Assembly: GCF_030253575.1 (NCBI RefSeq) | Contig: NC_080568.1 | Span: 31,647,001-31,711,000 of the forward strand | Reading direction: 5' to 3' | Origin: Rhododendron vialii | Lineage: Eukaryota > Streptophyta > Magnoliopsida > Ericales > Ericaceae | Length of the DNA: 64,000 nt | In this document: positions 1 to 64,000 of the stretch, one piece after another | How positions within the stretch are numbered: the stretch's first letter is position 1 | Layout of the letters: each line of letters starts with the position of its first letter | Made by a program: the position numbers and the translations under genes | The notes under the pieces: generated by a model | What the model was told of the DNA's origin: nothing | Databases searched by the model: none | The model's input: only the letters and a program-made list of their open reading frames with translations

Positions 1-233
1 AAATCTTTAAATTATATTTCTTGGCTAGAAATCCTACTTGGCAAGTAGAATTAGCATCCAACCGATTAGTTGGTGGAACCGGACCACCGATTCACCTAGT
101 TACATTACCCTAACCCTAATTGGACCTTTTTGACCGTCTTGGAGCCTTTTGAACCCCCCGAACCCTAATTGAATCCTTAGACTTTAGGGGTAATCATTAT
201 ACCCCATGACAAGTCATTTCAAACCCTAATTAT

Positions 234-508
234 TACTCCCTCCGTCCCTTATTTATAGTCCGGTATTCCATTTTGGGTTGTCCCTTAATAAGTGTCCATT
301 TTGTAAAGTTAATGGGTAAAAGTTGATAAATTGTCTATTTTGTCCCTAAAAGTAGATTCCATTTTAAAAAGTAAGTGAGTAAAAGTGTAATGATGATGGG
401 TAAGTAGGAAAAGTGGAGGAAAAAGTTGATGTGAAAGGTATAATGATGATGTCTTTTTAATAAGTTGGAATTACGAAGCAGGACATTTAAAAAGGGACGG
501 AGGGAGTA
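234..508. mobile_element. Stowaway-type MITE
   Basis: The 275-bp segment starts TACTCCCTCCGTCCC and ends with the inverse, GGGACGGAGGGAGTA. This is the classic Tc1/mariner-derived Stowaway terminus, with a TA dinucleotide at each end as target duplication. It has no coding capacity. It is inserted in the LTR-like sequence. A diverged relative lies at about 21791-22056. Confidence 0.8.
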
Positions 509-832
509 CTAATATTCCTTTACCCCGTGGTCCATAATTGTTAGGGGAATTTTTATCCCTTGGACAATAGATTCCCATGACTAGTCATATCAAATTATTA
601 CCGATATTCTTTTACCTCTTGGTCCATAATTATTAGGGGAATTTTTATCCATTGGTTAATAGACCTTTGACTTGCCAATAAGCATGACAAGACAAGTCAT
701 ACTAAGGGAGTCATCATTTTGCTTCCAAAGGAAGCAAGGCTAGCTTTGCCATGCATGCATACCTATGTTCTAGCCTTAAACCTAATAATCCTAGACTTAC
801 TTTCCTAGATTTTGCTTAGATATATATACTTG

Positions 833-836
<4 letters not shown>

Positions 837-869
<33 letters not shown>
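837..869. repeat. (GA)n microsatellite
   Basis: An uninterrupted GA dinucleotide run of about 33 bases within the LTR-like region. Confidence 0.95.
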
Positions 870-871
<2 letters not shown>

Positions 872-1366
872 GAGGGAGAGTGTAGTGTGTGCTTGTGTGT
901 TGTACACTCCAAGCTACCTCTTTAGCCCTATTTTAGCCTTAAGCCCAATTGACTAGACAACTCATTTCTAGTCAATTTTCTAGCATAGAATCCTAGCCTT
1001 ATTACCCTAGATTTTGACTACAAACCTAGACTAAAATTGACCATACATTGAAGGCTATACCTTAGCCTAATCAAACCCTACCTTAGACTTGTAAGACTTG
1101 CCATGATTACCTAGATTTACCCTAGAAAGCATAAGATCCTAGTTAGTTTATAGCCTTAAGCCTAAGAAGATTGGACAAGACAAGACTTGGCATGCTTTCA
1201 AGCTTGATTGAACATGACAATGGAGCAATGTCCATGGGAGAAAGGAGAGAGGGGGGGACCGGCCATAGAGGAGGGAGGAGGAGCTCAAGTGTTGGCTATA
1301 AATAGCACCCAATGCCTTCCATTCAACTCACACCTTCACTCATTTGCTCTCACTTCTCTCTAGAAA

Positions 1367-1712
1367 CCATTTCCATTTTTCAGACAGCTTACTGCCCTTC
1401 ACGAATCTCCATTTTTCTCCTGCTTAAAGTAGTTTTTAGAACCAACTCCCTTCGGGAAAGTTGCAGAGCACTTCGAAACCTTCAAGTTAGACCTAAGAAC
1501 CATCCCAATCGGTGAAGAAATGACAAAGTTATTGGCATCCGAAGTTCAGTAAAAATCTCGGATTTCCATTTCCAGACAGCATACTGTCTCTTCATTTATC
1601 ACCATTTTTCTCCTACCTCAAGTAGTTTATAGGATCAACTTCCTTCACGAAAGTTGTAGAGCACTTCGAGAGCTTCAATTTCGACCCAAGAACGATCATA
1701 TTCGGCCAAATA
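1367..1712. repeat. Tandem duplication (~190-bp period) in the LTR leader
   Basis: Two diverged copies, about 1367-1515 and 1560-1712, share the order ttccattt..cagacagc, catttttctcct, aagtagttt, gaaagttg.agagcacttcg. This is a non-coding internal duplication of the presumed LTR. Confidence 0.65.
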
Positions 1713-2406
1713 TTGACCGAGTTACTGCCATCCAAAGTTTGGTCCAGATTTGCGAGTTTCACCGTCCGTAGAAAACTTCCAACTAGCTTATTCGGCCCCG
1801 ACTAAGTTTCGGATCAAGGTAGATTTTCTCTACTCACTTCCCTAACTATAAGTAGAACCCCTTGTCCCCTAAACTCTACGTATAGAATCGTATGTTAGAA
1901 AGTAGCATGTTCTTGATTCAAAGTATCAATATCGTAGATAAGATTATTTATTGTTTGGTTTCAAGTAGATAAGCTTATCGTTTAAAATGCATGATTGTCA
2001 ATAAGTTTATCTCACTAATGGAGGTATGAGCATGTTAGATAAATGACTTTGTCTTAAATAAACATATGTTGTATTGAATTTCTCAAAAAGTAAGATAGAA
2101 CGATTTTCGAAAGATAAGATTTTAACGCTTGATTTGAAGTATTCATATTTTGATCTTTTCGAGCATGCTTAGTAATATTGAGTTGAATGATCTTGCTAGT
2201 GTAGTTTCAATGAATGATTTATGCTTATTTTTGTGAAAAGTCCTACCGCGGAGTCTATGCATGAAAACGTGACACGGAAATCGAGAAAGTTAGAAACATG
2301 ACACCTAGGGTGTGGTTAACGAAAAGGCGTGTTTTGAAAAGGTGAAATGTTTTGGAAACCGCAATGTGGCCGGACATGGTAGCCCATTGTGTGGTGTGTG
2401 TTTTGT

Positions 2407-2605
2407 GCGCCAATGGGAACCCGGTGCGGCGGAACCATTGTGAGGATACTCGGGAGACCGGAACGGCGGAACCGAGATTGGGTGTGTGGCTTGGTTATCC
2501 GCGGAGAGGAGCCAATGCAAAGTGTGCCAATGGGAACCCGGTGCGGCGGAACCATTGTGAGGATACTCGGGAGACCGGAACGGCGGAACCGAGGTTGGGT
2601 GTGTT
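2407..2605. repeat. Tandem repeat, 117-bp period
   Basis: Two nearly identical GC-rich blocks of about 82 bp, 2407-2488 and 2524-2605, each begin ccaatgggaacccggtgcgg and end gattgggtgtg or gttgggtgtg. They create repeated open frames on both strands. I regard those frames as by-products, because no family resemblance is seen. Confidence 0.8.
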
Positions 2606-3383
2606 AGAAACAGATTTTGAAAATGTTGATTTGGTTATGAAAAGTGAAAATGGAGACACGGTCTACGATGAGTTGCGTAGGAGAAATACAGAAAAACATG
2701 GACACCAACGATGCTTGAATAGTGAATGTGGATGTGTGATTGTTACTATTTGTCGTTTATAATTTATTGTTTGTAAGTTATGAGTCATTGGGTAGGGTTT
2801 ATTCTATTGAGCTTTTGTAAGCTCACGGTGTTACCTTTGGTGACCCTGACATATTATATTGGTGGCGACGCCGGTATAATGTGTCAGACCTCATAGATGA
2901 ACAGGGTGAACACTATACCTTGGAAGCTTTCGGAGCCGAGGAGCGGGCCAGAATGGAAGAAGAGACGGAGCAGTAGATAGCAACCCTAGTCTACCCTCCT
3001 TTTGTTTAATAAAGTATTCTTGGAAGAATTATGTTGTAATATTGAGCTAAACTCTATTTAGATTTTCAATGAAATTGCCTTCTTTAACGTTTCCAAAATT
3101 GGGGGCGTTACATGACCATTTGGAAATAAAATTTTTCCAAGACTCATTCGAACACATAAATTTTTTAAAAATTAATGTGGTTCAACTAGGTATTTACGAG
3201 TATGAAAAAAAAATTAATACTTTCTACAAATACCGTAAAAAAATGCAATTTAGAGAATGGTAGGTTTCAAATCAAGAAAATTTAATATCGTAATGTCTTG
3301 GATTTGCATACCACAAGAGAGTTGAAGCAAGCATTTATTTCTTTTTCAAAAAAGAAAAACCCACGGCAAAACCTAATTATATG

Positions 3384-3521
3384 ACTTCACACTTAATTTT
3401 GTACTTTATGAGAGAATTTTGGAAAGACCATCGTCTATTTTAGTCTCCATTTAGAGACCAAATCTCTAAAACAGACGATGGGTCTCTTTAAATTTCTTTC
3501 ATAAAGTACAAAAAATTGAAG
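3384..3521. mobile_element. Hairpin MITE-like inverted repeat
   Basis: Two arms of about 62 bp (3384-3445 and 3460-3521) are imperfect inverse complements. Both contain gtactttatga and catcgtct with the same spacing, around a loop of roughly 14 bases. It lies where the 3' exons of the neighbouring ankyrin gene would be expected. No clear target duplication was found. Confidence 0.6.
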
Positions 3522-3624
3522 AAAATAGGGGATAAATTATAAAATCTTACCTCAATATGGAGATTTGAAGCATGGTTGGAGATGCTCTTACTGGGGTGAC
3601 TACATGTATACAAAAAATACTTAC

Positions 3625-6513
3625 ATCGATTTGTTTAAGGGCTGCTGCAAAATGCAAGATAGTGTTGCCATCATGGTCTTCTGAGTTGAGGAGAATCTCC
3701 ATTCTCAACTCCTTGTCATTGCTCTGCAGATATTGCACTAGTGCTTGTAAAGCCTCTAACTTGTTATATTTGACACACAAGTGTAGAACAGTCTCTCCTC
3801 TGTCTAGTTTTTCATGAATTGAATCTTGTTCTGCCCTAAGCAATTCTTGTATGACCTCGACTCGCCCTTTTATGGCCGCCAAATGGAGAGGGATTCTACC
3901 TGTTGGAGTATACATTTTCAAAAATCTCTCAAAAACTATACTTTTTAAATGTTCAATTACAAGAGTTTATTTTTTTCCTACTTCGGCCAGAGCTAGACTG
4001 ACAATTATTAGTACGTTAGACTACTATTAGGGGAAAAATAAGTTATTTCTGGATGAGGAAGGCCATGGGGTTTCCGCCTCCCATTGTGGACCCCACCACG
4101 CATTAATTCATTGCGATAATCTGAATCATTTATCTTATAGCGTCCACAGAATAGTGTATTCATATAAAAAAAATCAACTTGATTGGATATCAATAGGTAC
4201 ATAAAAAATTAAATTTTGGTTTCTAAAATAGACAGTCATGAACATTTTAACTTAAAAATTATTGACAGAATCTAGGTCGTCCATTCATAAAGCAAAATTT
4301 AATTTTTGATATATCTATCGATGTCCAATCAAATTAATTTTTTGCGTGAATACACTACTCTGCGGGCTCTACAAGCTAAATGGTTTATTATTGCAATGCA
4401 TGCATGGTAAGGCCCACAAATGGAGGTGGCGAAAACCTCGTCTGGACCAAAAACTATTGACAGAATCTATACTATTAGGGATGTCGATGCTATTTTTTTT
4501 ATTTATTTATCAAAGCAGAAACATATCATGTATATAAATAAAAGGACACTATCGGTCCAAAGTACAAAGTACAAACTAAAATAACAAACAAAAACAAAAA
4601 TACAACAGAACAAAAACCAAAAAAGCCGCAAGGAACCAAAAACGCCGGAGCTGGACCCATCGATCACATTCGTGAGGGTGGGTGGAGTGGTCAAGGGAGT
4701 GGCCAAGTATGGGAAGAGCAATTCTCGAGATAGACCCGCCGCACGAGTTGAGCACGTGCCCGCCGCAAGATTCCAAGCCGAAGCCGCTGCTGAACGCCGC
4801 CACCATCGCCGCTGTTGAGCTGGTTCTGTAGACCCAAATCTAGAATCCTAGATCTGGACCCCCTGTGTTCAAATATAATGGGGAGAGGGGAGAACTCCCT
4901 CTCAAAGGAAGGAATCTCACCCAAGAGAAGAGGTGAGAGAGAGCTTAGGCAGAAGGGGGACGGAGGGGTGAGGGAGAAGGAAGAGATCAGATACCGGGGG
5001 GGGGGGAGAGGGGGGGAGAGGAACCCACCTGCCCCAACTCTCTCTCTCTCTAACGTCGACGCTATTCTATGCGATCAGCTTGAACCTAAGACCTGCACAC
5101 CCTTAAGCTACTTGTTCTGGCCTTAGTTGTAGGTGCTCTGTGACCTATTTGTTGTAACTCATAGTTTGTTGTCTACAAGAATTGAAACTTTACCCGATTT
5201 ACGCGCCTTTTCATTTACAACTGTTATACTGTGTCGTATTTCAATATTAATTTCATTCAACATATATTGGTGCTCATCTCAGTTATATTTGAAATAAAAA
5301 AAAAAAATTACAACCAGTGCAAAAGCAAAATAAAACTAAAGCAACGTGTATTTGGTCCCTGGCTTTGAAAGCTACGTGCATGTGAATCTGGACGGATTTG
5401 GGAGGCTGTCATTTTGAGCTTTATTATTTTGCAATTTTGTTACGACTACCAAACATATTCACACAAACACTCATAATATATGTGGACCCTATCCACACTA
5501 CACACCCCTAGTGTGCAGTGGTGGAGCTATGTTGGGGCCCGGGGGGTCTCAGTCCCCAAGCCCCTGAGTTTTAAATTTTTTATTTAGTATATAATTGATT
5601 TTGAATAGTATTGATAATTATTCATGTATAACTACTTATAATTTTTATAATTTTGGTTGGATTTGATAAAAAACTAGTTATTTTACATTTTCATTTCTCA
5701 ATTTATTTCATGAATAAAAAATAAACATGTGATAGTTGAAGTAGCCTAAAGAAAAAAAAACAAAAACATTGATATACTTTAACTACTTTAGGCTAGAATT
5801 ATTTCAATGTATAAATGTAATGTATTGAAAGACAAAAATTTTATGATATAATAAGTATACGTTCCGACAAAAAATATGTCTACAAAACCGGCTCCCCCAG
5901 GATAAAAATCTTGTCTACGCCAATGCTAGTGCATGGAACCCATATGAGTTGTGAGTGTTTTTGCGTTTTTGTGTGTGAATGTATTTGTGGTTTTAGACTT
6001 TTTCTATTATTTTGTCAATGGGAAAGGACATGGCATTTTGCTTCTGTCTGCTACTCTGCCTACGATATTCACATGGGAAGCAACGACGACTTCGTTTTGT
6101 TTGAGAGGGCAAAAAAAAAAAAAAACTACCAGTATAAACAACCATAGGAAAGAGAAATAAATGTGAGTACCATCTTGGTCACGAGCGAAGCAGAGGTGGG
6201 GGAACAGGTTCCCATGTACCAACTCTCGTACAATCTCAACGTGGCCCTCAGCAGAAGCCACGTGGAGGGGCGAACGTCGTTGCAAGTCTAACTCGGTGGC
6301 AAGTTTTGGTTTTCGACACAGAAGGGCTTTTGTGAAATCTAAATGACCGCGCAATGCAGCTACATGCAAAGGGCTGTCACTGTAGAAACCCGAGAGGGAG
6401 CTAACTCGGTCGAGGATGAGTTCATCGTCCTCAATCAATGCCTCTAACGTTGCAACACTCCCACTCAAACAGGCTTCTTTGAGCCTTCTCCCCACGTCTT
6501 TTATCTCGTTCAT
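3625..6513 (-). pseudogene. Ankyrin-repeat protein gene, 5' part only
   Basis: Two exons can be joined: 6513-6171 (start ATG at 6513) and 3899-3625. The junction CAAGATG|GTACTC to CAACAG|GTAGAATC keeps frame and gives RDQDGRIPLHLAAIKGR. The 206 residues contain a string of ankyrin repeats (SPLHVAALRGHLDF, SPLHVASAEGHVEI, IPLHLAAIKGRVEV, TVLHLCVKYNKLEA, TILHFAAALKQ). The best match in memory is the plant BDA1/At5g02620-like class, which is usually 430-550 residues with C-terminal membrane segments (PGG domain). Nothing resembling that C-terminal half is found downstream. Instead there are a hairpin MITE and the end of an LTR. Exon 2 is followed by a good donor (GTAAGT) but no recognisable third exon. 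The 2.27-kb intron contains a hAT-like element. A chimeric short transcript is possible, but the gene is probably dead. Confidence 0.7.
5516..5925. mobile_element. hAT-like non-autonomous element, copy 1
   Basis: It begins CAGTGGTGGAGCTATG and ends CTACGCCAATG, flanked by ctagtgtg (5508-5515) and ctagtgca (5926-5933), an 8-bp target duplication with two mismatches. The interior is AT-rich and shares most of its length with copy 2 at 6842-7269. It has no coding capacity. It lies in the ankyrin gene intron. Confidence 0.75.
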
Positions 6514-6841
6514 ATTCAATATATATAAGCTTTCTTTTAATAAATGCAAAGAAAATTTTACTAAACTCAGAAGAATGATACGACAGGAACAATGAAAAAA
6601 ACTGCAATGATATCGAAAGGGCATACGAGACCCTTCTTATAGGCAAAAGCCAACTGAAAGCAAACATTGATAATAGTATAATTACTAGTAGTAGTCAAGA
6701 ACTTCTAGAAAGGAAACTCCGGTTGTCCAGCTACCAATAAAAGGGAAGAAAGGTAGATAGAGAAAGTTATTGAGAATCGTGCAGGCGTGAAGAGAGTAAA
6801 ATACTTTTCTCAAAGATGGGAAAAGAACAAGGGCTCAGACT

Positions 6842-7269
6842 CAGGGGTGGAGCTATATTGGGCCCGGGGGGCCCCGGCTCCCCAAGCTCCCGAATTTTAA
6901 TTTTTTTATTTCATACTCCGTATATACCTGATTTTGAATATATTTTTTTATAATTATTCGTATATAGCTACTTATAATCTCAATAATTTTGGTTTAATTT
7001 GATAAAAAAATCGGTTATCTTGCATTCTTGTTTCTCAAATTTTTTCATAAATTAAAAATAAACATGTACGTGATAGTTGAAGTTTAGTCTAAAGAAAAAA
7101 ACAAAAATGATTGGTATACTTTAACTTCATTATGTTGGAATCATTTAAATGTACAAAATGTAATATATTGGAAAGCAAAATTTTTGTGATATAATAAGTA
7201 TATATTCCGATAAAAATTATATGTCTACCAAGCCGGCCCCCGGGGGAAAAATTCTTACTCTGCCACTGG
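6842..7269. mobile_element. hAT-like non-autonomous element, copy 2
   Basis: It begins CAGGGGTGGAGCTA and ends CTCTGCCACTG. Flanks are ctcagact before and, two bases past the end, ctcagtct. The interior aligns with the 5516-5925 element in the same orientation, including a CCCGGGGG block near the start and gccggccccc near the end. It lies upstream of the ankyrin gene start. Confidence 0.75.
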
Positions 7270-7278
7270 GCTCAGTCT

Positions 7279-8788
7279 TTTGTTTTGTTTTTTTTTTGGT
7301 TCCTCAATGGAAAGCCAAACATCCCATCATGCTTCAGTGTATTTGAGTGAGAGAGATGCATGAACGGAATTTTTTATAGCCGGATGTCCAAATTAACTTG
7401 CGAACACCTCGATTAATTCCGAAATTCTGAAATTAACGATTAGGCAAATCTTTAGTGACTCCGAAGCTTGAAATATTTGATTGTAATTTGCGGGGATTCA
7501 ATTAAACTTGCAAGTCATTTTGTAACTTTCTTATGTCTCTACTTTTCCAAACCGATATGTATGAATGGTTGGCAACGTTTTTACTACGTTGAGAAATTTG
7601 GAGCAAGAATTGAATTCGTGGGGCATATGGGATCTTGTTGGAGATCTTGTTTTTGACCAATTGGTTTCCTCTCCTCTGGACGGTTGGAATTTTTGTTCGA
7701 GATGTGACAAATGCTGATGGTTTATCTGAGACATCATGGCCGGTGATATATATATTGGGGTAATTACTAGTTAGCAGAAATTTGGACACCAATTACACCG
7801 CGCCACCTTGGTTGACAGCCTTGGCCCATCTGTCATATGAAAAGGATGGCAGTTGACATTTTTACCAGAGAAAATGAATTACCAATGTGAAAACAAGGAC
7901 CCAACTCCTGGGGGTAACCGGTTGGCCTAACGGCATGGTGCGATCTTGGCGGTTGGTTGAGGCAAGGCTTGTGTGGTCTCCCGCCGTTCTTCACTCCTAT
8001 GTGTTTTTGGGTTTGGCCTAACGGCATGTGGAGGCCTTGCGGCAGCCGTTTCGGAGTGGCCGTGGAACTGGGTGTTGCAGATCTGGTGATGCTCGGAGCT
8101 TCTATGTGGGTGACTACGTTTGCGGTGGCGTGCCGCGGCGTTTTGCCCAGTTCCAACAAAAGGAAACTACTGTACTTTTGCGATTCTTTTCAACATAGCC
8201 CCCTTTTATATAAAATTATTAAAAGGATATTTTAAATTCTAGGAAACTAAATTCACTGAAAAATAGAAAAATAACTAAGGATATTTTTCCCCTAACTAAG
8301 TATAAATAACTAAGTATTTGTCCTAAAAATTGTTGGAGAGTTCCCAAAGTAAATTCATTTTCCCCTTGGTTAGTTTTTGGGCTGTTTTTCGAAGCTACAA
8401 AAGCAAACGGGACTTCTTATTAAAGCTCCACCGTAGACCAAATATGAATCAATTGGGCCCACAGCTTGACGGCCCATGATAACCGTATCTCCCCTCCGAA
8501 AAAGCTGGGCCGTAAGCCGACGTTGCAGAAACCATGTTTGGTGGTTGTATAATACTCCATCTCCTAGTGGAAGCCTAAGTTCGCGCACGGGGCTGAGTTT
8601 GAGGTTCAGAGCTATAAAATCTTCTGTTGACTAACATACTAACACTCCGCTAACCCTCGTTGATGTATAGTGTGACAAAAAAAAAATTGTTCAAGAACAA
8701 CTTGATTGGCTCGTTAGTAAATGAGTCAAGATTGAGTTCGAGTTTTAAACTCGTTTAGTAATTTTTATAGGAATTCGATTATTTTAAA
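7279..8788. other. Intergenic, no supported feature
   Basis: Only short open frames without family resemblance. A local GC-rich stretch (about 7900-8150) contains the phrase ttggcctaacggcatg twice. No RNA gene or clear transposon end was found. Confidence 0.6.
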
Positions 8789-8792
8789 AGCA

Positions 8793-8898
8793 ATCTTAGG
8801 AACACAATTTTTTATAAAAAAAAATTGGGCACAATTTTTACATGTATTGTGCGGATACAATTGTATTCAAAATTATGTTCAGAAAATGTGTTCTTAGA
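8793..8898. mobile_element. Small TIR MITE-like element
   Basis: A stretch of about 106 bp bounded by cttaggaacaca and its inverse tgtgttcttag, with an AT-rich middle. It is inserted in sequence that mixes gagttcgag- and ggctcgact-type motifs common in plant MITEs. No clear target duplication was seen. Confidence 0.4.
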
Positions 8899-9737
8899 AT
8901 TTTTTCTCTTTTAATACACGAACCAAGCTCAGAGACTTTCAGGCCAAGCCCGAACTCGATCATTTGGATCGATAGGCTCGACTCAAGTTCGCGTTGGGTT
9001 GGTTTTAAACGAGGCGAGTTTGAACACTCGGCTCGAGTCAGTCCCAGAGAAAGCTATATACATCGCGAGTTCTTCTCTCGCGATTCTCGATTGAATTCGA
9101 AACGTGTAGTACGAACTTCAACAATAGTGAGTGTATCTAAAACCCTAGAGACCTTCATTCTTTTCCTCCCATCCGCGTTGCAATTCTCGCTCCAAATCTG
9201 CTGTGTTAATTTCCACCATTTACGATTTTCCGACTCGTATTTCATTTTTTATGAAGTAGTTATGGTTTGTTCGGCCCGAACTTAGGTTTATTTCTTCAGA
9301 GCTGATTACTGTTCAAAGATCATTACTCATTACTAATCTACGTTGCAATGTTCGCATTCCTGTACAATTTACGATTCATTATCTGCTCTCTTTCGAAATG
9401 CTCGTTGGATTGAAGTGTTCTTTAATGTGTTCATATCTAGGTGAAAGTTTCGTCGATCAAATTTTATGCGTAAGAATTTGTATGTGAATGGGTATACGTG
9501 TGTGAAAATGTTCAAGGTTCCTCAAATTATATTATGACTTGGATATTCAGTGGCGTTTTTAGAGGTTCGGACAATCACGTTCTTCTCTTTGAAATAGATG
9601 TATCTCGATAAAATTATCACACTTTTTTTGATAACTAAAGTGTCCGGGCCAGCCTACCGCACACCACGGGGGAAAAAAAACTGAGTCATATAGCCTCTTA
9701 GACATAAAGTGACATTTGTGTTTCATTTTTAAATAGG

Positions 9738-10144
9738 AGGCCCCGTTTGATAACGATGATAGATGGATGGGATTCGTAAAGAGATGGGATTAAGATTGGG
9801 ATTGGTAATAAGAAGGGATTGATAATAAGTATGTTTGTTTGGGATGAGATTCGATGATAGAATTATTAATATTATGTTTGTTTGAGATGGGATTAGATGA
9901 TGGGATTGGATTGATAAAAGAGATTGGTAATGAGAATGGATTGATAATGAGGAGAGGATGAGATGGGATTATCAATACCATCTCCAAGATGGTATTAGCA
10001 ATACCCCCAAATTGGGGTATTAGCAATCCCACTGGATTGATAGTCTGGACCTTTTTTGGGAAACCAAACAAGGTATTGATAATACCCCCACTTTACCAAT
10101 CCAATCCCAACCCCAACCCCTTGGAGGGTTATCAAACGGGGCCT
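9738..10144. mobile_element. TIR MITE (AGGCCCCGTTTGATAAC termini)
   Basis: The termini are perfect 17-base inverse copies, aggccccgtttgataac at the left and gttatcaaacggggcct at the right. The interior is built of degenerate gggattgat / atcaatccca motifs. It is a non-coding DNA transposon derivative in the 5' flank of the PP2C pseudogene. Superfamily is uncertain, because no target duplication is evident. Confidence 0.75.
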
Positions 10145-10598
10145 CTGAATTCCATGCCCGAAACTGTAGCATCTGTGAACTTCTATATTTGTGTTGATTT
10201 TTATTGAACTGTATGTTTTAGGAGAGGATTATCCTCTTTTTGAGCGCAAATTTAATTTGATTGTAGGCATCCTTGTTGAAATAAAGTGATTGGTCAATTT
10301 GTTGGATGCGTGTGCTGGTTAACCATATGTGTTAGCGGATAAGGACCAAATCCATCAAGTATTGCTATTTGCTCATTTGCTTATAAAGGAATAGTGTTGG
10401 TGACTTTTCCCTATTTGCCTATCTCCATGTTGGTGACTTTTTTTTGTCTGTGTCTAAGCATGCACATGTGTGTGGTAAATGCAAATAAGCAAGCATGTAG
10501 AAAAACTTCTAGAAGTGGTATAAGAAGATGTTGTGACTTGTGATTGATGTTTTTAGGAAATGGGAACATACCTGCGCACCCCCAACACTGAAGATAGG

Positions 10599-11203
10599 CA
10601 ATGTTCTGAATGGCGCTTGGCGCTAGTAGGGCGGAGACCCACCTCCAAGTGCCAAGCCGCCTAGGCGCCGCCAAGCAATTCGGCGGTTTTTTTTTTTTTT
10701 TTAAACAAACCATTATCCAATCAAACTATATTCTATGTATCCATAATACAAGTTCAAAGTTCTACATAACCATAATGCAAAGTTTAATGTACAAACCCAA
10801 ATGAAATTAAGTAGTAGCAACTAGCAAATAAGTTGAATAAGACAATAAGTAGAAATAAACGAGATCGGAGATCCCTAATGCCAAGTTAAAAGTTCATCTC
10901 CTTTCTTTAATTCTTCTCCTCCATACCCTTCCAAAACTTGATCTACATTAGTTTAATACTATACATTTTAAGCCGCCAAAGGCCTCCAAAGACGTCGATG
11001 ATGCCGCCAAGCCCCGCCAAGACCGCCGCCAAACCTCCCTGGGCGCCAAATCGCCGAGACCGCCATAGCCGCCAAGGCCACCTAGGAGGCCGCCAAACAC
11101 CGCCAAACCTCCCTGGGCGCCAAATCAAACTCCAAGGGGTATTGGCGTGGCGGCAGGGTACCTCCAAGCGCCTAGGCGGCCTCGACGGCCGCCATTTAGA
11201 ACA
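10599..11203. mobile_element. Mutator-like TIR element inside a PP2C exon
   Basis: The ends are inverse copies, TGTTCTGAATGGCG near the left and CGCCATTTAGAACA at the right. The flanks ctgaagatagg at 10588-10598 and 11204-11214 are an exact 11-bp duplication. That length suits Mutator-like insertion. Removing the element and one duplicate restores an uninterrupted PP2C N-terminal reading frame. The interior has a T-run near 10687-10704 and GC-rich gccgccaa motifs. The phrase aaacctccctgggcgccaaa occurs twice, about 70 bp apart. Confidence 0.85.
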
Positions 11204-12358
11204 CTGAAGATAGGGAGAATGAAACAATTAAATATGGTTTGTCAACCATGCAAGGGTGCCGCTCACACATGGAGGATGCCGTAAGTATTTTATGATTGTA
11301 ACCAAAAGTTCAGTCCCATTGCTCTTTACAAATGTTACGAGTTGCTAAAAAAATTGGCCCTTCATACTTTATCAACACACTAGTGTAGCATCTAGATCAA
11401 GAACAAGTCATATTATAAAACTATTGGTGTGAGTGCAGAAGTTTTTCCTATTGAACCTTAGGGATCTATTAGCTACCAGTACTGCTGTTGTTGTTGTTCT
11501 CCTTCTATTTTTCTCCAGCACATTCTATTGTTAAAGTCAAATTAGGTGTCCTGTTCCTCAGCTTAGTAGGTGTTCGATGATGTGTTCGATAGTATTGAAG
11601 CTAGGCTACAATTATCAGGAGAGTGCAGAGTGGTTCGTCTTTTTTGTATGTTGTTGCACTCCTTAAGGTTCAAGGATGCTCCTTCCCTTTTGAGAATTTG
11701 CTTGGACTTAAGTGTTATCTTTTCGTGATGCTATTATGAAGCGAAGTCTCACATTGCCTAGGTACCAAAGTAATATGAAGTATATAAGTGTGAGGGTACA
11801 CTCACTTCAATAGCTAACTTTTGGGGTTGAGTTCTACCCAAGCCTGTGTAACATGGAATCAGAGCTCAGGTTGCAAGGACTGTCTTGTCAAAAAAAGGTT
11901 GCAGGACTGTGTTCGCTTTTGGTCTGTAGAACCAACTCTTCTCTCTGGGCACGGTCCCAATAAATTTTTTCTTCAATTATTACTCTCATTCCTCTATCTC
12001 TCTCTCCACTTATTACCCCAAAAACCTCCCTCAAAACCCAAACCAAAATAGTCCTTGAAGTCTTGGGTTCAAGTCTCTCTGTTTGCACTTATTCCCCGTT
12101 TGTATTCTACTTCTCCCCTTTGTATTCTGCTTCTTTCTATCTATGAAAATTTGCATCTTCACATGCAAGAGGGGGTTGCACATGAGGGAGGGCATTAGAT
12201 AGCTTGATATACATTGTTAAGTCTTCCTAACAGCTTAAGCTTTTGGGACTGTATGTAACTTAACAATTATGACAATGAGTTATAATTCTGCGTCTTCACT
12301 ATAGGGTCGTCTTATTCTTTTTTGTCCTTTAGTTTTGGTTGTATTGGAATGGAGCTCA

Positions 12359-13124
12359 TAGTTGTCAGAATCGTACGATTCATGATTCGTATCGTACGAT
12401 TCGATACGATTCGGTGGATAATCGATACGAATAGGCTGCCGAATCGGAAATAGCTGAAAATCGTAATTGAATCGGTGATTTATGATTCGTATTGTACGAT
12501 TCGATACGATTCGGTGGGTAATCGATACGAATAAGTTGCTGAATCGGAAATAGCTGAGAATTGTAAGTGAATTAGTGAATCGAACGATTCACTTAAAATT
12601 TTCGAAATTTATTTTTTACTCTTGTTTTGCTTCTTTTGTTGTTTGAAAAGGGTTCAAATATTTTTTTAAGGTCTAGTATTGTTATATGTCATCTTTTGTC
12701 TATGTTATATGGAAAGATAATAAGAAAAAGATTTATCACGAGAGTGAATCGAAAATGAGGAAGATAAATGGAATATAACAACCCTATAGATCTTCTAAGG
12801 GTTTGTTTTGTACTTATAACTCTTTCGTACAAAAAGAACCATAAGTAGGCTTTACGAATCATCATCTCTTGGTAGTTGCAATAGAAGCAACTTACCTAAT
12901 ATTCCACGTTATTATCAAATCATCATTTAGAAGAAAGAATTTATTGATTTAGGCCTAAATCTTTCATTTGTAGTATATATTGTTGTTACCCTAATCAATA
13001 AGCATAGGTTTCTATGCATTATAGAAGTCATGACCGAATCAGAGCGATTTACGATTCGATTCAATTCAGGATTCAAAAAATGACCATTTCGATTCTCGAT
13101 TCGATTCACGATTTGACAACTACG
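12359..13124. mobile_element. Mutator-like TIR element with GATTCG repeats
   Basis: The left end tagttgtcagaatcg and the inverse of the right end (tagttgtcaaatcg) match. The flanks atggagctca (12349-12358) and atggagctta (13125-13134) are a near-perfect 10-bp target duplication. The left part contains two tandem copies of about 100 bp (gattcgtatcgtacgattcg..). It is non-coding and lies in the first intron of the PP2C pseudogene. Confidence 0.8.
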
Positions 13125-16100
13125 ATGGAGCTTATAAGTTCTTATTCAAAGTTAGCAAAAATGTGATTCTTTGAGGCTAACGGCTGTAGAGAAACCAGTG
13201 TGATTAGGGTTAACAGTTTAACTTAATTTACTCTCCAGCAGATTATATGTTGTGCTTATACGAGGTGTCTACCGTCTACAGCATGCAGCTCATTTGGATT
13301 TGGACACTTTCACATCTTTCTTTGGTGTTTATGATGGCCATGAAGGTAATTCATGATTTTATTCTGTTGTGTATCTCATTGTAATTCTCTGAATATTTCT
13401 TGATATGACAGAGACTTGTATACACTTTTGACCAATTGTGTACCAAGGTATTGAGTTGAGTTCCATGGTTCTTTCTTACTTTTCCTGCAAAATCTTAATG
13501 TAATGTAAACCTCACATATCAAACTGCAGTTATCTTTATTGGAAATGGACAATAGTTTGAAAATTTTCTCATCCTTCATCTGAGTCCTGATAGAGTAACT
13601 CCTAAGCCAATTCAATCATCTTTTGAACATGCAACTATAGGCATGATGCTTCTATGGTGGAGGAGTTAACTATAGGCCTTTTCCTGTACATACTTTCTAC
13701 ATCATGTTATACATTGTCCTGGAATTGGCCGTTGATAAGATTGTCGAGTTTCTTCACTGATGGTTTATCGGAAGGAAAGTTGTTCATTCAATTGAATTAT
13801 ACTTACTTTTCATGATGCATTTATATGTGCCAAGTTTTTGTGAAAACTACCCAAGCTTATAATATCAGGTTGGTAGAACCTAGTGCGAAGGCTCATGTAC
13901 TTCTAATCATCACAAGGATAATTAAGGCAACAAAGATTCCTCAAGATGTATTCAAAAGTTTTTCGTTACCACTTCCTTATCTGATGACGTTCATTTCTTA
14001 TACAATATTTTGGCAGTTATATCTGTTTAAGTCACGTAATGTAATTCTACGAGAACTACAATCTCTGCCTAGATCATCTTGGGGCCCTATCTTGAGTAAT
14101 TAAATTTTGAGGATTGCACAAGGACTTATGCATACCATCATAATTGCGTCAGATCCCAAGTTGGTTGCTAAAATTACCCGTGTTGGTTGCTGAGATACAC
14201 AAGGACTTGTGCAAAATTTGAGTTGCTTTTAAATCTAATGTGTTGGTACCTGGATTACCCATGTGGAAGTTTCTGTCCGGAGTAATGTTATTTGTCTAAT
14301 TCCTTTACCATGTAATTTGCATCCAAAGAATTTTATGGCCAGTGCCTGTTTGTTACGATTCTAACAGTTCTAACTAATGAGCGTATCTGAGTTATCCGTA
14401 GTTGCAAACCTTTCTACAGGTAGAGTACTTTTTGTTAGCAGTACTTGCACTAGTTTTTCATCCTTGATTGCAGCCATAGATAATGTCTGGCTTCATTGTC
14501 AAAACCTTTCTTCATGCTAACTGTGTGTCTCAACTCAACTAGCAACCTTTACTGGTCTGACTCTCTTTACGTAGTCTGCCCTAACGGGAAGCATCCACTT
14601 GTGGCCTCAGATTAGAATACGTTCTGCATACATGTGAATGGATGTTAATTGCTAAGTGCCATTGGTTTGTGTTGTGTTGTGTTTATTTTTTTCCTCTTAA
14701 GAGTCAAAAAGCCCTATCATTCAGCATTGGAAACCTTTAGGTGATTCATACTACTTAGCATTTAATGCCAGAGACTGTTGGGAGATAAAGGATTTCTAAT
14801 CCAAAAATAACATAATTATTTCGGCTGTGCTGTTCAGCAGTTACTGTAGTAGTTTTTAGGAGTTCTTTTTGTCTTTTTAAAGTTGAGTATCTTATGTCAC
14901 GATATGAAAAAATCAGTTCTCCTACAAGTTATGTATCTATTTTGATGCCCAGTATGATCCTTGAGGCCCGGTTATTGACTTTAAGGCAACGTGTTCATTG
15001 TAACAGAGGTTGTAAAGGTTTCACTAATGGACTTCTTTACGTCTTTAAAGCTGTTACTTTTTACTTATCATCTCTTCTGCCCGGATCAATCTACCTATAC
15101 GGCAAGTCCACATATTTGCAGGGAAGGAAGTTGCACTGTTTTGTGCCAAGTATCTTCACCAAGAGTTTATGAACCAGGAAGCCTATTTGGCTGGTGATTT
15201 AGGAACTTCTCTCTGGCAAGCATTTTTAAGGTTTCTCCATTCCCTTAACTCATACGTTCATTTAAAATTTTGGTCCAAGGCACAAGAGGCACATGAGCTA
15301 TATATTTTCCTTGGTTTCGGAATCTGCCTGGTTGTGTAGTTGCACCCATAGAATGTCATTTGTCGGTTCTCACCCTCTGCAGCACCTGAATTATTCGCAT
15401 TCTGAAATTTTGTGCTGTTTTGGGCGATTTTCAGTTCAATTTGCCTGTAATAGTTTTTTGTAACAATGAATCTGCATGTTATCACTTCACAAAAAAAAAA
15501 AAAAAACTAAAGCAAATATCCATTGTTGCATATATAGAGACATTGTCATCACTCGCACACTTGTAATGGTGTGTAGTCGTCATGATTTTGGGAGCATTCA
15601 GATGTGTATATTTATATTTTCTAGTTTTCTACAGCAGAACCGATGAACTTGGATAGAAATCACAGATTTTTTGGAGACTTGAGTGTTAAAATCATTCATG
15701 ACCAACAAATTGTTAACTGGTGATTTGGTGTTTCTAGTAAGTGTTTTATTCCTGGATGCAGAATGGATGAGACTTGAGAGGATGTGGCCAAAGTGGTAAC
15801 AGAGAATTAGCCATATTCAGAGGTAACATTGAACAAGCTAGCAATGTGATGGAAGTTTCACCAGGATCTCCAAAGTCGAATGAACATAATGGCCATGCTG
15901 ATGATGGCTCATCAGAGAAGGTATTTTATGAAGAAAAGCAACTTATGTGGAATCGTGGATATAATTAGCAAATTCTGTGCCTGTATTTTTATTTTCTTCT
16001 GAAAACCGTGCCGAATTCTCCTTGCCTTGTTCTTTTGGGATAGACTAGTGAATAGCAAGATTTGACCTCAAGAGAATGAAAAAAGGCACCATGCTCACTG

Positions 16101-18539
16101 ATCTTGCGAGAAGGCACTCCTATACGTCTATAATTGATCACATTTTCTATTATACACTTCTATGAAGGGTCTCACTGAATATCTGTGAATTAGGAACCTT
16201 CCCCGGCTTTCCATGGACCAAATTCTGGAAGTACAGCTTGTGTGGCAATCATTTGAAACAATCAACTTCTTGTTGCAAATGCTGGTGATTCTCGTTGTGT
16301 GATATCTCGGAAGGGTCAGGTGACTTTTTTCTTCTGCACCATTTTCCTTTCCTCAGTAGTTTCAAAACACTTATTACTCTTAGGACTTGCGAAAAAATGA
16401 ATTTGCTGTTCACGAAACTTTGTTTCTTCTCTACTATGGAAGTAACTGATTGGATGGTCCAGTTTGTGAGCAGTTGTTTTTCGGGTATCTAAAGAACTAG
16501 TTTTTTGCTGAACAATGATATTCATAATGGCATTTACTTAGTGCGCGCCTTTACCAGAATTATCCGCCAGTTATTCTGGATTAGAGGGTTAAGACAATGT
16601 ATGATGTAGCAATTATCGGTCAGAGTGCTTTTTAATTGCAGTCTCTGTTGCAGGCATATAATTTGACTAGAGACCACAAGCCTAACCTTGCGGCTGAGAA
16701 GGATAGGATTCTGAAGGCTGGTGGTTTCGTCCGGTATGGACGTGTCAATTGGACTCTAAACTTGTCAAGATCTATTGGAACTTCACATCGCCTTAGATTT
16801 ATATTTCTTGAGTCAACTGTTAAGAAAATAGCTATAGTATTTTTTGCTCACTTTTCTGTTTCATGTTTGTTCTGGTTTCTGTGTTTCCTGAAATTTCAGG
16901 AGACATGGAATTAAAGAGGAATAAATCCCTGCCTGCTGATGAGCAAATTGTGACTGCCAATCCTGATCTGAACACGGTATGTAGAACTTGCACTCGTACA
17001 TCATGTGCCAAACTTACCCGTACTAGTAAACTCTGGGCTACTCGAAGATTGAAAATGATGTTACCATTTGCTTTTGGCTTATGCTCTCTGTAGTAATATC
17101 ATCTCTATTTTTCTCCATTATACAAGTATTCTGAATAAGTTACCTTGTTGATTTTTTCTTCTTTATTATTTGGTCTTCATCTTATATCTAATCATCTTCA
17201 ACTAGGTTGAGCTTTGCAATGACGATGAATTTCTTGTTATAGCATGTGATGGTATCTGGTAAGTCTGTTATTCGGGTTTTCTCTCCCTTCTTGATTTTAT
17301 TGTACTCTTAGTATGAAAGTTACTTCCAACTTGTATATTCAGCACAGATGTTTTTGGGAGTAAATATACAAATCTGAGAATTTTAGTTATGTGATCTTTT
17401 ATTTAAGTGGTTGGCCGTTGGTGGGGTATCAAGGAAAGCTTTAAATTTCTACAGAATATACCTATTGTTTTAGCTGCTTGAAGTATATTGAGGGTTGATT
17501 CCTGTTTTCGCTTTGCGTTGCTAGTTGTCGTTTGAATATGTATATAGTAATAGCTGGTTTCCTTTTCTCTTTTCTTTTTTCCCCCTTTTGATTGCACAAG
17601 GGAGGGCATGTCAAGCCAACAACTAGTAGACTTTGTTCGAGACCAGTTGAATACGGTAAGTTTCCCAACACCCTTTTTCTTTTCCGAGAAACTCATCGAT
17701 AATTCTTTACATGTAGAGGTGAAACATATAACACATATCCTCTTGCAAACAGTGTAGGATACTAAGCTTTCGGTGGTGTGCGAGAGGGTGTTTGATAGGT
17801 GCATTGAATGCAAAGGTCGTGACAACATGACCGTGATCTTGGTTCAGTTCAAGAAACCGTTTGACTGCAGCGGTTCTACCAAGGAGCAGGCTCCTTTGCT
17901 CTCGTACGCTGATCCAGTATTCGAGCCAGATTCTGACTCTGATGATGATGAGGAGGAATCGCCCGTTGTGTCCGATCCGAACCATGGGATTGACCTGTGA
18001 ATGGATTTCAAACCCCATCGCGTTAGCCGGAAGTATAGTATATAGTCTTGTTAGTAGACTGAGTCCCGTGAAATCCCCAATTCTCTTTTTCCTTTTTTGG
18101 TGGATGCTAATTTTCCAATTTTAAGAGTGAAAATGGCTTCTTCTTAACTTTTCTGTTACTTTTTTTTTTAAAACCTGAAGTCGTTTGTGAATATTTTTGT
18201 GTTTGGAGTTTGGGAGTTCTTAAATACACGCACCATATATTTGCGAGTCTCATTTCTCATACAAAAAAGGTGTTCGGAATTGTTTGATGCATGTGGATCC
18301 ACGTGCATCGAATGGTCGTTGACACAGTTGTGTTCAAGGTCGTATTTTAAAGTTGGGCATAGCATTACTATGACTCAAAACGCTATTGACGCAAACATTG
18401 AATTGGTATTGTTAGAACTTTATTTTACAGAAACGTGATAATTTTCCAATTTATATTTTTGCAGGAAAAGAACAAAATTGATCGCTTTGAAATGATCCAT
18501 GTTACGGAACCAGACGAACAATTGTATTTAAAATAAATA

Positions 18540-21480
18540 AAAACTGGCAGAGGACCTCCAACTCCAAGGCCTAGAAATAGAAGCTTCTTTCAATCTTTAT
18601 TTAATAACAACATAAAAAAAAATACGTAATTAGCCAGGACATTGAATTATAAAAAAAATAAAAATTCAGACTGCATAAGATGATAAAAGGTTGAACAAAT
18701 TTAAATACATCCTCATCTAAAGCTTGATAGTATTAAGAAAAAAACACACTTGTAGAACTCGGACCAAACAAAAAGGGCTAGAGGAATGGATAAGATCCTT
18801 TCCGGACTCGATAACAACTCTGTGTGTGTGTGTGTGTTAAGAATCAACTAGATAAACTTGTGCTATGCAGGGGATTATCAATTTTTTTTAATAACGGCTT
18901 TAATCTATATGAACATAGACCATTTCAATGTCGTCGAGCCCGAAAAAAGAAATAACTCAAACTATTCATGGAATCAATAATCATGAGGGTATTTGTGTCA
19001 GACTTAGGTATTTCTGATACGTTGTACCAAAAGACGACTCACTAAAGAGTACATCCAACTTTCTTCTAATATGATGAATAAGAAATATCTTCTGAAAATC
19101 TGAGAAAAGTTCTCATGAAATTTATCAAAACTCAGACATTCTACATCGTCTTGCAAGCTCAATTTTGAACTTCATGTAGGGTTTGGAGCTAGAAAACATC
19201 ACTGAAGTACTGTATCTATTCATTGTTAAGTTCCAAATTTGTTCCTTGATGATGATAGGATGGCTTAATCAGGGTGGGGAAAGGATGGCTTTGGCCGGCA
19301 ATGCTAAGTGTAAAAAAATGGCGTAAAAAATGTAGCTCTCTACAAATTAGTCTGATAAATACCCACAAAAAGTAAATTTTGAGTATTTTATTGGAACAGA
19401 AATCATAAGCTTAACGGATATAGCTGAAATATAGAAGGATGTTAATGTAATTGTATGAATTCAGTGGTCGTCGTGCCCCACTGCCCCCTCGGGCCTCTAC
19501 CTCAGTCCGTCCCTAGATATCGTTATCAGTAATTTGGTTAAATGAGATAATCTTGACCACAAAATGCTACAGAGTTATCTTCAAATGTAGTAATTACAGA
19601 GTAATAGATTTGACTAATTCTCATATGTTTAAAAAAAGGACCAATTCCATATTAGACATTCAAATAGTAAAAACAATATGTCTTCAAATCTTAGATGGCG
19701 CACTTGTCAAATCTTAGATGACGCACTTGTCGGCTTCGCAACGCTTATCACTAAAAAAATCCTGTGCAATATTATATAGACACCCAATATTACTAAAATA
19801 ATAAACAATGAAGGACCTCTCATGCCTATAAGTAAAAACTTATTTAAATCTTTATTTAACAACGTACGTAAATTAATCCGGACATTGAATCATAAAAAAA
19901 TAATTTTTCATAAATAAGTTGAGAAAAGATTGAACAAACCGAATATATCCACATGTAAAAAACATTGATATGAAACAAGATGTCGGCATTATGTCCTTTT
20001 TAAGAATATGAATTCCAAACTTTGTGGTCCAGATTATGACCACAAAATTGCTACAGTACAAATTTGAATTCAAATGTAGTTATTATCGGCCTGTTTTTTA
20101 AGAGGTTAGCCGGACGGATATACTATCCGGTTTGAGCATATCCCTTGTTTGTTTGCATTTTGCAAGCCGGATACGTTTTGATTGGGATATGTATATCCGG
20201 GTGGAGGGGGATTAATTTTAGACAACCCCTTATCTTATCCGGCTGCCCTTATTACCAAATCACCCCTGGCCCCACCAATTCCCACCACCACTGTATTCAT
20301 CGACATCGTCTCGTTCAAAACCCACCAGAAAATGGTTTTTTTTTTTTGGCAAAAATAGCAGAAAAATGGTTTTGGCAAGAATCACAAATCTCTGGCGCAC
20401 AACTGCTCCCACACAAAAAACCATCCGCATATTGTGTACGCAACCCATCTTACCATAAGTAATAAACAGTTAGGAACTTCCAACGCCTATAAATAAATGA
20501 TCATTTCAATCTTTACTTAACAACACACGTAAATCAATCCAGATATCGAGTTAGTATAAAATATACTAATATACTTTTTCAGACTAACTAAGTTAGAGAA
20601 AAGTTTGAACAAATCGAATATACCCACATGTAAAACTCTGATATGAAGAGAAAAAATTAGGGTTTGATGCCGGCATTATGTTTGTATGATATAGATTCCA
20701 AACTTTTGTGGGCAACTATGACCAATAGCTTGCAAAAACATAAGTGGATTGTGTCTGTAAAAGTATGGATTTCAAACTTTGTGGTCAAGATTATGTTCTT
20801 TGATCGGAGGACAATGCTTAAATCTTTACTAATAATAGTAAACGGCCGGTTAAGGACCTCCAACACCTATAAATAGCTTTATTTAACAACATATGTAAAT
20901 TACCCAGGAAATCGAAATATAGAAAATACATTTTTCCGACTAAACAAGTGGAGAAAAGGTTGAACGAATCAAATATATCCACATGTAAGACTTCGATATG
21001 AAAAGCATATTAAAATAATCAAAAGGCTGAACAAATTGAATATATCCACATGGAATACTATTAATTTAACTTATAAACAGTTGTACCGAACACATCTCCA
21101 ACTCAGCAACACATGGCTCCGACTTATTTTTAGCTTTCGAAGTGAATAATCTAAATTATCTTAGTCGGCTTGGTTGGCGAGGTGGTCAATAATAAATAAA
21201 ATAATTTATTTAATGTGTAAAGAAAGCGTTTCATACCTTAAGACATAGTCAAACCCTAGTTTAATTTATAGATGATATCAAATGGGACATGTGTAGACAG
21301 TTGACGACCTCCAAAACCTCTAAATAGAGGTTTCTTTGAAATTCTATTCAGCAACATACCTAAATTAATCCGGACATTGAATTATAAAATTGTACTATAT
21401 TCCCAAAACTAAAACAAGTTGAGAAATAGTCAAATAAATTTGAACACGTCCACGCGTAGAGAATCCAACTATCTGTACTC
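18540..21480. repeat. Array of about five diverged repeat units, unidentified
   Basis: Five places (about 18545, 19808, 20467, 20831 and 21296) carry the same ordered motifs: gacctccaa, then cctataaata or a decayed form, then ctttatttaacaacata, gtaaattaatccgg, gacattgaat, then aagttgagaaaa..gttgaacaaa and atatccacatgta. Some units also share ggcattatg and attccaaacttt further along. Spacing is irregular (roughly 0.36-1.26 kb), with unrelated DNA between units. The TATA-like element in each unit suggests an ancestral promoter-proximal or LTR-like sequence, but I recognise no known family and no coding part. Confidence 0.65.
18821..18837. repeat. (TG)n microsatellite
   Basis: A TG dinucleotide run of about 17 bases in the 3' flank of the PP2C pseudogene. 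Confidence 0.9.
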
Positions 21481-21790
21481 ATGGGAAGGTATAGATTGTG
21501 TACAGTGTAACGATCTCTTATTTGTGGCTTGGATGTCATAAAAATAATTTAAGACGTTCATTCTGTTCAGAATAATTTTCTATCGTGCCTTGTAAAATCT
21601 CTGTTCGTTGGAATATGGATAATGACTCCATCGATTAGTTTAGTTTTTAGTTCAAAATTCTCGATCAAGAACTTATCACTATCCGGATAAAATCGATTTT
21701 TCATTATGCATATACTAAAATATTTTTTCAACAAAATGAACGCCTCGGATTATTTGATAATCTACATAAGTAGTAGATACCCATCTCTTG

Positions 21791-22056
21791 TACTCTCTCC
21801 GTCTCTTTTTTTAAAGTTCAGTATTCCATTTTGAGATATCCCTTAATAAATGTTCATTTTGTAAAGTTAGTCGATAAAAATTGGTACATTTTTTTTTGTC
21901 CCTAAAAGTAAATTTTATTTTGAAAAATTTGTGAGTAAAAATGTAATGATGATGTCCTTATAAATGGTAAGTAAGGAAAATGGAGATAAAACTAATGTGA
22001 AAGGTGTAATAATGATATTTCCTTAATAATTGGAATTACGAAACTAGACAGTTAAA
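21791..22056. mobile_element. Diverged Stowaway-type MITE
   Basis: It starts tactctctccgtctc and carries the same interior order as the element at 234-508 (agtattccattttgagatatcc, cttaataaatgttcattttg, gtccctaaaagtaaatt, taatgatgat). The right terminus is decayed, ending near aaaaaggagaa. It is clearly older than the 234-508 copy. Confidence 0.7.
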
Positions 22057-22379
22057 AAGGAGAATTTTTTTGGGTAGCAGTACCAGTGGGCACCTGAGCA
22101 GCCCATCGGAGCCGTCCCAAATAGAACCCTCTCTCTCATCTCACCCCACCACACTCTCTCCTCTTTTTCTCCAAATTCGAGCCGTTCAAAACTAAAATGA
22201 ACAATCCGGATGCGCCGAGTGGACACCACATCGTACCCAACCGGCACTGAAAAATTTGTCCTTAAAAGGGTCGGATCGAGGGAGTAGGATTCGGACAAGA
22301 ACACGTGTAGAATTCGGACCATACAAAAGGGCCTAAAAGAACAGATAAGATCCTAATCACAAGCGGATAAGATTAACCG

Positions 22380-22406
22380 CTCTCTCTCCTCTCTCTCTCT
22401 CTCTCT
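22380..22406. repeat. (CT)n tract in the dnaJ 8-like promoter
   Basis: A CT-rich run about 230-255 bp upstream of the start codon. Such tracts are common near plant core promoters. Confidence 0.8.
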
Positions 22407-22489
22407 GGCCCGTTCAAAGTCAAATAGGAGTACTAAGTAGTATTTGTCCAATTTCCCCCCCTCTGGCCCTCTCTCTCCCTATAAATTAG

Positions 22490-22496
22490 CATAGAC
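22490..22496 (+). promoter_or_regulatory. Putative TATA box of the dnaJ 8-like gene
   Basis: The motif tataaat follows a CT-rich stretch and lies about 140 bp upstream of the ATG at 22636. This leaves room for a 5' UTR of roughly 110 bp. Confidence 0.5.
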
Positions 22497-22635
22497 GAGC
22501 CTTCTTTTGTAACACACAATTCCTTATCCGTTATCCACGCCATTCCCAAATTGGGCTCTCGTTTCTCTCTTTCAATCTCTTCGGTTCATATATTCATATA
22601 CACAACACGTAGAATACATCTCTTGATCCTAAAGA

Positions 22636-24845
22636 ATGGCGACTGCGGTTGGGTTTGTTAGCGGCGGTGCTTATGGGTCCTCTTGGATTCGATCGAAGAA
22701 CAAGGCGGTGAGGGGTAGTGACATGGTTTGCCGGGTTTCTTGCGTTTCTTCTTCTACCACGACGAGAGACCCGTACAAGACCCTCATGGTTAAGCCTGAG
22801 GCTTCGAAATCTGAGGTCAAGAAGGCTTTCAGACGGCTTGCTCTTAGGGTATTTTCTCTTTCTTTTGTTGTTCCTTTTTGGAGGATTATTTTTTTTATTG
22901 GTAATGCCTGCGCCAGTTTGCGAACCTTGGACTAATCTCTATAGCCTTCCCTCCGTCGTTTCACATGCTTACCCGTGGAATGATGTGGCCCTAACAATTG
23001 TTTTCAAGAGGAATTGAACTTGAGACACTAGGATGGGGCAAACCCTAAATCCCAAGCCAAGACACTTGGCGGGTTGGATTATTTTCATTTGTTTGTTGTA
23101 GTTTTTATTTTTATTTTTATCTTGTGTTAAGATTAGATTTTTTTTCTTTTTTTGTATTTTCGTGTTTGGTAATTGAGATTGTAGGTAAGTTAAGAATTGG
23201 ATTATTATCTTACGCGAAGTCCAATCCCCTCAAATTTTGTAAAAAGCTTAACTAGTTAACTTCATATGGAGCACAATTTAGATTTGAGTCAAATTCAGGT
23301 CTGCGTCAATGATTGGTAATGTTTATTGTTTAGATTTTGCGAGAACGCTGACTCTGTTAAAAATCATGTTGATCAGATAAAACCAATATATGTTTTTGGA
23401 ACATTTCTTTGTGGACAAAAATAGGTTGGCACGCCGGATTAAAACCCATTCATCTCAATACAAATTGTTTGTTTTTGGATCATGTACTTACCAAATTTCT
23501 GTTGATGAAAAATCTGGTGGTTCATCTTTGATTAGGTGGAATATTAATGTGGGAGCCTATTTGATTTGATCACTTCTTGTTTTATTGTATTTCAGTATCA
23601 TCCGGATGTATGCAGAGGAGGCCATTGCAGTGTCCAATTCCAACGCATCAATGAAGCTTATGATGTATGTTATCAAACCCCACCCCTCTTCTCTCTATTT
23701 TGCTGGCTTTTTTGGTTTTGTGTTTTTCATGGTCATTAGTTATGATCAAAGTTATATGTATGTTGGTTCATATTGTTTGCGTTTTCGCTAACTAGATGGA
23801 CTACAAGCTAATGGTAATAGTCAAGTTGTTTCTGCGTATTTTAGTTTATGTAATAGTCTCGTGTATTTTTTATGGCTAGTTTATTTCTTCGCCGTAATGG
23901 GGTATTTCTTGGGTTGTTTAATATCGAGCTTAGGTCGTCGGTGTTGTGTATTGATTTGGTGTCGTGTATTGTAATTCTTTGAATTAAAATTCTCATGCCG
24001 GTTGACACACATAAAAAAGAGAGGGTAGGAAAACCATCATTGTCATTTGTAGTTGAGGTTGGCTTTTGAGATACACTTGTTGCTTAAACCAAATTGAACC
24101 ATAGCCTAACTTGCCAATAATTGGACCTTTGTTTATGATTACAGTATTGTGTACCTTATTAATCAAATGCCTCGTGCGTTACAAGTTCTTTTTATGGAAA
24201 CAAATAATATTCATAAGCATTAAGCAACCACTTGTGCTTTATGACTTTTGGATAGCCTTTGGTGTTGATATAGACAGCTGAACTGATTAAGGGTAATTTG
24301 GGAGTTCACAATAATCAACATTCTGATCTGGGATGTGATCTTTTTTCACCATAGGATGTTTTGTGTAGAATCTTGAATTTTTGCCCCCCTTAAAGGCTAA
24401 ACCATCAACCTAAATGTGGGCCTTGTTCTCATTGTATATATTCATTTGACTTTGAGGTTTCCCTTTCATCTTTCGGAATCTTCTTTGCAATCTAGATATG
24501 TCGTCTTCATTGCGATTCTGTGATTTATTTGGCTTCACCGTATTGTAATACGTTGTATTGAAGAATTTGCCAAACCTGGTTCGAGTGATCATCATCCCTT
24601 TAGACCAGAATTGAAGTTACAAAAGCCGTTTAGTTTTGTATGACCTAATGGTTTCGTTAATCTGGTATGTGGTGCAGATGGTGATGAGTAATTTGAGAGG
24701 AGAGTTAACCAGGCCAGAGATGAAGATGTACGAGCCATCCGATGCAGGAACTCATGAACGGAAGAGGGGGACGTACGACTGGAACGGTGCGATGGACGAC
24801 CCTTTTTGGGACGAGTCGGACGTATGGTTGGGAGTCGGGATGTGA
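22636..24845 (+). CDS. Small chloroplast J-domain protein (dnaJ 8-like)
   Basis: Three exons, 22636-22848, 23596-23664 and 24678-24845, join in phase 0 to give 149 residues. Residues 1 to about 45 are rich in Ser, Gly, Arg and Lys with few acids, like a plastid transit peptide. The J domain follows: [27 protein letters not shown], the HPD motif at 73-75 ([11 protein letters not shown]) and FQRINEAYD. The short Trp/Asp-rich tail ([14 protein letters not shown]) resembles Arabidopsis chaperone protein dnaJ 8 (J8, At1g80920). J8 has the same size and the distinctive HPDVCRG..C..QFQ.INEAYD block. Such proteins stimulate Hsp70 ATPase in the stroma. Splice sites are canonical and no damage is seen, so the gene looks functional. 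Confidence 0.9.
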
Positions 24846-25049
24846 AGAAGGAGCATGGGTTCCCAACTACTCATCTATCATTGATCCCGATGACTGAAAA
24901 TTATTAGCGCCATGTAAATATGAAAGTTTTAAGATCCTCCTCTTGCATCAATCGAAATGGGGTTGATGTTTGTGTGTATTGAAGTGAGGGAGTTTACTTG
25001 ATGGTTATTTGAATGTAAATATTCGGTGATTAATAAATATGCTGAAGGC

Positions 25050-26310
25050 GATTTATATTTTTTAAAGTACGAGTCCACTTTATTAATAAGTCCCAATCAA
25101 ACAAATTATGTCAAGTAGACTCCTGGCTGTACAGCTATACTCTTTAATTTCAGAGAATTACAAAATATGAGAAAGAGAGAAGAAAGCAGGAAATCCATAC
25201 AGGAAAGTGAAGGCAAAACCTATCACTAAGGAGGGGTCCCTTAGGGCCTGTGTTGCTGGGGGTGTTAGGAACGGGGATAAGAGAGGGAGGGGGATAAGGG
25301 CAGGAGAGGGGTAAGGGAGATGGATGGTGTTCGGTGGGGGATAAGGGAGAGGGGGAGAGTTTATGCCCTTGGAGGGGCCTTAGCCAATCCACCTCCTAGG
25401 GTAAGCTTATACGGGTGGGGAGAAAGGAGGGGAAGACCAAATTGACCCTCAAATCTTTTTTGTATTTCCAATGTAATTATTTAATGAGGGCAATTAAGCA
25501 AATTCATACATCATCCACTCTTATCCATCCATATCAAGTACTACTCAAACTAAGTATAAGCTAAACCTCCCTCATAACATATATATCTCTTATCATCCTT
25601 GTTCCTTATCCACCAAAAACATTATCCGTCCGACAAACGGGCCCTTAATAAAGTTCAGGATATTCAGAACAACTTGACCACTAACCACTATTTTATGTTG
25701 AAATACAAGAAGATTTCGTTCCTTCCAAATGAAATAAACAGTAGCAGCCGAGGAACATTTCATAACTAGGCTTTGCCCGTACCTACAGCACTACCCACGT
25801 CGACATGATTACTTGAAAAACAAATTGATGGCATTTTTTGTAATAAATTTGAAAAAGTGGGGGTACATTCTTAAGAGTAGGAGAACACACATTTAGCCAT
25901 TGAATCAATTCAATCCTAACCATTACAACAACTTATCTTTTCAAGGATCCTACACCCTTCGGTTTTGTATTAGATTCTACTCTTGAAACCATCCCCTTCG
26001 ACAGAATGGACAAACTACTCCAGCAAAGCTCCCAATTGGTGGTTGGCCCGGCCCTCCAGTAGAAGACGACTTACTCCACAAAGTGGACCACACAGATGTT
26101 GAAGCATATAAGAGCATTCAAAGAAGAGAATAAGTGCTTATGGGTTTCCTTCTCACAGCCACATAAAGGGCTGGTCTCATCCACAGCCATCCCCCATTGA
26201 TTGATGGGCCATCTGTCCTTAGTACTAAGTTTCTCTTGAGCAGCTAACCAAATGATGAAAGCCCAACGTGGAACATTTTTAGTAAACCAAGCCAATTTTT
26301 TCCAAAGGCT
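25050..26310 (-). mobile_element. 5'-truncated LINE fragment (zf-RVT domain)
   Basis: On the minus strand about 26295-26090 encodes a reverse-transcriptase zinc-binding (zf-RVT) segment: WAFIIWLAAQEKLSTKDRW, then WGM..DETSPLCGCEKETHKHLF. Near 25760-25700 follows the typical LINE C-terminal phrase YFIWKERNEI. A 3' UTR-like stretch ends at about 25050 in an A-rich tail after attaataaag. Frames are broken, so this is a dead L1-type copy. A PIF/Harbinger MITE (25244-25644) was inserted between the coding end and the tail. The 5' limit is uncertain and may extend to about 26600. Confidence 0.65.
25244..25644. mobile_element. PIF/Harbinger-like MITE
   Basis: The ends gggcctgtgttgctgg and gtccgacaaacgggccc are inverse-related, and the element is flanked by TTA on both sides (25241-25243 and 25645-25647). 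TTA is the PIF/Harbinger target duplication. It has no coding capacity and is nested in a LINE fragment. Confidence 0.75.
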
Positions 26311-26840
26311 GAATAGGAAATTTTGTCCTCACTCCTTTAGAGCTAGGAAGCCACACAACCAAATCCTCAGTAGTACGATCAGGATGTAAGGTTGCATGAA
26401 TTTTGGTTGATAATGGATTGAGTGATTCTGTTTCGATCTAGATCTTGGTCACCTCTATTGACCTTGATGGAATATAGACGATATACTTTAGATTCAGGGA
26501 AACACCAAGATCATAAATCACTTCTTCTCCAAACCTTTAGTACAAGGGTTCTAAAGGGTGTCAATTGTCAATCCAAAGGAACGTGGACGGACAATTACTC
26601 TGCAATAAACTAAAGGTTATTATGAGATGAGGCATGGTTTTGCCACTTTTAATCTTTTATTAGCTTGACATGGAGTATTGGGATTAAATCATATGTTTGG
26701 GATCTTTTGTAGTGTACAAGACGGAAGATAAAAGGTTTTGAAAAATAAATAAGGGGACTTGACTTTTATTTTAAGTTGTTAAAAAACATGAATAGATAAA
26801 AAAAATCCAAGTCCTTTTCCTTTATAAAAAATTGGTGAGA

Positions 26841-28408
26841 GGTCCACTATAGCATATTTGTAACCTACTAAATCCACTTCTAAATTTCATAACCCCTCTA
26901 GTCCACTAATATAGTTATATAACCTAATAACTTTAATTTACTTAAAAAGAGAGATTTTTCAAGACCAAATAACCCTCCTATATAACATGTAGAGAGAGAA
27001 ACCCTAGATCACAAAACAGATCTGAGCCTCCCCTCGCCGCCCCCCCCCCCCCCCCCGGTGAACTATCCGCCTCCAAATTCTCCACACCGACGAGCTCTCC
27101 CTCACTCACCACGAACTGGATTGGGCCCGCGCTGCCGGTGCACCCCTCTTCCCCCCTCACCCTACTCGCTGCTAGTGCGCCCATCCTCCTCGTCGGGCTG
27201 CCCCTCGTCGCCGTCGTGGCTGAGTTCTAGTCCTCCATCACCGCGACAACTGCCGCCCCAAGTACCCATCTTCCCGTCGCCGTCCCTCTGCCATTGTGTA
27301 CATCAGTCATCGTCACTGTTGCTTATAATCTAGAGTTTGGTATATTTCAGAGCTTATTTTATTTGTTTACGAGGCTAGTGTTCATGCCATAGTTGGGTCT
27401 CCCCTTTTGATTTCTTAATCTAACAACTTTTCACCTTGTTCTTGTCGTTATTGATGAATAATGGAGTAAATTAGTCACTACAAACTACCACTATTATGAT
27501 TCATTTATTCGATCATTATTTTCAAATTATATTCATAAAATTATCAGGTTATATTTGTGCTTTTCATCAACCACTTATTGATTTGGTCCGCGCAGCGGCT
27601 TCTCTGACTTGCTTCTGATATATTTGGAGTTTTTTGAATAAATATATAAGATTATATGTGTGTTTTTTTTAGGGCTAGACATATAAGGTTGGAACAAGTT
27701 GTGTTTTTTGAAAAAATATATAAGGTTATATGTGTGCTTTTTGTGTCACACAAAAAATATATTTTTGTGTGTTTTTGTTGTTATATAATGTCATTTTTTA
27801 AAAACATTCTTAGTTAGAGAGAGATATAATAATATATAACATTATATTGTTATATATAACATTTTAGATTAGAAGTATTCTATGTTATTTAATAAAGAGA
27901 ACATATAACATTATATATGACATTTTGTATCGTGTAACGTTATATATGAGCTTCTATCATATATTACGGTATATACTCCGTTATCGATCACTTATTGAAT
28001 TGGTCCACGTAAGCGGCCTCTCCAACTTATACGTGAAAATATGTGATTTGAAGTATAACGTTAAAAAATCAATACAAGAAAAATAGGAAAAAACAAAAAG
28101 AGAAATTTGTCACATATATAACGTTAAATGTTAAGTGTAGCGGGTTCAATAAAAAAATCGAGAAAAATGCAAAAATACGTTTTTTGTTATACATATAACG
28201 TTATATGTGGCGTGATGGCATCGGCGGCGGTGGCTTGATTGCAACAAAAACGAAAAAAAAAAAATGGAAAAAATAGATTTTCGTGTTAGCCAAACAAGGC
28301 CCTTGTTTCTTCGGTAGGGTATTTTTGTCATTAAAATTATTAATGGACTTAGTAGGTTATGAAATTTAGAAGTGGACTAAATGGGTTTAGAAACTGCTAT
28401 AGTGGACC
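26841..28408. mobile_element. 1.57-kb TIR element with GC-rich cargo
   Basis: Long terminal inverted repeats: the left reads ggtccactatagca.. ..ccacttctaaatttcataac, and the right carries the inverse of the same phrases (gttatgaaatttagaagtgg, tgctatagtggacc). Homology runs for about 80-100 bp on each side. The interior starts with an aaccctag leader and a run of 17 C (27040-27056), then a GC-rich pyrimidine-heavy block to about 27300. After that comes AT-rich DNA with repeated ataacgttatat-like modules. The GC-rich block looks like captured gene or 5'-UTR sequence, as in Pack-MULEs. Its open frame is low-complexity, and I do not call a gene. No target duplication was identified. Confidence 0.65.
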
Positions 28409-29130
28409 TATGTAAAATTCTCTATTTTCTTTAACTAGACAAGATACACCTCCCCATTTTCCTAAAAAATAATCTAGTTTTTCAAGTCAAATAAGCTAGA
28501 AAAGAAATAAGTTATTATTCATAATTGTTAACAAACACTCTTTATTAATTTTTTTTAAAGCAAATGTGCTAAATAAATAGATTATAGTAGTAAGTTCTAG
28601 CAAACAAGGCCAATAACCAATTAACTTGATTTTTGTGCATGAATGATTTCTATACAGAAATTTGCCCGGTTTCATTTAAAAATAAAAATGCGATAAAATA
28701 ATTAAGCACTCTGGCCCTATCCATTATATTTCTTGACTACGACCGATATTAAATAGGGTATTTCATAAATCAAGGGAGGGTCAATTTTTCATTTAAATTT
28801 TGTAAGGTAGTTTTGCCCTACAAATTTACAACTGTGCCAACATTTCCTCAAATTTGTATTTAAGTTTGAGTTGGTCCATTGAAATGTTTAGTAAATTTTT
28901 TATCTAGATGCAAGCAAAAGTACAAAAAAAAAAAAGAGTCCATAACACAATTTGGAAAAACGTGATTTTGGACCTAAGCCATTCGATATACTTGAGCCTT
29001 TCGGAATCGAATGGTCATGATACAATAATTCTTTAGATTGTGTTTTAAAGTAGAAATTGAATCCTCTTCGGTTTTTAATTTGGATCGAATGAGACACTCT
29101 AAATCTGAATCGTTCTATTGTTGTAATGCA
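28409..29130. other. AT-rich intergenic DNA
   Basis: No coding, RNA or transposon signature is recognised. Only homopolymer runs and short open frames are present. Confidence 0.6.
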
Positions 29131-29136
29131 TTGATT

Positions 29137-29279
29137 CTTTTTTACAAGTGGAGTGGAATGTAGTTGGTGCCTCTTTTATACCTTCATGTACATGGTTAGA
29201 ATTCGATTTCCGTAAGCATCAATCTCCCTCTCCAAATTTCTAACATTAGAATTAATGAATGTCAAAAAAAAAAAAAAAG
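29137..29279 (+). mobile_element. Possible SINE with poly(A) tail
   Basis: A stretch of about 140 bp carries a pol III box-like phrase (gtagttggtgcc, then ggttagaattcgatttcc) and ends in 15 A residues. It is bracketed by tgattctt on both sides (about 29129 and 29283). The pattern fits a tRNA-derived SINE with a short target duplication, but the B box is imperfect. Confidence 0.4.
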
Positions 29280-29519
29280 AGTGATTCTTAGCAATAAATA
29301 ATCTCTAATCAAATCCGAATAAATTGATTATACGAGTTCAAATTTGGACTCTCTCTCCCAGTCCAAGAATCCGAACGTATTTTAAGTGATAGGTATCGTC
29401 ACATAAAACCCACTCGACACACAAAAGTTTCTCGAACCGCCACTTGATATCCACCGGGTAAACGAAAATTTTCTCGGTGTGTTATATTGGTGGGACACAG
29501 GCTTTTCTAGGGAAAGTTC

Positions 29520-29767
29520 GATGGAAGTTCAAGAACTTGGTCTTTATTTGGGTCAGGCTTCATCGAGGGTCCTACCCGCTCTGATAATCATCATATGAAC
29601 CGCGAATCGCTCAACTATCACGCAGCTGTTTGTATCTATCTGTGTACGTATCCATCGGTTTTAAGGATCTTCTTCAATCTCTTTGCAAGTTCTTGAATCA
29701 TTCTACGGTTGATGAAGCGCGACAATTCCGTTAGTACCAGCAGAAACCCTAACTTTCACATTGGAGG
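29520..29767 (+). other. Putative 5'-UTR first exon of the MRS2 gene
   Basis: A non-repetitive stretch ends in a good splice donor (CATTGGAG|GTAACC, intron from 29768). The next plausible host acceptor on this strand is CCTTGCAG|CATTC at 41733/41734, 20 bp before the MRS2 start codon. Without the 11.1-kb Copia insertion the intron would be about 0.88 kb, a usual size for a 5'-UTR intron. The exon has an ATG at 29712 in a different frame from the transporter, which would act as an upstream open frame. The exon start and the link to MRS2 are inference. Confidence 0.45.
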
Positions 29768-30208
29768 TAACCGGCTCTAATTTCCTCTCCTCGACTCGTT
29801 TGTTCTTGTGTTGTTAATGTAGAAAACAATTAGTGTTTTACGAATCATGCTTAGTGAATTGAGCTCAATCTGTTTAGTACTGTTCATTGGCCGCCGAGTT
29901 CGGGTGGCGAGTATCTGAAGGAGCGAAGAAGCTCCCTTTGTTGGAATAGAATCCCAATTCGGTTCATATGTAGGGTTTCCTGATGAATTTGCTGAATTAG
30001 GAACGGTTCACGTGTTTGTGATTGTTGGCGGTACGATAAAAGAAGTGACTGCTCATAAAACAAGTTTCAACTTCGAAGTTCAGAGATTTAACGCGTTTTA
30101 GCTGTAATTATTCCGGAAAAGGTTCCAATTTTAATTAAGAAGACGAGGTAGATTAGCAAACAGAGTGAATAAAGAAGATAAGGAACAATAGGCGGGTACA
30201 ATGAGGAT

Positions 30209-30654
30209 TGTTGCGGAAACTAAGGACCAAACCAGAACACAAACACACACACAAACACAGAGACAAAGATTTACGTGGTTCCCCAAAATCGGGTACATCC
30301 ACGGGGGGCAGCCGGATTATATTTAGGAGGAGGAGGATTACAAATCACTCTAACTCACACTCACTCACAGACTGATACAAATGCATACATATGCAGCTCT
30401 CAAACTCTCACTGATTTTCCCACACCAAATACAAGTGCAGAAGGCTCAATTTATAGGCAAAGAATAGAGCCCTGTTCAACAGCCATGCTTATGGCATTAA
30501 TTTCAAACCATGCGTGAGATCTTCTGCAAATGTGCAGATCTTTCCATTGTCAAGAAAGACTGCTAGTCTTTGACAAACAAGAATGGGCAGATCTTTCCAT
30601 TGTCAAGAAAGACTGCTAGTCTTTGACAAATGAGAATGAAGCCAAATCTCAACA
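30209..30654 (-). repeat. Copia LTR (left outer, minus orientation)
   Basis: A 446-bp LTR starting TGTTGCGG and ending ATCTCAACA on the plus strand, which is TGTTGAG..CGCAACA in element orientation. It differs from the other two LTRs at only one or two positions. It contains two tandem copies of a hairpin-forming motif. Confidence 0.95.
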
Positions 30655-30708
30655 ATCTCCACCTTGGCGACAATTCTCCAAAGGTCCGATGCTGCCCCCA
30701 ATGCGCCC

Positions 30709-33700
30709 TTAGGCGCTCTGAACCGGAGAGATGTTGATCAAGTCCAAACAATGATTGAACTTGATCCCAGTAACAACCTTCGTCAACATATCAGCTGGGT
30801 TGTCTGCAGTGGCAATCTTCTCAAGCAATATGTCCCCTTCTTCTAGAATTTCCCGAACAAAGTGAAAACGGACATCTATATGCTTTGTCCTGGTATGGTG
30901 CACCTGATTCTTTGCCAAATGAATGGCACTCTGACTATCGCAATAGACATTGATGTGCTCCTGTTTGGCACCCAAATCACCAATCAAACCCTGCAACCAG
31001 ATGGCTTCTTTTATGGCCTCAGTCACAGCCATATATTCAGCCTCCGTAGTAGATAGTGCAACCGTGGACTGTAAAGTCGAACGCCAACTAACTGGTCCTC
31101 CTGCCATAGTGAAAACATAACCAGTAATTGACCGCCTCTTATCCAGATCACCAGCGTAATCTGAATCTACATAACCAACTGCAAGCTGATCACCAAATTT
31201 CTGATCTCTCCCAAATTTTAGGCCAACATTAACTGTGCCCTGAATGTATCTAAGAATCCATTTCACAGCCTGCCAGTGACCCTTTCCTGGATCATGCATA
31301 TATCTACTAACCATACTGACAGCGTGTGAAATATCGGGTCTGGTACATACCATTGCATACATCAAGGATCCCACAGCGTTGGCATACGGAACTTGGGCCA
31401 TCTGTTTTCGTTCCGCATCAGTACGAGGTGACATCGAAGCGCTGAGCTTAAAGTGCGGGGCTAATGGTGTACTCACGGGTTTAGCTTTGCCATCTATGCC
31501 AAACCGTTGAAGTACAGTCTTCAGATACTGAGTCTGCGATAAGCAAACTGTGCCCTGCTTCCTGTTGCGCTGAATCTCCATCCCAATGACCTTCTTTGCT
31601 TCTCCAAGGTCTTTCATTTCGAATTCTGAACTCAGTTGTGCCTTCAACCGAGAAATCTCCACCTTGCTCTTAGATGCAATTAGCATATCATCAACATATA
31701 AGAGCAAATAGATAAAGGAACCATCCCGAAGTTTACGAAAGTAAACACAATGGTCAAAACTGCTGCGAGTATACCTCTGCGTAGCCATAAACTGATCAAA
31801 TCTCTTGTACCATTGTCGTGGCGACTGCTTTAGGCCATATAGTGACTTGCGAAGACGGCAAGCCCAATTTTCCTTTCCGGAGACCTTGAAACCATCTGGT
31901 TGTGACATATAGATCTCTTCGTCCAAGTCGCCGTGCAAAAATGCAGTCTTAACATCGAGTTGCTGTAACTCGAGGTCGTACTGCGCAACCAAAGATAATA
32001 GAATGCGGATCGATGCATGCTTCACCACCGGAGAGAAGACCTCATTGTAGTCAATCCCTTCGCGCTGAGCATAACCCTTTGCCACCAATCTGGCCTTATG
32101 TCTAACACCACCCTTGACCGAACTGTCCTCTTTGTTGGCGTAGACCCATTTGCATCCTATTGCTTTATTCCCTTTGGGAAGTGGTACCAGCTCCCAAGTC
32201 TTATTCTTGTGAAGAGAACTCATCTCCTCATTCATAGCCTGCTTCCATTGAGAACTGTCAGAACCTGAAACGGCCTCCCTATACGTATTCGGAACACCTG
32301 TGATAACCGAAAGGGCGTATGCAACCATACCATCATATCGGGCAGGTTTTCGAATCTCCCTCCTCGGACGGCTAGTAGCAATAGACTGTGTTGGCGCTAT
32401 AGCCTCGGGAACTGAAACATCATCAGACTCAGAACTTGAATCTGAAACATCACTGTGGTGCTCCTGTGGTGGCGAAATGGTAGGAACTTGAACTACAGGA
32501 ACCTCTAGCTCCACCTGCTCTGACTGCTCCACCTGATCTGAACACCCTGGAATGGTGTTAACCTTTCGAGAGTTGGTTTGAAGCATGGCCGACTCATCGA
32601 AAGTAACATCTCGGCTGGTAATAATCTTCTTAGACTCCGGGCACCAGAGTCTATAGGCCTTTACACCTGGAGTAAAGCCAACAAATATAGCCTTCCTAGC
32701 TCGAGGATCCAGCTTAGATTCTGTGACATGAAAATAAGCAGGACAACCAAATACATGCAGCCGATCGTAATCAATCGAAGATTGACCAAAATATACCTCC
32801 ATGGGAGTCCGTCCGCCAAGTGCCTCTGACGGTAGCCTGTTGATCAACTGACAGGCATAGGCGACTGCCTCTCCCCAAAATACTTTGCTCAAACCGGCGT
32901 TGGACAACATACACCGCACCTTAGTCACCAAAGTACGGTTCATCCTCTCTGCAACTCCATTTTGCTGTGGAGTCTTCGCTGCGGTGAAATGTCGGACTAT
33001 CCCCTCCTCCTGACAGATTTTGAGAAAGGGATCTGAAGTATACTCACCACCGTTGTCTGACCGAAGTACCTTGATTTTTCTGCCAGTCTGAGTCTCCACC
33101 CTCTGCTTCCAACGGAGGAAAGTGTCAAGGACCTCATCCTTGCGTTGCATGGGATAAACCCATACTCTCCGTGAAAAATCATCAATAAACGTGACAAACC
33201 ACCGTTTGCCACCAAAAGTTGCTGTCATTGTGGGCCCCCAAACATCTGAATGAACATAATCCAGAATACCCTTCGTACAATGAACTGCGGTGCCAAATTT
33301 GACCCTGGTCTGTTTGCCCAGAACACAGTGCTCACAGAATCCAAACTTCCCTGTCTTGGCCCCCTTAAGGAGACCTTTCTTCATCAATCCTTGTAAAGCT
33401 TTCTCTCCGGCATGACCTAGGCGCATGTGCCAGAGTCGGGAAATGTCATCTGTAGCATCATCTGAGCTGCTGCTGGAGATGGCTACTCCTCCTGTAACTG
33501 TGCGCCCGTCGAGGAAGTATAAATTTCCTCTCCGAGTGCCTTTCAGGACCACTAATGCACCATGGGTTACTTTCAGAGCTCCACCTTCTAAAGTAATCTT
33601 GTAACCTTTTGCATCCAAGGTTCCAAGAGAAATCAAATTTTTCTTCAAATCCGGGACATACCGGACATCTGTCAAAAGCTTGGTTGTACCGTTGCGCAAC

Positions 33701-34827
33701 TTGAGTCGGATTGTACCTATCCCCTGAGTTTTGCAGGCATTGTCATTGCCCATCAAAACTACGCCACCGTCAATCTCTTGAAAGTTTGAGAACCAGTCCC
33801 GATGGGGACACATATGGTAGGTACATCCCGAGTCCAGAATCCATTCATCTGAATTTGTGTCTGATGAAACAATCAAGGCTGATGCCAAGTCGTCAACCTC
33901 TCCTCTTGCAACATTTGCTCGTTGTTGTTGTTGTTCCTTGATTTTGGGGCAATCCTTCTTCCAGTGCCCCGTTTCATGACAGTAAGCACACTCATCCTTT
34001 GCAATCTGCTTCCTATCACCGGATTTCTGATTCCTTTCAGCTGATTTGCCTTTTGACCTGGACCTGGACTGTCTCCTCCCGGACTGTCTATTCCTCGATT
34101 CAGTCCTTCCCCTTACTGATAGTGCTGATGAAGAGGGATCCCGATGAACTTGTTGATCCTTCTTCCGTACCTCGTTGTTAATCAAAGTAGAGCAAACGTC
34201 ATTAAAACGAATTTCATCTTTTCCATACAGTAAGGTAGTAACCAAGTGGTCATATGTATCAGGCAAAGAATTTATCAACAAAAGTGCCTTATCCTCATCG
34301 TCAATTTTAACATCAAGGTTTTGCAAATCGGCCAAAATTTTATTGAAACTATTTAGATGTTCGTTCATTGACGCACCTTGTTGATACTGAAAACGATACA
34401 GTCTCTTCTTCAGGTAGAGTCTGTTCTCTATGCTCTTCGTCATGTACTTGCTCTCTAATTTCTGCCACAACTCCTTGGCTGAATTGTCCCTCATGACGGA
34501 ATACTTGATGTCTTTGGACAAACAAAGACGGATCGTGCCACAAGCTTGCCGATTAAGCTTGTCCCAATCGGAGGTGGACATATCCTCAGGACGATCCTCC
34601 AAAGTGAATTCCAAATCTTGTTGATTTAGAATATCCAAAACTTCGCATTGCCACATGCCGAAGTTAATTGTGCCATCGAACTTATCCACTTCGAATTTGG
34701 CATTCGAAACCGAGGTCCTCCTCATGTAGGAACTGACCGAGGGCTCGTCTGAAGTCTTCTTATCTGATGATTTGTCCATAGGTGTTGAAGAAACAACACT
34801 AGGGCTCTCCTCGTCGATGCTGGACAT
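30709..34827 (-). CDS. Copia gag-pol polyprotein (copy 1)
   Basis: A 1372-residue uninterrupted frame with the same domain order as copy 2: Gag, CCHC zinc knuckle, aspartic protease, GAG-pre-integrase, integrase, reverse transcriptase, RNase H. It differs from the copy 2 protein at about two residues. The order protease, integrase, RT, RNase H defines Copia, and the Gag and Pol sequence style resembles tobacco Tnt1. Confidence 0.95.
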
Positions 34828-35526
34828 CCAACGAAGTCAAAAGCGAGAGTTTTACCGCTGAAAATACTCCCAACAGATTTTTCGGAACGGAATCTCGAAA
34901 AACGGGGCACGGGGTTGGATCTGGAACGTCGAGATAGTCAAAATCGACTACTCACGGGCGAAAAACGGAGTCCGGACGGCTCCGAAAACACAGAAAACAA
35001 ATTTTAGGAAAATTCTGCTGACTGGATGATTGACTGGACCACTTTTGCTGAGGTGTCGAACACGTGGCACCCACCTGGCGCTGACGTGGAATGACATGCG
35101 GACTGCTGACGTGGTTGATGACTCAGCACATATGGGTCCCGTTTGGTGACGTGTCTGATGACTGGGCAGGTGATGTGGCGGATGACAGCGCCATGTGGTA
35201 CTGATGGAGCGATGACATGTTGCTGACTGGATGATGACATCTTGCTGATGTCATCGTCTTCAACCTGCAGTTGCGCGTGGAAACGTATCACAAGCGCGTC
35301 AGATTCATTTTCTGATTTGACTGCTTAAGCGCAACTTTGACCGGGAAGGTGTGGTTCACCCCGACGTCGGATGAAGGCTTATTATACCTTCCCGAAATCG
35401 TCTCGACGAGACGAACAAGATGGACAGATTAGATCGTATTTTCGAGCTGTTTCGAAAAAACGCAGATTCGAACAGAGGCAAAAACAGAATGTTGCTTTGT
35501 GTTTTGGCTTCCCAAGCTCTGATAAC

Positions 35527-35972
35527 TGTTGAGATTTGGCTTCATTCTCGTTTGTCAAAGACTAGCAGTCTTTCTTGACAATGGAAAGATCTGCCCATTC
35601 TTGTTTGTCAAAGACTAGCAGTCTTTCTTGACAATGGAAAGATCTGCACATTTGCAGAAGATCTCACGCATGGTTTGAAATTAATGCCATAAGCATGGCT
35701 GTTGAACAGGGCTCTATTCTTTGCTTATAAATTGAGCCTTCTGCACTTGTATTTGGTGTGGGAAAATCAGTGAGAGTTTGAGAGCTGCATATGTATGCAT
35801 TTGTATCAGTCTGTGAGTGAGTGTGAGTTAGAGTGATTTGTAATCCTCCTCCTCCTAAATATAATCCGGCTGCCCCCCGTGGATGTACCCGATTTTGGGG
35901 AACCACGTAAATCTTTGTCTCTGTGTTTGTGTGTGTGTTTGTGTTCTGGTTTGGTCCTTAGTTTCCGCAACA
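35527..35972 (+). repeat. Copia LTR (central, shared)
   Basis: A 446-bp LTR, TGTTGAG to CGCAACA. It is followed directly by att and tggtatcagagc, the usual plant initiator-Met tRNA primer-binding site. It is the 5' LTR of copy 2. Its outer edge abuts the leader of copy 1. Confidence 0.95.
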
Positions 35973-36674
35973 ATTGGTATCAGAGCTTGGGAAGCCAAAA
36001 CACAAAGCAACATTCTGTTTTTGCCTCTGTTCGAATCTGCGTTTTTTCGAAACAGCTCGAAAATACGATCTAATCTGTCCATCTTGTTCGTCTCGTCGAG
36101 ACGATTTCGGGAAGGTATAATAAGCCTTCATCCGACGTCGGGGTGAACCACACCTTCCCGGTCAAAGTTGCGCTTAAGCAGTCAAATCAGAAAATGTATC
36201 TGACGCGCTTGTGATACGTTTCCACGCGCAACTGCAGGTTGAAGACGATGACATCAGCAAGATGTCATCATCCAGTCAGCAACATGTCATCGCTCCATCA
36301 GTACCACATGGCGCTGTCATCCGCCACATCACCTGCCCAGTCATCAGACACGTCACCAAACGGGACCCATATGTGCTGAGTCATCAACCACGTCAGCAGT
36401 CCGCGTGTCATTCCACGTCAGCGCCAGGTGGGTGCCACGTGTTCGACACCTCAGCAAAAGTGGTCCAGTCAATCATCCAGTCAGCAGAATTTTCCTAAAA
36501 TTTGTTTTCTGTGTTTTCGGAGCCGTCCGGACTCCGTTTTTCGCCCGTGAGTAGTCGATTTTGACTATCTCGACGTTCCAGATCCAACCCCGTGCCCCGT
36601 TTTTCGAGATTCCGTTCCGAAAAATCTGTTGGGAGTATTTTCAGCGGTAAAACTCTCGCTTTTGACTTCGTTGG

Positions 36675-39600
36675 ATGTCCAGCATCGACGAGGAGAGCCC
36701 TAGTGTTGTTTCTTCAACACCTATGGACAAATCATCAGATAAGAAGACTTCAGACGAGCCCTCGGTCAGTTCCTACATGAGGAGGACCTCGGTTTCGAAT
36801 GCCAAATTCGAAGTGGATAAGTTCGATGGCACAATTAACTTCGGCATGTGGCAATGCGAAGTTTTGGATATTCTAAATCAACAAGATTTGGAATTCACTT
36901 TGGAGGATCGTCCTGAGGATATGTCCACCTCCGATTGGGACAAGCTTAATCGGCAAGCTTGTGGCACGATCCGTCTTTGTTTGTCCAAAGACATCAAGTA
37001 TTCCGTCATGAGGGACAATTCAGCCAAGGAGTTGTGGCAGAAATTAGAGAGCAAGTACATGACGAAGAGCATAGAGAACAGACTCTACCTGAAGAAGAGA
37101 CTGTATCGTTTTCAGTATCAACAAGGTGCGTCAATGAACGAACATCTAAATAGTTTCAATAAAATTTTGGCCGATTTGCAAAACCTTGATGTTAAAATTG
37201 ACGATGAGGATAAGGCACTTTTGTTGATAAATTCTTTGCCTGATACATATGACCACTTGGTTACTACCTTACTGTATGGAAAAGATGAAATTCGTTTTAA
37301 TGACGTTTGCTCTACTTTGATTAACAACGAGGTACGGAAGAAGGATCAACAAGTTCATCGGGATCCCTCTTCATCAGCACTATCAGTAAGGGGAAGGACT
37401 GAATCGAGGAATAGACAGTCCGGGAGGAGACAGTCCAGGTCCAGGTCAAAAGGCAAATCAGCTGAAAGGAATCAGAAATCCGGTGATAGGAAGCAGATTG
37501 CAAAGGATGAGTGTGCTTACTGTCATGAAACGGGGCACTGGAAGAAGGATTGCCCCAAAATCAAGGAACAACAACAACAACGAGCAAATGTTGCAAGAGG
37601 AGAGGTTGACGACTTGGCATCAGCCTTGATTGTTTCATCAGACACAAATTCAGATGAATGGATTCTGGACTCGGGATGTACCTACCATATGTGTCCCCAT
37701 CGGGACTGGTTCTCAAACTTTCAAGAGATTGACGGTGGCGTAGTTTTGATGGGCAATGACAATGCCTGCAAAACTCAGGGGATAGGTACAATCCGACTCA
37801 AGTTGCGCAACGGTACAACCAAGCTTTTGACAGATGTCCGGTATGTCCCGGATTTGAAGAAAAATTTGATTTCTCTTGGAACCTTGGATGCAAAAGGTTA
37901 CAAGATTACTTTAGAAGGTGGAGCTCTGAAAGTAACCCATGGTGCATTAGTGGTCCTGAAAGGCACTCGGAGAGGAAATTTATACTTCCTCGACGGGCGC
38001 ACAGTTACAGGAGGAGTAGCCATCTCCAGCAGCAGCTCAGATGATGCTACAGATGACATTTCCCGACTCTGGCACATGCGCCTAGGTCATGCCGGAGAGA
38101 AAGCTTTACAAGGATTGATGAAGAAAGGTCTCCTTAAGGGGGCCAAGACAGGGAAGTTTGGATTCTGTGAGCACTGTGTTCTGGGCAAACAGACCAGGGT
38201 CAAATTTGGCACCGCAGTTCATTGTACGAAGGGTATTCTGGATTATGTTCATTCAGATGTTTGGGGGCCCACAATGACAGCAACTTTTGGTGGCAAACGG
38301 TGGTTTGTCACGTTTATTGATGATTTTTCACGGAGAGTATGGGTTTATCCCATGCAACGCAAGGATGAGGTCCTTGACACTTTCCTCCGTTGGAAGCAGA
38401 GGGTGGAGACTCAGACTGGCAGAAAAATCAAGGTACTTCGGTCAGACAACGGTGGTGAGTATACTTCAGATCCCTTTCTCAAAATCTGTCAGGAGGAGGG
38501 GATAGTCCGACATTTCACCGCAGCGAAGACTCCACAGCAAAATGGAGTTGCAGAGAGGATGAACCGTACTTTGGTGACTAAGGTGCGGTGTATGTTGTCC
38601 AACGCCGGTTTGAGCAAAGTATTTTGGGGAGAGGCAGTCGCCTATGCCTGTCAGTTGATCAACAGGCTACCGTCAGAGGCACTTGGCGGACGGACTCCCA
38701 TGGAGGTATATTTTGGTCAATCTTCGATTGATTACGATCGGCTGCATGTATTTGGTTGTCCTGCTTATTTTCATGTCACAGAATCTAAGCTGGATCCTCG
38801 AGCTAGGAAGGCTATATTTGTTGGCTTTACTCCAGGTGTAAAGGCCTATAGACTCTGGTGCCCGGAGTCTAAGAAGATTATTACCAGCCGAGATGTTACT
38901 TTCGATGAGTCGGCCATGCTTCAAACCAACTCTCGAAAGGTTAACACCATTCCAGGGTGTTCAGATCAGGTGGAGCAGTCAGAGCAGGTGGAGCTAGAGG
39001 TTCCTGTAGTTCAAGTTCCTACCATTTCGCCACCACAGGAGCACCACAGTGATGTTTCAGATTCAAGTTCTGAGTCTGATGATGTTTCAGTTCCCGAGGC
39101 TATAGCGCCAACACAGTCTATTGCTACTAGCCGTCCGAGGAGGGAGATTCGAAAACCTGCCCGATATGATGGTATGGTTGCATACGCCCTTCCGGTTATC
39201 ACAGGTGTTCCGAATACGTATAGGGAGGCCGTTTCAGGTTCTGACAGTTCTCAATGGAAGCAGGCTATGAATGAGGAGATGAGTTCTCTTCACAAGAATA
39301 AGACTTGGGAGCTGGTACCACTTCCCAAAGGGAATAAAGCAATAGGATGCAAATGGGTCTACGCCAACAAAGAGGACAGTTCGGTCAAGGGTGGTGTTAG
39401 ACATAAGGCCAGATTGGTGGCAAAGGGTTATGCTCAGCGCGAAGGGATTGACTACAATGAGGTCTTCTCTCCGGTGGTGAAGCATGCATCGATCCGCATT
39501 CTATTATCTTTGGTTGCGCAGTACGACCTCGAGTTACAGCAACTCGATGTTAAGACTGCATTTTTGCACGGCGACTTGGACGAAGAGATCTATATGTCAC

Positions 39601-40793
39601 AACCAGATGGTTTCAAGGTCTCCGGAAAGGAAAATTGGGCTTGCCGTTTTCGCAAGTCACTATATGGCCTAAAGCAGTCGCCACGACAATGGTACAAGAG
39701 ATTTGATCAGTTTATGGCTACGCAGAGGTATACTCGCAGCAGTTTTGACCATTGTGTTTACTTTCGTAAACTTCGGGATGGTTCCTTTATCTATTTGCTC
39801 TTATATGTTGATGATATGCTAATTGCATCTAAGAGCAAGGTGGAGATTTCTCGGTTGAAGGCACAACTGAGTTCAGAATTCGAAATGAAAGACCTTGGAG
39901 AAGCAAAGAAGGTCATTGGGATGGAGATTCAGCGCAACAGGAAGCAGGGCACAGTTTGCTTATCGCAGACTCAGTATCTGAAGACTGTACTTCAACGGTT
40001 TGGCATAGATGGCAAAGCTAAACCCGTGAGTACACCATTAGCCCCGCACTTTAAGCTCAGCGCTTCGATGTCACCTCGTACTGATGCGGAACGAAAACAG
40101 ATGGCCCAAGTTCCGTATGCCAACGCTGTGGGATCCTTGATGTATGCAATGGTATGTACCAGACCCGATATTTCACACGCTGTCAGTATGGTTAGTAGAT
40201 ATATGCATGATCCAGGAAAGGGTCACTGGCAGGCTGTGAAATGGATTCTTAGATACATTCAGGGCACAGTTAATGTTGGCCTAAAATTTGGGAGAGATCA
40301 GAAATTTGGTGATCAGCTTGCAGTTGGTTATGTAGATTCAGATTACGCTGGTGATCTGGATAAGAGGCGGTCAATTACTGGTTATGTTTTCACTATGGCA
40401 GGAGGACCAGTTAGTTGGCGTTCGACTTTACAGTCCACGGTTGCACTATCTACTACGGAGGCTGAATATATGGCTGTGACTGAGGCCATAAAAGAAGCCA
40501 TCTGGTTGCAGGGTTTGATTGGTGATTTGGGTGCCAAACAGGAGCACATCAATGTCTATTGCGATAGTCAGAGTGCCATTCATTTGGCAAAGAATCAGGT
40601 GCACCATACCAGGACAAAGCATATAGATGTCCGTTTTCACTTTGTTCGGGAAATTCTAGAAGAAGGGGACATATTGCTTGAGAAGATTGCCACTGCAGAC
40701 AACCCAGCTGATATGTTGACGAAGGTTGTTACTGGGATCAAGTTCAATCATTGTTTGGACTTGATCAACATCTCTCCGGTTCAGAGCGCCTAA
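36675..40793 (+). CDS. Copia gag-pol polyprotein (copy 2)
   Basis: A 1372-residue open frame. Gag occupies residues 1 to about 275, the CCHC knuckle is at 280-293 and the protease DSG is near 332. The GAG-pre-integrase HLGH-type region (MRLGH) is near 470, the integrase core spans about 500-670 ([15 protein letters not shown]), RT about 870-1110 (YVDDML near 1045), and RNase H about 1215-1350 (DSDYAG). This is the Copia order in one frame, with no internal stop. Its function is replication of the element through an RNA intermediate. Confidence 0.95.
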
Positions 40794-40847
40794 GGGCGCA
40801 TTGGGGGCAGCATCGGACCTTTGGAGAATTGTCGCCAAGGTGGAGAT

Positions 40848-41293
40848 TGTTGAGATTTGGCTTCATTCTCATTTGTCAAAGACTAGCAGTCTTTCTTGAC
40901 AATGGAAAGATCTGCCCATTCTTGTTTGTCAAAGACTAGCAGTCTTTCTTGACAATGGAAAGATCTGCACATTTGCAGAAGATCTCACGCATGGTTTGAA
41001 ATTAATGCCATAAGCATGGCTGTTGAACAGGGCTCTATTCTTTGCCTATAAATTGAGCATTCTGCACTTGTATTTGGTGTGGGAAAATCAGTGAGAGTTT
41101 GAGAGCTGCATATGTATGCATTTGTATCAGTCTGTGAGTGAGTGTGAGTTAGAGTGATTTGTAATCCTCCTCCTCCTAAATATAATCCGGCTGCCCCCCG
41201 TGGATGTACCCGATTTTGGGGAACCACGTAAATCTTTGTCTCTGTGTTTGTGTGTGTGTTTGTGTTCTGGTTTGGTCCTTAGTTTCCGCAACA
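40848..41293 (+). repeat. Copia LTR (right outer)
   Basis: A 446-bp LTR, 3' LTR of copy 2, TGTTGAG to CGCAACA. It is closest to the left outer LTR, with about one difference. Its right flank is gagct. Confidence 0.95.
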
Positions 41294-41752
41294 GAGCTCA
41301 TATTCATGATAGAGCTTGGATCCTAAAACCACTAGTCAATATGGAAAAATGAAAACAAATATTTGTTTTTGCTATTAAGTTGCTGATTGTCTCGAAAAGT
41401 TTAAGCTGTTAGGGAATGGTCAATAATATAAAAGGAAGTATGGAGATGTGTAATAAATTCCCTCATGTGTTACACCATCTTGGATGTGGAGATGCAAATG
41501 GTCATACGGAGAAATGTAATCTAAACGAAAAGAAGTGCAATCAGAGAACAGATGTAACCAGAGAGACTTCAATTCACAACCTCTTCGCTATAAAACCATG
41601 CTATGTAAGCAATTAGTATTAAGCTTCTATGAAGTGGGTCAAACAAAGAATATCAAGCCATCAAAGGTTTACGTATGGAAAAAAGTTTTTGCTTATCTTA
41701 ACTATTCTCATTTCATTTTGTCATTCCTTGCAGCATTCAAAGTTCCATATCG

Positions 41753-44640
41753 ATGGCAGACCTCAAAGAACGCCTGCTCCCGCCAAAAACTGCTTCGGTC
41801 GCCAATCTTAGAGATTCATCTTATCGCCCCTCTGCCTCTGTGCATCAACCCTTTCATGGCGTGGATGTTACAGGCTTGAAAAAGCGTGGCCAAGGCCTTC
41901 GATCGTGGATCCGGGTTGATGCATTAGGGAATTCCCAAGTCATCGAAGTTGACAAGTTCACTATAATGCGTCGATGTGATCTTCCTGCACGAGACCTACG
42001 CCTGCTTGATCCGCTATTTGTGTACCCCTCAACAATCCTTGGCAGGGAGAAGGCTATTGTCGTAAATTTGGAGCAGATTCGATGTATTATCACGGCTGAT
42101 GAGGTTCTGCTTTTGAATTCGCTTGATAGCTATGTGTTTCAGTATGTGGTGGAGCTACAAAAGCGATTGACAACTGCAGGGGTGGGTGAGGTTTGGCGGT
42201 CAGAAGGTACTGACTTGAGTAGCAGGAGTGGAAATAGGAGTTTTGATAGTTTGTTTGGGAGCACGTCGCCTGATTACTTGCCCTTTGAGTTTAAGGCTCT
42301 TGAAGTTGCTCTAGAGGCTGCTTGTACTTTTCTGGATTCACAGGTGCGTGGCAGAACAGATTGTAGGATGCATATGTTTGAAATTTATGGCAACGAACAG
42401 TTTATATGCACATAAGTTGTGGCATGACTGAGATCCTTATGAAAGCTAAATACTTTAGTTTCTAGACCCTGCCACACTTGAGAGAAAATCATTGGAGACT
42501 TCCCTATCTTAAAGGCTACATTTCATGAAGGTCTTCCGACATTTTGTTTCCCAAAATTTGAGAAGGCATTTTCCTAAAGATTTTGGTGGCGACATTACAT
42601 TTGGATTACGACTACTTAGGCCTTTTGTTGGCATTCGCTCGTCTTTGGCGCCCTTATATTTTCTGGTGATAGCATAGTTTCTGTGTCTTTTGTGTGTTGC
42701 GGATCAGTGCTCTGTGTTTTATGTTCCTTAGACCTTTATTGGTCTTCGCTCGTTGCCGGCGCTCTTTATCTTGTGGCAATAACACAGTTGTACTTTTCTT
42801 GCTATGAATGAAGTTTCTCACACTTCCACCAAAAAAAAAGAAAGAAAAGGATATCTCATGCTGCATCTTATGTATATAACTAGCTTTAGGTCCTATAATG
42901 TGGAAAATGGAAAGAATTGGTCAACTTGGGAGTTTGCTGGTTTCGCATTGGTGAACATTAAATTTTTTGGAGGTAGAGTGATCTTTGAGTGAAATATATC
43001 TACGAATTAGACTCTAAAACTGGAAATGATTGGTTAATTTGTCCTTGTTGGATTGCTAGCTCTCTTTCTGATGCAACATGTGAGTATATTATTGTTTATT
43101 GCTTGCATTGCCTCTCAGTCAAAAGTTGGTTCCTTGTGGGTTTTTACAGTTTGTGTATTAGTCATTTATGAATTAATCAGGCAGCGGAATTGGAAATTGA
43201 AGCATATCCACTTCTAGATGAACTGACATCAAAGATCAGTACCTTAAACTTGGAGCGTGCACGGCGACTGAAAAGCAGACTTGTTGCCCTAACTCGACGA
43301 GTACAGAAGGTTTTTGTACTTCTCTGCGATTGGTTTTCCATTTCTGTCCCCAAGGGCACATATCTCTGATTCCTCCTCCCCCTCTCCATTTTCGTGTAGG
43401 TTAGAGATGAGATAGAGCAGCTAATGGATGATGATGGAGATATGGCTGAAATGTACCTCACTGAAAAGAAAAGGCGGATGGAGTTATTTTTCTCTGGGGA
43501 TCAATCTGTAACGGGATTCAGATCTTCTGACGGTGTTCAATCTGTTTCTGCTCCAGTTTCTCCTGTCTCTTCACCCCCTGATGGTAGTAGGAGGCTCGAG
43601 AAGAGCTTGAGCATTGCCAGGAGCAGACAGAGTGCGAGGAGTACAGAAAGTGGGACAGAGAGGATTGAAGAACTGGAGATGTTGTTGGAGGCTTATTTTG
43701 TTGTCATTGACAGCACCCTCAACAAGTTGACATCTGTATGTACTCTAATTGTTATGCTTGCTTTTGTCTTCTTTACTTACCGTTAATTTAGTTGGAAACA
43801 GTTTATCAAATCAGTTTATTTTTTCCTTCATTTCAGCTGAAGGAGTACATTGATGACACGGAAGATTTCATCAATATTCAGCTGGTATGAATCCTTACCA
43901 TCTCAGCTAAAACATGAGTAGATTAAATATAGATTATGGGTATACAATACTTTATTTAACTTAAGTATAGACAAATTAAGTGTGTTGGTGCTGCTTTGCT
44001 AGTTATTAATTGGGAACTATCATATGGTTCTAGAATGAAATGGCATTTTAAACTTAAGCAAAAATGCATATTATGCTTTCTTTCCAAAGTTGACCGATGT
44101 GACAGCTTTTGATTGGGTTCTGTTTGAGTGGGGCATATCAGCTTCCAATCGTGAGCTGTCACGTCATTGAGTTGTAGACTTATATTTCACTGTTCCAAAG
44201 TTAAATATTCCTTTATAAGTACCCTTAAATTGCAAGTAAAGCAGGTTGTAGCGGGAGCTTTTCGATTGACTAGCAATAAGCTCATTTTTGAACAATAACA
44301 GAAAGCATTCTACGAGATCATTGTTATGTTGTTGAAGATTGACGAGAAATCAAAGAGCATGTCTGGGTTCTGAGATATTGATTGGGAGTTTCTGTTATGC
44401 GGTTTTCAGGATAGTGTCCGAAACCAGCTTATCCAGTTTGAGCTGCTGCTAACAACCGCAACGTTTGTCGTTGCCATCTTCGGAGTGGTAGCGGGTATAT
44501 TTGGCATGAATTTTCCAATAGCTTTGTTTGATGACGCGGGTGCATTCAAATGGGTGCTACTGATAACTGGAGTAACAGGGGCTTTCATATTTTGTTCATT
44601 CTTGTGGTTTTACAAGCATAGAAGACTGATGCCGCTGTAA
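41753..44640 (+). CDS. Magnesium transporter, MRS2/CorA family (MRS2-1-like)
   Basis: Five coding exons, 41753-42343, 43181-43309, 43400-43735, 43837-43884 and 44410-44640, give 444 residues (Arabidopsis MRS2-1 is 442). The N-terminal cytosolic part has the family phrases GLKKRGQGLRSWIRVD, RRCDLPARDLRLLDP and YPSTILGREKAIVVN. Coiled-coil helices follow (LPFEFKALEVALEAAC, EAYPLLDELTSKIS). Two C-terminal membrane helices flank the signature GMN at residues 400-402 (IFGMNFP). GMN forms the pore selectivity motif of CorA/MRS2/ALR channels. Members occur as pentamers in tonoplast or other membranes and carry Mg2+. The start is the first ATG after a clear acceptor at 41733, which makes the upstream exon non-coding. 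All splice sites are canonical and the gene appears intact despite the 11-kb retroelement upstream. Confidence 0.95.
42600..42840 (+). mobile_element. LINE/SINE-like tail in MRS2 intron 2
   Basis: Two tandem, diverged units share cctt(t)(t).ttgg..ttcgctcgt, a ggcgc box and aacacagtt (about 42620-42680 and 42732-42790). They are followed by tgaatgaagtttctcacac and an A-rich end near 42840. This is typical of a plant non-LTR retrotransposon 3' end. No target duplication was verified. Confidence 0.4.
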
Positions 44641-46490
44641 ATTGGTGAAGGAAATTGAAAACTCTTGGAGCTAAGTTAATGCAATAAGTATCACGTTTCC
44701 ATAATTCATTGACCATAGAAAAAGGAAAATGTTTTGGATTACAGAGATCTTTTTATTTTTTGGTACGTCGGAAATTCAGATTACAGATATCTGGACTTAG
44801 ACCAACATGTGTTCACAGCACTGCTCATAGAATGACTAGAAAATAAAGGTGGATAGCCTTGAGAGCAATTCTTGTAAACCTGTATTTTTCATTTAGCTTC
44901 TTTTCTCCTTTCCCTTAGCAGGGATGGAGTCTTTTTTAGTCTGTAAAGGTTTTCAATGGCATGCCCTTGCCTTCCCTCTTTCTTGGTTGGTATCTTTTTT
45001 GCGATGGGTGATGGTTTATCGGTCAGAAAGACACACAAATGATGAAATGCTTTTTGTTGAAAGCCACAAAGTTTTATGGACCGATTACGAAAATATATGC
45101 AAGAATTAAAGGTTGAAGAGGCCATCCAAAAAATCCAAAAACCAGATCGTAGCAACTAGCAGTAGATTAAGCAGTCGAAGCTAGCCAGTAGCAGTAGCAT
45201 TACACATGGGAGTAGTTCTTCTTATCGGATGAAACAATGTTTTTACTTTTTGAGGCATTCATCTATTAGACCTACTAGTTTTTATGGTTGTCCTTCTAGT
45301 ATTTGTCAGCCATAATTATATATTATCCTGTAATATCAGCTAAGACGATGTGCTCCTGCTCTCAATTGTCGCTTTGCGCTTTCGCTCTCAATCATCATTT
45401 TCACGAATTTTAGAAGTATGCAATGTTTTTGAAAGGTGTTTTCATGCCCGCTTTGCCGCTCAAGATCGTGCATGCGAATTTCGTGACTTGGGTTATGAGA
45501 AATTATTCGGTGACTTATGGTGGGTCCCACGTTAACCGAGATACATACATACATATCCGTATATACACATGCTCTATAATTGGGGTCAAAAAATGTAAAA
45601 GTACAACTACCACGACAACTATGGTGAACCAAAAGTAGGCCCACCACAGAAAAACACCACCAAGCCAGACCATAGTAGGACCAAAAGTAGGCCCACCACA
45701 GGTAGCATCTTCAGCATCTACCAATTGGTTACCATTGGATTCCTAATACTGTAGCAATCAACCACAATTCTGTTACTGTTTTTTTTTTTTCCAAACCAGC
45801 AGTGGTGTCCGAGTCAGTTTACGCGCATCTCAATTAATCTATTTCGCGGTCCAGTCAAAGGTAGGCTATCTACATTAAGACTAAAGAATTCACAAGAAAT
45901 TACTTTATTGTTCTGACCAAAGAATCGGAGCTTGGTCGGGGGAGCAATCCCCTTACCACCCGTCAGCATCATTTGCAGAACCAGAAAATGAAAATCAGCA
46001 CAGTAGAAGCCAACTTTATGGAAGCCAAGATGCTCCCTGAGCCTGAATAGGGAACCATCCAAACGCTATTCTCATCAGTTGAAATCGTACCAAGCTGTTT
46101 ATTTGATCAAGATAAATGTGACTCGTTCACTGGCTTATCGATATTCGCGATCCACTTAATCCTTTTTAGAATTGTTCTACGTTTTGAGATCTCCGTAAAA
46201 AAGGGAACGGTGTGGATCACGTTGCCTAGCTCAAAACGAAACCCATTTGGAGGGCACAACATTTCTTGTACCTGTTCTCTTTCGTTAATCTGGTTTCCTG
46301 TTTTCCTTTCTCGAGAGGAAAAGTGGAAATAGCCCAAATTTCTCAACCAAAATATATATTCGCGATCCACTTAATGCCGCTTTTTCTTTTTTCTTGTTTC
46401 TTGGTTCTTTAATTTGTTTGCACAAGGTCAAATAAAGTCCGACCAACCATAACCTAATTAACTAACTTGTCCGAAAAATAATTTTTTTTG
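44641..46490. other. Intergenic DNA between MRS2 and the OMT cluster
   Basis: Contains the 3' flank of MRS2 and a short direct repeat (ccaaaagtaggcccaccaca at about 45628 and 45681). A T-run is followed by gtggtgtccgagtcag..acgcgcatctc (about 45780-45835), a phrase common in dispersed plant repeats. A related phrase, gtgtccgggccagc, occurs near 9640. No gene is supported. Confidence 0.5.
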
Positions 46491-47088
46491 GAAAGGACTC
46501 CAAGAATAATGATTTTATAATGAATAAGTGCGCAAATTGTAGGGGACGACCCCAGTTGATAATTTCGATGGAAGAGGTTGTCAATCGTGTGGGTAAAAAT
46601 ATTGCAATGGAAAAAAAGAAAACTGGAAAAGAATGCCCGGAGGTTTGCATTTCGCAGTCGGGTCCAATTGTGGCTCGGTTGTAGGACTGTTCTTCGGTTA
46701 TCAAAAAAAGCATTGTGAATAAAACAATGGTATCAACACAACTACATCGGGAGCCGTTCAATGCATATGAGTCCATATGCATCGAATGGATTGTGTTTTG
46801 GCCTTTAACCTGAAGGGATTCGTTTCTTTTTAACCAATGCCGGGATTTAAGAGCTTGATCCCTCTTAGGTTTAATGTTCAAAATTTTTTCTAGGCGATAT
46901 CAATTGATCGTATGTGGCTAGTCTATACAAGGCTTTCCTCTAGCTTTCAATTGGCCAGCCCCGCTGCTGAACGGTATGACGGGTCTCTTAAAAATTAGTA
47001 GCGGTGCTCGTAAGTTGATCCAGACACTAATTTATAAAAGAATGAGTTGGCCTTTCTTTCTTCAGTAGAAAGGTGGGAACGAAGGTAC

Positions 47089-47095
47089 TATAAAT
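47089..47095 (+). promoter_or_regulatory. TATA box of OMT A
   Basis: The motif tataaat is followed by tgattggctctgg, 59-65 bp before the ATG at 47154. The same block precedes OMT C and, slightly altered, OMT B. Its conservation across three paralogues supports its being the core promoter. Confidence 0.7.
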
Positions 47096-47153
47096 TGATT
47101 GGCTCTGGTTCTTAATTCCCTAGAAAGAAGAAGAGCAATTGCATAGAAAAAAC

Positions 47154-48804
47154 ATGGAGCCGAGTTACGGTACTGTCAGTAAAGAAGAAGAAGAGAATTG
47201 TCTCTATGCAATGCAATTGGCAAGCTCCTCAGTGCTGCCAATGGTGCTGAAGGCAGCAGCGGAGTTGAAAGTATTCGATATCATAGCCAAGGCAGGTCCC
47301 GGAGCGCAACTCTCCCCCTCTGAAATCGCGTCTTGTTTGCCCAATTCATGCAACCCGGGCGCACCAGAAATGCTGGATCGGATGCTGCGCCTCCTGGCCA
47401 GCTACTCGATTCTCGTGTGCTCAGAACTATCCTCTGATCAGCCCCCTCCTGCTGCCCTAGTCGGGCAGAGGAGGTTGTATGGGCTGGCGCCCGTGGCCAA
47501 GTACTTTGTTTCCGACCAAGACGGAGTCTCGTTGGGGCCTTTCTTGTTTTTGCTTCAGGACAAGGTCTTCATGGACAGCTGGTAATTCATTCATGTTCAT
47601 ATTCATATTCATGTCTATAGTTCCTCTGCTCTATAATTTCCGAATTTTCGTACGAATTTAAAGATCTCATTTAGTTATGAACTAAATTATTTAGGTACGA
47701 ACTAAAAGGGGCGGTAGCGAAAGGGGGAATCCCATTTGATAAGGTTCACGGGATGCATGCGTTCGAGTACCCAGGGAAGGATCCCAGGTTCAATGAGGTA
47801 TTCAACAAGGCCATGATCAACCACACCACGATTGTGCTCAGCAAAATCTTGCAGTCCTCGTACGAGGGTTTCGAGCAAGTTCAGAAGCTTGTCGATGTCG
47901 GCGGCGGTCTTGGAGTCACCCTCAACTTGATCACTTCCAAATACCCACATATTAAGGGTGTTAATTTTGACCTTCCACATGTGATCCAACATGCTCCGTT
48001 CTATCCCGGTACAATTTATGATTCATTTCTATTTGATTATTAAAAAAGTGCAACAAGCAGCTATGGTAATACAAATTCGATGCAGGTGTGGAACATGTTG
48101 GAGGGGATATGTTTCAAAGTGTACCCAAAGGAGATGCCATCTTCATGAAGGTAAGTTTTATTTTTCAAACCACTCATGTATATATCACCTTATATGTCCA
48201 TGGGGTAAAAAAATGATCATTAACCAGAAAGCTTTGAATTTTCAGAAATAGTGTTTTTTGTTCTCGGAATCGGGATTCTTGTAGTGCACTACTCTGTAAT
48301 GCATCATGTGCCCTACCCTGTCGTGTAATTGGTGTCCAGATGCGCACTACAGGGTGCATTACAGGTAGCGCACTACATGACGCTTGGGTCTTTTTTCACA
48401 AAGTTAACTTTGTCAACACTTAGAAAAGGATAAGATATTTTCCGTTAATGACGCATCGATCTAATGTAACTAATGATGACAATGGCGATGTCTGCGGTGA
48501 TACGTAGTGGATACTTCATGATTGGAGCGATGATCAATGCCTGAAGTTGCTAAAGAATTGTCACAAAGCTCTACCAGACAATGGGAAGATAATTGTGGTG
48601 GAGGGAATTCTCCCAGTGATCCCAGATAGTAGCGCTGCAACCAAAGGCATTTTCCAACTCGACTTGGTGATGATGACTCAAAACCCTGGAGGGAAGGAGC
48701 GCACGAAACAGGAGTTTGTGGCCCTTGCCACTGGAGCTGGGTTTTCTGGCATCAGATTGGAATGCTTTGTCTGCAACTTTTGGGTCATGGAATTTTACAA
48801 GTAG
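47154..48804 (+). CDS. COMT-like O-methyltransferase A
   Basis: Four exons, 47154-47581, 47695-48008, 48086-48150 and 48508-48804, give 367 residues, the normal plant COMT length. The N-terminal dimerisation domain runs to about residue 120. SAM-binding motif I is LVDVGGGLG at 208-216, with [10 protein letters not shown] and GGDMF further on. The catalytic His is in WILHDWSDD (His273), with supporting Glu301 (VVEGILP) and Glu333 (NPGGKERT). Known family role: SAM-dependent methylation of a phenolic hydroxyl in the cytosol. Relative to lignin COMT, the pocket Asn of NQDKV is Leu (LLQDKV) and the His of FEYHG is Pro (FEYPG), so the substrate is probably not caffeic acid or 5-hydroxyferulate. 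The start ATG is shared with C. Introns have GT-AG ends; the gene looks intact. Confidence 0.93.
48280..48376. mobile_element. Short MITE in OMT A intron 3
   Basis: A 97-bp element with ends tgtagtgcactac..gtaatgca and the related inverse (gtagcgcactaca, tgcattac). The same element is at the same place in OMT C (57241-57338) and absent from OMT B. This shows that A and C share a more recent common copy. Confidence 0.6.
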
Positions 48805-48960
48805 TAGTGTGTGTCCCGCCTATATAGACTTGAGCTACAACTTGCATTAATTCCTATTATGGTTTCTGTTTAAGAAAAATAAAATGGTAAGAGCAGCTAA
48901 TCGAGGATTTCAATGTTTGTATTCGGGAATGTATGGTTTTTTTCCGTCATTTATAACACG

Positions 48961-49790
48961 CAATGACGGAACTAGAATTTTACCCTAGCAATGGCGAAAT
49001 GTGTTCTAAAAAAATAAAAAGATTCATTATAATATTAATAGTCATCGGCTTCAGAAAAACTTAAAATAACATAATAAAAACTATAATAAATGATGTTTTT
49101 CATTTGCACATGGAGTATGAAAAAATACTAATTTTAATTTTGAACATCGATAATGTCACTCTAACAACAGCAATAGCAGAACCCATGTTGTCTCTAATAA
49201 TTATAGGTATGAGCGGAGGAGGATTGGAGATAGACCTAACTTTTAGCAATATGTACAAAGTGACTGATCTCAGAATATCACTTAAATAGTAGCCGCCTTA
49301 TATGTGTTTTGCTAAGGAACCATGCACCTAAATCAAAGCCAAATGACATCAGAGATGGCAGACCTAGAGACCCAATTCAATTTATGTGCACATTATCATG
49401 TTTGTCTTAAATTGATAACCACAGTCCCTTTTGGAAGTGACATTATAAATTTGGAAAGTGACATTATAATTAAATTCCCTTAATTTTTTACATTAAGTTA
49501 TTTTAGGGTTAGAATTAATGTGGGATTTTTTTCTTAATTATACATCATCATTTATATTATTTCACTTAGGCCCATTGAATTTAGTTTTATAATACTTTTT
49601 TGGGTCTCATTTCTTGAAAAAAAATAGAAGATTTATGACTAATATATATAATAAAAAATAAGGAAAAAAAATCTAGCAATAGCGAAACTATATAAGTTTG
49701 GGATAATTTTTTTTTTCACATATAATAATTGCGTTTTCTAAAATTTTTATCGTGACAGCCGCCGCAACTAGACCCCTGGTCTCGTCTTTG
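48961..49790. mobile_element. hAT-like element in the OMT A 3' flank
   Basis: The ends CAATGACGGAACTAG and (inverse of the right end) CAAAGACGAGACCAG match at 11 of 15 positions. The 8-bp flanks ataacacg and ataacttg correspond to the empty site ataacaag in the duplicated copy at about 57917-57924. The termini resemble the hAT-like elements at 5516 and 6842. It is 830 bp, AT-rich and non-coding. Confidence 0.75.
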
Positions 49791-50340
49791 ATAACTTGTT
49801 GGGCTCGTACCAGGACCTCAAACCAAACACACTCACGAATCAAACAAGAGAGAAACACAAAAACTTCCGAGATAAAATTTCCACTCTAATCACAATAGTT
49901 TACAAAAACGCTCACCGGAGGAGGAGCGTCCACTCACCGGAGCTCTCGTCTGGAAATGAATTACGGTATATCTCATTTGAAAAAAAAAAAAAAAAAAAAC
50001 CTCCTTCAGTTGAACAAGGAATACTTGTAAATGGACCTCTGTTGGATCGTTGTCGAACTTGCACTGTTGTCTTCGTCTTGTCAAGCCGAACCAACTTTCT
50101 GAGATCAAAAACTATTTGTGATCACTTTGATCTCGGTCCCAAGTTTCAAACAGTGGCCTGAAAAACTGGGTTCTTCGTCATAAAACGGCAGCAGAAAGCG
50201 GGTTCGTCACCGGTGTTCTGATACCATTGAAGAGTGGAAGAGTAAAATTTTCACACACTAATATTCACAATTTTATTATATGAGACCAAAGCACAAATTA
50301 CAAAGGATTTCCCGCCTGGAAATCTCTGTCTGTCTGTCTG

Positions 50341-51246
50341 GGGGCCGGATCCCATCCAGTCTATTAGGAACCAGTTTTGTCCAGTTGAAGGTGGTGATGG
50401 AGCCAGCCCACCAGCCCCTAAATCAAGGGCTCTCCCCATGCCACCTCATCTCCCTTCAGCTCCTTTCTCTAACCCAAAACAAAAACAAAACAGTTCGGCC
50501 GATAAAAAAGAGAGAAAGAAATAGATTAACAATTTTTTGATGATTTTGTGAGGCCTATACACATCTTGGGCCGTCATTTTTCCAATAGTTTTATAAGAGT
50601 TCTTGTAAAAAATTAGCTCAATCTGATATTCGTAAGGGTTTTTTCAAAATTCATAAGTGTTCCGACGAATTCTGAAAGGTCCCCTGCAAATTTTGAAAGA
50701 AGCCCTGTAAATTCCGAAAAAGTCGTAACAAATATTGGATTGAGCTAATAAAGAACTCTCAAAAAAAAAAAAAAGAATAACTTGCGATTTTAATTTTTTT
50801 TTTTGGATTCGAAATGGGCCCCACAATATCATCAAAATTTGTAGGGGTCTTTTCAGAATTCGTAGGGGCCCTTACGAATTTTGTAAAAACCCTTATGAAT
50901 ATCAAATTGAGTAAAGTTTTTGTTTGACCAAAAAAAAGAATATCAAATGGAGCTAATTTCTTACAAGAACTCTTATAAAATTATTTTAAGAATAATTTAC
51001 TGTTTGAATTATTTTTTTGAAATCGGAAATAGGCCTCACAAAATCATCAACAAATTGTTAATCTATTTCTTTTTTCTTTTTTTTATCGACCGAACTGTTT
51101 TGTTTTTGTTTTGGGTTAGAGAAAGGAGCTGAAGGGAGATGAGGTGGCATGGGGAGAGCCCTTGATTTAGGGGCTGGTGGGCTGGCTCCATCACCACCTT
51201 CAACTGGACAAAACTAGTTCCTAATAGACTGGATGGGATCCGGCCC
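50341..51246. repeat. 0.9-kb inverted repeat between OMT A and OMT B
   Basis: The left arm begins ggggccggatcccatccag and the right arm ends with its inverse (ctggatgggatccggccc). The outer 200 bp or so of each arm are nearly identical, passing through ctaggaac/gttcctaatag, gagccagcccaccagcccct, ccatgccacctcatctccc and the cagttcgg..gataaaaaa stretch. Inner parts are more diverged but still share gagttcttgtaa.aaattagctc and aaattttg blocks. No coding frame with family resemblance occurs. The right arm ends about 380 bp upstream of the OMT B start codon. It is either a foldback transposon or a local inverted duplication. Confidence 0.85.
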
Positions 51247-51527
51247 TGACAGAGTGTCTGTCTGTCTGAGAGAGAGACAGATCTATTGGCATACATACAA
51301 CAAACTATGGTGACCATTTGATCATCTCCAAATCTGACCCACCGAAAGCTACTCCTAATTGCACACACACCCCTACTTTTACAAACTCATTCAATAGCCT
51401 CCGAATTAGGTCATAGTTTTGGACCCGATGTGGCCATATGGGGACACAAATTGGGAGTGTATAGAGGAGCTCAACCTAATTAATTACATCCCTCGATCAG
51501 CAGAAAAGGTGGAAATGGATATAATCC

Positions 51528-51535
51528 TATATAAA
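51528..51535 (+). promoter_or_regulatory. TATA box of OMT B
   Basis: The motif tatataaa followed by ttgattggctctg, about 91-98 bp before the ATG at 51626. It is homologous to the OMT A and C core promoters. Similarity upstream of this point is lost. Confidence 0.65.
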
Positions 51536-51625
51536 TTGATTGGCTCTGCCGCTCTGGTTCCTAGTTCCCTCAAAAGGAAAAGAAGAAGAACCGCAATTGC
51601 ATAATAAAAAAAGAAAAAAAAAATC

Positions 51626-53871
51626 ATGGAGCCATGTTACAATGATAGTACTAATAAAGAAGAAGAAGATAGTCATAGCTATGCAATGGAATTGTCAAGC
51701 TCGTCAGTGCTGCCAATGGTGCTCATGGCAGTGGTGGAGTTGAAAGTGTTGGATATCATAGCCAAGGCAGGTCCCGGAGCCCAACTCTCCCCCTCCGAGA
51801 TTGCCTCTCGGTTGCCCGCGGCTACCCATAACCCAGACGCACCGGAAATGCTAGATCGGATGCTACGTCTCTTGGCCAGCCACTCGATTCTCACGTGCTC
51901 GGTCGACCTCTCCTCTGATCAACCCCCTCCTCCTCTTGCTGCTCGACTCGAGCAGCAGAGGAGGTTGTATGGGCTGTTAGCTATGGCCAAGTACTTTGTT
52001 TCAGGCCAAGACAGAGGAGTCTCATCCTTGTTGCTCGTGCTCCAGGACAAGGTTTTCATGGAGAGCTGGTAACTGGTTGATTCATATTCATACAAATTTG
52101 ATAATTTTACCATTTAGAACTCCAAAAAGTGTTAGGATATATGAAAGCATCTATTAAACGGTTCAGTGTGTCTTTCATGGACACTTTAATGTAACGCATC
52201 AACCCTCTTAGAACTCAGAACCAGCATAGACTACTTATTCTTCACGATGGCGAGTATTTTCTGTGGTTAGTAAAGTTGTTAAACTTTTCATCAAATATTG
52301 TAGGGTAATCATTTGTATCGACATGAGAAATCTAAAAAACACATAAATATATATATGGACCAAAGTTTAAAAAGTTTGAAAAAATAAATAGAAAACAAAC
52401 TACCTTCTAGCTGCAATACTATTTTTTAATCTTTAGTGAAATTTATTATTTATTACTCCGTAACTCTCTCTCTCTCTCTTTTTACTCTTTAGAGACTTCT
52501 CTAAGATGAATGATTAGTACACAAAATATGACTTGAATCGAACAAAAGTATAGCAAATACATACTAAGAGACACTCGATCGGCTTGATTAATTATATATC
52601 TAGGTATGAACTGAAAGGAGCGGTGGTGGAAAGGGGAATCCCATTTGACAGGGTTCATGGGATGCATGCATTCGAGTACCCAGGGAAGGATCCCAGGTTC
52701 AATGAGCTATTCAACAAGGCCATGATCAACCACACCACAATTGTGCTCAACAATATCCTGCAGTCCTCGTACAAGGGTTTTGAGCAAGTTCAGAAGCTTG
52801 TTGATGTTGGCGGCAGTCTTGGAGTCACCCTCAACTTGATCACTTCCAAATACCCACATATCGAGGGTGTTAATTTTGACCTTCCCCATGTGATCCAACA
52901 TGCCCCGCCCTATCCCGGTGCGACTTGTGATTCATTTTCCATTTGATTGTGTAGTGCTTTTCTCGCACTTCTCGAGAAAAAAGTGCAACAAGCAGCTATG
53001 ACATTACAAATTAAATTCGATGCAGGTGTGGAACATGTTGGAGGGGATATGTTTGAAAGTGTACCCAGAGGAGATGCCATCTTCATGAAGGTGACTCATG
53101 TATATATCGCCCTTTTTTTTATTGGCAAAAATATTTTTATTAATGGGACAAAGAGAGGAGATTCTAATCAAAAGTTGAAAAATACAGTCTGTTGGAAACA
53201 AAGCCCAACCACCTAGAGGGATAAAATCCATTAAACCCATGGACCTAAACACACCCAGATAATACAATATAAGCACATAAACAAAAGACCAAAAACGCCC
53301 AAATCAATTAAATAAAGCCCAGCCCAAAACAGAAGGCCTAAAATGTATGCATCGCCTTATACGTCTGGCGGACCCAGAAAATTGACATAGTGGGGGCACC
53401 AATTTTTTTTTGTAACCGTAATATACGAATTACAGTTAAACACATTTACTTCAAAATAATGTTAGCATTCATTATAAATAAACAAATTTAAAATATATGT
53501 GTATTTTAATAACCAACTACATGGGCAAACTTACGCATCTTGACTATATGCGTTAAAATAACATTATCACATGTTCATTATCTATTTTCCTATTATTTAA
53601 CTCTACAAGTACAAAATTTGGAAACCAAAAGTATACAAATGCAATGCGTGGATTCATATTTTGTACTACACAAATGATCAGAAATGGTGGGGGAGTGGGA
53701 GAAACCTTGGTTAGGATTTTGGGGGGAAAAAAAAAACACAGTTGATTTTGGGGACCGGAAAAAAACAAAAACACACAGTTAAAGCACATAGGGTGAATTG
53801 AACCGCGCCTCTTGTTCCAAGAAAGTGCACCTTACCACTGCACCACCAAATGTTTAATTGTAAACATTCAG

Positions 53872-53904
<33 letters not shown>

Positions 53905-54925
53905 GTCCCCTTCTAATAAGGACCACCTCATTTTAATAAAATACGAACCTCCCTTTTCCGATCGAATTTCGACGATCCGAACCGCTCAATATGTTCAGAA
54001 CGTGATTTTAAGAGTACCCGCGAGGAATCAGCAAAAAAAAAGACCGAAAAGGGCTTCATCCGAGCAGTTTTTGTTTGTTTTTTATTGAACGGTTCAAATA
54101 AAAACTGCTTAAATCAAGCCCTTCCCGGTCATTTTTTTGACCGATTTCTCGTGGGTAACATTGAGCGGCTCGGATCATCGAAATTCGATTTGGAAAGGCG
54201 AAAAATAGGGAGGTTCGCATATAAGGTCCTTATTTTAAGGTCCTCACTTGAAAATTTCTATATACACACACAAAATAGACAATTTTTTTTAAAGGGCGTG
54301 GGGGCACGCTATGGTGGGTCCGCCCGGTCTATAGGGTAAAAAATGATCATTAACCAGAAAGCATTGCCTTTCATTATTGAATTGTCCCACAAGATCCCTT
54401 AATATGTCGAAAATAAGTTTACGTATGATGTAGATAGTTCCCCACCCCCCCCCCCCTTAACCATGAATAAACATGTGAGTAAATAGTGTCTTTTTCTCAA
54501 AGTTAACTTTGTCAACACTTAGAAAATGATAAGTCTTTTTCTCAAAGCTAACTTTGTCTTTTCCGTTAATGATGCATCAATCTAATGTAACTAACGATGA
54601 CATTGGCGATGTATGTTGTTATATGTAGGCGATACTTCATGATTGGAGCGATGATCAATGCCTGAAGTTGCTAAAGAATTGTCACAAAGCTCTACCAGAC
54701 AATGGGAAGATAATTGTGGTGGAGGGAATTCTCCCAGTGATCCCAGATAGTAGCGCTGCAACCAAAGGCATTTTTCAGTTTGACTTGGTGGTGATGACTC
54801 AAAACCCTGGAGGGAAGGAGCGCACGAAGCAAGAGTTTATGGCCCTTGCTACTGGAGCTGGGTTTTCTGGCATCAGATTTGAATGCTTTGTCTGTAACTT
54901 TTGGGTCATGGAATTTTACAAGTAG
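51626..54925 (+). CDS. COMT-like O-methyltransferase B (divergent, possibly impaired)
   Basis: Exons 51626-52068, 52604-52917, 53026-53090 and 54629-54925 keep frame and give 372 residues. Exon 1 differs from A at roughly a quarter or more of its residues. Exon 2 differs at about 11 of 105, and exon 4 at only a few. SAM motif I reads LVDVGGSLG (213-221), with Ser219 replacing the third Gly. The residue before ILHDWSDD is Ala instead of the conserved Trp, because the exon-4 acceptor is followed by GCG rather than TGG. The catalytic His and both Glu residues are kept, and so is the Leu in place of Asn before QDKV. Intron 3 (1.5 kb) has taken in a LINE fragment and a TIR element with a nested foldback MITE. 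There is no stop or frameshift in the exons, so it may be expressed, but the changed SAM loop suggests reduced or altered activity. Confidence 0.85.
53112..53342 (-). mobile_element. Truncated LINE fragment in OMT B intron 3
   Basis: It starts with a T-run (the poly(A) tail in minus orientation) followed by attggcaaaaat and a non-coding 3'-UTR-like stretch. It is bracketed by atgtatatatcgcc (53098-53111) and atgtatgcatcgcc (53343-53356), a 14-bp target duplication with two mismatches. The same intron position in OMT A is uninterrupted. Confidence 0.7.
53791..53850 (-). other. tRNA-like pol III box pair (SINE-type relic)
   Basis: On the minus strand tggtgcagtggtaagg fits an A box and, about 30 bases on, ggttcaattcaccc fits a B box. 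No cloverleaf with an intact acceptor stem was evident, so this is a SINE head or decayed tRNA-derived repeat, not a tRNA gene. Confidence 0.45.
53873..53903. repeat. (CA)n(TA)n microsatellite
   Basis: A CA run passes into a TA run directly at the left edge of the nested foldback MITE, which probably inserted into it. Confidence 0.85.
53901..54263. mobile_element. Foldback MITE nested in the TIR element
   Basis: Two arms of about 160 bp are inverse-related: tatagt.., aataaggacc, cgaacctccc, tcgaatttcgacgatccga and aagggctt on the left meet their inverses on the right (aagcccttcccggtc, tcggatcatcgaaattcga, gggaggttcg, ggtccttatttt, ctata). It has no coding capacity. It is the innermost of the insertions in OMT B intron 3. 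Confidence 0.75.
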
Positions 54926-55524
54926 CTAGTGTGTGTCCCGCCTATAGACTTGAGCTACAACTTGCATTAGTTCCTATTATGGTTTCTGTTTAAGAAAAAT
55001 AAAATGATAAGATCAGGTAATCGAGGATTTCAACGTTGTATTTGATGATTTCAACATTAAAAGATTAATATACCCTCGTCATGTCCATTGATTCTTCTTC
55101 TTTTTTAAATCTAACCACACCATCCCCTATACCAAAAATTGAATCCAAACTATTGATATTGTAAATTTTGACGAGTACTACATCTATGCCAAAATTCAAG
55201 TCAATCAAAAAATGAAAAGCTCATGGTCAAATAGATTTTGTTATGAAATTAAAATTTCAAATTTGAATTTACTAAAAATTAGATCACTGGGTTATTGATG
55301 TCTGATCGAGATGATATTTTATAGAGATACTCTATTATTTATTTAATATATTATGAACGACTAAGATTACATTCTAGTGGCGTGTGAGATACATCTCTGT
55401 TAATATGGATGGAAAACATGACGGCAGGGAATCTATCCGCACATTTTCAAAACCATAGATAGGTTATGTGGTCAATTTTGAACTATGAGGAAAGCACAAA
55501 GGTGAAAATGAATTTTGCCAATTT
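54926..55524. other. OMT B 3' flank and spacer
   Basis: The first 120 bp or so match the 3' flanks of OMT A and C (gtgtgtcccgcctata, acttgcatta, taagaaaaataaaatg). After about 55045 the homology ends and no feature is recognised before the next segmental duplicate. Confidence 0.6.
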
Positions 55525-56048
55525 TATAATGAATAAAGGCGTGCGCAAATTGTAGTGGACGACCCCAATTGGTAATTTCGACGGAAGAGGTTGTCAACGT
55601 GTGGGTAAAAATATTGCAATGGAAAAAAAAAAAAGAAAATCGGAAAAGAATGCAACGTGAGACACAAGCATTGTGAATAAAACAATGCTATCAACATAAC
55701 TGCGTCGGGAGCCGTTCAATACGTATGAATCCATATACATCAAATGGATTGTGTTTTGGCCTTTAACCTGAAGGGATTCGCTTCTTTTTTTACCAATGCT
55801 GGGATTTAAGAGCTTGATCCCTCTTAGGTTTAATGTTCAAAATTTTTTATAGGTGATATCTACTGATTGTATGTGGCCAGTCTATACAAGGCTTTCCTCT
55901 AGCTTTCAATTGGCCAGCAACGCTGCTGAACGGTACAACGGGTCTCTTAAAATAAGTATCAATGCGCGTAAATTGATTCAGACACTAATTTATAAAAGAA
56001 AAAATGGATTGGCCTTATTTTCTTCAGTAGAAGGTGGGAACGGGGTAC

Positions 56049-56055
56049 TATAAAT
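56049..56055 (+). promoter_or_regulatory. TATA box of OMT C
   Basis: The motif tataaat followed by tgattggctctgg, 59-65 bp before the ATG at 56114, identical in arrangement to OMT A. Confidence 0.7.
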
Positions 56056-56113
56056 TGATTGGCTCTGGTTCTTAATTCCCTAGAAAGAAGAATTGCAATT
56101 GCATAGAAAAAAC

Positions 56114-57765
56114 ATGGAGCCGAGTTACGGTACTGTCAGTAAAGAAGAAGAAGAGAATTGTCTCTATGCAATGCAATTGGCAAGCTCCTCAGTGCTGCCA
56201 ATGGTGCTGAAGGCAGCGGCGGAGTTGAAAGTATTCGATATCATAGCCAAGGCAGGTCCCGGAGCGCAACTCTCCCCCTTTGAAATCGCGTCTTGTTTGC
56301 CCGATTCATGCAACCCGGGCGCACCAGAAATGCTGGATCGGATGCTGCGCCTCCTGGCCAGCTACTCGATTCTCGTGTGCTCAGAACTATCCTCTGATCA
56401 GCCCCCTCCTGCTGCCCTAGTCGGGCAGAGGAGGTTGTATGGTCTGGCGCCCGTGGCCAAGTACTTTGTTTCCGACCAAGGTGGAGTCTCGTTGGGGCCT
56501 TTCTTGTTTTTGTTTCAGGACAAGGTCTTCATGGACAGCTGGTAATTCATTCATGTTCATATTCATATTCATGTCCATAGTTCCTCTGCTCTATAATTTC
56601 CGAATTTTCGTACGAATTTAAAGATCTCATTTAGTTATGAACTAAATTATTTAGGTACGAACTAAAAGGGGCGGTCGCGGAAGGGGGAATCCCATTTGAT
56701 AAGGTTCACGGGATGCATGCGTTCGAGTACCCAGGGAAGGATCCCAGGTTCAATGAGGTATTCAACAAGGCCATGATCAACCACACCACGATTGTGCTCA
56801 ACAAAATCTTGCGGTCCTCGTACGAGGGTTTCGAGCAAGTTCAGAAGCTTGTTGATGTCGGCGGCGGTCTTGGAGTCACCCTCAACTTGATCACTTCCAA
56901 ATACCCACATATTAAGGGTGTTAATTTTGACCTTCCACATGTGATCCAACATGCCCCGCTCTATCCCGGTACGATTTATGATTCATTTCTATTTGATTAT
57001 TAAAAAAGTGCAACAAGCAGCTATGGTAATACAAATTCGATGCAGGTGTGGAACATGTCGGAGGGGATATGTTTCAAAGTGTACCCAAAGGAGATGCCAT
57101 CTTCATGAAGGTAAGTTTTATTTTTCAAACCACTCATGTATATATCACCTTATATGTCCATGGGGTAAAAAAATGATCATTAACCAGAAAGCGTTGAATT
57201 TTCAGTAAATAGTGTTTTTTGTTCTCGGAATCGGGATTCTTGTAGTGTGCTACTCTGTAATGCACCCTGTGCCCTACCCTGTCGTGTAATTGGTGTCCAG
57301 ATGCGCACTACTTGGTGCATTACAGGTAGCGCACTACAAGACGCTTGGGTCTTTTTTCACAAAGTTAACTTTGTCAACACTTAAAAAAGGATAAGACGTT
57401 TTCTGTTATTGACGCATCGATCTAATGTAACTAATGATGATAATGGCAATGTCTGCGGTGATACGTAGTGGATACTTCATGATTGGAGCGATGATCAATG
57501 CCTGAAGTTGCTAAAGAATTGTCACGAAGCTCTACCAGAGAATGGGAAGATAATTGTGGTGGAGGGAATTCTCCCAGTGATCCCAGATAGTAGCGCTGCA
57601 ACGAAAGGCATTTTTCAACTCGACTTGGTGATGATGACTCAAAACCCTGGAGGGAAGGAGCGCACGAAACAGGAGTTTGTGGCCCTTGCCACTGGAGCTG
57701 GGTTTTCTGGCATCAGATTTGAATGCTTTGTCTGCAACTTTTGGGTCATGGAATTTTACAAGTAG
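56114..57765 (+). CDS. COMT-like O-methyltransferase C
   Basis: Exons 56114-56541, 56655-56968, 57046-57110 and 57469-57765 give 367 residues, differing from OMT A by little more than a dozen residues. Motif I is LVDVGGGLG, the catalytic His lies in WILHDWSDD, and the Glu residues in VVEGILP and NPGGKERT are present. Leu replaces the COMT Asn before QDKV (LFQDKV here reads Phe-Gln, so the preceding pocket residue also varies from A), and FEYPG keeps the Pro. An upstream in-frame ATG (56093) exists, but the MEPSYG start agrees with OMT A and B. Intron sizes match A except for the shared short MITE. It looks intact and is the product of the recent A/C segmental duplication. Confidence 0.93.
57241..57338. 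mobile_element. Short MITE in OMT C intron 3
   Basis: The orthologous copy of the MITE at 48280-48376, with the same tgtagtg / cactaca ends. Confidence 0.6.
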
Positions 57766-58075
57766 CTAGTGTGTGTCCCGCCTATAGACTTGAGCTACAA
57801 CTTGCATTAGTTCCTATTATGGTTTCTGTTTAAGAAAAATAAAATGATAAGAGCAGGTAATTGAGGATTTCAACGTTTGTATTCGAGAATGTATGGGTTT
57901 TTTTCCGTCATTTATAACAAGATTGTTGGGCTCATATATACTAGGACCTCAAATCAAACGCACGCACACACACGAATCACACACAAGAACTTCCGAGAGA
58001 AAACTTCCACGATAATCACAATTATTTACAAAAACGGTCACCGGAGGAGGAGTGTCCACACACCGGAGCTCACAC

Positions 58076-58851
58076 TTAACTTGCATTCTGGTTCTCTCTA
58101 ATCCTCACCACACTCACTGTTTGCCACACCCAAAAAAAAAACAGAATACAAATAACCTATATATAGGACTTAGGGGAAGAGGCTCCAACGGCCATAATTT
58201 GGATATGGCACACCATCCAAACATGGCTCCTCTTCAATGCTCTGTTTTTTCTGGTCTGATCCCAGCTGCTCACATTGCAGCTTCCAGAAGATAAGGCCCT
58301 TGATTTGTGAGTCAATTTCCGCACAAAGATTCTTCTATTGTTATAATAAAATATGGATAAATAAATAAATAAAATCAAGTAATGGGTCATAATCTTTGAC
58401 CATCTATTCCAGTTCATAAAATTAACATCTTATCTAATCGTAGTTGTTGATTTCCTTAGTTCAACAAGAAACTGCTACTTCGCTGCCACGCACGTAGATA
58501 AAGCATGACATTTTTGTCCTTTGTTTTATGTTTCCTTTTAAAATAAGTTTACAAATTCAACTTTAAAACGCAACTCTATCCACATAGTCCATGTTGTGTC
58601 CAAAGTTTGTCCAAGTGTATACTCCCAAGTGTATACTCTCAAGTAGTTGAGTCCCAACGTAGTTGAGTCCGAAGTTAAATTTTAAAGCGTGATTTTTTTA
58701 TAGGATAGTTTAAAACGTGTTTGTAGAATTGTTCTTCCTGTTAACCTTCTATCCGCGGGACTACTTCTCGCTTCCCCTTTCAAATTCACTCCAAATGAGC
58801 ATACAAATGGCAAATACGTATAATCAAATCCTCTACCTTAGAAAGTTCGTC
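58076..58851. other. Intergenic DNA downstream of OMT C
   Basis: No coding or RNA signature. There is a small duplicated phrase (caagtgtatactcccaagtgtatactctcaag, 58612-58642) and AT-rich DNA. Confidence 0.6.
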
Positions 58852-59134
58852 CAGGTCCGACTTTGATTTGCTCGAGGCCTAAGACGAATTTACGAGGGAA
58901 AAAAATATTTATATGAGAAAGAAAAAAAGAAGCTCCTAGGACTTAAACCATGTACTTGTTCAATAAAGGAACTAAGGTTTTCTACTAGGCTAGTTAGCTT
59001 ATTTGTTACTATAAAATTGCTAGATTAAATATATATTACATATCTGACTATACTTATCTGGAGCTCTGATTTTGATCTGAAATTCGGGAGCTTAAGTCTG
59101 CCGCCTTACTCGTCTTGACTCAGAACCAGCCCTG
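58852..59134. mobile_element. hAT MITE
   Basis: The ends caggtccgactttga and (inverse of the right end) cagggctggttctga match at 10 of 15 positions. Flanks agttcgtc (58844-58851) and agttcatc (59135-59142) are an 8-bp duplication with one mismatch, as expected for hAT. It is 283 bp and non-coding. Confidence 0.75.
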
Positions 59135-59266
59135 AGTTCATCGCCGAGGAATTCGACATATCTATTCATCCCGGGAGGGGAGATGGTCATAAATCTCTGG
59201 AGGGTATCTCCAACATTTCATTTAGATTGTGTGCAAAATACCTATTCATCCAATCATATTATTAGC

Positions 59267-59657
59267 AGTAATGCTACACACACACCAGAAATGCATAGAT
59301 TTTGTGCACAGATTTGTTGTGGGGCCCACTTTAGGTCCCACACAAACGATACAAGTTATTCATTATATGTAAAACATTTTTTTAAGGGTCTCTGCAAAAA
59401 ATCAACTCAATCCAATACTTATAAATGCTCGATTTAATCATCTAACTTTTCATTTGGATTTTAAGATAATGAAAAGTTATATGATTGAATCGAGCACCTA
59501 TAGGTATTGTATTGAGCTGATTTCACGCGCGGGCCCTTGAAAAAATATTTTACATTTAATGAATGGCTCGGATCATTTGTGTGAGACCCAGGATGGGCCC
59601 CACATACAGATCTATGCGTGATCTGTGTAGGAAATATTTGTGTAAACCGACTTACTG
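59267..59657. mobile_element. Foldback MITE 1, long inverted arms
   Basis: Arms of about 180 bp: the left contains gcatagat, gtggggccca, cacaaa.gat, aatgtaaaa.at, caactcaatccaatac, gctcgatt and aacttttcat, and the right contains their inverses in mirror order. The flanks are an exact 10-bp duplication, tattattagc (59257-59266 and 59658-59667), a Mutator-like length. Confidence 0.8.
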
Positions 59658-59883
59658 TATTATTAGCTCATTTTCTACAAGCTGTGCAAAAAACCTCGCA
59701 TTCGCCGGCCTTTATCTCGGGTAGTAGGAGATAGGATCAAAAGAAAAGAAGTGATTCGAGTTCCGGATAAAAGATCGAAGAAAATACGTTTGAAAAGTAT
59801 AAAATGGGAAAGAATTAGAGAAAGATTGTTACGGAACTTTCAATTAACTGCCTATGTATCCGGGGCGACTCCATTTTGCAATA

Positions 59884-60288
59884 GAAAAATGATATAGGTA
59901 ACGACCGGGGGAGGGAAATCAAACCGACCGGCCGCACTGGGACATCTCCAGCCACTGGACGGCCGATCTGAGCAGTCCAAAAATTTTATAAAAAAAAAAA
60001 CCGATGGGCCATTTGCAGGAATCAACGGCATCCTATAGGTGTAGGGTGCTTGATCTAAACACATTTTTTTGTGTTGTTTTCGTGTATATATATACACACA
60101 CAAAATGATGTTTAGATCAAACACTCTACACATATTGGATGCCGTTGGTTTTCGCAAGGGCCCCATTAGTTTTTTTTTTTTTTTTTAATTTTTGAACGAC
60201 TCTGATCGGCCGTCCGGTAGCCGAAGATAGCTCGGCGCGGCCGATCGGTACGATTTCTCTCCCCCGGTCGGTACTCATAGCATCACTC
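59884..60288. mobile_element. Foldback MITE 2, long inverted arms
   Basis: Left-arm blocks (cgaccgggggag, cggccgc, ggacggccgatc, caacggcatcc, tgatctaaacac) recur inverted on the right around a short TA/CA centre. The flanks are an exact 9-bp duplication, tttgcaata (59875-59883 and 60289-60297). The layout is like the neighbouring element 230 bp away, but the sequence family is different. Confidence 0.8.
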
Positions 60289-60297
60289 TTTGCAATA

Positions 60298-60896
60298 TTC
60301 AAAGGCTTAAATCTGGCAGCCGGGGATCAAGGCCGTGAACAGATACTATAAAGGAAAAAATTCTCTATGAACAATAGAGTAATGCGATTAATGGTAAAAG
60401 TGCGAATTAATCTTTCTAAAAAAGGGCATGTGATTCTAGCATGCCTATCCGCGTGGGAGTAAGACTATGCGGGTCCATCTCCTATCCAAGGATCGGAGAA
60501 TACAATTTTCATCCGAAAATAACTTTTGTCCAGAGTCTACTTCAATGATTGAAATTGGTTATTTTTATGAATTTGTAAAGAGCATCTAAAATCAAGTTGA
60601 CCAAATATTGTTCGATTTATTTTGAAACCCTTAAAAATAAGATTGCAACAATGGATCGAATGAATTTATTTTTTTTCCAAATAAGTATGTTCAATAAACT
60701 TAATTTTTGATATGTTTGGTATTTTCAATATATTAAAAAAAATGAATGGTCTCAATCATTAATGTGGGCGCAGGGAAATAACCTTTTTCGCTGAAATGGC
60801 ACTCCGTGTGGTCCAAACTTTTGTTGGGTGTTGAATAAATGCGCTGTGAATGTATGCTATTGCTGGCCAGTAGACAGTAGTCAAGTGGTAAGTCAA
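60298..60896. other. Upstream region of the early nodulin-like gene
   Basis: AT-rich, with no gene or transposon termini recognised. It presumably contains the promoter of the gene at 60934, but no unambiguous TATA box was chosen. Confidence 0.5.
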
Positions 60897-60919
60897 AGAG
60901 AGAGAGAGAGAGAGAGAGA
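60897..60919. repeat. (AG)n microsatellite in the 5' UTR
   Basis: A 23-base AG run ends 14 bp before the start codon of the early nodulin-like gene. Confidence 0.9.
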
Positions 60920-60933
60920 AGTGCCTTCCAGCC

Positions 60934-61102
60934 ATGTCCAGCTCAGCTCATTATCTCCTCCTCCTCGCTGCCTGCCTCCTCGTCGCCGCCGTCGCCGCCA
61001 CCGACCACATCGTCGGAGCCAACCGCGGCTGGAACCCCGGCATGAACTACACTCTCTGGTCCAACAACCAGACCTTCTACGTCGACGACCTCATCTGTAA
61101 GC

Positions 61103-61164
<62 letters not shown>

Positions 61165-62553
61165 AAATTACACATCCCCTCCTGGGCTCCCTTGCCTCCC
61201 CCTGGGCTACTGTTTTGAATGCTGCTGTACAGTACTTTGTCGAAGTAATTTTTTAGGGATTCAAATGTCGGAATCAGATCCGGACATAAATGTGTTCACA
61301 ATCGTTCGATGTGTTGGTCTTATGTGCGTTGTATAGAACCACTTGCATTGTACTGTCTGGACACGAATCTATTCCAACTATTCTACCACCACTGCCAAAT
61401 ACACAAACACGGGCGGAGCTTAGTGTGTGGCTCCACCCCTATCGTGAATGTGATGTGTGTGTTTTTTGTGTTATGGGTGTGGTTTTAGAATTTATCTATA
61501 CCGGGATAATGGCCCTACCTTACCAACAAAAAAAAAAATTTCAGAAGCCCCAATTGATTTTAGGTTCTTTTGGTAGCATTGTGTATCTTAATTTTGCCTG
61601 TAAGTTGGAATTGTTTCCATCAAAATCGCCTACTCAAGAGTTGCATTATAGTGACATTGTACTTTCTTATTCACATTTAGTTGCTGATTTCCTTGCCCCT
61701 GGAGTCCTTCCTTCCAAGCTCTGTTCCACTCCCCTATGCTCATGTTTGGTTCGGTTTTGGATTGTTTTGTGCGTATCCCGTGCCTACGATAATGATTGCA
61801 ATCGTTCATGTTTTGAATTTCGTAAGAAAGTATGTTTCTGTAGATTATTAGCTCGATTGAACCTTGATAGCTATGCCAACAGTTTTCATTTGTAAAAAGA
61901 CAATACGAATGGCGAAAGTTGGATAGTCGCCCGTGAGCTGTTATGTTAGCTATTGATGACACGGGGATACTTGGGATAGTCCCCCAAATTGGTTATATAG
62001 TTATTGATCAACGATCAAACTATATATTTTAAAGAAATGAATTGCTTTATAGGATCTAAAATAGGAATGATTTTAATCATTGTTGTGCACACGAGATGGG
62101 CTAACGACAATCCAAAAACCAAACTGGGCAATTGAGAGACCGGATCCGAGCTTGGTGTCCCCTGAAGTATACCTCCCCTGCTCTCTCTCTCTCTCTCTCT
62201 CTCTAAATTTCTCTTTCCTGTTTGCAGCATTTAGGTACCAGAAGACACAATACAACGTGTTCGAAGTGAACCAAACGGGGTACGACAACTGCACCACGGA
62301 AGGGGCTGTGGGAAACTGGAGCAGCGGAAAAGACTTCATTCTCCTCGACAAGGCCCAGAGGTACTACTTCATTTGTGGCAACGGTGGTTGCTACAGCGGA
62401 ATGAAGGTTTCCGTCATCGTTCACCCGCTGCCCTCGCCGCCTTCTGCTGACCTCGCTGCCAACAAATCTGCCGCTCCTCTGGTGGCTCCAACCGCGGTGA
62501 AGGTTGCGGTGGCCGTGGTTTCGTCGATTTGGTTCGGATCTGGCTGGATCTGA
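60934..62553 (+). CDS. Early nodulin-like / phytocyanin-domain protein (lamin-like)
   Basis: Two exons, 60934-61096 and 62228-62553, joined in phase 1, give 162 residues. A hydrophobic signal peptide covers about residues 1-22 (LLLLAACLLVAAVAA). The plastocyanin-like domain follows: DHIVGANRGWNPG, YTLWSNNQTFYVDDLISFRY, YNVFEVNQTGYDNC, GNWSSGKDFILLD and RYYFICGNGGC. The two Cys needed for the structural disulfide are present. The type-I copper His ligands of true phytocyanins are not, as in the ENODL subgroup. Several N-glycosylation sites (NYT, NQT, NCT, NWS) are visible. A Pro/Ala-rich linker and a hydrophobic C-terminus suggest an apoplastic, perhaps GPI-anchored, protein. The closest match in memory is the plant 'lamin-like protein' group. 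The intron carries CT and CA repeats; the gene looks intact. Confidence 0.9.
61105..61164. repeat. (CT)n(CA)n microsatellite in the ENODL intron
   Basis: About 38 bases of CT followed by about 20 of CA, starting eight bases after the splice donor. A second CT run lies at about 62179-62202, near the acceptor. Confidence 0.9.
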
Positions 62554-63443
62554 CGGTGGTGGTGTTGGTTGTTGTAAGAAAAATGGAAACCATTCTCGTT
62601 TTCCAGATTTTAGAATTGTTTCCTTAGGTTTTTTTTTTTAATTTTTAAATTGGCATTGTGCCACGGTTATTTGAGTGAAAATGAATTGTATTTTTCGACT
62701 AAAACTTGTGTCGATGTATTAATATATTGTTCGATTAACAATTGTTCGTTTATTTTAAATTTTTAACTGGTAAAACTTGTGTCGATGTATCATATGTTGT
62801 TCGATTATTATGTTCATCTACCGACCCACATGATTTGTGTATCTCTCGCTCCCCCGGTCCTCTCATGTGTTTCATAAATTTGATTGAGTAAATTCTAAGT
62901 AAAAACAGTAATGGTTACAGAAACTGTAAGGAACAACGATGACAGAAACTGGAAAAACGCCGGTTCATTGATAGAATCAAACGCCGGAAAAACCAGCGGT
63001 TACAGAAACTGTAAGGAACAACGATGACAGAAACTGTAAATGGAAAGGGAATCGCAAACCGAGACACGCATGTGTATAAGACAGTGCCTTCAAGATAGAT
63101 TCGCCGCCGCACCGGAGGTGTCAAACATCAAATACAACAGCATCGACAGAACACTGTCCTATAAAGATAGACACACCAGATACTACTATCTAAATTATGA
63201 CGAATTAAGATCACAACCATTCCTAAATGAGGACGCGAATTGAACTAATGCATGACACAATCCTCTTCCTCCTCAAACACAATACTTTATCCGACGTCGC
63301 GTGAAAGTGAAAGTGTTAGTGTTCGAACCCGGGAGCATTATAGTTTCCCATGGATAAAAGTTGAAATCCCTCGATTTGCTTATATAATTAGTTACTAGTA
63401 TAACTTAGAAATCATGCACCGAATTATTGAAATTGAACGATGA
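62554..63443. other. Intergenic DNA
   Basis: Holds short internal repeats (aaaacttgtgtcgatgtat twice, at about 62701 and 62773; ggttacagaaactgtaagga twice, at about 62913 and 62998). No gene is recognised. The second pair lies between the convergent ENODL and terpene synthase genes. Confidence 0.6.
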
Positions 63444-64000
63444 TCACACGGGGATGGGATCGACGAACAGTGCGATAACATGGTCTTTGACACATTCTGC
63501 TTGAGTATACCCATCGTCGTTCTTGTAACCCACATCGTGAAGGCGCGCATAGTTGAGAATCCGCATGAGGAGATCGTTGGATATCGCGGCTGGCCTCATC
63601 ATCATCATCTCTTCATTGATATCCTTCCATGCATTCTCAATTCTTTCGTAAAACTCATCGACGGCCTCCGACTTTGAAACACCATGCTGCTTCATGTAGC
63701 ACTCAACTCCTGTAGCCATGTGGTGCACCTTCAATTCTTCAGCCTTCAATTGTGTTAAGAAAAATTAGAGAAAAAGTAAAATAAAATTGCTAAATAAATG
63801 ATATGAACAAGTGTGTGCATAACTATATGTATGTACCTTGGAGGTTTGTATGTCATTGAGGAGTCGGCATAAGGTAGAGAGAGCCGTTAAGGATCTAGGT
63901 TTAGTTTGTAACCATTGGAATGCATCTGTGGTAGCAATCTCTGTCATGCCTAAGAACGATGCCGTTGTGAGCAATGGAATTGCGACGGTTATTAATGCAT
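63444..64000 (-). CDS. Terpene synthase, C-terminal exons (partial)
   Basis: The last exon is 63743-63444. The preceding one runs from 63837 beyond the window edge at 64000. They join as ..[19 protein letters not shown]... Readable family phrases are [61 protein letters not shown] and a C-terminus in FVDPIPV. These are typical of angiosperm TPS-a/b class I synthases. The second metal-binding motif, NSE/DTE, is complete (NDIQTSKAE). The DDxxD motif and N-terminal domain lie outside the window. Class I enzymes ionise prenyl diphosphates to make mono- or sesquiterpenes. The product cannot be predicted from this part. No damage is seen. Confidence 0.9.

What the first reader, a model, noticed from the sequence alone, without database searches (positions are those of the whole stretch)
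30209..41293. Head-to-head pair of Copia copies sharing one central LTR (11-kb palindrome)
The order is LTR(-), internal(-), LTR(+), internal(+), LTR(+). The two internal regions are inverse copies about 5 kb long and nearly identical, separated only by one 446-bp LTR. The leader of copy 1 runs into the outer edge of the central LTR in its primer-binding-site region, and no 5-bp target duplication was found at the outer or inner edges. Simple successive insertion would give four LTRs and duplications. A rearranged reverse-transcription product, an autointegration-like event, recombination between inverted copies, or an assembly error would each explain it. Without a target duplication I cannot choose.
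Basis: partly seen in the sequence, partly recalled or inferred. Interest (0 to 1): 0.75.

Follow-up and report, generated by a model that had tools for sequence, protein, structure and literature searches.

The report
Palindromic double retrotransposon with shared LTR
Two nearly identical copies of a plant jumping gene lie back to back around one shared end-repeat, and the breakpoints suggest they were glued together as unfinished DNA copies before or while entering the chromosome, although one sequence alone cannot prove it.

Summary
Window 30209-41293 is LTR(-), internal(-), LTR(+), internal(+), LTR(+): arms of 5,316 nt with 5 mismatches, three 446-bp LTRs, an intact 1,372-aa Ty1/copia ORF in each copy. 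No 5-bp target duplication links the three free LTR edges.

Copy 1 stops at its primer-binding site (PBS), 3-5 nt short of the LTR border, and meets the exact U3 terminus of the central LTR without using homology. A minus-strand cDNA halted before second-strand transfer would end there; a random breakpoint falls within 5 nt of that border with chance about 0.002.

Best explanation: a one-LTR, PBS-ended cDNA was joined to the U3 end of a full-length cDNA (end joining, or a hairpin with the LTR as loop), then captured without a target duplication. Two-step insertion, integration of one cDNA into another, recombination and misassembly fit less well; none is excluded. Mildly against: the central LTR is more diverged than the arms. 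The host is an unnamed plant whose genome is not held, so neither an empty site nor sister copies could be sought.

The parts
30209..30654 (-). LTR-L, 3' LTR of copy 1, 446 bp; no private differences among the three LTRs
30655..35526 (-). internal region of copy 1, 4,872 nt, lacks the first 3-5 nt of the leader/PBS and any 5' LTR
30709..34827 (-). gag-pol ORF of copy 1, 1,372 aa, intact; Pfam order gag, Pol_BBD, pre-integrase, rve, SH3-like, RVT_2 (Ty1/copia order)
35516..35532 (+). central junction: PBS end of copy 1 (read as its complement ...CTCTGATA), 2 unexplained bases AC, then exact U3 terminus TGTTGAG of the central LTR
35527..35972 (+). LTR-C, 5' LTR of copy 2, 446 bp; two private differences (LTR positions 24 and 199)
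35973..40847 (+). internal region of copy 2, 4,875 nt, with intact LTR-AT-PBS border
35975..35986 (+). primer-binding site TGGTATCAGAGC of copy 2 (match to plant initiator Met tRNA 3' end is recalled)
   Evidence: for the sequence; tRNA identity recalled
36675..40793 (+). gag-pol ORF of copy 2, 1,372 aa, intact; two residues differ from copy 1
40848..41293 (+). LTR-R, 3' LTR of copy 2, 446 bp; one private difference (LTR position 212)
30201..30208 (.). left outer edge; the two bases next to the LTR's U5 end read AT in element orientation, as in the LTR-AT-PBS of cDNA; no target duplication
41294..41303 (.). right outer edge GAGCTCATAT; no match to the left edge in the place of a target duplication

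Best explanation
This is one composite insertion made from reverse-transcription products of a young Ty1/copia element. Copy 1 is the one-LTR cDNA that exists before second-strand transfer (internal region plus 3' LTR, ending at the PBS). Its PBS end was joined to the U3 terminus of a full-length copy. The partner was either a second cDNA from the same particle, or the plus-strand LTR of the same molecule. In the latter case the product is a hairpin with the LTR as loop and the internal region as stem, which becomes a palindrome when copied. Joining was by end joining, with loss of 3-5 nt and about 2 unexplained bases. The composite, whose two outer ends are both U5 ends, then entered the chromosome without a target duplication, most likely by capture at a break rather than by integrase. 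Shown: the anatomy, the exact junctions, the missing target duplication, the near identity. Inferred: the cDNA stage, the joining enzyme, the break capture.
For: Copy 1 ends at its PBS, where minus-strand cDNA ends before second transfer, while the partner ends exactly at TG of U3. The chance that a random breakpoint in copy 1 lies within 5 nt of that border is about 0.002. All three free LTR edges are at the LTR termini, yet no pair of edges shows a target duplication. The central join does not use the homology on offer: the parental borders read GATACCAAT|TGTTGCGG and GGAGAT|TGTTGAG, the junction GATA-AC-TGTTGAG. The left U5 end is followed by AT, as in unprocessed cDNA (chance 1/16). The arms differ at only 5 of 5,316 sites, LTR-L has no private change, and the one coding change that can be polarised by Pfam score looks derived in copy 2, so nothing marks copy 1 as older. 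Literature precedent: at yeast breaks, nearly 4,000 of about 33,000 inserts were complex (2-4 fragments, most of them mitochondrial), minus-strand Ty1 intermediates are said to be insertable, and 40 of 56 wild-type 3'-LTR inserts carried nucleotides present only in cDNA (PMC10802722, passages). Second-strand transfer is reported to use alternative end joining at PBS microhomology (PMC12786077, a review, passages).
Against: The central LTR carries 2 private differences in 446 bp against 5 differences in both 5,316-nt arms (Fisher p 0.03, Poisson 0.019; C-R against arm-arm p 0.019; C-L against arm-arm p 0.097; uncorrected). All LTRs should start identical in this model, so this needs chance or later arm-to-arm conversion. 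Taken alone, C-R divergence (3 of 446) gives an age some five times that from all 7 differences. The right U5 edge lacks the AT seen on the left. The hairpin and two-molecule versions cannot be told apart. No second copy of the junction, no empty site and no reads were available.
Confidence: 0.55

Rival explanations
1. Two steps: copy 1 was a resident full element, and a new cDNA used integrase with its two ends at two different sites, U3 in copy 1's PBS and U5 in the right flank. The stretch between them (copy 1's 5' LTR, its target duplication and some flank) was lost.
For: Explains three exact LTR edges and no target duplication with integrase chemistry (edges).
Against: The PBS hit would be chance (about 0.002) unless PBS is a preferred target. 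Copy 1 shows no sign of greater age: LTR-L has no private change.
Confidence: 0.15
2. Integration of one cDNA into another inside the particle (autointegration-like, between two molecules): the U3 end of cDNA 2 attacked the PBS region of cDNA 1 as a half-site event, and the joint molecule was later inserted.
For: Exact U3 terminus at the central join. Autointegration is known for Ty1; I saw this only as a passage and a cited title in PMC12786077.
Against: Half-site joining does not by itself explain the 2 odd bases and missing 3-5 nt, nor the missing target duplication at the outer edges.
Confidence: 0.12
3. Two independent head-to-head insertions whose facing parts were lost by deletion or by recombination, or a U3-to-U3 dimer that lost one LTR of an unstable LTR-LTR palindrome.
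For: Missing target duplications are what recombination of two insertions predicts (Sabot and Schulman, PMC1950507). LTRs start TGTTG and end CAACA, so a 5-bp repeat was available. An excess of differences in the central LTR would also be natural if it came from another insertion.
Against: A deletion through that TGTTG repeat would leave GATACCAATTGTTGAG, not GATAACTGTTGAG. The deletion would have to stop at the PBS on one side and at, or within the 2 unexplained bases of, a U3 terminus on the other.
Confidence: 0.1
4. Assembly error joining two loci or haplotypes.
For: Long inverted repeats are hard to assemble; no reads were available.
Against: The junction shows no overlap to mislead an assembler and the window has no N. 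Arms and LTRs differ at 7 sites in all, so it is not one copy pasted twice.
Confidence: 0.08

Closest known systems
Three-LTR complexes attributed to template switching in Triticeae, rice and maize (Sabot and Schulman 2007, PMC1950507, whole text read in two parts, figures not held)
   Same: Two internal regions and three LTRs, one LTR shared; outer LTRs alike; attributed to faulty reverse transcription
   Different: The described complexes each have one stated orientation and a 5-bp target duplication; here the copies are inverted, copy 1 ends at its PBS, and no duplication is present
Tandem LTR-retrotransposon arrays in plants (PMC11899658; abstract, one methods section, discussion and passages read)
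   Same: Copies share an internal LTR, plant host
   Different: Described as tandem arrays flanked by target duplications; a word search of its main text gave 0 for 'head', 'opposite' and 'palindrom', and 'inverted' twice, the shown place being a cited title
Capture of Ty1 cDNA and replication intermediates at double-strand breaks in yeast (PMC10802722, passages read)
   Same: Reverse-transcription intermediates inserted, fragments joined end to end; extra cDNA-only nucleotides at LTR ends
   Different: Yeast, induced break, fragments, and the multi-fragment inserts were mostly mitochondrial; here two near-complete copies and no way to see the break
Integrase-independent retrotransposition of Tf1 (described in PMC12786077, passages; original paper not held)
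   Same: Involves PBS sequences, gives multi-copy insertions
   Different: Uses homology and gives tandem copies; the central join here does not use homology

Membership tests
Ty1/copia LTR retrotransposon | integrase upstream of reverse transcriptase in one polyprotein with copia-type gag | tested here: met
   Pfam order Retrotran_gag_2, Pol_BBD, gag_pre-integrs, rve, SH3_retrovirus, RVT_2 in both ORFs
Ty1/copia LTR retrotransposon | LTR TG..CA, PBS next to 5' LTR, purine tract before 3' LTR | tested here: met
   copy 2: all present, read by eye; copy 1: 3' LTR, purine tract and partial PBS only
Ty1/copia LTR retrotransposon | 5-bp target duplication at insertion | tested here: not met
   AGGAT, ATAAC, GAGCT; bears on how the insertion happened, not on the element's family
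Template-switching complex (Sabot and Schulman) | three LTRs, one shared, outer LTRs nearly identical | tested here: met
   L-R differ at 1 of 446
Template-switching complex (Sabot and Schulman) | flanking 5-bp target duplication | tested here: not met
Template-switching complex (Sabot and Schulman) | both copies in one orientation | tested here: not met
   arms inverted
Recombinant complex of two insertions | no flanking target duplication, outer LTRs from different insertions | tested here: inconclusive
   no duplication but outer LTRs are the most alike of the three pairs
cDNA capture at a double-strand break | no target duplication, non-homologous joins, cDNA-only end bases | tested here: inconclusive
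   first two met; AT at one of two outer ends only
cDNA capture at a double-strand break | empty allele showing the broken site | not testable with these tools
   own genome not held

The most novel reading that the evidence does not exclude
A chromosomal fossil of failed second-strand transfer: the PBS end of minus-strand cDNA was ligated to the U3 end of the plus strand of the same molecule, giving a hairpin cDNA with an LTR loop that was copied into an 11-kb palindrome and inserted. The resulting inverted repeat of an intact young element could also give double-stranded RNA and silence its family, as inverted-duplicate silencing loci do (recalled).
Probability: 0.2. Interest if true: 0.75.

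Novelty: new variant of a known kind. Interest (0 to 1): 0.45.

Why it matters
The plant LTR-element complexes described in the papers read here are nested or tandem. A head-to-head pair whose join lies at PBS and U3 terminus would show that reverse-transcription intermediates, not only finished cDNA, reach plant chromosomes. It would also give a sequence signature (internal region starting at PBS, joined inversely to an LTR start) that can be counted in any long-read genome. Two intact gag-pol copies in inverted repeat about 460 bp from an MRS2-type gene could also matter for silencing or for that gene, which is untested.

Tried and rejected
Target duplication of 3-7 bp at the three free edges, and shared direct 5-7-mers within 20 bp of them: no left-edge k-mer recurs at the other two edges; two 5-mers (AGCTC, TGATA) are shared between central and right edges, in no useful position. 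The two outer flanks share an inverted 5-mer (ATGAG / CTCAT) 3 nt outside each outer LTR edge; five bases at one offset, seen after the fact, and no model here predicts it. Remnants of the element in either flank (457 and 459 nt, both strands): all four scores lie below the best of 60 shuffles. A PBS-like AGAGCTTGG lies 17 nt outside the right LTR. About 1% of 5,000 random 40-nt stretches match the PBS as well as the right flank does; the left flank is ordinary (95%). It was seen after the fact, and the intervening 17 nt do not fit PBS-homology insertion, so I left it as a lead. Relatives of the ORF in viral contigs: no pattern match. MRS2-like protein in the PDB: no hit at 0.001. Six of ten paper searches used head-to-head, palindrome or inverted terms; one search returned no paper. 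None of the titles and abstract openings listed showed a head-to-head pair with one shared LTR, but most subscription journals are missing from the library and I did not open every listed paper. Words searched in PMC3907296 and PMC3522557 gave nothing useful. Autointegration of a single molecule was rejected because it cannot double the internal region (inference). Age, using recalled plant mutation rates: about 0.05-0.09 My from all 7 differences, 0.26-0.48 My from central against right LTR alone; indicative only.
Full report
Observation. The window holds one large inverted repeat. Self-BLAST gives arms 30209-35524 and 35978-41293, 5,316 nt, 5 mismatches and no gaps; the repeat finder gives the same pair a few nt longer at each end. 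The order is LTR(-) 30209-30654, internal(-) 30655-35526, LTR(+) 35527-35972, internal(+) 35973-40847, LTR(+) 40848-41293. Each LTR is 446 bp and starts TGTTG and ends CAACA. Both internals carry an intact 1,372-aa ORF. Its Pfam domains, in order, are copia-type gag, Pol_BBD, gag pre-integrase, rve, SH3-like and RVT_2, which is Ty1/copia order. Two ORF residues differ between copies. One lies in RVT_2, where copy 1 scores 253.2 bits and copy 2 250.9 bits, so the copy 2 state looks derived.

Junctions. There are three free LTR edges. The five bases outside them are AGGAT (left), ATAAC (before the central LTR) and GAGCT (right); none match. The central junction is informative. Copy 2 has the normal border LTR-AT-TGGTATCAGAGC. 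Copy 1 begins GT-TATCAGAGC, so it has lost 3 to 5 nt of the leader and the whole 5' LTR. Its other side is the exact TG terminus of the central LTR. The parental borders (GATACCAAT|TGTTGCGG and GGAGAT|TGTTGAG) share ATTGTTG, but the junction does not use that homology: it reads GATA-AC-TGTTGAG. If copy 1 had been cut at random, the chance of falling within 5 nt of its LTR/internal border is about 0.002.

Meaning of the junction. In LTR-element reverse transcription (established knowledge) the minus strand, after its first transfer, runs to the PBS and stops; it then has one LTR only. The plus strand begins at the U3 terminus. Copy 1 ends where the first of these ends, and copy 2 begins where the second begins. 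I therefore take the join to have happened between cDNA ends. Two versions remain. In one, two molecules were joined. In the other, the minus-strand 3' end was joined to the plus-strand 5' end of the same molecule, giving a hairpin with the LTR in the loop and the internal region as stem; copying it would give this palindrome. The data do not separate them. In both, the two outer ends are U5 ends. The left one is followed by AT, as in the LTR-AT-PBS of cDNA; the right one is not. That agreement has a 1 in 16 chance and is weak.

Precedent read here. PMC10802722 (passages) reports insertion of Ty1 cDNA at yeast breaks, states that minus-strand intermediates can be inserted, counts nearly 4,000 complex inserts of two to four fragments among about 33,000 (most of the complex ones mitochondrial), and finds nucleotides present only in cDNA in 40 of 56 wild-type 3'-LTR inserts. 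PMC12786077 (a review, passages) describes work in which alternative end joining at PBS microhomology carries out second-strand transfer, and an integrase-independent pathway. PMC10462705 (passages) reports truncated and chimeric copia eccDNA in Arabidopsis mutants. PMC1950507 (whole text) describes three-LTR complexes. Template-switching ones have target duplications and alike outer LTRs; recombination ones lack duplications. The present structure has alike outer LTRs without a duplication and is inverted, so it matches neither class fully. PMC11899658 (abstract, one methods section, discussion, passages) describes tandem arrays in the parts I read.

Divergence. Private LTR differences are L 0, C 2, R 1. 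Arms differ at 5 of 5,316 sites. The central LTR looks more diverged than the arms: Fisher p 0.03 against both arms together (Poisson 0.019), 0.019 for C-R and 0.097 for C-L against arm-arm, all uncorrected. A cDNA origin predicts equal starting LTRs, so this is mildly against it unless the arms exchange sequence or it is chance. It is also not what an older resident copy 1 predicts, since LTR-L has no private change. With recalled mutation rates the total of 7 differences suggests roughly 0.05-0.09 My, and the central-right LTR pair alone 0.26-0.48 My.

Flanks. A DnaJ-type exon lies at 22633-22935 (Pfam 26.3 bits, just under the 27.8 cut-off) and an MRS2-type gene starts at 41753. I recall that the Arabidopsis genes At1g80920 (DnaJ) and At1g80900 (MRS2) are near neighbours. 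That would argue that both flanks belong to one ancestral locus and that no large rearrangement took place here; this rests on memory, not on a call. No trace of the element was detected in the 457-459 nt next to either edge.

Assembly. The window has no N, the arms and LTRs differ, and the junction shows no overlap. A misassembly is therefore unlikely but cannot be excluded without reads. The host genome is not held, so no empty site, no other copies with the same join and no relatives could be examined; a pattern scan of viral contigs found none.

Verdict. The structure is real as sequence and unusual. I favour joined reverse-transcription products captured without integrase (0.55), with two-step and half-site routes behind it. 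It is a new variant of the known class of complex LTR-element insertions rather than a new kind. Its value is as a testable signature of failed second-strand transfer.

Noticed in passing
50342-50517 and 51071-51246: Inverted repeat of 176 nt, 98% complementary, 553 nt apart, with a second inner pair 50607-50696 / 50832-50921 (84%); looks like a foldback or MITE-like element inside an O-methyltransferase cluster.
   Followed up: partly
46708-57919: Three O-methyltransferase dimerisation-domain ORFs (47124, 51608, 56084) with a 95.9% identical 2.26-kb duplication 46708-48958 / 55666-57919: a recent tandem gene duplication.
   Followed up: partly
41311-41319: PBS-like 9-mer AGAGCTTGG 17 nt outside the right LTR; about 1% of random window stretches match the PBS as well; meaning unclear.
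   Followed up: partly
30201-30205 and 41297-41301: Inverted 5-nt match (ATGAG / CTCAT) lying 3 nt outside both outer LTR edges; chance or a trace of the insertion, unexplained.
   Followed up: no
30529-30638, 35543-35652, 40864-40973: A 53-bp unit repeated 2.1 times inside each of the three LTRs.
   Followed up: no
26071-26328 (-): zf-RVT domain remnant, probably a decayed LINE, left of the palindrome.
   Followed up: no
41753-43786: MRS2-type magnesium transporter exons starting about 460 bp from the right LTR, which has the same orientation and could influence the gene.
   Followed up: no
3547-6636 (-), 62077-62553 (+), 63444-63764 (-): Ankyrin-repeat, plastocyanin-like and terpene-synthase exons: an ordinary plant gene neighbourhood.
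   Followed up: no
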